Part shown: piece after piece, positions 1-64,000 of the stretch | How the letters are laid out: the number at the start of each line of letters is the position of its first letter | Position numbering within the stretch: position 1 is the stretch's first letter | Source: Physcomitrium patens | Lineage: Eukaryota > Streptophyta > Bryopsida > Funariales > Funariaceae | DNA: 64,000 bases | Assembly: GCF_000002425.4 (NCBI RefSeq) | Contig: NC_037256.1 | Location: 13,834,233 to 13,898,232, forward strand | Direction: 5' to 3' | Made by a program: the position numbers and the translations under genes | The notes under the pieces: generated by a model | Told to the model about the DNA's origin: nothing | Seen by the model: the letters and a program-made list of their open reading frames with translations, nothing else | The model's database searches: none

Positions 1-1479
1 TACAACAGAACCACTTTCAGTGCTTTAACGCAAAAGGACGACAAAGCACAGAAAGGGAACAAAGAAACTTACCCCAATCATCATCCATGATCCTTGAGCG
101 GGAACTCCCTTAAAACTGTTACGAAAATTACTTGCAATGATTAAGGACCGGGCGACTTAGTACTCTCCGCAAAATTGCCGACTCCTCTGAGATAGCGGAC
201 CCGACCTGTCAGCAGAATGAGCTGAGCATAAGGGTATACAAAAACATAATTTTGGTGACGCTGAATCGTATTGTTGCAACAAACTGTAGTTGATTCGAAC
301 CACACAGTGAGCTGTCCCCAGCTAAAGAACCAATACTCAGCAGATAGAGTCAAATTCAGGGGATTCAAACCTCATGCACTTATTCTCTACGCCTTATCTT
401 GGTTTTTCTCACCAAACACCTAGAAATTAAGCGTGGCAAGTATTTACTAAAACGGACACTTTTAAAAACATCTAGCGTTTTCTGCACTAGATGCTAAAGC
501 CAAGTCAAATGATACGGTCTCGAATCTAAGGGATCACGGGTGACGAGTACATAGTGACCTCGCACAAACCCAACACATATATAACAAGAGAGGGACAAAC
601 ACACCACGGAAACACGGGATAGAATCCATTAGAAATACAACACGAAATCCTCAATTTCATAAGTAAAAATGCAAGCGACGACTTGATCACTTCAAACATG
701 TGTCCAAACAAAATCCAGATGAAAATACAAGTCGTCGGTATGTCGAGGAACGGGTCAAACATTGAACGTTGATGACACATGCCCTAAAAGATGTATGGAA
801 TCAGCTCAAAAAAATCATGACCACAAAGTTTATTTTCCTGCGCATTATCCATAATAAAAACAAGGAAAATATAAAACGGAAAGGCAGCAAAACATTCTCG
901 AGCATTTGACGGCAACAAAATCTACAAAGTTACAACGACTAGGTCATAGCCAAAGACCCTACACCAATACCAAGGTTTGAGTAAGGCTCTTACGATAAGA
1001 TTCAAGACCAGGGACTGCTACATCAACCAGCACAATCGAAAACTAAACAGGTCAACAAAAACTCATCGTGATAATGCCGCGCGTTGCACAACAGAGGCAG
1101 AACAAGTCAATCAACGACAAGAACCGTCCACGAGTTTATCCACAACACAGAAGCACCAAGAAAACCTAAAACACAACAGTCGCGAATCTTGATTGCGCAG
1201 CACTCACCGAGTCGATGTAGTTCCCCAGCCACAGTAGCCCTCCTCGAAAATCGGGAAGAACCTAATGACCCCGAAGCTAGTGGTAACAACACTGCACCAC
1301 AACGGACGAGACAAAATCGAGGAGCGATAAGAGGGAAGGATAGCCAAGAGTAGAGAGCAAATGCAAGGCGAGCGCAACAACGACGACAGCGGTGGCAATG
1401 GCGCCGCAGCAGCAACGCACGGCAACCTGGGGAAAAGTCTGCAACGAGGGTTGAGCCATATGCTCCCAGGCCCTTATAA

Positions 1480-1510
<31 letters not shown>

Positions 1511-1700
1511 CCTTCACGGTGGATGACAATGCAAAGTCATCCTCTGCGACTCATGGATGATCGATGACTATTGTTCGTTCATTCATTCATTCGCACCCCG
1601 CAAGTCAGTCAGGCCCTTTACCGGCATTCTTCTATCCACGTGCTAGTGGTTTAAGACCCTCCCTGTAAGTGGAATGCATTCAATATGTCCACGTGGATTA
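1..1700. other. GC-richer segment, no confident gene
   Basis: This stretch is clearly less AT-rich than most of the window and keeps many CpG dinucleotides, which suggests a genic or promoter-like tract rather than a decayed transposon. I find no conserved domain in any frame. The longest minus-strand frame (1107-1529) begins with an Arg-Glu run that is only the CT microsatellite read backwards, and the remainder is low-complexity Cys/Arg/Leu. It may be the 5' region of a gene lying to the left of the window, but the sequence alone does not show that. Confidence 0.3.
1480..1505. repeat. (CT)n microsatellite
   Basis: About thirteen CT units in a row. Such pyrimidine tracts are common in plant promoters and 5' UTRs. 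It sits in the GC-richer left segment. Confidence 0.95.
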
Positions 1701-2800
1701 TAAATTTTAAAAATAGTCAGACCCCGTTGAAAAGAGGTTTAATGTGAGATTGCTACTCCAAAATTGTGGTCCAAATTCGTAATTAATTACAAGTAATAGA
1801 ATTAAATATAGGGGACCCATTCTAACCATCATGAAAAAGAGAAATGACCTCTAGATTCCTTTTTTCCCAATTGGATCTGCAACCAATGAAAACCAACCAC
1901 ATTCATCATGATTGCCATATTCTTCATCAAGGATGGGTTGATTTGGTAAAAACATGAGTCTAATTAACATTCTCCTAAATAAATAAATTTGTATATACAT
2001 ATATATATATATATATATATACACATTAAGGACATTGGTTTGCTTAATTCTAAAAATTAGAAACACAAAAAAATGCACTACATACATACAGTACATAATT
2101 TTTATTCCTAAGTGCATTTTTTTATTTGTACTCTCAAGTTTCTAGTCATTGTTTGTATATGATGATACTCAGTGCTCTAACAACTGTTTTGTGGATGAAT
2201 TCATCTTTGGATTGTAGGATTTAAAATACTGTAGCCTTTAAAAAGTTTGAAAGTTGGCTGTAGTTGGAATTTTAAAAGAGTTTTGATGTGCAGACAAATG
2301 AAAATAAATATATTGTTCAGTTGTAGTACCTATGGTTAATGTTGCACTTTCAAAGTTGGTTCAATACTTAGTTAACTAGCTTTGATCTTATTTATTATTA
2401 TGGTAAATTTAATTTTTAATTTTTAATTTTTCAATTGTTATTTTTAAAGAATAGGAATTAAAAGTGAAACAAACATTTTTACTGAATTTTTAGATAACTT
2501 GCAAAGTGAAGTCTGATGAAATATAATCCTAACAAAATTTGATAACAATTGAGAAGTCATGTTGTTTCTTTAGCAACACGTTTTTGTAAAGACAAACAAA
2601 TTGTGTCTTCTTTGTTTATCACAAACTACAAATATATTACAAAAAAACCTAAACTAAGAATATACACAACCACAAATATATTACAAATAAACATATTTCA
2701 AAGATCTACAAATATAATTATAAAATCTACGGATTTATAGATTTTTTAAATCGTTGATCTTCAAGAATTTGAGAAATGTCATATACGAACATTTTCTGAA
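1700..2800. other. AT-rich intergenic DNA
   Basis: AT-rich DNA without a recognisable gene. It contains a (TA)n run at about 1999-2021. Nothing else could be supported on either strand. Confidence 0.5.
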
Positions 2801-3428
2801 ATCTATATTCGCACGGAAACTAACCATGTTGAAGTCCGTAATCTTCTCACACCTTCGTGCAAAGATTTGGCTGTCTTTTGGCGCTGATTTGGACTGAAGT
2901 AGCTCGAGAACTCGCGTTCTGCAACATGGAGCGCTGAACTCAGGATTTTAAATAGTTTTCAGTCAAATTTTCGCTCTCCAGACGTGTCGTAGCGTTGTAG
3001 ATGGAGATGCACTTGGAGTTATTAAGTTGAGAGTGGTCACTATTGGCTGCTGTTAATTCTACCACGGCCAGTTTTACTGCTTACTTCGGCATCCAGGTGC
3101 ACGATAGCGCAAACGTTTCAGCCGCGAGGTTCAGCGACTTCATTGATGCTACCATCAGAAGGATTTATAAACACTCTAGGGAAGCGGAAGCTGTTTGATA
3201 CGTTTCTTTATGAGAAGAGGTCGTTTGTATAGGATGAGAGAAATTGTTCAATTCTTGTTTCATTGAAAGGGATAAGCAAGTGCAAAGACAAGATGAGCAT
3301 GCCAAGTCTCTATCGAAGAGTTGGGATGGATTGAAGTGCAATCCGGGCATTAAGGGCTACTCTTGGCAAAGCATCTGGTTCATGTATAACGCGGATAAGC
3401 TTTTCATGAGTATTTTTGCACGTCGCTA

Positions 3429-3735
3429 ATTTCCACGGATAAACGTGGCGGAGTCCTAAGAGCAGCTGCCAAAGCCAGAGAGCATGTAGATTGTGTTCTT
3501 TCAGTGGATCAGGTGAGTGTTTGCGAAGGGCGCTTTGATTTCACAGAGGCCGCATCTCTTTAAAGCTGAAGTAGATGGGGAAACTTCTTCTTATGAGGAA
3601 AGAGAGGCAGATGCATCTACAAGGGAGGCCAACGCAGCTGGTAATTCAGCCCAGATGTTACCTCTAAAGCATAAAACAGTGACAATCATCATTGCAGTGA
3701 TTGAGAAAAGAAATCGTGATATTTTTTTTTCTTGA
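3429..3735 (+). pseudogene. Possible exon remnants upstream of the kinase pseudogene
   Basis: At 3429-3512 a frame reads ISTDKRGGVLRAAAKAREHV and continues to a perfect plant 5' splice motif, CAG/GTGAGT, at about 3510-3518. A second open stretch (3517-3735) encodes an acidic, Ala/Glu-rich linker ending in a KHKTVT-like segment, the kind of strand that precedes the P-loop in deoxynucleoside kinases. The P-loop itself is not recognisable. These could be 5' exons of the kinase pseudogene that follows, but composition and the splice motif are the only support. Treat this as a tentative lead. Confidence 0.25.
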
Positions 3736-4053
3736 GCAGGTTTACTTGGAAGAAGGTTAAGAATTGTGGTACTAATTTATCACAAGGCGAAGGACAATTA
3801 AAGCATGTACTCGTACGGAGTTTAAATTACCCGCATAACTTGAATTTTTTAATATAACGTGATACTATCAAGAGTGTTTTTTCCAAAAGACTCTTATATG
3901 AATGCTTGAATTAATCTTTGTTGCATTCGGTCGTGCCTAGCTGGAGAAGCTTTGAAGTTGTCTTTCCTAACATTTTTATTCAGTAAAAAAAAATTGTCTA
4001 TGGGGTAGGGAGACTGTTCGAACGAAAAAGACAATTATTTGGCTCAATTGCCA

Positions 4054-4551
4054 CGGCGCATGCAAACAAATATGTTTCTTGAACCTGTTGGAAAGAGGCA
4101 AGATGTCGGTGCTAACCATCACAACATCCTCGAAGCATTTTATAAGGAGCTCAAACAATATGAGTACACATTTCAGAACCACATATTTGTAACAAGTCTA
4201 ATGCAGGAGCGGGAATCTGTCCATAGCTTCACAACCTTGCGCTTAATGGAGCGTAAAATCTTCAGTGCTCGAATGATAATATTCAAGACATTATTTGACG
4301 CTTTTCGGAGCACTTAGAAAAATGGTCGGGCATAAACGTATTTATATGATACCGATATTTCTGTGTCAAGAGGCAAGTCTTTGTACGTGCAGTACACGAG
4401 GCGAAGTGGATGAATGAGATGGAAATCAGTATATATGACTCATGGTTTAACCCAATTGTATCAGAACTTCCTGAGTTAGTTCCTGATGCGTTTATCTATC
4501 TTGAGGCTAGCCGAACACCTGCATGCCGTTCTCGAAAGAGGTAAGCACTTA
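4054..4551 (+). pseudogene. Deoxynucleoside kinase (plant dNK-like), decayed
   Basis: Two blocks match the plant deoxynucleoside kinase that phosphorylates deoxyribonucleosides for dNTP salvage (Arabidopsis has a single such enzyme; the match is from memory of the family). Block 1 (4066-4255) carries EPVGKRQDVG, HHNILEAFYKE, YTFQNHIFVT, LMQERES and LRLMER. Block 2 (about 4375-4551) carries VFVRAVHEAKWMNEMEISIY, the DSWF motif and the start of the FIYL-ASRTPA substrate loop, and ends at a good donor, AG/GTAAGC. Between the blocks about 110 bp look like an intron whose donor and acceptor G have become A. The conserved Trp of GKWQDVG is Arg. The N-terminal P-loop and the C-terminal half are not found. 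It is therefore a pseudogene or a badly broken gene. Confidence 0.8.
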
Positions 4552-4859
4552 ATATCCGTGTCCGTGAACTTTCTTATGTTGTGAATTGCAGAAATCAGGA
4601 CATTCTAATCGCGGTCGACTATCGCTACAACGTTTGTTAGTTTGATATGATGATTGAATCCAAAACTTGGTTGCTTGTACGTAGTTCTGTAGCCAAAAAA
4701 TGCTTTGAGGCAAAATCTCCAGTCGGCGATGAAGTCTTTTTTGGAATGCCACCGCTGTGAAATTGCAGGCCAGAGGAAGTTAACGTAGGTCTAAGGTAGA
4801 CGACCCATTCCCGACCAGTTAAGCAATTTATCATATCTGCAGTATGGGTACAGGTACGA

Positions 4860-5980
4860 TTAAGACAAATTAGATTTCAAAAGGATTTCATAATTTTTTA
4901 CAATTTTTTCTCCAAAAACAAAATTACTATAAATTATTGAAGTGAAGATTCTGTTTGTAACATTGTCGTCATATGCTTTACTAACAATGGTTGGTTATGC
5001 TGTGCTATCTAAGGATGATAATATGTATAGATGACACAACTTTAATTTAAACATCCAATTATAAATAACCAACTAGTTCATTGTGAGATTTTTGCAACAA
5101 TATCTTTTAATTCTTACTTATCTTCAAATCTTAGTTTGCTTATCTTCTACTTCTACTTTTGCTCCAACAATTCCTTCAAGCTTTCTTTCCAATATTCTGT
5201 TGTATAAACCATGTACATTGCATAAGGTAAGATAGAAGAAACTGTTATAAGTGTGTGAGGTTCATAATCATAGGCATTTGTTATGATTGCAACATGGATT
5301 GTATAGGGGTGACAAAATTTGCAAATAGAGTGCTAATTACTAATTGTGAGACTTATATGTATTACAAACTTTATGATATAGCTTGTCAATCAATCTATGA
5401 TAAGAACACATATTCTAAATTGTATGATGCAGCTTGCAAATAAGTATATGGTAAAGGCACATGTTAAAAGAGAGGCCTAGAGTTTTGTCTCTCCTCTATA
5501 CTCCATGTTGGAGTTTAAGCATACTTCTCCATGACCCCCTCGTTGCTTGTAATATGCAAGTCTTCATCTATATGGCTTGCCATTGCAGCTTTGGATATGC
5601 CACCTTATTGCCTGCAACTTTTGGCTCATATGCCTTGAGGCATGCCTTTCCACTACCTTGCACTAGTAAGCTTCTTTTTGTATTCTCTTTTCTTCTCTTT
5701 CTTCTAATTTTTTTCATTTTAACTCTTCTTTTTTAATTTGCATTCTTCTTTTCTTCCTTGTTTGTTCAAGATTTTATTCCTAGATTTGCTACATGATCCT
5801 CATATATGCCTTTAAAGTTAATATTAATTATTCAGAAAAAACTATATTGAGATCCACATTGCATCTCCTTTGATTGAGTCTTTTTGTGATAGTAGGCAAA
5901 GTTGGAAAGAAAATTATAGATTTTAGGTTAATGTAAGCATAGTCTAATTTGCTAATTTCTTTTGCCAATTCTAAATTGAA
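4860..5980. other. AT-rich DNA, nothing recognised
   Basis: AT-rich, with short open frames (5255-5443, 5461-5736) that have no recognisable motifs or coding-like composition. It may include the 3' flank of the pogo-like element that follows on the minus strand, but I could not find terminal inverted repeats. Confidence 0.4.
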
Positions 5981-5989
5981 CATGTTTGC

Positions 5990-7035
5990 CTCAACAAAAA
6001 AAGTGTTTGATAGTAAAATTTGGAGTTAGCTCTAAGTTAGCTATACTATTGTTAAACATTAAGGCATATACATCTACACTAGTTGATCCCATGTCCAACC
6101 TACTTTTATCTTTATGCTTTATAGAATTTCCAATTTTCCTATATACATTATTTTTTCCATATCCAACTTGTTTAATAGCTTGAGTATATATTTTGTTTAG
6201 GCTTAGGTATTTGTCAATTGTCATTCTATCCAATTCAAAGATTTTTATAGAATTGAAGCCTTTGATAATAATGTTCATAGTTAAAATCCACTTCAAACTT
6301 AAGAACATCTAATGTAGAAGAATTTATTTTTGTATAGGCTTTTAGATACCCAATAATTTAGATACTCTTTGAAATAAGTCTTGAATGGTCCAAAGACACA
6401 TGTATATAGAAATTACATAGCATAGAATGTGTGAGAAAATAGAGTTAGAATGTCCAATCCTACTTCTTATACTAATTTTACTATTTCAGTGATATTATGG
6501 TTTGCATATCCATCAATGAACAATAGATGTCTTTGAATAAGAAAAATGCCACCAAGTTGTTTTATGCTTTTAATAAAATAAAAAATCTATATAGTGAACA
6601 AATAACCAAACATTTAAGTTGTAGATTGTATTGTTATCATTGCACTTGTCTTGCATTGTTTTATATAGTTTTGGTAAAAAAAACTTCCTTCTAAAAATGT
6701 AAAAAGATGATATGTCTAATTTTATTATGTTCATACAAACTAAAATCCAAAGCCATTTTTAAAAAAATTTAAAATAGTGAGATTTATCCAATGAACATTT
6801 CTTTGAGCTATGACAAGTGCATAACTATTTCATCCTACTTGCACATCAAATTCGTCACAAATCTACATCTTATCAAAAAGATATCTATATAATGTATATA
6901 ATTCACTTAAATTATTGTAGAAGCTTTGTATATTTTCTTTCCATAATATCTTTGCTCTAAAAGATGAAAAGACTTGTATCATCTTTAACATGAGCTTTGG
7001 GTGATAGTGTCTAAACTACTTCAACTATACGTCAT
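5990..7035 (-). pseudogene. pogo-like (DDE_1) transposase, catalytic half
   Basis: Read right to left, this encodes the catalytic half of a Tc1/mariner-superfamily, pogo/jerky-like transposase (DDE_1 type), a nuclear enzyme that cuts and pastes DNA transposons. Recognisable segments in order: FRHYHPKLMLKMIQ; FRAKILWKENIQSFYNNL; ICDEFDVQVG with the first catalytic Asp (about 6835-6860); a NYI/MITIQS block; then HLLFIDGYANH (about 6490-6530) with the second catalytic Asp. Next come a degraded SHT-HALQPLD equivalent and FGPFKTYFKEY (about 6370-6400). The final acidic residue is not identifiable. Several in-frame stops and shifts make it dead. The N-terminal part continues at 19554, on the far side of element A. 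Confidence 0.75.
7031..7035. repeat. Target site duplication of element A (left)
   Basis: GTCAT immediately before the 5' LTR, repeated immediately after the 3' LTR at 19554-19558. A 5-bp duplication is the usual size for Ty3/gypsy integration. Confidence 0.9.
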
Positions 7036-7457
7036 TGTTAGGGACATAGTCTTTAGAACCTTCTAGAGACAAGTTTCTAGAACTTTCTAGAGACAAGCTT
7101 CTAGAACCTTCTAGAAGCAAGTCTTTGGAACCTTCTAAAAGCTCCTTAGTTGGTAGAAGATGTTAGGGACATAGTCCTTAGAACCTTCTAGAGATAAGTT
7201 TCTAGAACCTTCTAGAAGCAAGTCTCTGGAACCTTCTAGAAGCTTCCTAGTTGATAGAAGTTGCTTGAGAAGCTTCCTAAATAAGAGTATATATTGGAAT
7301 CGAGGCTGAAGAGTTCTTCAGTCTTGACAACACATCTCTTGGAGCTCTAGTTCACCTCTCTGGTGTTGTTCTTGTATTCATCTGATTAATCTAGTTCTTG
7401 CCAGTTCTTCTTGAACTTCTTGTTAGATCTCAAATCTGTATTTCTGTATCCATGACA
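7036..7457 (+). repeat. 5' LTR of element A
   Basis: Begins TGTTAGGGACAT and ends TGACA. U3 is packed with alternating GAA/TTC pentamers of heat-shock-element type, for example four units at 7098-7117. A TATA box lies at 7288-7295. The predicted RNA start, AGTCTTGACAA, is at 7320-7330, 32 bp from the TATA start. It is 24 bp longer than the 3' LTR because one U3 repeat unit around 7081-7104 is duplicated. Confidence 0.95.
7300..7327 (+). promoter_or_regulatory. Inverted repeat over the predicted start site, element A
   Basis: Arms TCGAGGCTGAAG (7300-7311) and CTTCAGTCTTGA (7316-7327) around the 4-nt spacer AGTT. One pair has been lost to a C-to-T change relative to element C. The right arm contains the first nucleotides of the predicted RNA. 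Confidence 0.6.
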
Positions 7458-7459
7458 GT

Positions 7460-7470
7460 TTGTCGAGACT
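7460..7470 (+). promoter_or_regulatory. Candidate self-primer binding site, element A
   Basis: TTGTCGAGACT lies 2 nt inside the 5' LTR and is complementary to the predicted RNA 5' end in the LTR (AGTCTCGACAA in the 3' LTR). The 5' LTR copy has one CpG-to-TpG mismatch. This is the arrangement known for Tf1, where the element RNA primes its own reverse transcription. No tRNA primer site is adjacent to the LTR. Confidence 0.7.
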
Positions 7471-7737
7471 TCACTCACCTCAGATATCAAAGCTAGTTTC
7501 TTCTTTGTTAGAGTGTGGATTACTCCTCTACTTGGAAGTGTACTAGCACTTTAGAGGTTGCGGATTACCCTCCTCTAAATTGATACTTCTTTTGTTACAA
7601 TATTGGAGTCTTATTGTTCTTGGAGAGAGTGGATTACCCCTTTTCTTGAAGCTCTTAAGGCATTTTAGAGGTTGCGGAGTACCCTCCTTTAAACCAATAT
7701 TGTCTTCTTGTAGAGTCATTTTTGTCCTTCTCTTAGA
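7471..7737 (+). promoter_or_regulatory. Leader of element A with repeated GGATTACCC motif
   Basis: Untranslated leader with four spaced copies of the motif GGATTACYC, at about 7515, 7560, 7629 and 7675 (two carry one substitution). They are interleaved with CCTCTA/TAGAGG complementary segments that could pair. The motif is shared with element C and, in two copies, with element B, so it may serve packaging or translation. Function is unknown. Confidence 0.5.
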
Positions 7738-8764
7738 ATGGTCGGGGGTCAAGACATTAGTATGACGGAAAGTTCAGAGTCTATGTTAGATGCTATCATG
7801 AATGCCCTCGCTACGTTATCGCAAAGAACTGCAGAGATTGAAGGAGTGGTGGCAAGGCTTCTTAATGATGGAGCATTTGGGATGGCACAATCTATGTTGT
7901 ACCAGCCTCAAACTTCTACACTGGGAGAAGCAACTTTGCCTCAGGTTCGACAAGCACTGCTGGTTCTACAACATAAGGAACCCCGAGTTAGCCTTCCGGA
8001 CAAGTTCGATGGTACACGTTCCAAGTTTTGAGGATTCATCAACCAAATCAGGTTGATAACAGTTTTACAGCCCGAACGCTATCCAATGGAGGAGTCACGT
8101 GTTGGGCTTGTTGGAACCTTACTTACAGGACAAGCTCTATCATGGTTTGCTCCTTTGTTTGAGAAACGATCGTCCATACTAAACAACTTTGAAACCTTTT
8201 TGGAGGCATTTGTGGAAGCATTTGGTGAATACGACAAGGTTCGATGGGCTACAACAAAGATCCGGTTACTACGACAAGGGATGTGTTCTACATCAGTCTA
8301 TGCATCGAACTTCAGGCAATTAGCATACGACATCAATTGGGACGAAGAAGCGTTGATGAGTCAATTCTATTGGGGTTTAAGGGACGATGTGAAGGATTTG
8401 CTGTTAACTCTTTCTGATCCGCAAATGCTCAATGAAGCTATTAGCGAAGCTGTGAAGTGCGATAACCGCCTATTTCAACATCGCCAAGACCAACGTTCAA
8501 GACAACATATGGTTTGCCACACCCCAACTATGTCGGCAAGCACCGTGAATTCACATTCAGAGGTAGAAGACATGCAAATTGATGCGGTACGTGTTAAATC
8601 TCTTACTCTAGAAGAAAAAAAGCGACGTATGGAGGAAGGTCTATACTTGTATTGTGGTGAAGAAGGCCACAAAGTTGGAAACTGCCCTAAGAAGCAAAAT
8701 CGACGTATTATCAAGACTAGGGGTGCGTTTATTCAGGAAAACAAGGATGCCCAGCCACAATACG
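7738..8764 (+). pseudogene. gag of element A, with nonsense change
   Basis: The start codon is the first Met after the leader (MVGGQDISMTESSES), equal to the start in element C. An N-terminal helix is followed by the capsid region (ALSWFAPLFEKRS, VYASNFRQLAYDINWDEEAL, SQFYWGLRDDVKDL) and a zinc knuckle at about 8648-8690. A TGA at 8029-8031 replaces the CGA seen in element C. The first Cys of the CCHC knuckle is Tyr (LYLYCGEEGHKVGNC). The gag stop present in element C is a TAC codon here, so the gag frame runs on uselessly. The product would form the virus-like particle core. Non-functional. Confidence 0.85.
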
Positions 8765-8778
8765 AACCGTGCGGCTGG
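8736..8778 (+). promoter_or_regulatory. Candidate -1 frameshift cassette, element A
   Basis: GGAAAAC (8736-8742), 8-nt spacer, then arms CCAGCCACA (8751-8759) and TGCGGCTGG (8770-8778) around a 10-nt loop. One A-C mismatch would be repaired by an ancestral G. The element C and element B copies have the same geometry. Confidence 0.55.
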
Positions 8779-11568
8779 ACAGTGAAATATTGCAACAACA
8801 ACCAGGTTCTTTTCTTTCCGCTCAACCTGCCCTTTTTTTTACAATCCCTTTGCTTATTGGCCCTCAGAAACTGAGAACCTTAGCATTATTAGATTCAGGA
8901 ACATCTGCTTGTTTCTTAGATGAAGAAGTCGCAAAGCGTCATAAGATCCCTTTAGTACAAAAATTCAAACCTATTCACGTTGAGGTCATAGATGGACGAC
9001 CTTTATTGTCTGGTAGTGTCACCCATGAATCAGAACCTATAGAAGTGACGTTTAAGAGCCATAGTAGTCATATTATTTTCAATATTATTAGAACCCCATC
9101 AAATCCTGTTATTCTTTGTCTTTCCTGGTTGGAAAAGCATAACCCATCCATAGATTGGAAGTTGCGGAAGATAATCTTTCCTACAAAACCACCTAAGAGC
9201 AAGCCTAGTAGAAAATCTTGAATAGAGAAATCTTTATTTATTGGAGCAAGAGCATTTATAAGATTGTCCAAGGAAGGCACACTGTTTGTCATTTATGCGA
9301 CTCCAACTACTGGGGAGAAGATCTCGACAGCAAGTATACCAGAGCAATATAAGGATTTTAAAGATGTATTTCAAAAGAAAAATGCCGACATACTACCAGA
9401 ACACAAACCATATGATTGCACCATAGACTTGTAGGAAGGAGCACAACCGCCTTTTGGCCCAATCTACAATCTATCGCAGACAGAGTTGGTGGAGTTGCGG
9501 AAGTACATCGACGAGAATTTAGCCAAGAACTTCATCCGTCATTCAAAATCGTCAGCTGGAGCATCCATCTTATTTGTGAAGAAGAAAGATGACTCATTGC
9601 GGATGTGCGTGGACTATCGAGGCCTCAACAAGGTAACAAAGAAGAATCGTTATCCGTTACCCTTGATTTTTGGTCTCTTAGAACAACTTGGACGTGCAAG
9701 GATCTTTACAAAAATTGATCTAAGGGGAGCTTACAACCTCGTACGAATCAGGGAAGGAGATGAGTGGAAGACAGCGTTCCATACAAGGTATGGCCATTTT
9801 GAGTATAATGTCATGCCCTTTGGTCTTACCAATGCTCCAGTGGTCTTTCAACATATGATGAATGATATTTTCCGAGAGCACCTTGATGATTTTGTTGTCA
9901 TCTATTTAGATGATATTTTGATATTCTCCAAAAATGAGGAAGAGCATAAAAAAAACATTCGTTTAGTCTTGGAGAAACTACGCGAGCGAGGACTATATGC
10001 CAAGTTGGAGAAGTATTTATTTCACTAAATAGAAATGGAGTTTTTGGGATTTGTTGCGACTACGAAAGGCTTGAAGATGGACCCCAAGAAGGTAGAAGCA
10101 ATCGTGTCTTGGGAGGTTCCGAAGATGGTTAGAGACGTACAATGCTTTCTTGGTTTTGCTAACTTCTATCGGATCTTTATCAAAAATTACTCTCAAGTTG
10201 CTGCTCCCTTCACTCAGTTGACATGCAAGGATAAGCTGGAATGGGGACCTCTAGCAGAGAAGGCATTTCAAGACCTGAAGACCGCATTTACTACGGCTCC
10301 AATCTTGGTACATCCAGACTTTACAAAGGCCTTTTATTTAGAAGCTGATGCTTCGGATTTTGCTTTAAGAGCTGTACTTTCACAAATGGGAGAAGACAAG
10401 AAGCTCCATCCAGTTGCATTCTATTCTCGAAAGTTCTCTACTGCTAAAATCAATTATGAGATCCACGATAAGGAACTTCTTGCTATAGTGGATTCTTTCC
10501 AAGAATGGCGTCACTTTCTTGAAGGAGCTGCACATCTAGTGACCGTATATACAGATCACAAGAATTTGGAGTATTTCATGTCGGCTCGAGTTCTAAATCG
10601 ACGTCAAGCTCGGTGGAGTATGTTGCTATCTAGGTTTGATTTTGTTATCACTTATCAATCTTGAAAGCAGCAAGGCCTATCTGATGCCTTATCGAAGAGA
10701 TCGTATCTTGTACCAAAGGCTGGAGAAGTAGCGTTTGATCAACAATGCACGACATTGTTGAAGCCAAAGTAATTTCAGCTTTGCGCTACTATTTTGCCAA
10801 TTGATGCTGACTTCCTGAATCAGGTACGTGCAGTGACCATTGAAGATTGTGTAGCCATTGATATTAAGCAGCATGCCAATGACGACAAGTTCAAGGTGGA
10901 GGGAGATCTTTTATACTTTGAAGAGTGGTTATATATCCCAAAAGGACCAGCACGACTCCGAGTTCTTCAATCTCGCCACGATTTTCCAACTGCGGGACAT
11001 TTTGGATTCAACAAGACCTTAGAGTTTATTTCTCGAGATTTTTGGTGGCCCCAAATGTGGAAGGATGTGAAAGATTTTGTCCTCTCCTGTGACATCTGTT
11101 CAACATCCAAGAATCCTCGACATCGCCCTTATGGACTCTTACAGCCATTGCCGATTCTACGTCGACCATGGTCTTCAATTTCCATGGACTTCATCACGGA
11201 CTTGCCATCATCGAACTCATTTGATAGCATCTTTGTTGTGGTAGATCAACTTAAAAAAATGGCGCACTTTGTCTTTTGCAAGAAGACATCATCTAGTGAA
11301 GTCACAGCAAGGCTCTTTCTCAATAATGTGTATCGTTATCATAGACTACCAGATGATTTCATATCAGATCGAGGAACCCAGTTCGTATCAAAGTTTTGGA
11401 GATCTCTCTTTGAGATACTGAAAGTGGATATCAAGCTTTCTTCAGCTTTTCATCCTCAAACTGACGGCCAAACGAAACGGGGGAACCAAGTCTTGAAAGA
11501 ATACTTACGATGGAGTATCAACTATCAGCAAGACGATTGGACCACATATTTGTCGCTAGCCGAATTTG
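8769..11568 (+). pseudogene. pol of element A (PR-RT-RNaseH-IN), interrupted
   Basis: Polyprotein in the -1 frame relative to gag. The protease active site reads LLDSGTSACF (about 8888-8920). RT has [19 protein letters not shown], the intact YLDD catalytic motif near 9905 and FGLTNAP. RNase H (EADASDF, NYEIHDKELLAI, TDHKNLEYF) ends near 10664. The integrase zinc domain and part of the DDE core (SMDFITDLP, SDRGTQF, then DGQTKRGNQV, the Glu-bearing TER motif changed) run to 11568, where element B interrupts. In-frame stops occur at 9219-9221, 9433-9435, 10026-10028, 10662-10664 and 10770-10772. Most equal CGA, CAA/CAG or GGA in element C. Inactive, although RT keeps its catalytic residues. Confidence 0.9.
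11564..11568. repeat. Target site duplication of element B (left)
   Basis: ATTTG before the left LTR of B; the right copy at 17942-17946 is GTTTG. Element C has GTTTG at the equivalent codon, so the left copy carries a G-to-A change. Confidence 0.85.
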
Positions 11569-12120
11569 TATCAAGGACAAAGACTCGATGAGGGAAAATA
11601 TACACAAAAAAGCTATCTCGATATAATAAGTCAAAATATAAACAAGTATGTATATTAAAAAGAAATTAGAATGGCTATTGCCACAAGACAAGAAACTAAA
11701 GACTCTTGAACCTGGACTAGGAGCAAGAAAGGAGTTGACAAGAGTGAAGAAGCCTTCACTCTTGTCTCTATATATACTATCTAACTAGGGGCTACGTGGC
11801 GACGTTCTATAGGACCTCTAATATGTGTTGACTTTGTAGGACACATGCCTTGACTTACAAGGCAAGTTTTTCATCGTGTGGGCCACATAGTTAGCTTGAT
11901 CTTCAAGCTAACAATATGTGTGGCACATGGCCAACTTGTTGACCACGTTTCTAATCCAAAAAGTCAATTAAAGACACCTATGAAGTCAAAGCAGCGTCTA
12001 TGAAGCTTCTAAGAAGCTTTCATATTAAATACTATAGAATTAACTTACTTTTACCTATTTTTACTTACTTCTACCTAATTGTATATATAATTACTAGCTT
12101 ACATGATTATGTCCGTGACA
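11569..12120 (-). repeat. 3' LTR of element B
   Basis: 552 bp. In element orientation it begins TGTCACGGAC and ends TTGATA, with the terminal TG of the plus strand changed to TA. Minus-strand TATA box at 11769-11776 and predicted RNA start at 11745 running down to 11735. Confidence 0.95.
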
Positions 12121-12123
12121 TTA

Positions 12124-12134
12124 CCCCCCCTTCT
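12124..12134 (-). promoter_or_regulatory. Polypurine tract of element B
   Basis: Reads AGAAGGGGGGG on the minus strand, three bases before the 3' LTR. This is the expected plus-strand DNA primer site and fixes the element's orientation. Confidence 0.8.
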
Positions 12135-12161
12135 AAGGACGAGTTCCACGAGGAGCGGTCA

Positions 12162-12584
12162 TCATATGTTGAGGAAATCTATGATGCGACGAATTGTATT
12201 CGCCACATACTCTGATCTTTGTTCTCTTCGAAGATGATTGATAGGGCCTCTCAACCATCGGTAGTGTCCCATACCAGGGCGGGAAGACCACCCAGTTATT
12301 TGATCATTGTTGAGGCCTTCGTAACTTCCTTCGAATAGAATATTTGGAACACCATCAGGAGTTGTTCCTACCTCTAGCAAAATCACCAAACATCGGGAGA
12401 CCCTTCCCAAATCGTGATACCAAACGCGTTGTATCTCACCATCTATTCGAGGAAGAACATGTCGTTCTTGAAGATCTTCATCTCGATTGCGTCCTCTTGA
12501 AGGTTGTGACAATCGTAATGTCTCGTCCGGTAGTTCAGCAAACGAAGGTTCTTGAGTTGAATCCGTTGGTTGTTGGCTCTCCAT
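12162..12584 (-). CDS. Post-pol ORF of element B (unknown function)
   Basis: An intact 140-codon ORF between the chromodomain and the polypurine tract. It starts MESQQPTDST, has an SQPSRGRNRDED charged segment, a central LVILLEVG strand-like stretch and a C-terminal block GHYRWLRGPINHLRREQ followed by an IRRIIDFL helix. Elements A and C carry a homologous frame at the same place (MDSQEIDT, SRKRPRDE or equivalent, GHY-WLQG-MNHLPREQQ, IFIFL), and a trace survives in element D. There is no signal peptide or membrane segment, so it is not an envelope-like gene. I do not recognise the family. It lies about 90 bp after the chromodomain reading, in its own frame. It remains open while gag and pol here carry stops, although its short length makes chance survival possible. 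Confidence 0.8.
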   Translation of the reverse strand: MESQQPTDSTQEPSFAELPDETLRLSQPSRGRNRDEDLQERHVLPRIDGEIQRVWYHDLGRVSRCLVILLEVGTTPDGVPNILFEGSYEGLNNDQITGWSSRPGMGHYRWLRGPINHLRREQRSEYVANTIRRIIDFLNI

Positions 12585-12669
12585 CTAATTAGCGTCAAAA
12601 ATGCAAAGAAGTTACAAACAAGGATAGGAAATTGAATGTTATCTTGTCTCAATCTTGTCTCTTTTATAA

Positions 12670-13305
12670 GAGAGATTTTCATCTTGGTTTTGATGGATGT
12701 CGTTGATGAAAAACTTTGACTTTAGCTGATGCATTTGTTAGATTCTTGGATGGCTCCCATGTGCGTTCACTAATATCATATCCGCGTCAATGAACAAGAT
12801 ATTCCAGCTTATTTCGGCGCCGCCTTGAGTCTAATATCTCTTCCACCTCAAATTCTTCATTATTATCTACTTCTGTAGGAGGCGGTGGCATTTGTCTTTT
12901 TCCTTGTATATCCACTATCTTATATGGTTCAAGAAGAGACATGTGGAATACAGGATGGATCTTCATTGACTCTGGTAGATGTAACCGATATGCAACTGGG
13001 TTGATCTGTTCAGAAACAGAAAAGGGGCTAAGCCTACGATAGTCCAACTTGTCACAAGGTCGAGTAGTCTTGATATTGCGACGAAGTAGCCATACCTTAT
13101 CACCCACGTTGATTTGTGGTTGCTCCTTATGATATAGATCTGCATTTATCTTTTGTCGTTCTTGAGCTTCCTTCAATTGCGTCTTCATTATTGCATGTAA
13201 CTCTGACAACCGATTTGCCATATCTTCTGCTGCAGGATTATCAACTTTTGAAAAATCAAAAGTATCAAGTTGTGGATGATAGCCATAATTGGCAAAGAAA
13301 GGTGT
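12670..13305 (-). pseudogene. Integrase C-terminus and chromodomain, element B
   Basis: The integrase tail has KVWLLRRNIKTTRPCDKLDY, the GPF-like SPFSV segment, [14 protein letters not shown] and HPVFHMSLLEPY, as in other chromoviruses. The chromodomain reads EEFEVEEILDSRRRRNKLEY, then a TGA where the Trp of VHWRGYD should be, then ERTWEP. Chromodomains bind methylated histone H3 tails and are thought to steer integration. The stop at about 12784-12786 is a TGG-to-TGA change. A further stop near 13304-13306 separates this stretch from the integrase core. Confidence 0.85.
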
Positions 13306-13782
13306 TTATTGCATGGAAGAATGTACCGTATTATTATAAGCAAACTCTGCCAATGGCAGAAGAGTTGTCCAATCATCTTGTTGGTAGTTGATAGTACACC
13401 TTAAATATTGCTCCAAGACTTGGTTTACGCGCTCTGTTTGTCCATCAGTTTGAGGATGGAAAGCCAAAGATAGCTTTATGTCCACTTTTAAAATCTTGAA
13501 AAGGGTCCTCCAAAATCTTGATACAAATTGAGTTCCCCTATCCGTTATGATATCTTTAGGTAATCCATGATAGCGATAGATATTATCAATGAAAAGCTTA
13601 GCTGTTTCTTTACCTGTGATAGATTTTGTACATAGCACAAAATGTACCATCTTGGTGAAACGATCTACTATCACAAATATAGAATCATAAGATCTTGAGC
13701 TTGGGAGATTTGTGATGAAATCCATAGAAATAGAAGACCATGGTTGTTGTGGTATAGGTAATGGCTGAAGAAGTCCGTAAGG
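13306..13782 (-). pseudogene. Integrase core, element B
   Basis: Carries the three catalytic positions: SMDFITNLP-like (13725 downward), TDRGTQF, and DGQTERVNQ with the catalytic Glu. It is separated from the upstream pol frame by a TGA at 13783-13785 (CGA in elements A and C: PRHRPYG). It ends at a TAA at the codon after HSSMQ. Confidence 0.85.
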
Positions 13783-16193
13783 TCAATGACGAGGAATTTT
13801 TGATCTTGAACAAATATCACAAGATTGTACAAAGTCTTTGACTGACTTCCACATTTGTGGCCACCAAAAATCTCTTGATATGAGTTCCAAAGTCTTATTA
13901 TATCCAAAGTGCCCTGCTGCTGGAAAGTCATGACGTGCTTGAAGAACACGTAAACGTGCTTCTTCTTCTGGAACATATAGGCATCCTTCAAAATATAATA
14001 GATTATTCTTGAACTCGAACTTAGAAGGATCATGAGACTTGAAAGAATTATTCTCGATATCATGAACAAGAGGGTCTGAGGACATACTGGACTGGATTTG
14101 CTTGAGAAAAGTTAAAACAACAGTCAATGTTGATTTCATTGCTCGGAGATGAAATTGCTCCGGTTTCAAGAGGACCGTTCTTTGTTGCTCAAAAGCTGCA
14201 TCTCCTTCTTTTGGTGCAAAATAAGAACGTCTAGATAGGGCATCGGACAAACCTTGTTGTTTTTCTGGCCGATAAGTGATAATGAACTCGAATCTTGACA
14301 AAGACATACTCCAACGAGCTTGACGATGATTCAACACGCGTACTGACATGAAATACTCGAGGTTCTTGTGATCTATATATACAATGACTAGACTAGAAGC
14401 GCCTTCTAGATAATGATGCCATTCTTGAAAGGAATCCACGATCGCAAGAAGTTCTTTATTGTGGATCTCATAATTGATCTCGGCTGCTGAGAATTTTCTT
14501 GAATGAAAAGCTATTGGATGAAGTTTGTCATCTGATCCCATTTGTGATAAAACTGCACCCAAGACAAAATCTGATGCATCTGTTTCCATAAAAAATGCCT
14601 TCGAAAAGTCAACACAATATAAGACTGGTGCAGAGACAAACGATGTCTTCAAGGCTTCAAATACTGCTTCCGCTTCTTGATTCCATTGGAATTTATCTTT
14701 ACTAGTCAAGCTTGTAAGTGGAGCTGCAACTCGTGAGAAATCTTTGATGAAGATCCGATAGTAATTGGCAAATCCCAAGAAACATTGGACATCTCTTACT
14801 GTCCTTGGAATCTTCCAATCCATGATTGTTTGGACTTTCTTAGAATCCATCATGAGACCATCATTTGAAATGATGTATCCTAAAAAGTCAACTTGAGTAG
14901 TGTGAAATATACACTTTTCCATCTTGACGTACAATCCTGCATCTCTAAGTTTTTGTAATACTTGACGAACATGTATTTCATATTCTTCGACGTTCTTAGA
15001 ATAGATCAGGATATCGTCTAGATAGCAGACGACAAAATTGTCTAAGAATTCATGAAATACATCATTCATGAGATGTTGAAAAGCAGCTGGTGCATTCGTG
15101 AGTCCAAAGGGCATGACATTATATTCGAAATGTCCATACCTGGTTCGAAACGCAGTCTTCCATTCATCTCCTTCTTTGATCCGTACTAGATTATATGCTC
15201 CTCTTAGATCTATTTTTGTATAGATCTTAGCTTGATTCAACTGGTCAAGGAGTCCTGATATCAAAGGTAATGGATACCTGTTCTTGATTGTGATCTTGTT
15301 GAGTCCTCGATAATCAACACACATTCGTAAAGATCCATCTTTTTTCTTTACGAATAGAATTAGAGCTCCTGCTGGAGATTTTGAATGGCGTATGAAATTC
15401 TTTGCTAAATTCTCGTCAATATATGTCTTGAGTTCAGCCATCTCATCTTGCGATAAACTGTAAATTGGTCCAAATGGTGGCTGAGTTCCTTCCTTGAGGT
15501 CGATTGAACAATCATATGGGCGATGCTCAAGAAGAATATCTGCATTCTTTTTCTCAAAAACGTCTTGGTACTCCTGATATTGGCTTGGAATGCCACTTGA
15601 AGTCTTTACGTTTTCAGAAATAGGTGCAGCATAAATAGCAAAAGTTGATCCTTCTTTTGCTGCGTGTATAAATACTTTTGCACCTATCAGTACGGGTTTT
15701 ACTATACTAGACTTATAATTTTTTACTTGGTTGGTAGAAGTATTAATAACGCTCTGGAAAAAGTCAAGTTTACTCGAATTCCAATCTATTTGAGGGTTAT
15801 ATTTTTCTAGCCAGGATAAACCTAAAATAACTGGATTGGATGGAGATTTAATTATGTTAAAAGCTATGCAGCTATCATGACCGTCTATTGTTACTTTTAT
15901 AGGATGAGTTTCATGAGTGACATCTCCAGAAGATAAGGGACGACCATCTATGACTTCTACATGTACTGGTTTAGGTTTCTGTATAAAAGGTATTTTACGA
16001 CTTTTAACAAATTTTTCATCTAAAAAACATGCTGAGGCTCCCGAATCTAATAAAGCAGAGGCTTTGTAATTCTTAGGTCCTAAATATAAGTCTATTATAA
16101 AACAAGAAGAGGGTTGTGAGGAGAGGATAGGACCTTCATTAGGAATTGTACAAGGTTCCAGCTGCACGGTCCCTATTGCAGCTGGACGAATCC
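13783..16193 (-). pseudogene. pol of element B: protease to integrase zinc domain
   Basis: A single open stretch of almost 800 codons. Protease active site ALLDSGASACFLDEK near 16030-16070. RT with [33 protein letters not shown] and an intact YLDD (about 15020). RNase H with ETDASDF, EIHNKELLAI and DHKNLEYF. Integrase zinc finger with ARHDFPAAGHFGYNKT and CDICSRSK. It has no internal Met suited to initiation near the front: the gag and pol frames overlap and pol is -1 to gag. It ends at a nonsense codon within integrase. Best preserved pol in the window apart from that; RT and RNase H look catalytically intact. Confidence 0.92.
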
Positions 16194-16200
16194 GTTTTCC
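16158..16200 (-). promoter_or_regulatory. Candidate -1 frameshift cassette, element B
   Basis: On the minus strand: GGAAAAC (16200-16194), an 8-nt spacer, then perfect 9-bp arms CCAGCTGCA (16185-16177) and TGCAGCTGG (16166-16158) around a 10-nt loop that contains the gag stop TAG. A slip of -1 at GAA-AAC leads directly into the open pol frame. Same spacing as in elements A and C. Confidence 0.65.
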
Positions 16201-17178
16201 GACATGTTGTCTTTTTTGACCGCCGTACCCCTCATTTTATAGTTGCGTCGTTTCTTTGGACAATGTTGAGCAGTGTGCTTAGGTTCTCCGCAATATAAAC
16301 ATAATCCTTCTTGACGACGACAAATCTTTTCTTGCTTAGTTAGGGATTTAAAACGTACCGCGTCAATTTGCATGTCTTCTACTTCTGAATGTACGTTTGA
16401 CAAAGATGTTGATGTTGCCATTGAGTAATAATGTTGAGGTTCCTGTGAATGATTTTCGGATCAAAATTCGAAAAGTCGATTATCACATTTTATCGCAAAA
16501 TCGATTGCTTGACTCAAAGTTTGAGGATCAGGTAAGTTGAGCATCAATTTCTTTACTTCGTATTGCAATCCATAAAGAAATTGACTGATGAGTGCAACAT
16601 CATCCCACTTGATGTCAATTGCAAGTTGTCAAAAATTGTGAAGCATACACTGTTACAGAGCGATTTCCTTGTCGCAGAATTTGGATCTTATTTGTTGCAA
16701 CACGAGTTGCATCGTGTTCACCATACATAGATCGAAAATCCGCCAAAAAAGCTTCCAAATTGTCCAATATTGGATTTCGTTGTTCAAGAAAAGACGAAAA
16801 CCACGATAATGCAGAACCAGAAAGTAGAGTGCCAATAAACCTGACTTGTGATCCTGGAGTTGGATAGCTTTGCGGTTGAAGTTCAATTGCCAATTGTACT
16901 TGATTGATGAACCCTCGAAACTTTGATCTCGTACCATCAAATTTCTAGGATAAGGTAATTCTTGCTTCTCTAGTGCTTACAGGGTGTTGTACAATTGGAG
17001 AAGGAACGTGATTTGTTGTAGATGTTGAAGCAGCTCCAATCATCTCTATATCCCCACTTTCTACTATTCTTGTTCTTTCCTATGTTGGTGAATTGAGTTG
17101 ATGCATCGCAAGCATTAACTCCCTCATTTGCTCTTGCATTTGTGCCATTGCACTCTTTATTTCAACAAGCTCTGCCAT
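16173..17178 (-). pseudogene. gag of element B, with stops and a frameshift
   Basis: Starts MAELVEIKSAMAQMQEQMRE at 17178, a coiled-coil-like helix. Capsid segments: KFDGTRSKFRGFINQV, GTLLSGSALSWFSSFLEQRN, VTVYASQF. The zinc knuckle CLYCGEPKHTAQHC (about 16260-16300) keeps all four CCHC ligands. Stops lie after LNSPT and just before KFDGT, and a 1-nt indel near 16630 shifts the frame at YASQF. The gag stop TAG sits in the loop of the frameshift cassette. Confidence 0.85.
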
Positions 17179-17376
17179 AATGACACTAAGAAGAAAAATT
17201 TGTTTGATACTGCTCAAGACAAAAGAAAAGAAAGACTTGATAACAAAGAAGATACTAAGAACAATATCAGTTTAGAAGTGGGTAATCCGCAAACTTCTAA
17301 TACGCTTATGTCTTGTCAAGAGAAAGGGGTAATCCACTCTTACTCAAGAAAAATAAAGCTCTGATATCGTAAGTGT
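17179..17376 (-). promoter_or_regulatory. Leader of element B with GGATTACCC motifs
   Basis: Two copies of GGATTACCC on the minus strand (plus-strand 17280-17288 and 17327-17335), shared with the leaders of A and C despite otherwise different sequence. A GATATCAGAGC block (17358-17368) is also shared with element C and resembles a displaced tRNA-iMet primer site. Confidence 0.5.
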
Positions 17377-17387
17377 ACTCTTGTCAA
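17377..17387 (-). promoter_or_regulatory. Candidate self-primer binding site, element B
   Basis: Minus strand TTGACAAGAGT, 2 nt inside the 5' LTR. It is an 11/11 complement of the predicted RNA 5' end ACTCTTGTCAA (plus-strand 17556-17566). Different sequence from A/C but identical geometry. Confidence 0.75.
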
Positions 17388-17389
17388 TC

Positions 17390-17941
17390 TGTCAAGGACA
17401 AAGACTCGATGAGGGAAAATATACACAAAAAGGCTATCTCGATATAATAAGTCAAAATATAAAAAAGTATGTATATTAAAAAGAAACTGGAATGGCTATT
17501 GCCACAAGACAAGAAACTGAAGACTCTTGAACCTGGACTAAGAGCAAAAAAGGAGTTGACAAGAGTGAAGAAGCCTTCACTCTTGTCTCTATATATACTA
17601 TCTAACTAGAGGCTACGTGGCGACGTTCTATAGGACCTCTAATATGTGTTGACTTTGTAGGACACATGCCTTGACTTACAAGGCAAGTTTTTCATCGTGT
17701 GGGCCACATAGTTAGCTTGATCTTCAAGCTAACAACATGTGTGGCACATGGCCAACTTGTTGACCATGTTTCTAATCCAAAAAGTCAATTAAAGACACCT
17801 ATGAAGTCAAAGCAGCGTCTACGAAGTTTCTAGGAAGCTTCTATATTAAATATTATAGAATTAACTTATTTTTATCTACTTTTACTTACTTCTACCTATT
17901 TCTATATGTAATTATTAGCTTACATGATTATGGCCGTGACA
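17390..17941 (-). repeat. 5' LTR of element B
   Basis: 552 bp, TGTCACGG to CCTTGACA in element orientation. Minus-strand TATATATA at 17597-17590; predicted RNA start at 17566, 31 bp away. A perfect 13-bp inverted repeat (17558-17570 and 17575-17587, 4-nt spacer) lies over the start. Confidence 0.95.
17558..17587 (-). promoter_or_regulatory. Inverted repeat over the predicted start site, element B
   Basis: Arms GACAAGAGTGAAG and CTTCACTCTTGTC with a 4-nt spacer, perfect over 13 bp. The start-proximal arm includes the beginning of the self-primer. Elements A and C have the same design with unrelated sequence. Confidence 0.7.
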
Positions 17942-18617
17942 GTTTGCATATAACAACACCCTCCATGCGTCGACTCAATACACACCATTCTTTTCCAACT
18001 ATGGGTATCATCCGAAGCTTGATTTATTGAGTCCATCAACAAATAACAATCCAGGAGTTGAAGGATTTGCGAAACAACTATCAAAGCTTCAAAATACGTT
18101 AAAGCTTCAATTACAATCCGCTCAAGAATCCTACAAGGCGTCTGCAGATAGATTTCGGAATCAAGCACCTACTTTCAAAATTGGAGATAAAGCATGGCTT
18201 CTTCGACAGAATATCAAGACTAAGCGATTGTGTGATAAGTTGGACTATCGAAGATTGGGACCATTTATCATCCAGAAGCAAATCAATCCAGTGGCGTACT
18301 GTTTGGAATTACCGGCTTCTATGAAGGTACATCCAATCTTTCATGTTTCTCTGTTGGAGCCTTATGGAGAGTCGTCTTTTCCTGGAAGAGTGCAATATCC
18401 GCCATCTAGTATTGAGATCGAGAACCATGAGGAATATAAGGTTGAAAAGGTACTGGATTCATGGCGAAGGTGGAGCAAGTTGGAGTATCTTGTTCATTGG
18501 TGCGGCTACGACATTAATGAGCGAACGTGGGAGCTAGCTGAAAATCTTGCCAATGCGCCACAAAAGGTACAGGAGTTTCATCAACAACATCCCGATAAAC
18601 CTAAATCAATTCGATGA
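17942..18617 (+). pseudogene. Integrase C-terminus and chromodomain, element A
   Basis: Continues the integrase of A exactly after element B: FAYNNTLHAS, then the KAWLLRQNIKTKRLCDKLDY tail, [26 protein letters not shown], and a chromodomain [40 protein letters not shown]. The Tyr, Trp and Tyr expected in the methyl-lysine cage are present. This portion is open to its natural stop at 18615-18617, but it belongs to a broken gene. Confidence 0.9.
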
Positions 18618-18751
18618 TAGCTTCTTTCTGAAGCTTGTTCTCCCAACAATATAAGAAAAGGGGAGAGCACCAGCAAAATTCATAGTTGATGTAGTTATTT
18701 TCTCCAAGATAAAATAGAATTTTTTCAGTAGCCATAGTTTGGTCTTCTGAT

Positions 18752-19099
18752 ATGGATAGCCAAGAGATAGATACTATATCAGTCAGTTTATCTCAACCAA
18801 CTAGCTCACGAAAGTGACCTCGAGATGAAGAACCACCTGCACCATGACGACGACGAAGGATACCAAGTAACCGATCACTGGTGATTGTATTTGAGTTTGA
18901 GCTTGCTTACGATGGTCAACAAGAAGGCATATTTGTAGGACAATTTCACAATGAAGACACGGAAGTTCATGCTTGGTCAGAAGTTGAAAGAGTGGGCCAC
19001 TACTGTTGGCTTCAAGGTCCGATGAACCACTTACCTCGTGAACAACAGTTGGAGTTCATAGCAGATGTTATACGACAGATCTTCATTTTCTTGCATTAG
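18752..19099 (+). pseudogene. Post-pol ORF of element A, with two stops
   Basis: Homologue of the 140-codon ORF in element B. It starts MDSQEIDT, has an RPRDEE and Arg-rich segment that looks like a nuclear localisation signal, a LVIVFEFELAYDGQ stretch, AWSEVERVGHYCWLQGPMNH and LPREQQLEFIADVIRQIF. TGA codons at 18815-18817 and 18845-18847 interrupt it. Unknown function; it lies about 135 bp after the chromodomain stop. Confidence 0.75.
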
Positions 19100-19141
19100 T
19101 ACTGATTGATAACAACATTGCTTCTCAGAGACCTCGAAGCT

Positions 19142-19152
19142 AAAGGAGGGGA
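19142..19152 (+). promoter_or_regulatory. Polypurine tract of element A
   Basis: AAAGGAGGGGA, three bases before the 3' LTR. Confidence 0.8.
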
Positions 19153-19155
19153 TGA

Positions 19156-19553
19156 TGTTAGGGACATAGTCCTTAGAACCTTCTAGAGACAAGCTTCTAG
19201 AATCTTCTAAGAGCAAGTCTCTGGAACCTTCTAGAAGCTTCTTAGTTAGTAGAAGATGTTAGGGACATAGTTCTTAGAACCTTCTAGAGATAAGTTTCTA
19301 GAACCTTCTAGAAACAAGTCTCTGGAACCTTCTAGAAGCTTTCTAGTTGGTAAAAGTTGCTTGAGAAGCTTCCTAAATAGGAGTATATATTGGAATCGAG
19401 GCTGAAGAGTTCTTCAGTCTCGACAACACATCTCTTGGAGCTCTAGCTCACCTCTCTGATGTTGTTCTTGTATTCATCTGATTAATCTAGTTCTTGTCAG
19501 TTCTTCTTGAACTTCTTGTTAGATCTCAAATCTGTATTTCTGTGTCCGTGACA
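19156..19553 (+). repeat. 3' LTR of element A
   Basis: 398 bp, TGTTAGGGACAT to CCGTGACA, followed by the GTCAT duplication. Same heat-shock-element-like repeats, TATA box and start-site motif (AGTCTCGACAA, matching the primer site perfectly) as the 5' LTR. Confidence 0.95.
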
Positions 19554-19820
19554 GTCATTTGAGATCTTGTTTTTAAATGGCATGCATCAAGTCTTAGTTA
19601 TTTTAGAAACTTTGATTTTTAAAGTCATAAAACTTAAACCTAGGTATCTATTGTACATGGTTAGAAGGTATTGCACAAGCTCTTTCTCCTCTTCCATAAT
19701 TAGAATACCTTAAACTTCTTTTTTTTTGGATTTTAGCACACCATAATATTACTTTTCAAAAGTTGGGTATAGAATATCATTGTTTGAAGTTGCTTGCCTC
19801 ATACTTACATCTTATTCATC
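19554..19820 (-). pseudogene. pogo-like transposase, N-terminal DNA-binding half
   Basis: Read right to left, this gives MEEEKELVQYLLTMYNRYLG, then FMTLKIKVSKITK and MPFKNKIS. It fits the second helix-turn-helix (CENP-B/Tc5 type) of pogo-like transposases. Upstream (about 19700-19810) is a degraded first helix-turn-helix. The reading leads directly into the block at 7035 and below once element A is removed. It binds transposon ends in the family; here it is dead. Confidence 0.65.
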
Positions 19821-22444
19821 TTTACTAAAGTTGCTTTCATAAATTCATTATTTTTTTATTTTTTATTTTTTTATTGTATTGTAATTGGGATCATTAATTT
19901 TTAATATCTCCTAATTCCATCCAAATGTCAATGATATCTTCTATATTGGAATTATTAAAATACAACATTCCTTTATCTTTTCTTATCCTAGTCTTGTCTA
20001 TTCTTCTTTCTATCTTACTAGCTTTTTTCTTACCCACCTAAAACTCTATTGTTCCTATTCCATCCACTTAAACTTTCCTTGCTTCTCTACTCTTCCACCA
20101 ACTTCACTACCTCAATTACTTTTCCTACTCTATAATAGTAAAATTCCAAATGTCTTACAATTTTTAATCTAAGTTAAGTTTTGATGGGAGAATCCAGCTC
20201 ACTTCCACAACTATCAAAGCTTTGTTCATAAAATGCAAGGTCATATTTGCTACTCTTGCAGTTGAAATCCAATTGATCAATTTAAATTGGCATAAATATT
20301 TTGGAATAGTGCCATAGAGTTGAGGCAAAATGTACATTTGTAAAAATTGTGTTTGTAATCTAGCTACAAGCTATACATAGGAGCTCCAACATGTATAATT
20401 GTGTCACAAATTTATAATTGAATTATAAGCTGTGTATAGACATGTTTTTACAAACATAATTTTTATAAATACAAATATGATTTTACTCACAAATTTGTTA
20501 GAACTTATAAAGTACATAAGTTATAAATGTGGAAAATATCAGTTAATTTTATTTAATTTTCAATTAGAACCTTCTCAAACTTTGCTACATTATATATGCA
20601 AATTAGCATATTATAATTATCCTTACTAATCACAATATGATTAAGAAGTAATTAGCCATTAATAAGTAATTTGTTGCCTTAAATAAAAAACTCCACTAAT
20701 ACATAATTAATTTTCAAAATATCACTTATATCCATTCTAAATACAATGAATTTCCAAGCTTATTCATCATTAAGTGTCAATTTAATAGAGAAGAGTTTTC
20801 TTTTCAATTATAATATATCAAAACTGATCAGTGATTTATGTCAAGTTGATTGAGAATAGACTATTCTAAGATGCAATAATCAAAGGTTCATCAAGAATGG
20901 GTTATCTATCTTAGAGTGTCTTCAAGGGCTTCATAAAAATTTGAATGATGGCTATTATTTACTCAAATAACCAATGGAATAATCCTTTTGGTTAGTCTAG
21001 TCTTAAAGAAGCCTACATCATTTCAAATTTTTGATTAGGAATTCTATTTGGAAAGTGGTCATATTCAACTAAACTTCCAAAATATTAATTTAGTCATTGT
21101 AAAATTCCTAAAATAATTTTGGATTATTAAAGTGGATAACCTTGTATCTATAATGAAAATTTGAATTAAATATATGACTAAACTTTGGCTAAAATATAAA
21201 GTGGATAATCTTGTATCTATAATGAAAATTTGAATTAAATATATGACTAAACTTTGGCTAAAATATAAAGTGGATAATCTTTTATCTATGATGAAAATTT
21301 GACTTAAGTATATGACTAAACTTTGATTAAAATATATAGTATCTTTCAATAATAATAAAAATTAAAAATAATATTTATATTATTATTAAAAAAGACTTTT
21401 TTATAAGATGAGAAGTTTTAACATCTAAATGTTTTGGTTGGTTGAAATTAAGAAGTCTCTTTGAATTGGCTTTATATTTTAAAAAAAATCTAAACGCTCT
21501 TAAAAAAAATGTGTGGTATAATAAATTTTATTTTTACATTGCATAAATAATATTTTTGCTTATATTTTATGTTTCATTCTTTAAAAGATGTGATTTTTAG
21601 AAAAATTCAAAATTTTATTTTAAAATTCTTTAAATTAACTATTAAAAATAAGAATTTAAGTTTTTTATACTTATCATAATTATTAAATTTAAATATAAGT
21701 TGACATATTTGAACTTAAAATAAAATAAAGATTTAATCTATTTTATAACATCTTTTCACTTCATACTATATTCAAAGATCAAAGCTTCTAAAAAAAATAA
21801 GTCTTTTTTAAATAATAGACCTTAATGAGACTTTTAAACTATAGTCTTTCAAAGTAGATTTTTAGATATATGATCTCTTTAAGATATAAATATTATTTGG
21901 CTATATTATGCTTTGTAAAAAAAAAAGATTCAAAAACTTAATTACATCATTGAATTCAACTTAATATTATGTATTAATAAATAAATTTTAAATTTATTGG
22001 TAAATTATTATCATCTATATTTTTAATCTTTAATTTAATTATTGGATTAAAATATCAATATTGATTTTTTTAAAGATGTTGAAAAAAAAAAGAATAACAT
22101 ATTTTAATCTTGAATGTCTTAGAGAGATGATTACAAATAATTAATAAAGAACTTCTTCCTTATTAGGTAAAAAAGTAAGAAAATTTATCCAAGATAGACC
22201 AAAATTATTTGACTTAGTAGATTCAAATTTTTTTTAAATAAGTAGAATTTGAAAAATTTACTAAACCTTCATTAGAAATAAAAAGATGGTAAATGTGGCT
22301 TATATAGAATAGGGTGATGAATAGAGAGGTATCTTATTATTTTAATGAAAAAGCCAAAGATAAAGAAAATAAATTAAAAAAAACATGAATACCTTATAAA
22401 TATAAAACTACAGGTGTCAAGTTTTGAATATAAGACAATTTCTT
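19820..22444. other. AT-rich DNA without recognisable genes
   Basis: Very AT-rich. Apart from the 69-bp tandem repeat at 21128-21335 I see only short runs and no coding similarity on either strand. Confidence 0.5.
21128..21335. repeat. Tandem repeat, three copies of 69 bp
   Basis: Unit starts around AAAGTGGATAA at 21130, 21199 and 21268. The first two copies are nearly identical and the third is more diverged. The period is a multiple of three, so a minus-strand frame stays open with a repeated SLVIYLIQIFIIDTRLSTLY unit. I regard this as a by-product. Confidence 0.9.
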
Positions 22445-23036
22445 TGTCATCCATCATCTTATATCATAGATACCAATATTGAAATTAATAATTAGAACAA
22501 TAATAGGATTTAAGTAATAATAAAGTAAATAAACTAGATAATATCTTATAAAAAAGCTTTATAGATGTAGGTTTAATTTACAAGTGTTTGTAGGTGATTG
22601 ATAGGTTGAAAAATTAGCTAACATATTAATAACATGTCGTACATGTAGACCACATGTTTTACAAGTTGGCCTCATGTTGCACATGTTTTCTACTTGGAAT
22701 ATAAATTGGCTATGTAGTACGCATGTTCAAAACATATCTTGTAAATAAGTCATATGTTCAATAAGTTAAATACATGTTGGATGATTTATAGAGTGTCACC
22801 ATGTAGCTTCTTAATTAGGTAGTATATAGAGAAGCAAGAATGAGGCCTTCTTCATTCTTGTCAACATCTTTCTTGTATTTTTTCCTTAGTTCAAGAATCT
22901 CTAATCTCTTTATATTTGGCAACAACTGTTCTAATTTCTATCTTATAATTATCTTTAATTTATTTACTTTCTTTCTTTCAGTGTTACAAGAATCTATTAC
23001 TTCTTTATAGTTTCATTAAGAATCATATCCTTGAAA
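22445..23036 (+). repeat. B-family LTR, plus orientation
   Basis: Matches the element B LTR read in its sense direction: TGTCAT start, the block with paired ACATGT words, TAGTATATAGAG TATA region, the AAGAATGAGG/CTTCATTCTTG inverted repeat, ATTCTTGTCAA start motif, and a CCTTGAAA end. Strongly diverged. No primer site follows. Confidence 0.6.
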
Positions 23037-23233
23037 ATTTACCATCTATCTTTAGTCTATTTAATATTTGGATGTAGAAGAAAATAAAATTGATTTGTCT
23101 AAAAGAACTTTTTTTTACTTGCATATTGTCCATCTTCTATCTTAAGATAATAGGTGGAAGTAGGGAATTGAAAATATTTCACCCCACATATAAAACTTAT
23201 TTGCAAACTGATAATTGTGGAGGATTATTGTAG

Positions 23234-23690
23234 ATATCTATAACTATTAGTATTCTTACTTGGATTAGTAGAATTATATAGAATAAAATAGAAATATTTT
23301 AAATTATTAATATATTATGCAAATTTGACTTCATATGTGTTTGTACATCATTGGTAGGTTGAAAACTTAGCCAAAAAGTTGGCCACATATTATACATGTT
23401 GGAAACTTATATTATTAATTAAACACATGATCTAGAAGATAGACATAACTCATCTGGCTTATAAGGGGTTGCCTCTTAGCTCTTTAGTTAAATGGTATAT
23501 TTAGAGATAAGATTAAAGCCTTCATCACTTTTGTCAATTTTTTTTCCTTTTAATCTAATTATAAGAGTTTCTTAATAATAGTCACTCCAATTTCTTTCAT
23601 ATATACATACTTTTTCTTTTCATTTAATCACTTCTCTTTTATTTATTTATTTCTTGTTTATTTACGTCTTTCAAGTTCTTATCCTTAATA
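23234..23690 (+). repeat. Second, more decayed B-family LTR
   Basis: Contains the same succession (AGGTTGAAAACTTAGCC, GGTATATTTAGAGATAAG, CTTCATCACTTTTGTCAA, CCTTAATA end). Only about 200 bp separate it from the preceding LTR. The pair may be an internally deleted element or two solo LTRs. Ends are approximate. Confidence 0.5.
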
Positions 23691-25222
23691 CAAATTCCTA
23701 CAAATTTCTTACAAAACTAGATTGAAAATATTAAATTTTATTTTTTCATGAAATAACATATTTCTATTAGCCACATAGATTTTTGCAATAAAAGATGGTT
23801 TAAGTATTATTCATCTCTTTATTGGTATTAAAAAAATTCTATAAATCTTAATATATTTTTGTAAATATTATCTATAATGGTTTGTTTTCTAATTTATATA
23901 AATTTTTCTATAAACTAATCTTGTTTTAATTTTGAATATAGGTATGGAATACAAGTATTAGTTTTTTTGATTATGTACATAAAATAAAATAAAGTCAACT
24001 TAAGTTTAGAAATAAAATAATTATTTTTTTCCTCCAAATTCTCATTAAAATTGAATAGAGTCCAACTTTTCAACAACAATCAAATGAATGTATCAAAACT
24101 TAATTATAAGATGTTTTTTCTTTGCATAAAAAAGTTATGTAGTAACTTCAATATTTATTTTTTCTTATGTAATTAGAATGAGCAAGTTTTATATTAATTG
24201 AAAATAATAAATTTAAGATTCAAATAATAAGAATAATTTTAGCTTAGCATTTAAACCAAAGTCTCTTTATTTTTTGATAAATTCAATTTTCCATTAGAGG
24301 CTCTTATTAGGTTGCATCTTTTAGATTGTTACATCAAAGATATAAGTTCTAAGTTTAGTTTCTATGTTCAAAAAAGTAAATGTTATCTTGCATCACTTTT
24401 AAACCTCTTGATGTAATAGAGATTCTTGAAACTAAGAAAGAATGTCTTTAGAAATAACTAGATTTCAAAATTGGACTAAATCAAAGTTCTAGCATCATGC
24501 AACTTTAATTCTTAGCATATTCACATTAAAAGATAGTCAACAAAGTTTCAACTATTGAATAATTTGGACCATTGCTAAAATATTCAACCACCTTCTTTCA
24601 AACTTTTATGAACTTTTTGAAAAATTTTATTTAGCTTACTTGGATGATTTAATTGGATGATTTAGTAATTAAAATTTTACAACTTGCATGTTGAAATTGC
24701 AATACAGACTTGGATTATATTAATAAAAAAAAATTATCATATTTATATGAAAATTCTACTAGTTTAGTCAAAATTAGGTCTAATTTTTTAAAAAATGAAA
24801 CCAAAATATTATACAAATAAAAAAATAAATAAAGAATAAAAAATTATAAGTTTAAACTGCAATGAATGTAGTAAGCAAAAGTTTGAGATTGTTTGATTGG
24901 AAATCTTTGGCTAAAATCAAAGTGAAAGGCAAATTTGATTAACACATTTTCAAAAGTTAGATATTGTTTTGCAAATCATTAAAAAAAATAATTTAAATTT
25001 TTTGTATACAACAAGTATATTTTAATAATTATTTTCTACTAAAGATAAGATAAATTGATAAAATTGGTATGATTGTTAAAATTGATATCTTTTTATATTT
25101 ATGAAAAAATATATATTATTGATTGTAGAATATAATTGTATTCTTATGTTTATGAGTTTGTCTATTGGTCTTAATACTATGAGTAAAGATATTTTAAGTT
25201 TTCACAGTCTTAACAAATTTTG

Positions 25223-25253
<31 letters not shown>

Positions 25254-25730
25254 TCAAGATATTTAGGAATATGAGGCAGAACTTTATAGCTTCATAGTTT
25301 GGAATCCATTATTGGTGTGAACACTAGTGCATAGTTATAACATGCAATGGACAATTAAACTTTTTTTTTTTTGTTATTATTTTTATACTTTCTCTAGGGC
25401 TTATCTTATTGGTTAATTAATCCACAATCATTAACATTTTTGCCTAAAAAATTGGTGGACCTGATTATTTACCACTTTATTTCTTTTGAAAGTTCTTTTA
25501 CAAATTTCAACACATCATTTGTTTTAAATAATTAAAAAGACACTCAACTATAAATTTTTTCACCCTTTGAAAGTTTAACACTATATTTATCTATAACCAC
25601 AACACTACAAGTTTGTAAAATACTCTTATTTATTTATTTATTTATTCAACCTATTTAATATATTTCTCACATATCCATTCTACAAAAAGTATTAAAAATG
25701 TAAAACTTTGCAAAATGAATTAGTCTTCTT
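23691..25730. other. AT-rich DNA, nothing recognised
   Basis: AT-rich with a (TA)n run at about 25221-25249. No gene, RNA or transposon piece could be supported. Confidence 0.5.
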
Positions 25731-25780
25731 GCATTACAGTACAAAATTCTGTCGGAAACCAATGCATGCATGCATGTTCG

Positions 25781-25792
25781 GGTTTAGGGTTA
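25781..25792 (+). promoter_or_regulatory. Telo-box-like motif
   Basis: GGTTTAGGGTTA. Motifs of this kind are frequent near plant transcription starts. Single occurrence, so functional meaning is tentative. Confidence 0.4.
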
Positions 25793-25922
25793 CAAATCTC
25801 TGGATGGTAACCATAAACCCGAAAGAGTCTAGAAGTGAGATGCATGAGAGGCTTTGACAACGCATCGCCTGATCTTCGCAGTCGCAGACGCAATCGATCG
25901 AGAACTTAATCCATCGTATCGA

Positions 25923-26175
25923 ATGACGACGGCGACGATCAGATGCGATTTGAGTATAATTGCGACGAACCAAGCACCGTAAGTTTCAGCTTCAGAACAT
26001 GGACTCTGCACAATTGTGCGATTTGTGCGTCGGTTCTCTAAAGTCCTAATTCCGACGTTTCTGCAGGACCCACCACGTCTTACTGGAGTCCGCAGGCTTG
26101 CCATCCCTTGCGCAAATTCGAGATCCTGCCATCACAGCAGTAGCAAGCTTACTAAGTCATTTGATTAGCTGATAA
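25923..26175 (+). CDS. Possible small two-exon gene
   Basis: An ATG at 25923 in a frame open from 25848 reads MTTATIRCDLSIIATNQA and meets a perfect donor GTAAGT at about 25979. An acceptor TTTCTGCAG at about 26066 rejoins the frame (THHVLLESAGLPSLAQIRDP) up to a stop at 26173-26175. The putative intron is about 87 bp. The splice motifs are good and the joined frame stays open, but the protein (about 54 residues) resembles nothing I know and GC-rich DNA gives open frames by chance. Confidence 0.25.
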
Positions 26176-26457
26176 GATTCGCAGGGCTCCAAGTTCCTTA
26201 CAGTTGAGCAGAATGTCAGTTTGGGTGGTAGGGTAGTTGTCGAGATGGCGTGGTCGCTTCTCACTCTTGCTCTCATCTTATCCATCGTGCCTTCTTCGGA
26301 GGATCGTTCTCGATTACCCGACCCGCTGTGTGGTGATGACCCGGCAACTTCTCTTTGATTTTGTTGATCAATCCGTGCTTTTTGACCCCATGCGTGCTTG
26401 CTGCCACGAGTTTCATTCAGCATGTCATTCTCAGTTCAGGGATATGTGCAATTGAGT

Positions 26458-27094
26458 TTACAGGCAACACTTCACGTCTGGAGCATTCTGGGTGGGAATC
26501 GGATAATATTCAAAACCGTTCAAGTGCAGAACCATACTTGTGTTGTCAAGGTTGCATCCATCTCCACCTGCGTTTCGCTCCGTACTGCACAATGGTCTTG
26601 ATACGCAAAAACCATCGACATCAGCGTGGGAATTGACGTTACGCGAGCCTGCGGCCGCGTGGCCGTAAGATACTGTCTTCGCGTCAAGCCCAAACTGAGA
26701 TTCACTGAAGCTTGAGGGGCGATGGTCTGCTCCAGTCACCTCACTCGAAGCGCCACGGCCGGAATTCGGACCTGAAACATGGATATTACCACACAATGAC
26801 CGACTGGCTCATCAGTCCAAACTAGTATCAGCGCAACAGTGGGTCGCCCTTTCGACTCCGCAACAGCATGCTCGAAGGGTGTTGCACCAAAACGGTGTTA
26901 CCTAAGACACCAGTGTCCGAGTCGCCATGGCCCTTTGTTAATTCTAGGGGACTTGGAGATGATCCTCCAGGCTGGTTATCGATCCTTTCTTCAGACTCAT
27001 CCTGGCGTCCATCATTGCTCGACATGTCCGGTTTGCTCATCAAGCCCATGAACCCACCGGCGGAGTCCTCCATGTTCCAGTTGTAATCAGCCAT
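26458..27094 (-). CDS. Possible minus-strand gene, N-terminal part
   Basis: From 27094 the minus strand reads MADYNWNMEDSAGGFMGLMS and continues as a hydrophilic Ser/Asp/Gly-rich chain of 88 residues to 26828. The start is in good plant context (A at -3, G at +4), behind a pyrimidine run. A second open stretch in another frame (26796-26458: SFSESQFGLDAKTVSYGHAA and onward) has similar composition, and a TTTCAG acceptor-like motif near 26770 could join it to the first through an unseen donor. The composition recalls the disordered N-terminus of a plant transcription factor, but no DNA-binding domain is visible. Either an uncharacterised gene or a pseudogene. Confidence 0.35.
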
Positions 27095-27110
27095 TATGAG
27101 ATAAGATGAG

Positions 27111-27111
27111 G

Positions 27112-27142
<31 letters not shown>
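27111..27142. repeat. Poly(A) tract on the plus strand
   Basis: About 30 A residues. On the minus strand it is a T-run just upstream of the MADYNW start codon, so it would lie in a 5' UTR or at an intron end. Confidence 0.9.
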
Positions 27143-27144
<2 letters not shown>

Positions 27145-27913
27145 AAGATAAAAATTAGAGCAGAAACCACAACAGCAGACAACTGAAATCGAGAGACTCT
27201 CGAACAATCTATCCAGCCTCAAAGCAACCAGGGAAATTAAGCAATTAAAGCTGCACTGCAAAGAATGACCAACTGGAATCCGCACTTCACAACACGAGAG
27301 TAATCACAAATTTAAAAAGATGGAATTGAATTCGACCGTGATTACCGAAAATCTCTGTGGCATGTTGAACAGGTGGGGTTAGGGAAGCAGGCCAGATGTC
27401 CATGGTCTGATGGTCATATGGTCGGATACGGTAAGATAAAACTAGGTCTCGATTCCTGTAGGGTGCCACTCCCTCAGAGCTGGCCAAAAGCAGTTCCGGA
27501 ATCCGGAGAATTGCAACACGTTCTTTTCCTCGTGATTAGCCCCACAATCGAGCATTACTCCAGCCATCGAAATGGAGGGTGAGATCGGTGCAAGTTACAA
27601 ACGAATGCATGCTTAGAGAACCATTGGGAGACCAAAATTGAGGTAGAAAAATGAGAAGTTGCAAGATGACATGTCCCATAATACAGTGCTTGTTTTTCCG
27701 AGTGTTTTCGAGGTGGTCTGTGGCATAGCAAACATTCAATTCGCAAAGAGTTGCATCTACTTTCTGTTTACAATACCAGGAGCGGCGTATTTCTACCCAG
27801 CCGCCTTGGCTGACGGAGCAAGGTCCCTGAGAAGCACATATCTTGATGAATCTCCCTGCAAAAACATTGAAGAGCTTAATGTCGCAACATCTCCACAACC
27901 AGGCCTGAACCTC

Positions 27914-27925
27914 AAACCCTAAACC
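27914..27925. promoter_or_regulatory. Telo-box (AAACCCTAAACC)
   Basis: A typical plant telo-box, about 0.8 kb upstream of the possible minus-strand gene start. Compatible with a promoter there. Confidence 0.45.
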
Positions 27926-28399
27926 TGAACTCCCCCAAGCTGCGCCATCTCATGAATCTCTCAAGTTCCTCATCGAAACACTCCAATTTGTGGATGCAAT
28001 GTTCGCTTCTCTCCTAAATCGGTGAGTTGTGATCAGTAATTACAAACCTTTCATGGAAACGTTTTTTTGCAAATTAACAGTAAACAAACACAAAAAAAAA
28101 GAAAAAAAAGAAAAAAGAATAAAAATGATGCATCCTCTTCTGTTTAACCTGTGAATGTGAGTTGGGTTGAAACAACAAATTGTGGTCTGAGAGAGAGCAT
28201 TCATAAACGGTGTATGGCGACTACAACTGAGAAAGGAAATGAATCCGTTATTCTAGAACCATCCTCTCGCTTGACATATCCATTTCCAGCGTCAATTTAC
28301 TCTCTCAATTTCAGTCATAAGCTGGAATTACAATAACTGCATATACCATCAAATGGTTAATGTTACATACCAGAGTAGGGCTCTAAGTAGAATGCAGAT

Positions 28400-28875
28400 C
28401 AAGGCTTCAAAAAGATTAGACCTCCGTGATCCACTTTGATCATTTTTCAACGCATTGCAATTCACGTTTTGGCTAAATCGCTGTATTGGGGTTCCATTTT
28501 TCCCTTCACTTTCAGATAAGCTGACATTGCAAGAAGGTAATTGATAATAAAATTAATAAAATTAATAAAACGATCAATTTAAAAATAACATGAAATCTTT
28601 TTAAAGATATCACATGTTAAGAATATAAATAGAAATTATTAGGGTGATTATTACGGTGATTTAGAGCCATTTGGGCTTTGTCTGAGGCTGCCTCAAATTT
28701 TTACTTTGAAATTACAATTTTTTCTTCTTTTTTTATTAAAACAAGAAATAAAATACTATGAAAGAAGTAAAGATAAATATTTGATATAAAATAAATAAAT
28801 AAAAATACAGTGCTATGATTGTTTTAACTAGGCTTTCGACTTACAAATGTTGGAATTGTTAACCACCTATATATA

Positions 28876-28910
<35 letters not shown>

Positions 28911-30172
28911 GGAATTTTAATTGTCAAGCCATCTAGTTAAGCTATTCAAAGGAATCATGCAATTGAACCATTGAAGCAAATAAAAATAAAGAAATATATA
29001 TATATATATATATATATGAATGAGAGAGAGAAACAGCCTAATAACTATAATAGGTTTTGATTGAGCTTGAAGTATTAGAATCTTAAGAGTCCAATTTCGT
29101 TGCAGTTGTAAAGATTTATTTTAGTTTTTCTTATTGTTGCATAATATTATACTGAATTTTTTTTAACAATACAATACTTTAGATAAGGTAATAATCAAAC
29201 ATATTGACAATTTAGTGCTTTAAATATTTCTTACTATATAAGTAAAAAATTTACCGTAAATTTTTTTTTATAATATATTCTATTTATTTATATATACTAA
29301 ACTTCTATAGTCACACTTTCAAGCATAAAATATTATAAAAAAATATTATTATTATTTTTTTCAAATACTAAAAATTAGAATAACAAATTAATTGCCAAAA
29401 GTTATTAATACCGGATGCTATTTCATTAGCATTTAGTGGAAATTGCCAAATTTCTTTTATACTAAAATAAAAATTTAAATTATTTAGAAATTGCAAAGAA
29501 TAATATTTGTCGATAAAAAATATTATACCAATGTTTTATGTAATGTATCAAAGATCTTCTCTACTAAAATTAAAACTTATTAAAAAAATATTACTCAAAA
29601 TAATCAAAAATAGAAAAAACAAATTAACAATAGATTTTTTTAAATGATTTCAAAATCTATCTATAAAACTTTGACAATAGATGATTTCTAGATTTTGTTC
29701 TATCATAACTAATATATATTAAATAATTTTTCATTCTTTAATTCGAGTGATTTTATCTCTTCATTCCTTGTGTAACTTTTTCAAAGTTGTATAATGGAAT
29801 ATATTATTCTTACTTCTACTTTGGCTTGCTTAAAATGGATGTTCTTTTAAACTTTTTTTTTTTGTCTATTCTATAGACTTAGCAAATAAGTCTTTTATTT
29901 AATTCAAAGTAATGATAATAATTACATCTTTATTTGTAAGAAATTTTATTTTATTGCTTTTGTATTATTTTTTGCTTAAACTTTATTTTTTTCTATGTCT
30001 ATTTTTATTTTTTTCTAAAATTCTTTGATATTTTCTTTATTGGTGATTTTTTTTTCAATAGAAATTTAATTATCATTATTATTATTATTTTCAATTGTTG
30101 GTTCTAAATGCTTAATATGCATTCATACTCATACTACGATCAAGGTTTAGGGTTGTCCTTCATTTGGTATAA
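28400..30172. other. AT-rich DNA with TA microsatellites
   Basis: Contains (TA)n at about 28865-28907 and 28997-29017. No coding similarity was seen. Confidence 0.5.
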
Positions 30173-31000
30173 GATAAGAATGTCTAGAAAGGGCGTCTAA
30201 GAAATCTTGTTATTTTTTGGATTAATAATTAATCTTAAAATCAAATTTTGATAAAGATATATTCCAACAAGCTTTTCAATGATTCAAAACACGTATTGAT
30301 ATAAAATACTTGAGGTTCTTGTCATTTGTATATATGATGACTAGATTAGAAGTGCTTTGTAGATAATAATGCCATTCCTAAAATAAATCCATGATTATAA
30401 AAAGCTCTTTGTTGTAGATCTCATTTATTGAAGAAAAAACTATCAAGTAGAGCTTGTCATTTGATCCCATTTATAACAACACTACATTCATAGCAAAGTC
30501 TTGTCTATTTGTTTGTATGTAGAATGCTTTAAAAAAATCAATATGATACAAGATTAGTACAGAAATAAATGTTGTCTTTGAGACTTCAAAAGATGCTTCA
30601 ACTTCTTTGCTCCACTTAAATTTGTCTTTATATTTCAAATGTATAAGAAGATTTATAACTTAAAATAAAATTTAATGAAGATTTGGTAATAATTGACAAA
30701 TTTCAAAAAATATTGCACATCTCTAATTATTTTTTGAATCTTCTAATCTATGATACTATGAACTTTCTTTGGATCTATTATAAGGCCATCATTTGAAATG
30801 ATGTATCCAAAGAAGTCAACTTGAATAATATAAAATATATATTTTTCCATCTTGACATATAATTCTATATTTCTTAGTTTTTATAATACTCAATAAATAT
30901 TAAAATAATATTTTTTTATATTTTAAAAATAAATTAAAATATTATTTAGATAATAAATAAAAAAATTATTAAAAATTCATAAAAGATATTATTTATTAGA
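30173..31000 (-). pseudogene. Element W, left part: RNase H and part of RT
   Basis: Nucleotide-level relative of element B pol: the RNase H region (about 30173-30660), then the RT thumb and palm (to 31000), heavily mutated by C-to-T/G-to-A changes. It stops exactly at the TTAGA duplication of element X and resumes at 50201-50205, inside the same RT segment. W is thus older than X. Confidence 0.75.
30996..31000. repeat. Target site duplication of element X (left)
   Basis: TTAGA, repeated at 50201-50205 directly after the 3' LTR of X. Joining the two flanks restores the RT reading of W. Confidence 0.8.
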
Positions 31001-31578
31001 TGTAATGGAATATAGATAAGATATTTGTATTTTTAATACATATAAATAAATAATTGGAGCCATGTTTGAAAAGTTTATAGAAGTTTGTAGAATTGGAGCT
31101 AGGTTAGTAGACTATGTAGGATCATCTATAGAATATTCTAAAAAGAATTTAAGGTGGTTATTTACATAGGGCCCCCCATGAAACATTCTAGAAAGAACTT
31201 AAGATGGTTTTCTAGGTAAGATCCACTATTAAGAACATTCTAGAAAAAACTTAAGATGATTTTCTAGGTGAGATCTACTATTAAGAACATTCTAGAAAAA
31301 ACTTAAGATGGTTTTCTAGATGAAATCGACTATTAAGAATATTCTAGAAAGTTCCAAGATGTTTAGACAAAGTATAAATAAGACTAATTAAGGCCATTTA
31401 TATTGGTTAGATATAGCTTTGGATCCTTTCTCTTAATAAAGTTTGATTTTGCATCTTCTTATTCAATTCTATTCTATTTTCTTTTGTTGTAGTCTGCTCT
31501 ATCCTATATTGCAATGGAATTTATGCTGTTATAGATTAGAAGGGTCTTAGATTTTTGAAATAATTTGGTCCCATTTCA
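31001..31578 (+). repeat. 5' LTR of element X
   Basis: TGTAATGG to CATTTCA. Contains about three copies of a roughly 50-bp unit (TTTCTAGGTGAGATC, ATTAAGAACATTCTAGAAA) between 31190 and 31350; the 3' LTR has about one. TATA-like TATAAATA at 31373-31380. Confidence 0.8.
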
Positions 31579-31579
31579 T

Positions 31580-31591
31580 TGATATCAAAGT
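31580..31591 (+). promoter_or_regulatory. tRNA-iMet-type primer binding site, element X
   Basis: TGATATCAAAGT, one base after the LTR. It matches the plant consensus TGGTATCAGAGC except for G-to-A and C-to-T changes typical of this window. Confidence 0.7.
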
Positions 31592-31799
31592 GAATGTTAG
31601 ACTATTCTTTGGTAGCGTGTCTATAGCTTTTGTCTAATTTGAGGTCAGTTATTGAGGTGACACTAAATATTGTGTTGAAGCTACTACAAGCTACTCTTAA
31701 GAAGTCAACTGGAAGTAGAGAAGATATTACAATAGTAGAATCTAACAAGAAAATTGCAGCATGGGAGATATGGCAGAGCAATCTTAGATGGAGGCTCAA

Positions 31800-32560
31800 A
31801 TATAACACCTCCTAGACTAGATAGCTACCTTACAAGAGTAATCAGAAGCCTTTAGGATGATGGAAACATTTGCTACATTGAAATTGAGTAAGCTTGGTAT
31901 ATACTCTAAGACTTCAAGGCAAGAAGATGTATCCCAATGGCTCTTCAACATGCAACAATACCTCCAACTATCTGGGACAAATATCCTCAAATGAATTATG
32001 TATATAGCAAACTATTTGAAAGATACGGCAGCTATTTGGTGGTGACATCAAGTTCAAAGCTATAGAGCTGAAGGTGGATTTTGTAACTAAGAGGAGTTTG
32101 AAACTAAGTTTAGAAATCAATATCAGCCCATCAATGTAAAGAAGATAATACGTAATCAATTGATAAATCTTACACAATCCAGAATAGTACAAGGTTATGT
32201 CTCTCGATTTAAATTCTTATATCTCTAAATTACCAATGTTTCAGAGGTAGAGATGATAGATTGATTTCTATGAGGGTTAAAACTTAGAGTCCAATGAGAG
32301 GTAGATTTAAAGGATCTACAAATATTTGAAGGGACAATTAGAATTGCACAGAGGATTAATGCTGTAGATTTCAAAAATCATAGAATATGACCTATAGTAC
32401 AAAGTCTTATGCAACTATGTAATACTATGGAATAACAACCAATGCCAATGGAGATTGATACATTGCAAGGATCATTGATACCACAAAGACGACAAATATT
32501 GATAAAGAAGGAATTAAGTTTTTATTGTTGAGAGCTATATTGAGTACTTGTGGATTGTAG
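31800..32560 (+). pseudogene. gag of element X
   Basis: Retrotransposon gag capsid signature in decayed form: WLFNMQQYLQLSGT, TAAIWW, FETKFRNQYQPINVKKIIRN, then GYVSRFKFLYL. A possible remnant of the zinc knuckle lies near 32515-32560. Many stops. The protease region that should follow is not clearly found. Confidence 0.65.
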
Positions 32561-32699
32561 CTCTATAAAAAATTACATCTTCACTGTAATTATTGATTAA
32601 CTTGAGATTTAAACTAAGTAAATGATATATATGGTGGTTTTAAATCTTGCATTAGTAGTAAAAAAAGCAACAAAAGGAACAAAATGAATAAAACAACTC

Positions 32700-34000
32700 A
32701 TATGAGAATATCGGGATGTCTTTTTAACCAACCTATTTAGAAATATGCCTCCTAATTAAGGTCATTCCTTCCAAATAGAACTATTGCCTATGGCCAAACT
32801 GGCAACTCGGCCAATTTATTGCCTAACATCTAAAAAACTTAAAAATCTATAAAAGATATTGAACAAACTCTTCAAAAATAGCTTCATTCAAGAAAGCACA
32901 TCAACATAGAGAGCATCTGTATTTTTTGCACTAAAGAAGGATGGTGGATTTTGGCTTTGTATCAACTATCAAGGCTTTAATAAGCAGATTATTAAGAATA
33001 CATATCCGCTTCCATGTGTAAATAATCTTCTTGATCAACTTTGAGTTACAACCATCTTTAATAAATTGGACCTTTAAAGTGGCTATTAATAGATATCTAT
33101 TGTAAAAAAATATATAAAAAAGATGGCATTTTATATACATTATGGATATTTTGAATGACTTGTTTTATCTTTTGGCCTCACCAATGCTCTAGTCTCTTTC
33201 ATCAATCCAATGAATAGATTATTTTGGGACCTTTTGGATAAATATATAGTTTTTTTCATTACTACTATCTTAGTATATTGTAAAATCTCTTAAGAACATG
33301 AGTAACATTTATGAAAAGTGCTTAATTGGCTATAAGATAATCGCTTCTATTGCAAGCAATCAAAGTGTGAACTTTGGAAGTAAGAGGTAACTTTATTGAA
33401 GCATGTCATATCCTCCAAAGATGTGTATATAGAGCATGATAAGATAAAAGAAATAGAAGATTCACCAACTCCTAAGGATACTTTTGAAATCTGCTCATTT
33501 TTAGACTTTGCTGGATATTATTGCCATTTTGTTTAATAATTTGTACATACTACTGCCTCACTAATAAGCCTATTAGAAAAAAGTGCTCTATTTGAATGGA
33601 AATTGGAGCAGAAAAGGGCCTTTGATAAGTTAAAAGAGGTACTCATTAATACCTCAATATTGTAATTGTACAATTCCAACCTTCTTTGTATACTTGAAAT
33701 TGATGCTTCTAACTTTGCTATTGGCGTGGTCTTTCAACAAGACTTTAGTAGGGGCCTTCAACTTGTGGCATATGAATTTTGTAAGCTAAAAAGAGAGAGT
33801 ACTATTACTCTATACATGATCAAAAGCAACTAGCAATTATATATGCTATAAAGGTATAGAAACATTATATATGAAGGAAGCGAGTGACTATTCAGACTGA
33901 CCATCGATCCTTGCTATACAATTTGCTTCTAGAAAATATGAAATCTTAATATCATTTTTAGAAGGAATAATTGCAATTCTTTAATATTTGACTTGAATAT
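32700..34000 (+). pseudogene. RT and RNase H of element X
   Basis: RT segments: GHSFQIELLPMAKLATRPIY, ASVFFALKKDGGFWLCINYQ, IIKNTYPLPCVNNLLDQL, FGLTNALVSF and a mutated catalytic motif (FITTIL in place of YIDDIL). Then FLDFAGYYCHFV and FDKLKEVL, and RNase H LLCILEIDASNFAIGVV-like and TDHRSLLYN-like pieces. Many stops and shifts. The Ser/Gly-rich gypsy layout differs from the A/B elements and is nearer to ordinary plant gypsy RT. Confidence 0.75.
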
Positions 34001-34079
34001 AAGTAAGGACAATAATATATTTTATCTGACATCTTATTGTGTAGACTAGACTTGAAATTCAAATTAGATGATAAGAAAA

Positions 34080-34619
34080 CAGTTGCTACCATTAGTAATG
34101 TCAATTCAAACCTAACCAAAGAAGCAAAATGGATGAAAGCTACGCATTAGGATGTTTATTTCAAAATGATTACTAATTGGTTGAAGGTAGGAGATATGCA
34201 ATATCAAGATTACCATCTTAATAATGTATTGTTCTATGACAAGAAGCAAATTTATGTATCTAACAATGCTATATTTTGGATAAACATACTTTAAGAGAGA
34301 CATGACATTCCTATATCTAGACATCTAGGAGATGAAAAGATTCTAAAACTGATCTCAAAGATATGATTTTAGACAAGTTTGGACCATGTTGTTTGAGCTT
34401 TTGTGTACTCTTGCAAGTTATGCTAATGTAATAAAGAACACAATGTAGCATCTTTTGGACTATTACAACCAATTCTACTATCTATGGCACATTGGGAGCA
34501 TGTGACTATAGACCTCATTACATGTTTGCCACAAATGCCTCACAATTATATAACTGTTGTGTATAAATATGATTATATGGTAAAAAATAAAAACATAGAT
34601 GTTGTTGTAGAAGAGCCTA
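34080..34619 (+). pseudogene. Integrase N-terminal part, element X
   Basis: Zinc-finger region (HLGDEKILKLISKI-like, CTLASYANVIKNTM-like near 34320-34450) followed by the first catalytic strand VTIDLITCLPQMPHNYITVV (about 34500-34570). The reading is lost at about 34590-34620 and integrase resumes at about 35990. Confidence 0.6.
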
Positions 34620-35930
34620 GTACGGAGATGTAAAAAAATAAGGATAAATAATAGGAAGGTAATAAAAAGTTTAGTCTTAATGTTGCTTTTTAAAGAAGAA
34701 ACTTCTATTTGTTTTGTAGGAGCATAAATCCCTCAAATCAAAATAAATAAAATAATTAATTAATATAAAAATGTATAGAAAAAAATTACTAATAGGTTAA
34801 TATAAAAATTACTTCAAATTACTAAATATTGATATCCAAGGGGATTGGTTGTTAATCTATGTTGAAATCAGATCCTAAGGCACAAAATTACATATCTATG
34901 GCGACTTTGGGATTCTTTGGTAGATTGAACAGTGGAATTTGAGAATAAACTTATAAAAAAAATTGAATATTTTTTTTATCAATTGAATTAATATTCAATT
35001 TTTGGGAGATTTTCAAAATTAACTATGTTCTTGATTGGATTAGATTTTAAAAAATAAAATTATGTTTACAAAATTGACATTTTCTTGAGTTTTATGACAT
35101 GTATACAAGTGAATTTTCGGCAATGTATTGGTGGTCTAGTTGAGAGTGCGTATAAAAGTTTTGAAGTCAATTGAATAGTTAGATCAAAGTATATGAAGGA
35201 TTTTAAGGATTGAGGTCATCGAAATTGGAATTTGAAGGTCAGTGAATATTTTTAAGATCTTTATCAATCTATTGATTGGAATGAAGATGATTTTTTTTTT
35301 ATAGAGACTAGAATTGATTTTTCTTAGTTTGATCATATTTTGGAGGTAATTCAATAATTCAAGAAGGAAATATTGGTAGTGAAAGTTCAACATTTAGATT
35401 GGAGTAGGAGGCCGGCCAACACCTAAGTAGAATTTAGATTTGATCTTTTATTTGCTAATTTTGATCTTCTTCAAATTTTATGTACTTATTTCCAACTTAG
35501 TTGTTGAAAGGTGTATAAAATCTTAAATAAGATCAATAGTATAATTAATAGATATTGAAGTTCTAAATTATCCCAGGGTTAAATTAATTTCATTAGGATT
35601 TGGCTTAGGATTTAGGAATTGGTTAAGATTTAGGATTTTCTTGGAATAAAGTTAGAATTTGACTTAGGATTTAAGTAAGGACTATTAGAATTTTAACTAG
35701 GATTAAATTAAGATTTGGTCGTAATTTATTCAAGATATATTTTAGATTTTATTTTAATATTTCATTTGAATTTCTTTAAAATTTCTTCATGCTTTTTTTT
35801 AATTCTTGTAAGATTTTTTTTGACTTGATTAAAGCTTGATTAACATTATTAATATTTAATTAGAATTATTTAGGATTTTATTAAAATTAAAATCTTATTA
35901 TTGTAATATGTCTTCTAGTTTTTAGAGCCA
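34620..35930. other. Unidentified insertion within X integrase
   Basis: About 1.3 kb of AT-rich DNA lying between two integrase pieces. Similar words flank it (AGAGCCTAGTACG near 34612 and AGAGCCAAGTACT near 35925), which could be a target duplication. It contains ATGGCGACTTTGGGATTC near 34895, which resembles an LTR/primer-site junction, and a run of TTAGGATTTAGG-like words at 35580-35720. No coding similarity found. Confidence 0.4.
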
Positions 35931-35989
35931 AGTACTTGATGCATTCTCAAGCAAGGCTTCACATAATATGAAACCACAATTGCTCTCTT

Positions 35990-36286
35990 TGTGGAACAAT
36001 TCTTGAAGCAATTTTACTTCGCTACAATGCGCTTGGATATTGATGTATCAAAACTTGCATGGATCTTCTTTGATATTGTCTTTTGTCACCATAGATTATC
36101 TTGTGTCATTATTTTAAATTAAGATCCACACTTCATGAGAAATTTTTGGCAAGCCTTGTTTAAGCTATTAAGTACACATCTTGCCATATCTACAGTCTTT
36201 CATTTCAAAATAGATGGAAAAATAAAGCATGCTAATCGGACCATAAAAGATATGCTATGAGCATTCATGGTAGTTCATCATGATAA
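35990..36286 (+). pseudogene. Integrase core, element X (before element C)
   Basis: Decayed FFDIVFCHHRLSCVII, DPHFMRNFWQALFKLLSTHL, FHFKIDGKIKHANRTIKDML and VVHHDN. It corresponds to the DDE core up to and past the catalytic Glu position, where TE becomes IK. Element C interrupts right after VVHHD-N. Confidence 0.75.
36282..36286. repeat. Target site duplication of element C (left)
   Basis: GATAA, repeated exactly at 42575-42579. Confidence 0.95.
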
Positions 36287-36781
36287 TGTTAGGGACATAT
36301 TCCTTAGAACTTTCTAGAGAGAGGTTTCTAGAACCTTCTAGAAAACAAGCCTCTGGAACCTTCTAGAAGAGAAGCCTCTGGAACCTTTTAGAGAGAAGTT
36401 TCTAGAAGCTTCTAGAAAGGAAGTCTCTGGAATCTTCTAGAAGAGAAGTTTCTAGAAGCTTCTAGAAAGGAATCCCCTGGAACTTTCTAGAAGCTTCCTA
36501 GTTAATAAAAGTAGCTCGAGAAGTTTCTAAAACCTTCTAGAAAGGAAGCCTCTGGAACCTTCTAGAAGCTTCCTAGTTAATAGAAGTAGCTCGAGAAGCT
36601 TCCTAAGTAGGAGTATATATAGGGATCGAGGCTGAAGAGTTCTTTAGTCTTGACAACACATCTCTTGGAGTTCTAGCTCACCTTTCTGGTGTTGTTCTTG
36701 TACTCATCTGTTTAATCTAGTTCTGCCACTTCTTCTTGAACTTCTTGTTAGATTTCAAGTCTGTATTTTGTGTCCGTGACA
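36287..36781 (+). repeat. 5' LTR of element C
   Basis: 495 bp, TGTTAGGGACAT to CCGTGACA. TATATATA at 36614-36621. Predicted RNA start AGTCTTGACAA at 36646-36656, where the 3' LTR has the unmutated AGTCTCGACAA. A 12-bp inverted repeat with 4-nt spacer covers the start, as in element A. Confidence 0.97.
36325..36573 (+). promoter_or_regulatory. Array of heat-shock elements in U3 of element C
   Basis: Alternating perfect nGAAn/nTTCn pentamers: four units at 36325-36344, three at 36355-36369, five at 36394-36418, three at 36429-36443, five at 36444-36468, four at 36479-36498 and four at 36554-36573. A further run at 36519-36543 is perfect in the 3' LTR. Three contiguous alternating units already define a heat-shock factor site. 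The array ends about 40 bp upstream of the TATA box, which predicts heat-induced transcription. Confidence 0.8.
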
Positions 36782-36783
36782 GT

Positions 36784-36794
36784 TTGTCGAGACT
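36784..36794 (+). promoter_or_regulatory. Candidate self-primer binding site, element C
   Basis: TTGTCGAGACT, 2 nt after the LTR. It is an 11/11 complement of AGTCTCGACAA in the 3' LTR (42439-42449). A GATATCAGAGC block resembling a tRNA-iMet site lies further in, at 36807-36817, too far from the LTR to define its end. Confidence 0.75.
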
Positions 36795-37061
36795 ACACTA
36801 ACTTGAGATATCAGAGCTAGTTCTTTCTTAGTAGAGTGTGGATTACCCCTCTACTTGAAGGTATACTAGCATTTTTTAGAGGTTGCGGATTACCCTCCTC
36901 TAAACTGATACTTCTTCTGTTACAATATTGGAGTCTTATTCTTCTTGGAGAGAGTGGATTACCCCTCTTCTTGAAATTCTTAAGGCGTTTTATAGGTTGT
37001 GGATTACCCTCCTATAAACCAATATTGCCTCTTATAGGGTCATTTTTGTCCTTGTTTTAGA
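36795..37061 (+). promoter_or_regulatory. Leader of element C with four GGATTACCC motifs
   Basis: Copies at about 36839, 36886, 36956 and 37000, alternating with CCTCTA/TAGAGG segments that could pair. Conserved in element A and in part in element B. A short open frame through the leader only reflects these repeats. Confidence 0.55.
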
Positions 37062-38087
37062 ATGGTCGGAGGTCAAGACATTAGTATGACAGAAAGTTCG
37101 GAGTCTAAGTTAGATGCTATTATGAATGCCCTCGCTACGTTATCACAAAGAACTGCAGAGATTGAAGGAGTGGTGGCAAGGCTTCATAATGATGGAGTAT
37201 CTGGGATAGCACAATCTAAACTACACCAACGTCAAATTTTGACACTTGGAGAAACAACTTTACCTCAGGTTCGACAAGAACCACTAGTTCTACAACATAA
37301 GGAGCCTCGAGTTAGCCTTCCAGATAAGTTTGATGGAACACGTTCCAAGTTTCGAGGATTCGTCAATCAAATCAGGTTGATAACAGTTTTACAGTCCGAA
37401 CGATATCCAACGGAGGAGTCACGTGTTGGGCTTGTTGGAACCTTACTTACGGGTCAAGCTCTATCATGGTTTGCTCCTTTGTTTGAGAAACGATCATCCA
37501 TATTAAACAACTTCGAAACCTTTTTGAAAGCATTTGCGGAAGCATTTGGTGAACACCATAAGGTTCGATGGGCTACAACAAAGATCCGGTCGCTACGACA
37601 GGGGATGCGTTCTACATCAGTCTATGCTTCGAATTTCAGGCAATTAGTATGCGACATCAATTGGGATGAAGAAGAGTTGATGAGTCAATTCTATTGGGGT
37701 TTAAGAGATGATGTGAAGGATTTGCTGTTAACTCTTCCTGATCCACGAACGCTCAATGTAGCCATTAGCCAAGTCGTGAAGTGCGATAATCGCCTATTCC
37801 AATGTCGCCAAGACCAACGCTCAAGACAACATACAATTCGCCATGCTCCAACTATGTCGACAAGTAGTATAAATTTGCATTTAGAGGTGGAAGACATGCA
37901 AATTGATACGGTACGTATCAAATCTCTTACTATAGAAGAAAAAAAGCGACGTATGGAGGAAAATTTATGCTTGTATTGCGGTGGAGAAGGCCACAAAGTC
38001 AGAAACTACCCCAAAAAGCAAAATCGAGGCATAGTCAAGACCAGGGGAGTATTTGTTCAGGAAAACGAGGATGCCCAGCCACAGTAG
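37062..38087 (+). CDS. gag of element C
   Basis: Intact 341-codon frame. It starts MVGGQDISMTESSESKLDA, with a helical N-terminus. The capsid region carries KFDGTRSKFRGFVNQI, GTLLTGQALSWFAPLFEKRS, RSTSVYASNFRQLVCDIN and FYWGLRDDVKDLLLTLPD. The zinc knuckle at residues about 303-316 reads CLYCGGEGHKVRNY: the last Cys is Tyr (TGC to TAC), so nucleic-acid binding is probably lost. The stop TAG (38085-38087) lies in the loop of the frameshift hairpin. Gag assembles the cytoplasmic particle in which reverse transcription takes place. Confidence 0.9.
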   Translation: MVGGQDISMTESSESKLDAIMNALATLSQRTAEIEGVVARLHNDGVSGIAQSKLHQRQILTLGETTLPQVRQEPLVLQHKEPRVSLPDKFDGTRSKFRGFVNQIRLITVLQSERYPTEESRVGLVGTLLTGQALSWFAPLFEKRSSILNNFETFLKAFAEAFGEHHKVRWATTKIRSLRQGMRSTSVYASNFRQLVCDINWDEEELMSQFYWGLRDDVKDLLLTLPDPRTLNVAISQVVKCDNRLFQCRQDQRSRQHTIRHAPTMSTSSINLHLEVEDMQIDTVRIKSLTIEEKKRRMEENLCLYCGGEGHKVRNYPKKQNRGIVKTRGVFVQENEDAQPQ

Positions 38088-38102
38088 GAACCGTGCGGCT
38101 GG
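38060..38102 (+). promoter_or_regulatory. Candidate -1 frameshift cassette, element C
   Basis: GGAAAAC at 38060-38066, 8-nt spacer, arms CCAGCCACA (38075-38083) and TGCGGCTGG (38094-38102) with a 10-nt loop holding the gag stop. One A-C mismatch is explained by a CpG-to-CpA change. The -1 frame is open from the slip site into protease (RGCPATVGTVRLDN). Confidence 0.6.
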
Positions 38103-40360
38103 ACAATGAAATATCCCAACAACAATCAGGTTCCTTTCTTTCTGCCCAACCTGCCCTTTGTTTTACAATCCCTCTGTTTATCGGCCCTCAAAAACTGAGA
38201 ACTTTAGCACTACTAGACTCAGGAGCATCTGCTTGTTTTTTAGACGAAGAATTTGCAAAGCGTCATAAGATCCCTTTAGTACAAAAATCAAAACCTGTTC
38301 ACGTTGAGGTCATAGATGGGCGACCTTTATTGTCTGGTAGCATCACCCATGAATCAAAACCTATAGAAGTAACGTTTAAAGACCATAGTAGTCATATTAT
38401 TTTTAATATTATTAGAACCCCATCAAATCCTATTATTCTTGGTCTTTCTTGTTTGGAAAAACATAATCCATTGATAGATTGGAGGTTGCGGAAGATGACT
38501 TTTTCCACAAAACTACCCAAGAAAAAACCTAGTAAAAAACCTCGAAAAAAGAAATCCTTATTCATTAGAGCAAGAGCGTTTATAAGATCATCTAAGAAAG
38601 GCACTCCATTTGTCATTTATGCGGCTCCAACTACCGAGGAGAAGATCTCAACAGTAAATATACCGGAGCGATATAAAGATTTTGAAGACGTGTTTCAAAA
38701 GAAGAACGCCGACATACTACCGGAACACCAACCATATGATTGTGCCATAGACTTGCAAGAAGGAGCACAACCACCTTTTGGCCCAATCTACAATCTATCG
38801 CAAACGGAGTTGACAGAGTTACGAAAGTACATCGACGAGAATCTAGCCAAGAACTTCATTCGCCATTCAAAATCATCAGCTGGAGCACCCATCTTATTTA
38901 TGAAGAAGAAAGATGGATCATTACGGATGTGTGTGGACTATCGAGGCCTCAACAAGGTAACAAAGAAAAATCGTTACCCATTACCCTTGATTTCTAGTCT
39001 CTTAGAACAACTTGGACGTGCGAAGATCTTTACAAAAATTGATCTAAGGGGAGCTTATAATCTCGTACGAATCAAGGAAGGAGATGAGTGGAAGACAGCA
39101 TTCCGTACAAGGTATGGTCATTTCGAATATAATGTCATGCCTTTTGGTCTTACCAATGCTCCAGCGATTTTTCAACATATGATGAATGACATCTTTCGAG
39201 AACACCTCGACGATTTTGTTGTCATCTACTTGAACGATATTCTAATATTCTCTAAAAACGAGGAAGAGCATGAGGAGCATGTTCGTTTGGTCTTGGAGAA
39301 ACTACGCAAGCGAGGACTATATGCCAAATTAGAAAAGTGTTTATTTCACCAGACGGAGATGGAATTTTTGGGGTTCATTGCGACTACAGAAGGTTTGAAG
39401 ATGGACCCCAAGAAAGTAGAAGCAATCATGTCTTGGGAGGTTCCGAAGACGGTTAGAGACGTACAATGCTTTCTTGGTTTTGCTAACTTCTATCGAATCT
39501 TCATCAAGAATTATTCTCAAGTTGCTACTCCTCTCACTCGATTAACATGCAAGGATAAGTTGGAATGGGGACCTTTGGCGGAGAAGGCGTTTCAAGATTT
39601 GAAGACAGCATTTACTACAGCTCCAATTTTGGTACATCCAGACTTTACAAAGGCCTTCTATTTAGAAACTGATGCTTCAGATTTTGCTTTGGGAGCTGTG
39701 CTTTCACAAATGAGTGAAGATAAGAAGCTCCATCCAGTTGCATTCTATTCTCGGAAGTTCTCTGCTGCTGAAATCAATTATGAGATCCACGATAAGGAAC
39801 TTCTTGCTATAGTGGATTCTTTCAAAGAATGGTGTCACTTTCTTAAAGGAGCTGCACATCCAGTAATCGTATATACGGATCACAAGAATTTGGAGTATTT
39901 CATGACGGCTCGAGTTTTAAATCGGCGTCAAGCTCGGTGGAATATGTCGCTATCTAGATTCGATTTTGTTATCACTTATCGACCTGGAAGGCAGCAAGGA
40001 CTATCCGATGCTTTATCAAGGAGATCGTATCTTGCACCAAAGGCTGGAGAAGTAGCGTTTGATCAACAATGTACAACATCATTGAAGCCAGAGAGATTTC
40101 AACTTTGTGCTACTATTGTATCATTTGATGCTGACTTCCTAAACCAGGTACGTGCTATGACCATTAAAGATTCAGTAGCCATTGATATCAAGCAACGTAC
40201 CAATGACGATAAGTTCAAGGTGGAGGGAGATCTTTTATACTTTGAAGAGCGATTGTACATTCCAAAAGGACTAGCACGACTCCGAGTTCTTCAATCTTGC
40301 CATGATTTTCCAGCTGCGAGACATTTTGGATTCAATAAGACCTTGGAGCTTATTTCCTGA
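38066..40360 (+). pseudogene. pol of element C: protease, RT, RNase H, integrase start
   Basis: Open for about 765 codons in the -1 frame. Protease LALLDSGASACFLDEEF, active Asp at about 38216. RT has [30 protein letters not shown] and FGLTNAPAIF, but the catalytic YLDD reads YLND (39227-39238, GAT to AAC), which should abolish polymerase activity. RNase H ETDASDFALGAVL, EIHDKELLAI and TDHKNLEYF look intact. The integrase zinc domain begins (HDFPAARHFGFNKT, with Gly to Arg) and is cut by TGA at 40358-40360, where elements A and B have CGA. Confidence 0.93.
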
Positions 40361-41227
40361 GATTTTTGGTGGCCCCAAATGTGGAAGGATGTGAAAGATT
40401 TTGTCCTCTCTTGTGACATCTGTTCAAGATCTAAGAATCCTCGGCATCGCCCTTTTGGACTTCTACAGCCATTGCCAATTCCACGTCGACCATGGTCTTC
40501 AATTTCTATGGACTTCATCACGGACTTGCCATCATCAAACTCATTTGACAGCATCTTTGTCGTGGTAGATCGGCTTACGAAGATGGCACACTTTGTTCCT
40601 TGTAAGAAGACATCATCTAGTGAAGTCACAGCAAGACTCTTTCTCGATAATGTGTATCGATATCATGGACTACCAGATGATATCATATCAGATCGAGGTA
40701 CCCAATTCGTGTCAAAGTTTTGGAGATCTCTCTTTGGAATATTGAAGGTGGATATCAAGCTTTCTTCAGCTTTTCATCCTCAAATTGATGGCCAAACGGA
40801 ACGGGTGAACCAAGTCTTGGAGCAGTACTTACGATGCAGCATCAACTATCAGCAAGACGATTGGACTGCATATCTATCACTAGCCGAGTTTGCATATAAC
40901 AACACCCTCCATGCGTCGATTCAACAAACACCATTCTTTTCCAACTATGGGTATCATCCGAAGCTTGATTTATTGAGTCCGTCAACAAATTTCAATCCAG
41001 TAGCTGAAGGATTTGTGAAGCAACTATCAGAGCTTCAAACTATGTTGAAGCTTCAATTACAATCCGCTCAAGAATCCTATAAGATGTCTGCAGATAGATT
41101 TCGGAATCCAGCACCTACTTTCAAAGTTAGAGACAAAGCCTGGCTTCTTCGACGAAATATCAAGACCAAGCGACCATGTGATAAGTTGGACTATCGAAGA
41201 TTGGGACCATTTATCATCCAGAAGTAA
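40361..41227 (+). pseudogene. Integrase core and tail, element C
   Basis: After the TGA the frame continues: DFWWPQMWKDVKDFV, CDICSRSKNPRHRP (zinc Cys pair), SMDFITDLPSS (first catalytic Asp), SDRGTQFVSKFW (second Asp), GQTERVNQVLEQYL (Glu), AYNNTLHASI, and the tail DKAWLLRRNIKTKRPCDKLD. All three catalytic residues are present. It ends at TAA 41225-41227, a CAA in element A. Confidence 0.92.
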
Positions 41228-41563
41228 ATTAATCCAGTGGCATACCGGCTGGAGTTACCGGCTTCTATGAAGGTACATCCAGTCTTTCATGTTTCTCTGT
41301 TGGAACCTTATCGAGAGTCATCTTTTCCTGGAAGAGTGCAATGTCCGCCACCTAGTATTGAAATCGAGAACCACGAAGAATACGAGGTTGAAAAGGTATT
41401 GGATTCACGGCGAAGGTGGGAAAGTTAGAATATCTTGTTCATTGGTGCGGCTATGACATTAATGAGCGAACGTGGGAGCCAGCTGAAAATCTTGCAAATG
41501 CGCCACAAAAGGTACAGGAGTTTCATCAACGACATCCCAATAAACCTAAATCAATTCAATGAT
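41228..41563 (+). pseudogene. Integrase end and chromodomain, element C
   Basis: [20 protein letters not shown] and [20 protein letters not shown], then a chromodomain starting [15 protein letters not shown]. One base is missing at about 41416-41420 relative to element A, shifting the frame. After the shift the rest ([20 protein letters not shown]) is readable to the stop at about 41561-41563. The aromatic cage residues are conserved. Confidence 0.88.
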
Positions 41564-41678
41564 AGCTTCTTTCTGAAGCTTGTTCTCCCAACAATATAAG
41601 AAAAGGGGAGAGCACCAGCAAAATTCATAGTTGATGTAGTTATTTTCTCCAAGATAGATCGTAGTTTGGTCTTTTGAT

Positions 41679-42032
41679 ATGGATAGCCAAGAGATAGATA
41701 CTATGCCAGTCAGAGTATCGCAACCGAGTAGCTCATGAAGGCGACCCCGAGATGAAGAACTACATGTACCACGACGACGACGGAGGATATCGAGTAACCG
41801 ATCACTGGTGATCGTATTTGAGATCGAGCCTGCTTACGATGGTCAACCAGAAGGCGTGTTTGCAGGATAATTTCATAATGAGGACACGGAAGTTCATGCT
41901 TGGTCAAAAGTCGAAGGCGTGGGCCACTACCGTTGGCTTCAAGGGTCGATGAACCACTTACCTCGTGAACAACAGTTGGAGTTCATAGCAGAAGTTATGC
42001 GACAGATCTTCATTTTCTTGCGTTGGTACTGA
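41679..42032 (+). pseudogene. Post-pol ORF of element C, with two stops
   Basis: 117 codons, homologous to those of A and B: MDSQEIDT, PRDEELHVPRRRRR (basic, NLS-like), LVIVFEIEPAYDGQ, VGHYRWLQGSMNHLPREQQL and EFIAEVMRQIFIFLRWY. TGA at 41736-41738 and TAA at 41868-41870 replace CGA and CAA of element A, so both stops are recent C-to-T changes. It begins about 115 bp after the chromodomain stop. Function unknown. Confidence 0.8.
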
Positions 42033-42065
42033 TCAACAACATTGCTTCTCAGAGACCTCGAAGCT

Positions 42066-42076
42066 AAAGGAAGGGA
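42066..42076 (+). promoter_or_regulatory. Polypurine tract of element C
   Basis: AAAGGAAGGGA, three bases before the 3' LTR. Confidence 0.85.
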
Positions 42077-42079
42077 TGA

Positions 42080-42574
42080 TGTTAGGGACATATTCCTTAG
42101 AACTTTCTAGAGAGAGGTTTCTAGAACCTTCTAGAAAACAAGCCTCTGGAACCTTCTAGAAGAGAAGCCTCTGGAACCTTTTAGAGAGAAGTTTCTAGAA
42201 GCTTCTAGAAAGGAAGTCTCTGGAATCTTCTAGAAGAGAAGTTTCTAGAAGCTTCTAGAAAGGAATCCCCTGGAACTTTCTAGAAGCTTCCTAGTTAATA
42301 AAAGTAGCTCGAGAAGTTTCTAGAACCTTCTAGAAAGGAAGCCTCTGGAACCTTCTAGAAGCTTCCTAGTTAATAGAAGTAGCTCGAGAAGCTTCCTAAG
42401 TAGGAGTATATATAGGGATCGAGGCTGAAGAGTTCTTCAGTCTCGACAACACATCTCTTGGAGTTCTAGCTCACCTTTCTGGTGTTGTTCTTATACTCAT
42501 CTGTTTAATCTAGTTCTGCCACTTCTGCTTGAACTTCTTGTTAGATTTCAAGTCTGTATTTTGTGTCCGTGACA
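42080..42574 (+). repeat. 3' LTR of element C
   Basis: 495 bp. Five differences from the 5' LTR by eye, four of them transitions. Intact start motif AGTCTCGACAA at 42439-42449; inverted repeat arms at 42419-42430 and 42435-42446. Confidence 0.97.
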
Positions 42575-42617
42575 GATAATTGAGATGAATATTTGACGCC
42601 CTTGAAGTTTACTTATA
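42575..42617 (+). pseudogene. 43-bp remnant of X integrase between elements C and D
   Basis: Starts with the GATAA duplication of C and reads DN-stop-DEYLTPLKFTY, the conserved gypsy integrase segment after VVHHDN (the stop is TGG to TGA). It ends with TTATA, the left duplication of D. Confidence 0.75.
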
Positions 42618-43148
42618 TGTCAAGGACATAAATTAAAAGAAGATTCATAAACCTATGAAATCCATGTCAAAAGAAAAGTGACAAAATATAAATAAAAAAA
42701 CATGTATATAAAAAGAAACTAGAATGACTATTGCTAAAAGACAATAAAACTAGAGATTCTTGAATCTAAACTAGAAACAAGAAAAAAATTGAGAAGAATG
42801 AAGAAGGCTTCATTCTTGCCTCTATATATGATATCTATCTAGGATCTATGTAGCAACATTCAATTAGACATTAAAAAACGTGTTGAATTTATATAACACG
42901 TATCTTGACCTGTAAGGCAAGTTTTTTATATATGCGCCACATAGTTAGCTTGTTCCAAAAGCTACCAATATATGTGGCACATGATTAGCTTGTTGACCAA
43001 TTTTCTAACTTTTTAATTAATTATAAATACATGTAAAGTCAAAATAATATTTACGAAGCTTTTAAAAACCTTTTCTAGAAGATATTATAAAATTAATTTA
43101 CTTTTATATACTTCTTCTAATTTATATTATCTAAATAAGAATTATAAT

Positions 43149-43184
<36 letters not shown>

Positions 43185-43190
43185 ATGATT
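42618..43190 (-). repeat. 3' LTR of element D
   Basis: Aligns along its length with the element B LTR, including the AGAATGAAG/CTTCATTCT inverted repeat near 42795 and a minus-strand TATATATA near 42823. A (TA)n expansion lies at 43151-43182. The element-internal boundary is approximate. Confidence 0.8.
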
Positions 43191-43244
43191 TTATTTCCCT
43201 CTCTCCCTTCTAGAAATAAGTTCTACAAGGAGCAATGATCATAT

Positions 43245-43660
43245 GTTGAAGAAGTCTAAGATATAGCAAATTATATTTGCCATGTATTTTTAACTTTGTT
43301 CTTTTTGAAGGTAGTTGATATGTCCTCTCAACCATCAATAATGTCCGATTTTAGTGCAAAAAGACCACCTTGTGATTTGATCATTGTTAAAACCTTCATA
43401 ACTTCTTTCAAAGAAAATATTCGTAATACCATCATTAGCTATGCCTACTTCTAGTAAAATCACCAATCATCAAAAGTCTTTTTTCAAGTCGTAATATCAA
43501 ATGCATTGTATTTCACCATCTATTTAAATAAGAATATATCATTTTTAAAGATCTTCATCCCTATTATATCGTCTTGAAGGCTCTAATAATTATAATATCT
43601 TATCTCATAAGTTAGCAAATGGTGGCTCTTGAATTTGATTTGTTAGTACTTTATTCTTAT
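43245..43660 (-). pseudogene. Remnant of the post-pol ORF, element D
   Basis: Nucleotide similarity to 12162-12584 of element B in the same position between LTR and chromodomain. Reading frames are destroyed. It shows that the extra ORF is an old part of the B family. Confidence 0.6.
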
Positions 43661-43859
43661 CTCCTTAATGCCATAATTATACAAAAACTACAAATAAGAA
43701 TAGAAGATGGAATGTAATTTTTTTTGAATTGTGTTTCTTTTATAACAAAACTTTGCTATCTTTCATCTTAATTTTGATAGATGTTATTGATGAAAAGCTT
43801 TGACTTTCTTTGCTGTATTTATAAGATTTTTTTACTGGCTCTCATGTGCATTCTTTAAT

Positions 43860-46800
43860 ATCAAATTTGTACCAATGGAAAAGATATTCCAACTTATTTT
43901 GGTGTCGCCTTGAGTTTTAGAATTTCTTCACTTCAAATTGTTCATTATTGTCTACTTCTATAGGAAGAGGTGGGACTTGTCTTTTTCTTGGTATATTCAC
44001 AATCTTATATGATTTAAGAAAAAATATGTAAAATATAAGATGGATCTTCATTGACTCTGATAGATATAATCAATAAGCAATTGAATTGATTTATCTACAA
44101 ATAAGAAAATATTTAAGCTTATAGTAGTCCAACTTATTACAAAGACAAATAATCTTCATATTACCATGAAGTAAACATACCTTGTCATTTAAATTGAATT
44201 ATAGTTCTTTCTTTTAATAGGCATCTATATTGATCTTTTGTCATTCTTAAGCTTCCTTTAAATATGCCTTTATTGTTGCATGTAGCTCTAACAAACAATT
44301 AGTCAAATCTTTTGCCACATGATTATCAACTTTTGAAAAGTCAAAAATATTAAGTTGTGGATGATAACCATAATTAATAAATAAAGGTATTTTTTGCATA
44401 GAAGAATTTATCGTATTATTAAAATCAAACTTTTCCAATAGTAAGAGAGTTGTCCAATTGTCTTATTGATAATTGATGGTACATCTTAAATATTGCTCCA
44501 AAACTTGGTTTATGCACTATGTTAGTCCATCAATTTAAGGATGAAAGACCAAAGAAAGTTTTATGTCTACCTTTAAAATCTTAAAAAATATTCTCTAAAA
44601 TCTTAATAAAAATTGAGTCCTCCTATTTGATATAAAATCTTTTGGCAATCCATAATATCAATAGATATTATCAAAAAAAAGCTTGATAGTTTTTTTACAT
44701 GTGATAGATTTTGTATATAATATAAAATATACTATTTTGATAAAATAATCTACTATTTTAATAAATATAGAGTTATAAAAATCCAAGATTGAAAGATCCA
44801 TAATAAAATAGATAGAAACAAGAGACTATGGTTTTTTTGGAATAGGTAATGGCTGAAGAAGTCAATAAGATTAATAACAAATGTCATATGATTTAACAAA
44901 GTCTTTTACAACCTTCCACATTTGTGGCCACAAAAAATCTTTGGATATTAGCTTCAAAGTCTTGTTGTATCCAAAATATCCTAGTATTGAAAAATCATGA
45001 CGTACTTGAAGAACACGTAAACATGCTTCTCTTTTTGGAACATATAGGCATCTTTCAAAATAAAGTAGGTTGTTCTTGAACTTGAACTTAGAAGTATCAT
45101 GAGACTTAAAAGAAGTATCTTTAATATCATGAACAAGAAGATCAAAAGACATATTTGATTGAATTTTCTTGAAAAAAGTTGAATCAATAGTCAATGTTGA
45201 TTTCATTGCTTAAAGATGAAATTATTTTGGCTTCAATAAAATTATCTTTTATTAATCAAAATCTACATTTCTTTCTTATGGTGTAAGATAAATATATCTA
45301 GAAAAGACATTGGATAAATCTTGCCATTTTTCTAGCCAATAAGTGATATTGAATTCAAATCTTGACAAAAATATACTCCAACAAGCTTGTCGACGATTCA
45401 AAACATGTGTTGATATAAAATACTCAAGATTCTTATAATTTTTATATACAATTACTAGATTAAAAGTGTCTTTTAAATAGTAACACCATTCTTGAAAAGA
45501 ATCCATAATTATAAAAAGTTCTTTATTATAGATGTCATAGTTTATCTCGGCTGCTAAAAAATTCTTGGAATGGAAAGCTATTAGGTGGAATTCATCATCT
45601 TCTCCTACTTGTGATAAAACAACACCTATAGCAAAATCTAATGCACAAGTTTTCATAAAAAATACCTTCAAAAAGTTGATGCAATACAAGATTGGTGCAA
45701 AAATTAATGTTGATTTTAAGGCTTTAAAAGATGCTTCACTTTTTTTGTTCTAATGAAGTTTGTCTTTGCATGTAAGATGTGTAAGAAGAGCTACAATTTG
45801 AAAAAAATTCTTGATGAAGATCTGATAGTAATTAACAAAGTTCAAAAAGCATTACACATCTTTTATTATTTTTAAAATCTTTCAATCTATAATAGTTTGA
45901 ATTTTCTTTGAATCCATCATAAGTCCTTTGTTGGAAATGATATCCTAAGAAGTTAATTTGAGTAGTGTGGAATACATACATTTCCAACTTGGCATACAAT
46001 TTTGCATTTCTAAGTTTTTGAAACACACTACAAACATGAATTTTATGCTCTTCTGTGTTCTTAAAAAATATTAAAATATTATCTAAGTAATAAACAACAA
46101 AATCATCTAAAAATTCACAAAAAATATCGTTCATACAATGTTAAAAAGTAGTTGATGCATTTGTATGTCCAAAAGGCATGACATTATATTCAAAGTGTCT
46201 ATACCTTGTTCAAAATATAGTCTTTCATTTATCTTTTTTTTTTAATATGGTCCAAATTGTACATTCTTCCTAGATCTATTTTTGTATAGAATTTAACTTG
46301 ATTTCGTTGATCAAGAAGTCTAGATATCAAAGATAAAGAGTACCTATTCTTAATGGTAATCTTGTTAAATCCTCAAAAATCTATACACATTTCTAGTAAT
46401 CCATCTTTTTTCTTCATAAATAAGATAGGAACTTCAATAGGAGATTTTGAATAATGTAAGAAATTTTTGGCCAAGTTCTCGTCAATGTACTTCTTGAATT
46501 CAACTAACTCATTTTGAGATAAATTATAGATTGGATTAAATGGTGGCTGAATTCCCGCTTTAAGGTCAATTGAACACTCATATAGACAATGCTTTGAGAG
46601 AATATTTGCATTTTTCTTCTCAAAAACATCTTGCAAATCTTGATATTGACTTGAAATACCACTTGAAGTCTTTCTATCATTAAAAATAGGTGTGGCATAA
46701 ATAATAAAAGACAATCCTTTTTTTGTAGTATGCAATAAAACTTCTATGCTTATAAGTACGGGTTTGGCTATACTAGATTCATAATTTTTTATAAAACTCT

Positions 46801-46900
46801 TAATAATAATTTGAGAATAGTTAAGTTTATAAGAAAGCCAAACTATTAGAGGATTATACTTTCCTAGCCACAATAAACTTAAAATGATTGGATTAAAAAG
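43860..46900 (-). pseudogene. pol of element D
   Basis: Decayed chromodomain and integrase tail (43860-44440), integrase core (44440-44830), zinc domain (KVVKDFVKSYDIC, 44871-45206), RNase H (45276-45689, KELFIIMDSFQEW, YKNLEYFIS), and RT (45832-46440; YLDN replaces YLDD; CIDF). Upstream RT and the end of protease run to about 46870, in a 166-codon stretch containing ENLAKNFLHYSKSPIEVPIL. Stops throughout. Confidence 0.85.
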
Positions 46901-48230
46901 AGACCTAATTATATTAGAAATTATACAACTATTATGACCATTTATTGCTACATCTAAAGAAAGTGTTTCATGATTAATATCTCTGGAAGGAAACGGATGG
47001 CTATCTATGACTTTTACATGTATAAATTTAGTTTTTTTATATTAATGGTATTCTATGGCTTTTAACAAACTCTTCATCTAAGAAATAAGTTTAAGCTCTT
47101 AAATCTATGAAGGTAGAGACTTTGTGATTATTAGGTCCTAAATACACATCTATTATAAAATAAGGAGAACATTTTGAGGACAAGATAGGACCTTCATTTG
47201 TTTAAGATTCTAGCCACATGATTCCTATTAAAGTTGAACAAATTTGTTTTTTGACATTTTCTCATCTTTGACAATCGTCCTCCTCATTTTGTACTTACAT
47301 CATTTCTTTAGATAATATTGAGCAGAGTACTTAGCTTTTCTATAATATAAGCACAATCCTTCTTGATGATGATGAATCTTTTCTTTTTCAGTAAGAAATT
47401 TAAAATATATTATATTAATTTGCATGTCTTCTACTTCTAAATATTTAAATTGAAAGGTTATCAATGTTGTTATTGAATTGTAATAATATAAAGGTTTTTT
47501 TGTCTGATTCTCAAATTGAAACTCAAAAAGCCGATTGTCACACTTCACAGCAAAGTCAATTGCTTGACTCAATATCTAAAGATCAAGTAAGTTAAGTATC
47601 AATTTTTTTATCTCATATTATAATCTATAGAGAAATTGGTTAATAAATGCAACATCATCTTATTTGACATCAATCACTAGTTCTCAAAATTGTGAAGTAT
47701 GTGATGTTATTGATTCATTGCTTTGTCACAAGATACAAGTTTTATTAGTTGTAACATGAATTGTATCATGTCCTACATACATAGATCAAATTTTTTCTAA
47801 AAAAGCCTTTAGATTATCCAATATTGGATCTCATCATTTAAGATAAGATAAAAACCATGATAATGCCAAACTTGAAAGAAGTGTATCAATGAATCTAACT
47901 TATGATCTTGGCATTAGATAGCTTTGGGGTTGAAGTTTAATCACAAGTTGTACTTGATTGATAAATCCTAAAAACTTAAATCTTGTGCCATCAAACTTCT
48001 TAGGTAAGGTAACTCTATATTTTCTAATACTAGAAGGATGTTCTACTATAGGAGAAGAAATGTGATTTGATGTAGATGTTGAAGCAATTCTAATCATATT
48101 TGTATCTTTACTTCCTATCATTTTTATTACTCTTGGTGGCAATAAATTGAGTTAATAGTTCAAAAGCATCAGCTCTTTCAATTGCTCTTATATTTGTGCC
48201 ATTGCACTCTTTATTTCAAGAAGCTCTGCT
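46900..48230 (-). pseudogene. Protease and gag of element D
   Basis: Protease remnant at about 46900-47150. Zinc knuckle region near 47310-47370 (CLYYRKAKYSAQYY, with three of four ligands turned to Tyr by G-to-A or C-to-T). Capsid DFAVKCDNRLFEFQ and the N-terminal LPKKFDGTRFKFLGFINQVQ. Gag start at about 48225. Confidence 0.8.
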
Positions 48231-48426
48231 ATGATAATACTTTAAAAAAAAATCTAATATTATTTAAGAAAAATAAAAAAGATAACTTAAGAATAAAAAA
48301 AATATGAAAAATAGTGTTAGTTTAGAAGAAGATAATCTAAAACTTCTAATATGCTTATGTCTTGTCAACGGAAAGAGGTAATCTATTTTTAATTGACAGA
48401 AGACAAAGCTCTTATATTATAAGTGC

Positions 48427-48437
48427 ACTCTTATCAA
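48427..48437 (-). promoter_or_regulatory. Decayed self-primer site, element D
   Basis: Plus-strand ACTCTTATCAA, 2 nt from the LTR. It still matches the predicted RNA start of its own 5' LTR (plus-strand 48632-48642) at 9 of 11 positions. Confidence 0.55.
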
Positions 48438-48439
48438 TC

Positions 48440-49011
48440 TGTCAAAGACATGAACTAAAAGAAGATACATAAACTTATAAAATCGATGTCAAAAGAAAAG
48501 TGACAAAATAAAAAATAAAAAATAATGTATATTAAAAAAATAATGTATATTAAAAAAAAAACTAGAATGGCTATTGCCAAAAGACAAGGAAATTAGAAAC
48601 TCTTGAATCTACACTAAAAGCAAGAAAAGAATTGAAAAGAATGAAGAAGGCTTCATTCTTATCTCTATATATACTATCTATCTAGGATCTGTGTAGCAAC
48701 ATTCAATAAGACCTCTAAAAATGTGTTGACTTTGTATGACACATATTTTAACTTGCAAGGTAAGTTTTCTATATAGGCTCCACATAATAAGCTTGTTCCA
48801 AAAGCTACAAATACATGTAGCACATGGTTAGCTTATTGATCAAGTTTTTAATCTATCAATCAACTATAAACACATATAAAGTTAAAATAGCATTTAGAAA
48901 GCTTTTAAGAAGCTTTTCAAGAAGGTATAATAAAATTAATTTACTTTTACATACTTCTTTCTATTCATATTATTTAGATAAAAATTATAATAGATATGTA
49001 TATCTAAGATA
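48440..49011 (-). repeat. 5' LTR of element D
   Basis: TGTCAAAG start on the plus strand; the end TCTAAGATA corresponds to TCCGTGACA of element B. TATA-like run near 48663. Followed by TTACA. Confidence 0.8.
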
Positions 49012-49716
49012 TTACAAAGATAGTATTCAAGTAAATATCAGATATTTATCAATCTTCTTTAATATCAGTCACCATCCAATTATACTAACAACACTCTATT
49101 GTCTCGTTGATACCAACAACTTGACAATAGAGGAGTTTACACAATATCTTACAATGACCTTACAAGAAGCAAGACACTACCTCTTTATTGCATAGAATTG
49201 ACAGAAACAATGTGTGGATAACCACCAACAAAACAAGACCTTCCAAGAGAGTGATTAGGTGTTACTTTCTAATGCCACCTTGCTATCAGCTACATCAATT
49301 CAAATTTGTAAATTAGCACCTTGGTGGCTTGGATTTTTTTGTATTTTTGTAATAATTTTTTATATTGCATACTACCTTGAATTTCTGCCACATATTTGGA
49401 TCTATCTAGTCTTTTGCATTTTATAACTTAAGGAATTTTATACCAAGCTAATACACTTTTTAGACCAATACCAACCACCACCACTAGTTGTAGTTGATGA
49501 TCAACAAAAATATGATGTGGATAATATTTTGGATCATCGCTACCATTGCCTTAGCAATAGATGTCTAACACTTCACTACAAAGTTCTTTAGAAATATTAT
49601 TTTATCTATGATGTAATGTAAAAACGTGCACAAAACCTCATCATTACTAAGAAACAATTTGAAAATACTATCAGGAGTGAAATAAGGACATTTTGTATTA
49701 GTAGAAGAAGATTAAT
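49012..49716 (+). pseudogene. Integrase end and chromodomain-like region, element X
   Basis: Resumes as YKDSIQVNIRYLSIFF, HHPIILTTL, FTQYLTMTLQEARHYLF. Then the tail KLAPWWLGFF (from KLAPRWLGPF) and PPPLVVVDDQQKYDVDNILD, HRYH, which matches the start of a chromodomain. Purine-rich GTAGAAGAAG at about 49701-49710 is the likely polypurine tract. Confidence 0.7.
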
Positions 49717-50200
49717 TATAATAGGATATAGATAAGATATTTGTATTGTTGATGCAAAGGAATAGATAATTGGAGCCATATTTAAAAAATTTGTAGAAGT
49801 TTGTAGAATTAGAGTTAAGTTAGTAGATTATGTAGGATCTTCCATAGAATATTTTAAAAATAATTTAAGATGGTTATTTAGATAAGATCTACCATAGAAC
49901 TTTCTATAAAGAACTTAGGGTGGTTTTTTAGGTAGAATCTATCATTAAGAATATTTTAGAAAGTTCCAAGATGTTTGGACAAAATATAAATAAGACTGAT
50001 TAAGGCCATTTGGACATCTAGTCAAGTATGGCTTTGGATCTTTTTTCTTAGTATAGTTTGGTTTTGCATCTTCTTGTTCAATTTTTATTTTTATTTTTAT
50101 TTTTATTTTTTTATTCTACTCCATCTTATATTATAATGGAATTTATGTCGTTGTAGATTAGAAGGATCTTAGATTTTTTAAGTAGTCCGATCTTGTATCA
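49717..50200 (+). repeat. 3' LTR of element X
   Basis: 484 bp, TATAATAGG (initial TG mutated) to TTGTATCA. Aligns with 31001-31578 but lacks about two of the ~50-bp repeats. Confidence 0.8.
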
Positions 50201-52020
50201 TTAGATGTTGAAAAGTAACTGATACATTTGTGAGTCCAAAAGATATGATATTATATTTGAAATGCCTATACCTAATTTAAAATATATTTTTTTATTCTTA
50301 TCTTTTATTAATATGTATTAGATTATATACTATTTATAGATCTATTTTGATATATATTTTTATTTGATTGAGTTAATTAAAAAAATTTAAAATCAAAAAT
50401 AGAAGATATCTATTTTTTATAATAATTTTAATGAGTTTTTTATACTCCACACATCTACAAAGATCTATCTTTTTTCTTCATAAATAAGATAGGAGCTTCA
50501 ATTGAAGATTTAAAATAGTATATGAAGTTCTTAGCCAAATTCTTGTCATAATATTCTTTGAGTACAATCAAATTATTTTAAAAATAAGCTATAGATTGGT
50601 TCAAATGGTAGTTGCTCTCTTTTTTAAAAATCGATGGAACAATCATAGAGATAATGCTTTAGAAGAATATTTTCTTCTTCTCAAAAATATCTTGATAATC
50701 TTATGATTAGCTTGAAATACCACTTGAAATCTTTTTACCATCGAAAATAGGTGTGTTGTATATAACAAAAGCTAAATTTTCTTTTGCAACATGCATAAAA
50801 ATTCTTACACTTATCAATAAGGATTTTGATGTATTAAACGTATAGGTTTTTAATTAATTAGAAAAATATTAGGCTAAACTATAGAAAAAACCAAGGCCAT
50901 CAAAAATCCAATCTATTTAAAAGTTATATTTTTTAACCATAATAATTATAAAATAATTAGATTAAAAAGGGATTTAATAGTATTAAATATTATTAAGCTA
51001 TTATTATCTTTAGTTGCTACATCTAAGAAATTTTTTTTATGGATAATATTTTCAAAAGACAATAAATGACTATTTGTGACTTTTACATTTATAGATTTAT
51101 TTTTTTAATTAAAGATATTTCTTATTTTTTAACAAAGGCTTTTTTTATAAAATAAGCTAAGGCTTTTGAATCTAATAAAGAAAAGATTTTGTGATTTTTT
51201 GGTACTAAATAAAATTTTATTATAAAATAAAGTGAGGAATTTAAAAAAAATAAATATGAACTTTATTAGATAGTATGCAAGATTTTAATTGCACAATTTA
51301 TATTGTAGTTGATAAAACTTGTTTTCCAATACATCTTCTTTGACAATTATGCTCTTCATTTTGTGTTAATAGTGCTTCTTTAGAAAATATTAAGTAATGT
51401 GTTTAAATTTTCTATAATATAATTATAATCCTTCTTGGCAACATAAAGTCTTTTTTTGCTCACTAAGATATTTGAAACGTATTTTGTCAATTTTCATAGG
51501 TTTTAGCCTTAATGAATAAGCTCCTCTAAACTTAGAAGTCGTCACTATGATTTGACTTATATCTCTTCAACCAAATCTTTGTTTTTGCTATCTTTTAAAG
51601 AGTTGATTATTGCATATAATGATTTCAACCATAAATTGCTTTGATGATTTTTTTCTTGCCATTTTCAACAATAAATCTTTCACATTGTCTTTCAATCCAT
51701 ATTAAAATTGATTGATAAAGGCTTTGTTAGTACAATCTATATTACAAACAAAGTTTTGGAATTCAATAGCATATATGGTGGCTAAACATGATCTTTATTG
51801 TAAAAATATAAATTTGGCCTCTATTATTCTTTTTTAATCACTTTTTCCAAAGATGGTCATAAAAACTTCTAAGAATAAATTCAAATCATAAAAGAATCAT
51901 GAATATTTTTCCATCAAAGGTGTAAATCAAAGGAAAGTACTATTAAATAGAAGTATACATATGAATCTAATTTGAGTATATCAATCTTAACATTGAAAAT
52001 GATGCAACTTTAGAAAGAAC
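50201..52020 (-). pseudogene. Element W, right part: RT, protease, gag
   Basis: Continues the RT broken off at 31000 (about 50206-50590), then protease (to about 51290), zinc knuckle (near 51400) and gag capsid (to about 52020), all on the minus strand and all eroded. Alignable with element B by eye. Its LTRs are not seen: element E and unknown events removed or cover them. Confidence 0.7.
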
Positions 52021-52073
52021 CTCATTCATTGTAGATCAAAATTTCAAAGAAGTAAAAGATCAATAAATTCTTA

Positions 52074-52555
52074 TGTCACTCAAATAGACTAGAAAATCAC
52101 TCAAAGATGATATAATATTAAAATAAATTGGCTATTGCTAAAGATAAGAAGTCTAAAAAGTCTTAAAACAAGATTAAAGACTAGTAAGGCATTGATAAGA
52201 ATAAAAAAGGCTTCATTCTTGCCTCTATATATACTATCTAATTAAGAGATATATGATAACATTCTATAAGCCCTCTAATACGTGTCTAATTTGCAAGACA
52301 TATGTGTTAATTTTTATGGTAAGTTTTTTATATGTATGCCACATTATTAGCTTGTAACATAAGCTATCTATATGTGTGACATATGGCTAACTTGTTGACC
52401 AAATTTCTAACCTATCAATTAATTATAAATATATATAAAATCATATACATTTTTATAAATCTTTTAAAAATCTTTTCCATGAAATAATATCAAATTTATT
52501 TAAATTTACCTCTATCTAATATTTTTAATCTAAGTAAATATGTATGTTTGTAACA
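52074..52555 (-). repeat. 3' LTR of element E
   Basis: Starts TGTCACTC, contains the AAGAATAAAAAAGGCTTCATT-type region at about 52198-52222 and the minus-strand TATATATA near 52232, ends TTTGTAACA. B-family alignment throughout. Confidence 0.65.
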
Positions 52556-55500
52556 CCAATAAAGAATTGAGGTTGTTCATTGCAATATGCATTTGTATTA
52601 ATTTTTGTTAATATTCTTAAGATTTTTTTAATTATACCTTTATTTTTGCATATAGCTTTGAAAAATGATTTATCAATTCATCTACCTCAATATCATCAAA
52701 TTTTAAAAAGAAAAAATATTAAAATATTAATAATAATTATAAATAATAAAAAAAATATATTAATTGATTAGAATATTTTATCTTATTATTATAAAAAAAA
52801 TATACCAATGAAAAAAAAAATTATCTAATTATCTTGATGGTAGTTAATGGTACATTTCAAATAATATTCTATAACTTGATTCATTAATTTTATTTATCCA
52901 TTAGCTTGAAGATAGAAAGCTAAAGATAATTTTATATCTATCTTCAAAATCTTAAAAATGATTCTTTCAAATAAATTTATAAATTAATTCCTTCTATCCA
53001 ATGTAATATCTTTTAGTAATCCATGATAGTAATAAATATTATTAAAAAAATTAATCTATTTTTTTATTTATGATAGATTTTTTATAAAGTAAAAAATGAG
53101 TCATTTTACGAAAAAAATCTACTATTACAAATATTGACTTATATGAAATTAAAATTGAATTTTTTTTTATGAAATCCATAAAAATAAAAGAATATAGTTT
53201 TTTTAGTATAAATAATAGTTGTAGAAGTCCGTAAGGTTGATGACTAAGAATTTTTTATCTTAAAAAAAATATCATAAGATTGTACAAAGTCTTTGATTTT
53301 CTTCCATAGTTGAGGTCACCAAAAATATTTTGATATTAATTCTAATATCTTGTTGTATCCAAAATATATTGTAATTAAAAAATTATAATAAGTTTGAAGA
53401 TCTTATAGACATGCCTCAACTTTGGAACATACTAGTATGCTTTAAAATAAAATAGGTTGTTCTTAAATGAAAACTTTGAAGCATCATGAATCCATAAATA
53501 ATGTTTCTTTCTTTTGGCACAACATAAGAACGTATAAAAGAATATATGATAAACCTTGTTGTATTTTTAGCCAATATGTGATCTTAAATTCAAATCTTTA
53601 TAAAGACATTCTCTAATGGGCTTTGTGAAAATTTAAAATATATGCTAATATGAAATAATCAAGGTTCTTTTGATTTATATATATATATATAATTACCAAA
53701 CATGAAGTTCCTTCTAAATTATAGCACCATTCTTGAAATGAATCCATAATTATTAGAAATACTTTATTTTAGATCTTTTAATTGATCTCTACTATTAAAT
53801 ATTTACTTAAATAAAAAATAATATGGTGAATTTTGTCATTTTTTTATTTTTGATAATATTGAATATAAAACAAAGTCTAATGTATTTATTTTCTTAAAAA
53901 GTGTGTTAAAAAATTTAAAGCAATAAAAAATTATTATAAAAAAATAAAAATTATTTTTAAAACTTTAAATGTTCATTGAGTTTCTTTATTCCATTCAAGT
54001 TTGTCTTTAAAAGTCAAATATATAAATAAAGCTAAAACTTAAGAAAAATTCTTGATAAAAATTTGATAGTAATTGGTATATTTTATAAAATAAGAAAAAT
54101 TTATTATTATTCTTAGAACCTTCTAATCTATGATTGTTTGAAATTTCTTAGGATCTATTATAAAGCCATCATTTGAAATGATGTATTCTAAAAAATCAAC
54201 TTAAGTAATATGAAATACATACTTTTTCATCTTGATATATAATCTTATATTTCTTAGTTTTTTTTATATATAATAAATATGAAGATTTTTTTTTTAAGTT
54301 TTTAGAATATATTAAAATATCATTTATATAAAGAATTAAAAAAATCATCTAAAAATTCTTAAAAGACATCATATTTAGATGTTAAAAAATAACTAGTGTA
54401 TTTGTGAATTCAATAGGCATAATATTTTATTCAAATGCCCATACTTGATTATAATTGTCGCTTTTTATTTATCTCCTTTTTTGATGCATATCAAATTTTA
54501 TATTTTTTATAGATCTATTTTTCTATAAATCTTGATTTGATTCAATTTATCAAGAAATTTGGATATTAAATATAGAAGGTATTTTTTATGGTAAGTTTTT
54601 TGAACCTATGATAATCCACATATATATATGCAATAATTTATTTCTTATCTTCATAAATAAGTTAAGAATTTTTTTTGAAAATTTTGAATGACATATTAAT
54701 TTCTTAGCTTTATTTTCATCAATATATTCTTTTACATTAGCTAATTTCTATATTATAGTTAAACAAACTTATTTTCTAACATATTATCTTCTTTGACAAA
54801 TGTATTCCTCATTTTGTGATTGTATTGCCTCTTTGGATAATTTTGAGCATATATTTAGGTTTTTCATAATATAAATACAATCCTTTTTAATAACAATTAG
54901 TCTTTTCTTATTTAATAAGAGGTATGAAATGTACCACATCAATTTTCATATCTTTGACTTTCAAATGTATGCATTGAAAAGATATTGGTGGTGTAATTAA
55001 ATTATAAAAATATTGAAGCTCACTTATATGACTCTTAGAAAAAAATTCAAAAATTCAATTGTCAAACTTCATAACAAAGTTGATTGCTTGACTTAATGTA
55101 TGATGTTCATATAAGTTTAGCATCAATATTATACCTCATATTGTAATTTATAGAAAAATTAGCTAATAAATGCAACATCATCCTACTTAATATCAATTAT
55201 AAGTTATCAAAATTATGAAGCATATAACGTCATTTATTCATTACCTTGCCAAAAAATCTAAATATTTTTGAATGCAATACAAATTATATCATATTTATAA
55301 TGCATGGATCAAATTTTTTCCAAAAAAGCTTCCAAATTTTCTAATTTTGAATCATTTTTTTCAAAAAAAGATAAAAATTATAATAAAGAAAAACTTGAAA
55401 TATATATTCTAATAAATTTGACTTATGATCTTAGAGTTAGATAGCTTTAGAATTAAAATTTAATCATCAATTTTACTTGATTGATTAATTCTCACAAATT

Positions 55501-55969
55501 TGATCTTATTCCATCAAACTTTTGAATTAAGATAACTTTTAGTTCTTTAATACTTGAATAATATTCCACTGCAAGAAAAATAACATGATTTGATATAGAT
55601 CTTGAAGCAATTCCAATCATATCTACATCTTTATTTCTTTTTAGTATTATTATTTTTTTAGAAGTAAATTGAGTTAATATATTATAAGTATTAATTTCTT
55701 CAATTATTTCTTCAATATTTGTGCCATTGCATTTTTATTTTAATAAGATCTATCATGATAATATAAATAAAAAAGAAGATGTCTAATATCACTTAAGATA
55801 AAGAGAAGAGAAGACTTCAGAACAAAAGAAACTTTTAAGAATAATAATAGCTCAAAACTAGATAATCTATAATTTCGAATATACTTATATTTTGCAAAGA
55901 TAAATGAATAATCTACTTTTAATTAAGAAAAGATAAAGCTTTAATATTATAAGTACACTCCTACCAATT

Positions 55970-56170
55970 TTTCAATGATTACAATTCAAAGAATGTAAAT
56001 AAACAAGTAAGGTGTTTTTCAAAGAAAAATGACAAAAAAATAAAATAATAAATATTCATATTCAAGAAAAAACTAGAATTGCTATTAACAAAGATTAGGA
56101 AACTAGAAACTCTTGAAACTAGAGTAGAAGCAAGAAAATAATTAATAATAGTGAGGAAGGCCTTACTCTT

Positions 56171-56204
<34 letters not shown>

Positions 56205-56532
56205 TAAAATGTATGTAGTGATATTCTATAGGATCTCAAATACATGTCCAACTTAAAGGACATGTGTCTATTTTGCAAGCCATGCATCTTATATATTTAC
56301 CATATATCTGACTTGTACCACTAGCAACCAATATGTGCAACATGTGGCCAACTTGTTTGCCAAGTCTTTAACTTATCAATCACTTGTAGATATATATAAA
56401 GACAAAGCCACATCTATTAAGCTTCTAAAATTTTTTTTTATTATATAGTATCAAAATTATTTATTTTTATATACTTCTACATATTCTTATTATTTAGATA
56501 ATTATTAGAGTAAAATTTGGATGTTTGTAACA
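55970..56532 (-). repeat. 5' LTR of element E
   Basis: Diverged B-family LTR with a (TA)n expansion at 56178-56202 over the old TATA box. Ends TTTGTAACA at 56532. Confidence 0.65.
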
Positions 56533-56856
56533 TATAGATCATATAATAGTGAGCAGAAAATTATTCATTAAAGGTTTCATTAATTCTTTTGTATTTTTTG
56601 TGTTTTTTCTTTTTTCTTTTTTCTTCTACTGAGAATGTAAAATATGACACTATTGGTGATATGTACTCATTTTTACAAAATTTCTATTACATTAAAGAAG
56701 AAAAATAATAATAAAAAAAAAATCATGTATAATGCTTCAAATAATATTGATATATATGACTTAGGTTGCATATGAGATTTAAATTTTTTAAAAAAAGAAA
56801 AAAAAAAAAAAAGAAAAAAAAAAAAAAAAAGAATAAATAAATAAATAAAAATTAAA

Positions 56857-56892
<36 letters not shown>

Positions 56893-57185
56893 TGATATTT
56901 GTTGAGTGATGGAAATTCACAGAAGAATAATAACAAAGAAGTTAAGATGATGAATGCTAGTCATAATAAGAATAAGAATAATAAGTAGAGAATTAATGGG
57001 ATGAATATCCTTGCTTGTGGTGATTTTGTAAATTATTATTACCACCAATTCCAAAACTTTCTTCCCTCTCATCTCTTCAATATCATTATCAACATTTAAT
57101 TGACATAGTAAATATTGTAAAATAAAGAATAGAAAATAAATCTTTGAATTTTTGTGTACTTGAATATTTATATTAATTTATTTTT

Positions 57186-57232
<47 letters not shown>

Positions 57233-58810
57233 TTATATTTTTATTTATTTTTAAATATAGGTTTTTTAAATACTAATTTTTAAAGTATTTTGTAATAGTT
57301 TCTTTTAGCCTTAATTAATAAGGATGTTTTACTTACTTAGATTTTTTTAGATTAAAAAAATATTACACTATAGCTTTTTATATTTTCTATGCATATACAT
57401 ACCATATATTATAATATATAAATGCATAGTTTTTAATTATATAAATCTCAAATATAAAAAATATATAATTAAAAAATATGAATGAAAATATATAGATCAC
57501 TATTAAGGATTATTATTAATAAAAATATGTTTTTTAATATTAAATATTTAATAGAATATAAATCCTATATAATATAATAAAATATAAAAATAAAATATTA
57601 TATTAATTATTTTATATAGAAAATGGTAATATATTTTTCAATGGTGTATTTTTAAGTGATTTTAAAAAAAATTATATATATGTGTGTGTGTATTATTAAT
57701 CTCATTGATATTTTTAATTAAAAGGATAATGATATTTATAATAGCATTGTAATATCTTACAAATAACAACATGCAAAAGCAATTGTTTTCATTTTTTCTT
57801 CTATAGATTATATTCAAGTATGTAAGATGTCAGAAGGTAGTATGACCACCTTTAGGAGTTTATTGTCAATGACCTTTTCTTATTATTATAAGTTTATAAG
57901 ATGACTATATTTAATTATTTTAAAATTTTGATGAATAATAAAATTTGATAATAGAATATCATTATTATATTGGAGATAACTATCAAATGATTTGAAAAGA
58001 TTATATAGTTTTTATTAGCAAATAATAGAATAGTGACATTAAGAAAAATAAATAAATCTTAAAACAAAGTAATTATATTTAAAAAATTAAAAAAAACTTA
58101 CTCACATCATTTTAAAAATCATATCATTTGATTATTGAACACAATATATTAAAAAAATATATTATTTATATACTAACTTCATGTATATACACAATGCATA
58201 AAAATCATTCATCTATATTATAAGAAAGTTTAATTCTACATCAAAGCCATAAAGATGTCTTTTCATCAACCAAAATCAAAGAAATCATTAAACAACAAAA
58301 AGCCATGCATAACTTATAGAAAGAAATCTAATTTTCTATATATACAATAGATAATTTTATATAGAAAGACCTTAGTTTATTATTTATATAATAGATGATT
58401 TTATAACCTTTCAATGCCTAACAATACATATTTTTCCTAGTATATATATCTCTTATATAAAATAATTCATAAGAAATAAACCAACATGTTAAATTAGAAA
58501 AGACCAAAAGCATCTTTGATTAATTGCATATTTCATTGTTTTCATAAGAAATAAAGCCAAAGTGAAGCGATAACTCAACTTTTGATCAATTGGAAATCAA
58601 AATTTGCATATTCTTGTAAATTACCAAGAGTAGCATTCTGAGATCATTAGGCGTAGAGCTCAAAAGCATCATAATGGAAAACAGAATGGAAAATAATAGA
58701 ATAACATAAAATATAGAATTTTACTTCATATGAAGCTTCAAACAAAAAATTAATTTCCAACACATAGTTTACAATGTTTTTTTGTAGCCAATGGCATAGA
58801 TTTTTATTGA

Positions 58811-58852
<42 letters not shown>

Positions 58853-58930
58853 TGTATGCATCCAATTACTCCAATTTTACTTGAAAAGACTTCAAAATTG
58901 GTTTTAGTTTTCACTAAAGTAGAAACATTA
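56533..58930. other. AT-rich DNA with simple repeats
   Basis: Long A-rich runs at 56800-56890, (TA)n at 57189-57230 and 58819-58847, and a short (TG)n near 57680. No gene or element could be recognised. Confidence 0.55.
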
Positions 58931-58986
58931 AAGCAGAGAGGTATAAGGGTCTGAAAAGGAAGACCCTTGTATTAGAAAAAATAAAA

Positions 58987-59629
58987 TGTGAGCCAAGAGC
59001 TAGTTAATGCCCAAAAGTTGCTTGTAGCAAGGTGGCAAAGGAGAGGATGGAAGGGCCACCTCCTTCAATCCATGAGAACCTTCTCACGAGGGTATGAAGG
59101 AAGTTGAGGGGACTTTAAATACCCTAGATCTTCGGTGCCTTATGGGCATGCGAGATCCAACCTTTAAGTCACTCAAATAGTGAAGTGATTAATTAGTCTT
59201 AAGGGAATAAGTAAAGTGGAGAGTGTCTCCTTAGTCCACCCTATGGATAGCTCCAAATGATGACTCGAAGTTGAAGAAGAAATGGTCTAGGTTGGCGGGA
59301 CATCATTCCCAATGAGAGACGCAACGTGGGTCAATGAGAGATGTCAATGAGAGCTGTCTCGTTGAGTAAGGTGGTCTGGCGTTGGAATCATTGTCATATC
59401 CATAGACAATGACCCTCATGAGGGCTCATTGTGATGCACTCCCAAGAGAGCATAGAAGGGAGGAAGAAAGAGGGAAGGTGTTCATTTCTCCTCGGCTCAA
59501 GGTCAGATGGATTAGACGGGTTGCAAAATGAAAGCAAGCGTTTGCATGTTTTCGTATTGTGTTTATTTGATTCTAATATTATTTCTAGTGGGATTCCTAG
59601 GTGAGTAGAATTTCTTAGTATGAAAGACA
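58987..59629 (+). repeat. Probable 5' LTR of element Y
   Basis: GC-richer segment that ends just before a tRNA-iMet-type primer site. The end is likely at GACA 59629 or up to 59636; the start at TGTGAGCC is a guess. Its partner LTR would lie beyond the window. Confidence 0.5.
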
Positions 59630-59636
59630 TTTTATG

Positions 59637-59649
59637 TGGTATTAAAGCA
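59637..59649 (+). promoter_or_regulatory. tRNA-iMet-type primer binding site, element Y
   Basis: TGGTATTAAAGCA, close to the plant consensus TGGTATCAGAGCA with C-to-T and G-to-A changes. Confidence 0.7.
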
Positions 59650-60959
59650 TTTAAGACTAGAATTTGCAAGAAGTGCATGAAAAGAGAATTTTGAAATATC
59701 TTGAAACAACTAAAGCTAAAGAAAATGAAAAGAAAGACCACAAAAACTTCGATCCAACGGACATAAGACAAAGAGGTCTTCAACACTGACTTGCAATTGC
59801 TACAAGTAGATCAAGAGCTCAGATTGAAGTGAAGAGCAATGAAGAAGAAGTTTGTGCTTAAGGAAGAGACATCTAAGTCCTTGAAAATATGAAGTAAAGA
59901 AAATCAAATGGAGCCAGAAGAGATCACAGAAGGCCTTGCGATTAAAAGAGATTCTACAAAGTTTTTTAATAAAAAAAAGGAGAATAATTAAAAAAGAAAG
60001 AATCTCAAATCACAAAGGCAAATCACCTCTAAAACTTTGAACCACTCAACGAATTCATAGCTGGATAGACAAGAAATTGTCTTTAGAATTAAAGTCGAGA
60101 AGATCATTTTAAAAATGATGGAAGAAAAGAACGGAGAATTTAAGAAGAAGATGGACGTGAATTAGCTTCTAATTAATTCTTTGGTGAGAAAGAATATGAG
60201 AAAAAAGACGCTATTAGAGAGCCAAAAGAGTAAATCGAGCTCTTATCAATAGAAGATGGATCAGCCAAGGAAGTGGCGAGGCACAGAGCACAAAAGAACC
60301 ACAAGGAGATTCCTTTAGGAAGTAAAGCATTGACATAGGTTTGAAAGCAAATGGCACAACTTTGTAGAAGATCTGCAACTGCTCAAGCTCAAGTAAGAAG
60401 CAAGTAAAACCTCACTTCTGAAATATGTGACTTCCAGAATCATTTGACATACACTCAGCTAGATTATGAAAAATACTTATTTTTTTTTTTTATAATGAAC
60501 TGAGCATGGTATCTAGAAGAAGATATTAGGGGAGGGAAACAATCCCTATCAACTTCAACGATGTCTTTGCTTTGGCAATATAATTAAAAATAGAAGAATA
60601 AGAGGTGGATCACAATAAATTGAGTGCTATGAAAAGAATGTAGGAAGAAAAAACTAGTCCTCAAGGAGAAGCAAAGTCCTTCTATAAAAGACATTTATTT
60701 TCCAAAAGAAAATTTGATGAAGCAACTCCTCACTTTTCTAAGTCCAAAGCGAAGGAAAGCCAAGGAAGTAGTTCAAAAAAGGGAAGGATGAGCACATCAG
60801 TGATATGCTTCTAGTGCCAATAGAAAGGATACTACACTAATGACTATAGGAATGAGGAAGTAACAAAGAAAGTAAGTGCACGTTCTAATTTTCCTCAGTG
60901 ATACGAGACTAAGATGGATCAACATTTTTAAGTATTAAGTCTTAGAACGCGAGTTTTGG

Positions 60960-61720
60960 TGAAAGAGGGAGGCTTCAAAGTAAAACTTATTTTTACCAAC
61001 TTGCATAAGAAACTCGTTTATTTGAGCTCGAAGATTGGAAATACTGAAGTGGCCATGTTGATTGATAGAAGGGCAATCAATTCATTCATGAGTTTAGAAT
61101 GTATTAAGAGATTGGAATTGGCTTAAGAATCAACTAAAAAAGTGAAGGTATTATTTGCCCAAGGAGGAAAGATATCTTATTTAGTCATGAAAGATATAAA
61201 GTTCCAATAAAGAAATAAGAAGTTTCAGGAAGACTTCACCATTTGCCACCTTAGTGGAGTAGACATAGTATTAGAAAACATGTTTCTAGGATACTATGGA
61301 GTGGAGCTTCAATAGAAACCAAAAATGTGGGTAGTGATGATGGGAGTGGAAGGAAAATTTGTAGACCTATCCTTCACAAATTGCCCAATACTATATGAAT
61401 TAAAGATCATGATCGTCACTTAGTGTGAACTAAAAGGAGAGCAGTTTTTCTTGCATTTGAGAAGCAACATTCTTGATTTTGAAATTTTAAGTGAGAAATT
61501 TGTTAATAAAGTAGAGTAGGGAAGGACCACTCTATTTCTTCCTAAATTGGTACAAAAGTTAGAATTAGAATTTGATAATGACTTAATGATAGAATTGCTA
61601 AAGAAGTTGCTACCAAATAAGGCGGTGGACCATAAAACTGAGTTAGTCCCTAGATCACAACCTCCAAATAAGACATCTTATTGGTTGAACTAACTTGAGT
61701 TAAAGGAGTTAAAGAAATAG
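60960..61720 (+). pseudogene. Protease region of element Y
   Basis: KIGNTEVAMLIDRRAINSFM is a decayed protease active site (LIDSGA-NSFM expected), near 61035-61090. It continues with IKRLELA, FAQGGKISYL and FQEDFTICHLSGVDIVL up to the RT connector HKTELVPRSQPPNKTSY. The catalytic Asp remains, but the Ser-Gly that follows is Arg-Arg. Confidence 0.65.
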
Positions 61721-61759
61721 CTAAATGAGTTGTTGAAAAAAATGATACATCAAACCAAG

Positions 61760-62500
61760 TAAATTCCCATTTAGAGCCCTAATCTTCTTTGTAAGCAAAA
61801 AAGATGGAAAAATGAGGATGTGTATTGATTATCAAGCTCTGAATAAGATCACCATGAAAAAAAACTACTTGCTATTGCAAGTTGACGACTTGCTAGATAG
61901 GCCAAGCAGAAGTAAATAGTTTAGCAAGATTGATTTCAAAAGTAGATACTACCAAATAAGGATTACTCAAGATGGCATTGAAAAAATGGCATGCAAGACT
62001 AGATATGATTCTTATGAATTTGTTGTAATACCTTTTGAGTTGTATAATACTTTAGCGACCTTTACCATGTTGATGAACTCTATTTTTTATAAAGAAAGTG
62101 ATAAATTTGTGGTCGTATATATTGATGATATTTGGTGTTTTCTAAGAGTGAAGTAGATAACAAGAAATACTTACAAATTGTGTTGACAAAGTTGCAAGAA
62201 AACCAACTATATGCCAACAAAGAAAAGAGTATCTTCTACCTCGAGAAATTAGAGTTTCTTAGATATATTATCAATAGCAGAAGGATAAAGCTGAATCCAA
62301 AAAAAATCCAAGCAATCCAAACTTGGGAGGTACTGAAGACTCAAAAGGACATAAGGTCTTTCTTGGAATTGATAAATTATTATTGGAAGTTCATAAGAAA
62401 CTTCTCAAATATTGTTGGACCTCTAACAAGCCTCTTGAAGAACAATAGTAAGTCCATAAGATGGGACTCGAGCTACGAGAAGTCCTTCTAAGAGATCAAA
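61760..62500 (+). pseudogene. RT of element Y
   Basis: ALIFFVSKKDGKMRMCIDYQ, ALNKITMKKNYLLLQVDDLL, FSKIDFKSRYYQIRITQDGI, a changed PFGLTNAP (PFELYNTLATF) and the catalytic YIDD (62120-62131). A 1-nt loss directly after YIDDI shifts to the frame VFSKSEVDNKKYLQIV, which continues FLRYIINSRRIKLNPKKIQA and FLELINYYWKFIRNFS to 62491. The polymerase motif survives but the gene is broken. Confidence 0.8.
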
Positions 62501-62519
62501 GAACTTTTGATTTCCACTT

Positions 62520-63012
62520 TAGTACTGAGTTACCTATAATTCAATGAAGATTTAGAGATCTACATGGATGTAAGCAATTTTGCTATCAATAGGATCTTGA
62601 TGCAAGAAAGAAGATCTATTGTGTTCAAAAATAAGAAATTAAATAGAAGCCAATTGAGATGGCCAATACATGAGAAATAATTGTTCAGGGTGGTGCATTG
62701 CTTAAAGGCTTGGAAATACTACCTAGGTGGTAAGAAGACCAAAGTCTACACTGAAAATATTTCTCTCAAGTATCTTATTTCAAAGGAATAGGCATCTTCA
62801 AAGGAACTAAGATTGCATAATGTGATTGTTTTGATGGACGTCAAGCTAATTCATAAATTGAGTAAGGATAACTTAGTTCCAAACTCGCTAAGTAAAAAGG
62901 AAGAGTTTATGATAGTAAAACTCTATGATACAATGACACTTAGTACGATTGTCTGTTGTGATGACTTCCCTTCATCAAAAGGTATCAAGGAAGCCTAAAA
63001 AGTAGATGAAGA
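62520..63012 (+). pseudogene. RNase H region of element Y
   Basis: Decayed: DVSNFAINRILMQE-like, LSKKEEFMIVKLYD-like end (62813-62998) after the RNase H to integrase connector. Stops throughout. Confidence 0.55.
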
Positions 63013-63016
63013 TGCA

Positions 63017-64000
63017 TTGAAAATCAAGAGAGTATTTGCTACAACTAAATCCACAAGGAAGCATAGAAGAATTATAGGAGTCTCTTTGATAAGGGATGGA
63101 CTTATTTGGTTGAAACAAATGCAGCTTTACATTCCAAAGAGTAAGTGGAGAAAGAAAGTGATGTTTAAAATATATGATGCTCCATGCTCAAGATACAGAG
63201 GTGTGAAGACCATAACAAAAGACGTGGCACAATCTTACTATTGGCCTTATTTGAAGGAAGATGTAGAGCAATACGTAAAAAGTTGCTTGATGTGCTAAAG
63301 AAATAAGCACTCAATGCAAGCTAAGGTAGGTCTATTATAACCATTACTTATCTTGTCTCTATCGTATAGAGACATATCTTTGGATTTTATAAGGGGCTTT
63401 CCAAAGTGTGGTAAAGCCAATGCCATTTTAATTGTAGTTGACAAGTTCACCAAAACAGCGAGATTTACAATGATATTGATGTTTCAAAAGGACTCCTAAG
63501 AGGAGTTAGAGACAACACCATAGTTGATGGTAGGTCTTTTCTTTGATTCATGGATTTCATTGTATGGCATGCCGAAATCAATCATAAGCGACATAGACAT
63601 TTACTTTAAAATATAGTTCTGGCAACCCGTTATGAAAAATTTGGAGTCAAAGATCATTCTCACAACAACATGCATTTACAAAGGGAAGGCCAAACAGAAA
63701 GAATTAATGGAATTCTTTCAATGTACTTGAGACATTATGTGGCAAGTGACCATAAAGATTGGGTCAAGTCGCTATCCATAGTAGAGTTTAATTATAATAC
63801 AACTTGAAATGAATCTCTAGGTAATACATCGTTCCAAGTGGCTCACGATTTTGATGTGCTCAGGCTGATTGACTTGATTGGAGTTAGATAAAGTGATGAG
63901 CTTACTTTGGAGTTCTACTCAATGAAAGGAGCAAGGTAGATGGTGCAAAGAGAAGCCATCATGAGTATTCACAAGGTGAGATTGGAAGCGATCTAGAGTA
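63017..64000 (+). pseudogene. Integrase of element Y, partial
   Basis: Zinc domain: YDAPCSRYRGVKTITKDVAQ, YYWPYLKEDVEQYVKSCLMC (63150-63298; the first His of the HHCC set is changed). Core: DISLDFIRGFPK (first Asp, about 63370), SIISDIDIYF (second Asp), then a shifted GQTERINGIL-like segment near 63690. The window ends before the C-terminal domain. Confidence 0.7.

Follow-up and report, generated by a model that had tools for sequence, protein, structure and literature searches.

Predicted self-priming in Tcn1-like chromoviruses of Physcomitrium patens, with a primer, primer-binding site and U3/R hairpin that co-change between families

Retroelements in the window

The window, by which we mean the whole 64-kb stretch of Physcomitrium patens DNA analyzed here, contains three readable LTR elements involved in the pairing described below, designated A, B, and C. 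Two further elements, D and E, are decayed relatives of these. The layout is as follows:

7036-19553, + strand: element A (LTR repeat pair)
7036..7457, + strand: 5' LTR of element A (repeat pair)
19156..19553, + strand: 3' LTR of element A (repeat pair)
11569-17941, - strand: element B, nested within element A
17390..17941, - strand: 5' LTR of element B, 552 nt, TGTCAC...TTGACA (repeat pair and ends)
11569..12120, - strand: 3' LTR of element B, ending TTGATA, one change (repeat pair)
13783..16167, - strand: pol ORF of element B, with protease, RT, RNase H, and integrase zinc domain (Pfam)
36287-42574, + strand: element C (LTR repeat pair)
36287..36781, + strand: 5' LTR of element C, 495 nt (repeat pair)
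42080..42574, + strand: 3' LTR of element C, 495 nt (repeat pair)
37062-38087, + strand: gag ORF of element C, overlapped by the pol ORF in a different frame
37967..40360, + strand: pol ORF of element C, with protease, RT, and RNase H (Pfam)

By eye, the target-site duplications are GTCAT for element A and GATAA for element C, and the CAAA[T/C] flanks of element B resemble a 5-bp duplication with one change. By Pfam, the domains follow the Ty3/gypsy order (gag, protease, RT-RNase H, and integrase), and Ty3 was the best PDB match to the element C pol product. A C-terminal chromodomain with an aromatic cage (CHD_I) was likewise found: precomputed annotation places PF00385 in close relatives of the window elements, and visual inspection of P0001, P0003, and the interrupted-frame DNA of element C showed the cage residues Y, W, and Y at the positions known from HP1. 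In a small RT tree, whose labels came from named hits only and not from references for Tf1, sushi, or Tcn1, the window elements grouped with sequences from Batrachochytrium and frogs and split from Solanum and Closterium (support 100/99). Judged by their sequences, A, B, and C look like Tcn1-like (Tf1/sushi-type) chromoviruses, a placement in which the label "Tcn1" itself is one that we infer. A search of viral contigs for relatives of the elements found none, and a host protein search returned the window's own protein as its sole match.

The LTRs of A and C are rich in three-unit heat-shock elements of the TTCnnGAAnnTTC type. With overlaps counted, each LTR holds 6-17 of them, compared with a mean of ~0.01 in letter shuffles, and the motif count places them in these stretches:

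7075-7246: heat-shock elements, 5' LTR of element A
19195-19337: heat-shock elements, 3' LTR of element A
36326-36572: heat-shock elements, 5' LTR of element C
42119-42365: heat-shock elements, 3' LTR of element C

The same count detected no three-unit heat-shock element in the element B LTR; one or two also occur in the related loci L001, L003, L006, L026, and L061, which are introduced below.

Pairing between the predicted RNA start and the primer-binding site

In A, B, and C, the ~11 nt at the predicted 5' terminus of the element RNA are complementary to a primer-binding site (PBS) adjoining the 5' LTR. The position of +1 was assigned from its distance to the TATA box (31-33 nt) and from a C|A context. 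The relevant features are listed here:

17377..17387, - strand: element B PBS TTGACAAGAGT, with GA between LTR end and PBS (complement search)
17556..17566, - strand: element B self-primer ACTCTTGTCAA in the 5' LTR, predicted RNA nt 1-11, exact complement of the PBS
17590..17597, - strand: element B TATA box TATATATA, first T 31 nt from +1
7320..7330, + strand: element A primer AGTCTTGACAA in the 5' LTR, one G-U with the PBS, as in element C
7460..7470, + strand: element A PBS TTGTCGAGACT, 2 nt past the LTR end
36614..36621, + strand: TATA box of element C, 32 nt before +1
36646..36656, + strand: element C primer AGTCTTGACAA in the 5' LTR, with one C>T; 10 Watson-Crick pairs and one G-U with the PBS
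36784..36794, + strand: element C PBS TTGTCGAGACT, with GT between LTR end and PBS (complement search)
42439..42449, + strand: element C primer copy AGTCTCGACAA in the 3' LTR, exact complement of the PBS
48427..48437, - strand: decayed PBS TTGATAAGAGT of element D (by eye)

A sequence-only reading of this DNA had proposed that element B carries an exact 11-nt complement at its predicted RNA start, 31 nt from the TATA box, and this is borne out (17566-17556 against 17377-17387). A second copy of the element B primer is located at 11735-11745, in the 3' LTR. For element C, the proposed 11-nt pair is exact with the 3' LTR copy, and the TATA distance is 32 nt; the 5' LTR copy, in which the RNA would begin, carries one C>T and pairs with one G-U. 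Element A behaves alike, its 3' LTR copy (19416-19426) being an exact complement of the PBS. In element D, the R copies ATTCTTTTCAA and ATTCTTCTCAA face the PBS TTGATAAGAGT as a decayed pair, and the pair of element E is too decayed to count (both by eye).

One detail of that reading needs correction. It had set the PBS 2 nt inside the LTR; the 5' LTR of element B ends ...TTGACA at 17390, followed by GA and then the PBS. Because the PBS does not recur past the 3' LTR, the site lies outside the LTR, 2 nt beyond its 5' copy.

Matches to the B and C 11-mers occur three and four times in the window, respectively, against shuffled expectations of 0.03 and 0.02. Scanned blindly for an 11-mer complement plus TATA plus CA, this AT-rich DNA gave many chance matches, and A and C were missed because of the C>T in their 5' LTR primers; significance thus comes from the LTR-anchored geometry and its recurrence. 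When the leaders were folded freely, the computed probability of the primer:PBS helix was ~0.03 for B, 0.2-0.3 for C, and 0.7-1.0 for A. The leader also contains the motif ATATCAGAGC (17358-17367, - strand; 36808-36817, + strand), which resembles an initiator-Met PBS; it may be left over from priming by a tRNA, or it may contribute to an RNA fold.

Covariation between families

A scan of bacterial genome records yielded 32 contaminating retroelement loci, in which we sought an exact 11-mer pair with a TATA box 22-40 nt upstream and CA 0-4 nt before the PBS. This geometry was matched on the coding strand of 7/32 loci, on the reverse strand of 2/32, and in 3/160 shuffled loci. Six of the seven (L003, L004, L005, L006, L010, and L026) also share the arrangement CA + 2 nt + TTG; the seventh, L015, lacks it and looks like a chance match. 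One further copy with the geometry is L061, and L040, L042, L053, L057, L083, L107, L109, and L112 repeat contigs already counted. In L001, the best pairing has two mismatches and involves the LTR copy at its other end, pairing with its own 5' LTR copy appearing worse still by eye. Ten of these contigs (L001-L005, L010, L020, L026, L031, and L032) are eukaryotic-type contaminants of a cyanobacterial MAG (uncultured Trichormus), probably from a plant host. Trichormus is, we presume, the partner of the fern Azolla, from which the MAG-borne relatives may come.

The related contigs carry matched primer/PBS pairs of other sequence (AAGGCGAACAA, AAGGTGAACAA, ACTCTTGATCAA) in identical geometry, with 31-33 nt from TATA to +1 in every row giving that distance (L005 is not among these). 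In the four types B, C, L003, and L010, all 44 of 44 primer:PBS cells are Watson-Crick, and 7 of the 11 positions use at least two different Watson-Crick pairs. When partners are swapped between types, 4-8 of 11 matches are left, except for L003/L010 with 10; a single base pair, at primer nt 5, distinguishes these two, and the U3 arm described below is changed as well. L004 has its own 12-nt primer:PBS pair. Hence the earlier observation that sequence differs between families while complementarity and geometry stay the same not only holds but extends to further sequence types. As a side observation, the primer of L004 (L004:206-217) contains an internal palindrome, TTGATCAA, through which two RNAs could pair.

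Two explanations would dispense with self-priming. We consider it next to negligible that the pairing reflects chance, or shared ancestry without function. Inverted pairs of 10-12 nt are indeed common at such loci, with 10 found in 17 fungal-type regions scanned without the geometry; that scan produced no credible primer/PBS pair, and many of the contigs probably lack LTRs. Full complementarity is nevertheless kept in four changed sequence types at one fixed geometry, and it is this covariation that disfavors the chance or ancestry reading. Also improbable, if less extremely so, is priming by a host tRNA, whether it bound the 11-mer beside the LTR or the motif TATCAGAGC, which is initiator-Met-like and lies ~20-30 nt further inside. 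In favor of a tRNA, ATATCA[G/A]AGC is found in the leaders of all three elements and comes near the initiator-Met PBS TGGTATCAGAGC that is common in plants, 10/12 letters agreeing in B and C. Against it, the PBS of each of the five sequence types compared (L004 in its 12-nt form) starts TTG, whereas the CCA end of a mature tRNA needs TGG; none of these types can therefore be fitted by a mature tRNA 3' end, the point on which the sequence-only reading had proposed a check, and the TGG-initial PBS adjoining the LTR of a tRNA-primed plant chromovirus is absent from each of them. Moreover, the LTR ends 2 nt before the 11-mer and not before TATCAGAGC, and a tRNA cannot explain why the 11-mer tracks R from family to family. 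The leader motif was set aside as a displaced tRNA site, since it is missing just past the PBS in L003, L004, L005, and L006 (by eye). Self-priming by the element's own RNA thus remains the preferred reading.

A U3/R hairpin that includes the primer

The primer has a second pairing partner. In a hairpin with a four-base loop it supplies the 3' arm, and the 5' arm lies in U3 between the TATA box and +1:

17558..17587, - strand: element B hairpin, with U3 arm GACAAGAGTGAAG (17575-17587), loop GCTT, and arm CTTC|ACTCTTGTC; MFE -21.3, z -5.2, 0/200 shuffles as low
42419..42446, + strand: element C hairpin, 3' LTR, with TCGAGGCTGAAG, loop AGTT, and CTTC|AGTCTCGA; MFE -18.9, z -4.4

Pairing joins the U3 arm to roughly nt 1-8/9 of the primer and spans the U3/R border. 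The structure was found in A, B, C, L003, L005, L006, L010, L026, and L061. It is the LTR's strongest local fold: the five lowest 36-nt segments listed for the B, C, and A LTRs include it without exception. In 11 of 12 rows, z ranges from -3.8 to -7.6, with at most 1/200 shuffles as low; the exception is L004 (z +1.1), and because this family has no hairpin, the hairpin is not essential. Its arms co-change with primer and PBS between families: across nine R positions in the four types, 33/36 cells are Watson-Crick, one is G-U, and two are unpaired.

Among 69 distinct B-type copies, 786/897 stem cells are Watson-Crick, 25 are G-U, and 86 are unpaired, the last peaking at R nt 7, a position at which many copies entered the set as chosen variants. 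The arms score 0.92 and 0.99 for conservation, the loop 0.82, R 0.94, and +12..+25 0.95, so within the B family the arms are no better kept than +12..+25.

Cofolding suggests what the hairpin might do. In all 12 hairpin rows, computed primer:PBS pairing was 0.895-0.979 for RNA beginning at +1, versus 0.00-0.25 when the U3 arm was included; for the hairpin-less L004 the values were 0.92 and 0.93. Because this modeled pairing collapses with the U3 arm and is unchanged in L004, we tentatively suggest that the hairpin may mask the primer in RNA containing U3.

Variation among copies of one family

The genome of the window (470.4 Mb, 101 contigs) was searched for further copies. A pattern of LTR end, PBS, and leader matched 2541 sites (1290+1251), compared with none for the backward pattern. 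Primer and PBS are exact complements in 13/20 C-type copies (20 drawn from the best 40 matches) and in 16/20 B-type copies picked for a consensus PBS, 19 of the latter 20 retaining at least 8/9 hairpin pairs. Among 20 copies picked for a variant PBS, a compensating R change was seen in 0/20, with pairing still complete in five when G-U is counted; in a further 20, an exact R match was seen in 0/19 with readable R (L141 being unreadable), and 1/19 pairs via G-U. The converse set comprised B-type LTRs with the R variants A[CT]TCTTCTCAA, which occur at 87 sites. Forty of these were fetched and 17 had a script-readable PBS, L205 being an eighteenth; the matching PBS base was present in 1/17, an exact match in 0/17, and a compensated U3 arm in 1/17 (L197). 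Compensation inside families, which had been expected, was thus not found in these variant-PBS and variant-R sets. The covariation anticipated genome-wide by the sequence-only reading is accordingly present between families and fails among within-family variants.

One B subfamily has the PBS TTGAGAAGAGT with an unchanged R, ACTCTTGTCAA, giving an internal G.G mismatch (10/11 paired). Its eight copies, on seven contigs, are 95-99% alike, and the same PBS occurs in the diverged backgrounds L137, L148, and L151. Given the spread of this subfamily, 10/11 pairing may suffice, or the PBS may be inheritable from the template. The pair formed by primer nt 7 and PBS nt 5 is recurrently altered on either side, usually not both together: R has G>C at the 87 LTR sites, and the dispersed subfamily has C>G in its PBS. 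Separately, L116/L117 and L130/L131 (contig C1) are pairs of oppositely oriented copies that share a variant PBS; L130 equals L131 over 326 nt, which could reflect an inverted duplication or an assembly effect.

A tree was built from 20 close copies, namely the eight with G, the 10 most alike of the 20 consensus-PBS copies, L117, and element B. A single G clade was rejected (p-AU 0.0003), and the scatter of the PBS allele is consistent with a PBS that is rewritten by copying of the primer. On one reading, progeny would take their PBS from the parent's 5' primer and their R from the parent's 3' LTR.

Both the rewriting and the masking interpretations face competitors. Ordinary recombination or gene conversion between copies may, at somewhat less than even odds, account for the mismatched PBS TTGAGAAGAGT and its scatter in place of primer copying: its presence in three diverged backgrounds is in keeping with such exchange, as is the weak resolution of a tree built on ~300-nt fragments (0/17 inner branches starred). 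On the other hand, PBS position 5 requires five changes on this tree, whereas the 11 other informative sites require one or two each, and the PBS label is spread over the tree much as it is after shuffling (107/500 shuffles as low). As for the hairpin, it could instead serve transcription, strand transfer, or the formation of 3' ends, for example by guiding the choice of start site or by folding the RNA 3' end, a possibility that we hold as tentatively as masking itself. It has in its favor the fixed place of the hairpin between TATA and +1 and the conservation among the 69 B copies, where the loop is least conserved and the arms are kept, though no better than nearby R. A DNA-binding site, however, would keep its sequence, whereas the arms co-change between families, and in the cofolding the primer becomes far less available in every case but that of the family lacking the hairpin. 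A role in strand transfer stays plausible all the same.

Proposed mechanism

What the sequences show is pairing at a fixed geometry that covaries from family to family. This supports Tf1-type self-priming with co-changing primer and primer site, and we put the probability that A, B, and C begin reverse transcription with their own RNA at about 85%. By this model, RNA polymerase II would start at the A 31-33 nt past the TATA box, RNA nt 1-11 would fold back on the PBS 2 nt past the 5' LTR, and the element's RNase H would cut after nt 11, as for Tf1. The released 11-mer would then prime minus-strand DNA, and the plus strand would later copy the primer, tending to rewrite the PBS.

Each self-priming RNA contains two primer copies, and we know of no explanation for the use of the 5' copy alone. 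The U3-dependent hairpin, if it acts as modeled, would answer this question. Because transcription would start inside the hairpin, only a genuine RNA 5' end would lack the blocking arm: RNA from +1 would present a free primer, whereas in RNA with U3, such as the 3' LTR of genomic RNA or read-through transcripts, the primer would be masked, confining its use to true 5' ends. More speculatively, and with a fuller scheme that we regard as rather unlikely as a whole, the hairpin would be a built-in lock telling the usable 5' primer from the 3' LTR copy and read-through RNA; primer, PBS, and lock arm would form a three-way coupled set, and the PBS, partly rewritten each cycle, would record the parent's 5' LTR. 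The thousands of copies in the genome offer a natural test of such rewriting.

Comparison with known systems

Within Physcomitrium patens, the abundant gypsy elements RLG1 and RLG2 have been described, RLG1 having a chromodomain and being heat-repressed and RLG2 being heat-induced (PMC7466625). Going by the portions of that description consulted, A, B, and C resemble these elements, a likeness of description with the names unmatched.

The closest mechanistic parallel is the Tf1/sushi group of fission yeast, other fungi, and vertebrates, in which, according to the parts of the reports consulted, the first 11 nt of the RNA complement a PBS just past the 5' LTR, as here (PMC7175516; PMC10085805), and the Tf1 primer is cleaved after nt 11 (PMC7175516). 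That group also shares the chromodomain, and its overlapping gag and pol frames are matched in element C. The folds described for the two systems differ. In the "pretzel" described for Tf1, as far as the consulted text goes, neighbors of the PBS form two further duplexes with LTR sequence downstream of the primer, whereas in the hairpin here the primer pairs with U3 sequence upstream of +1. No extra "pretzel" duplex is common to the window elements: C has a 7-nt CTAGCTC/GAGCTAG (by eye) and B only 5 nt.

Among non-seed plants, SM-Tcn1 of Selaginella belongs to the Tcn1 clade like the elements described here, and the consulted part of its description reports no sign of self-priming (Novikova et al., 2010; PMC2864245). 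Conversely, according to the sections consulted of a later survey, most plant chromoviruses of the Tcn1 clade are predicted to self-prime, and so is the copia lineage TAR (Neumann et al., 2019; PMC6317226). The suggestion in the sequence-only reading that self-priming would be new to plants must consequently be withdrawn, this being already in print as a prediction; the part that we did not find described is the hairpin, since the open-access literature searched held no account of a U3/R primer hairpin with three-way covariation. The same sections of the survey give neither primer:PBS sequences nor a test for covariation, and they mention no hairpin at the U3/R border. The moss and club-moss Tcn1-clade chromoviruses covered there share with A, B, and C the clade, the aromatic-cage chromodomain, and predicted self-priming (Neumann et al., 2019). 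On that partial comparison, the window elements probably belong to this group of plant chromoviruses and may be among those surveyed.
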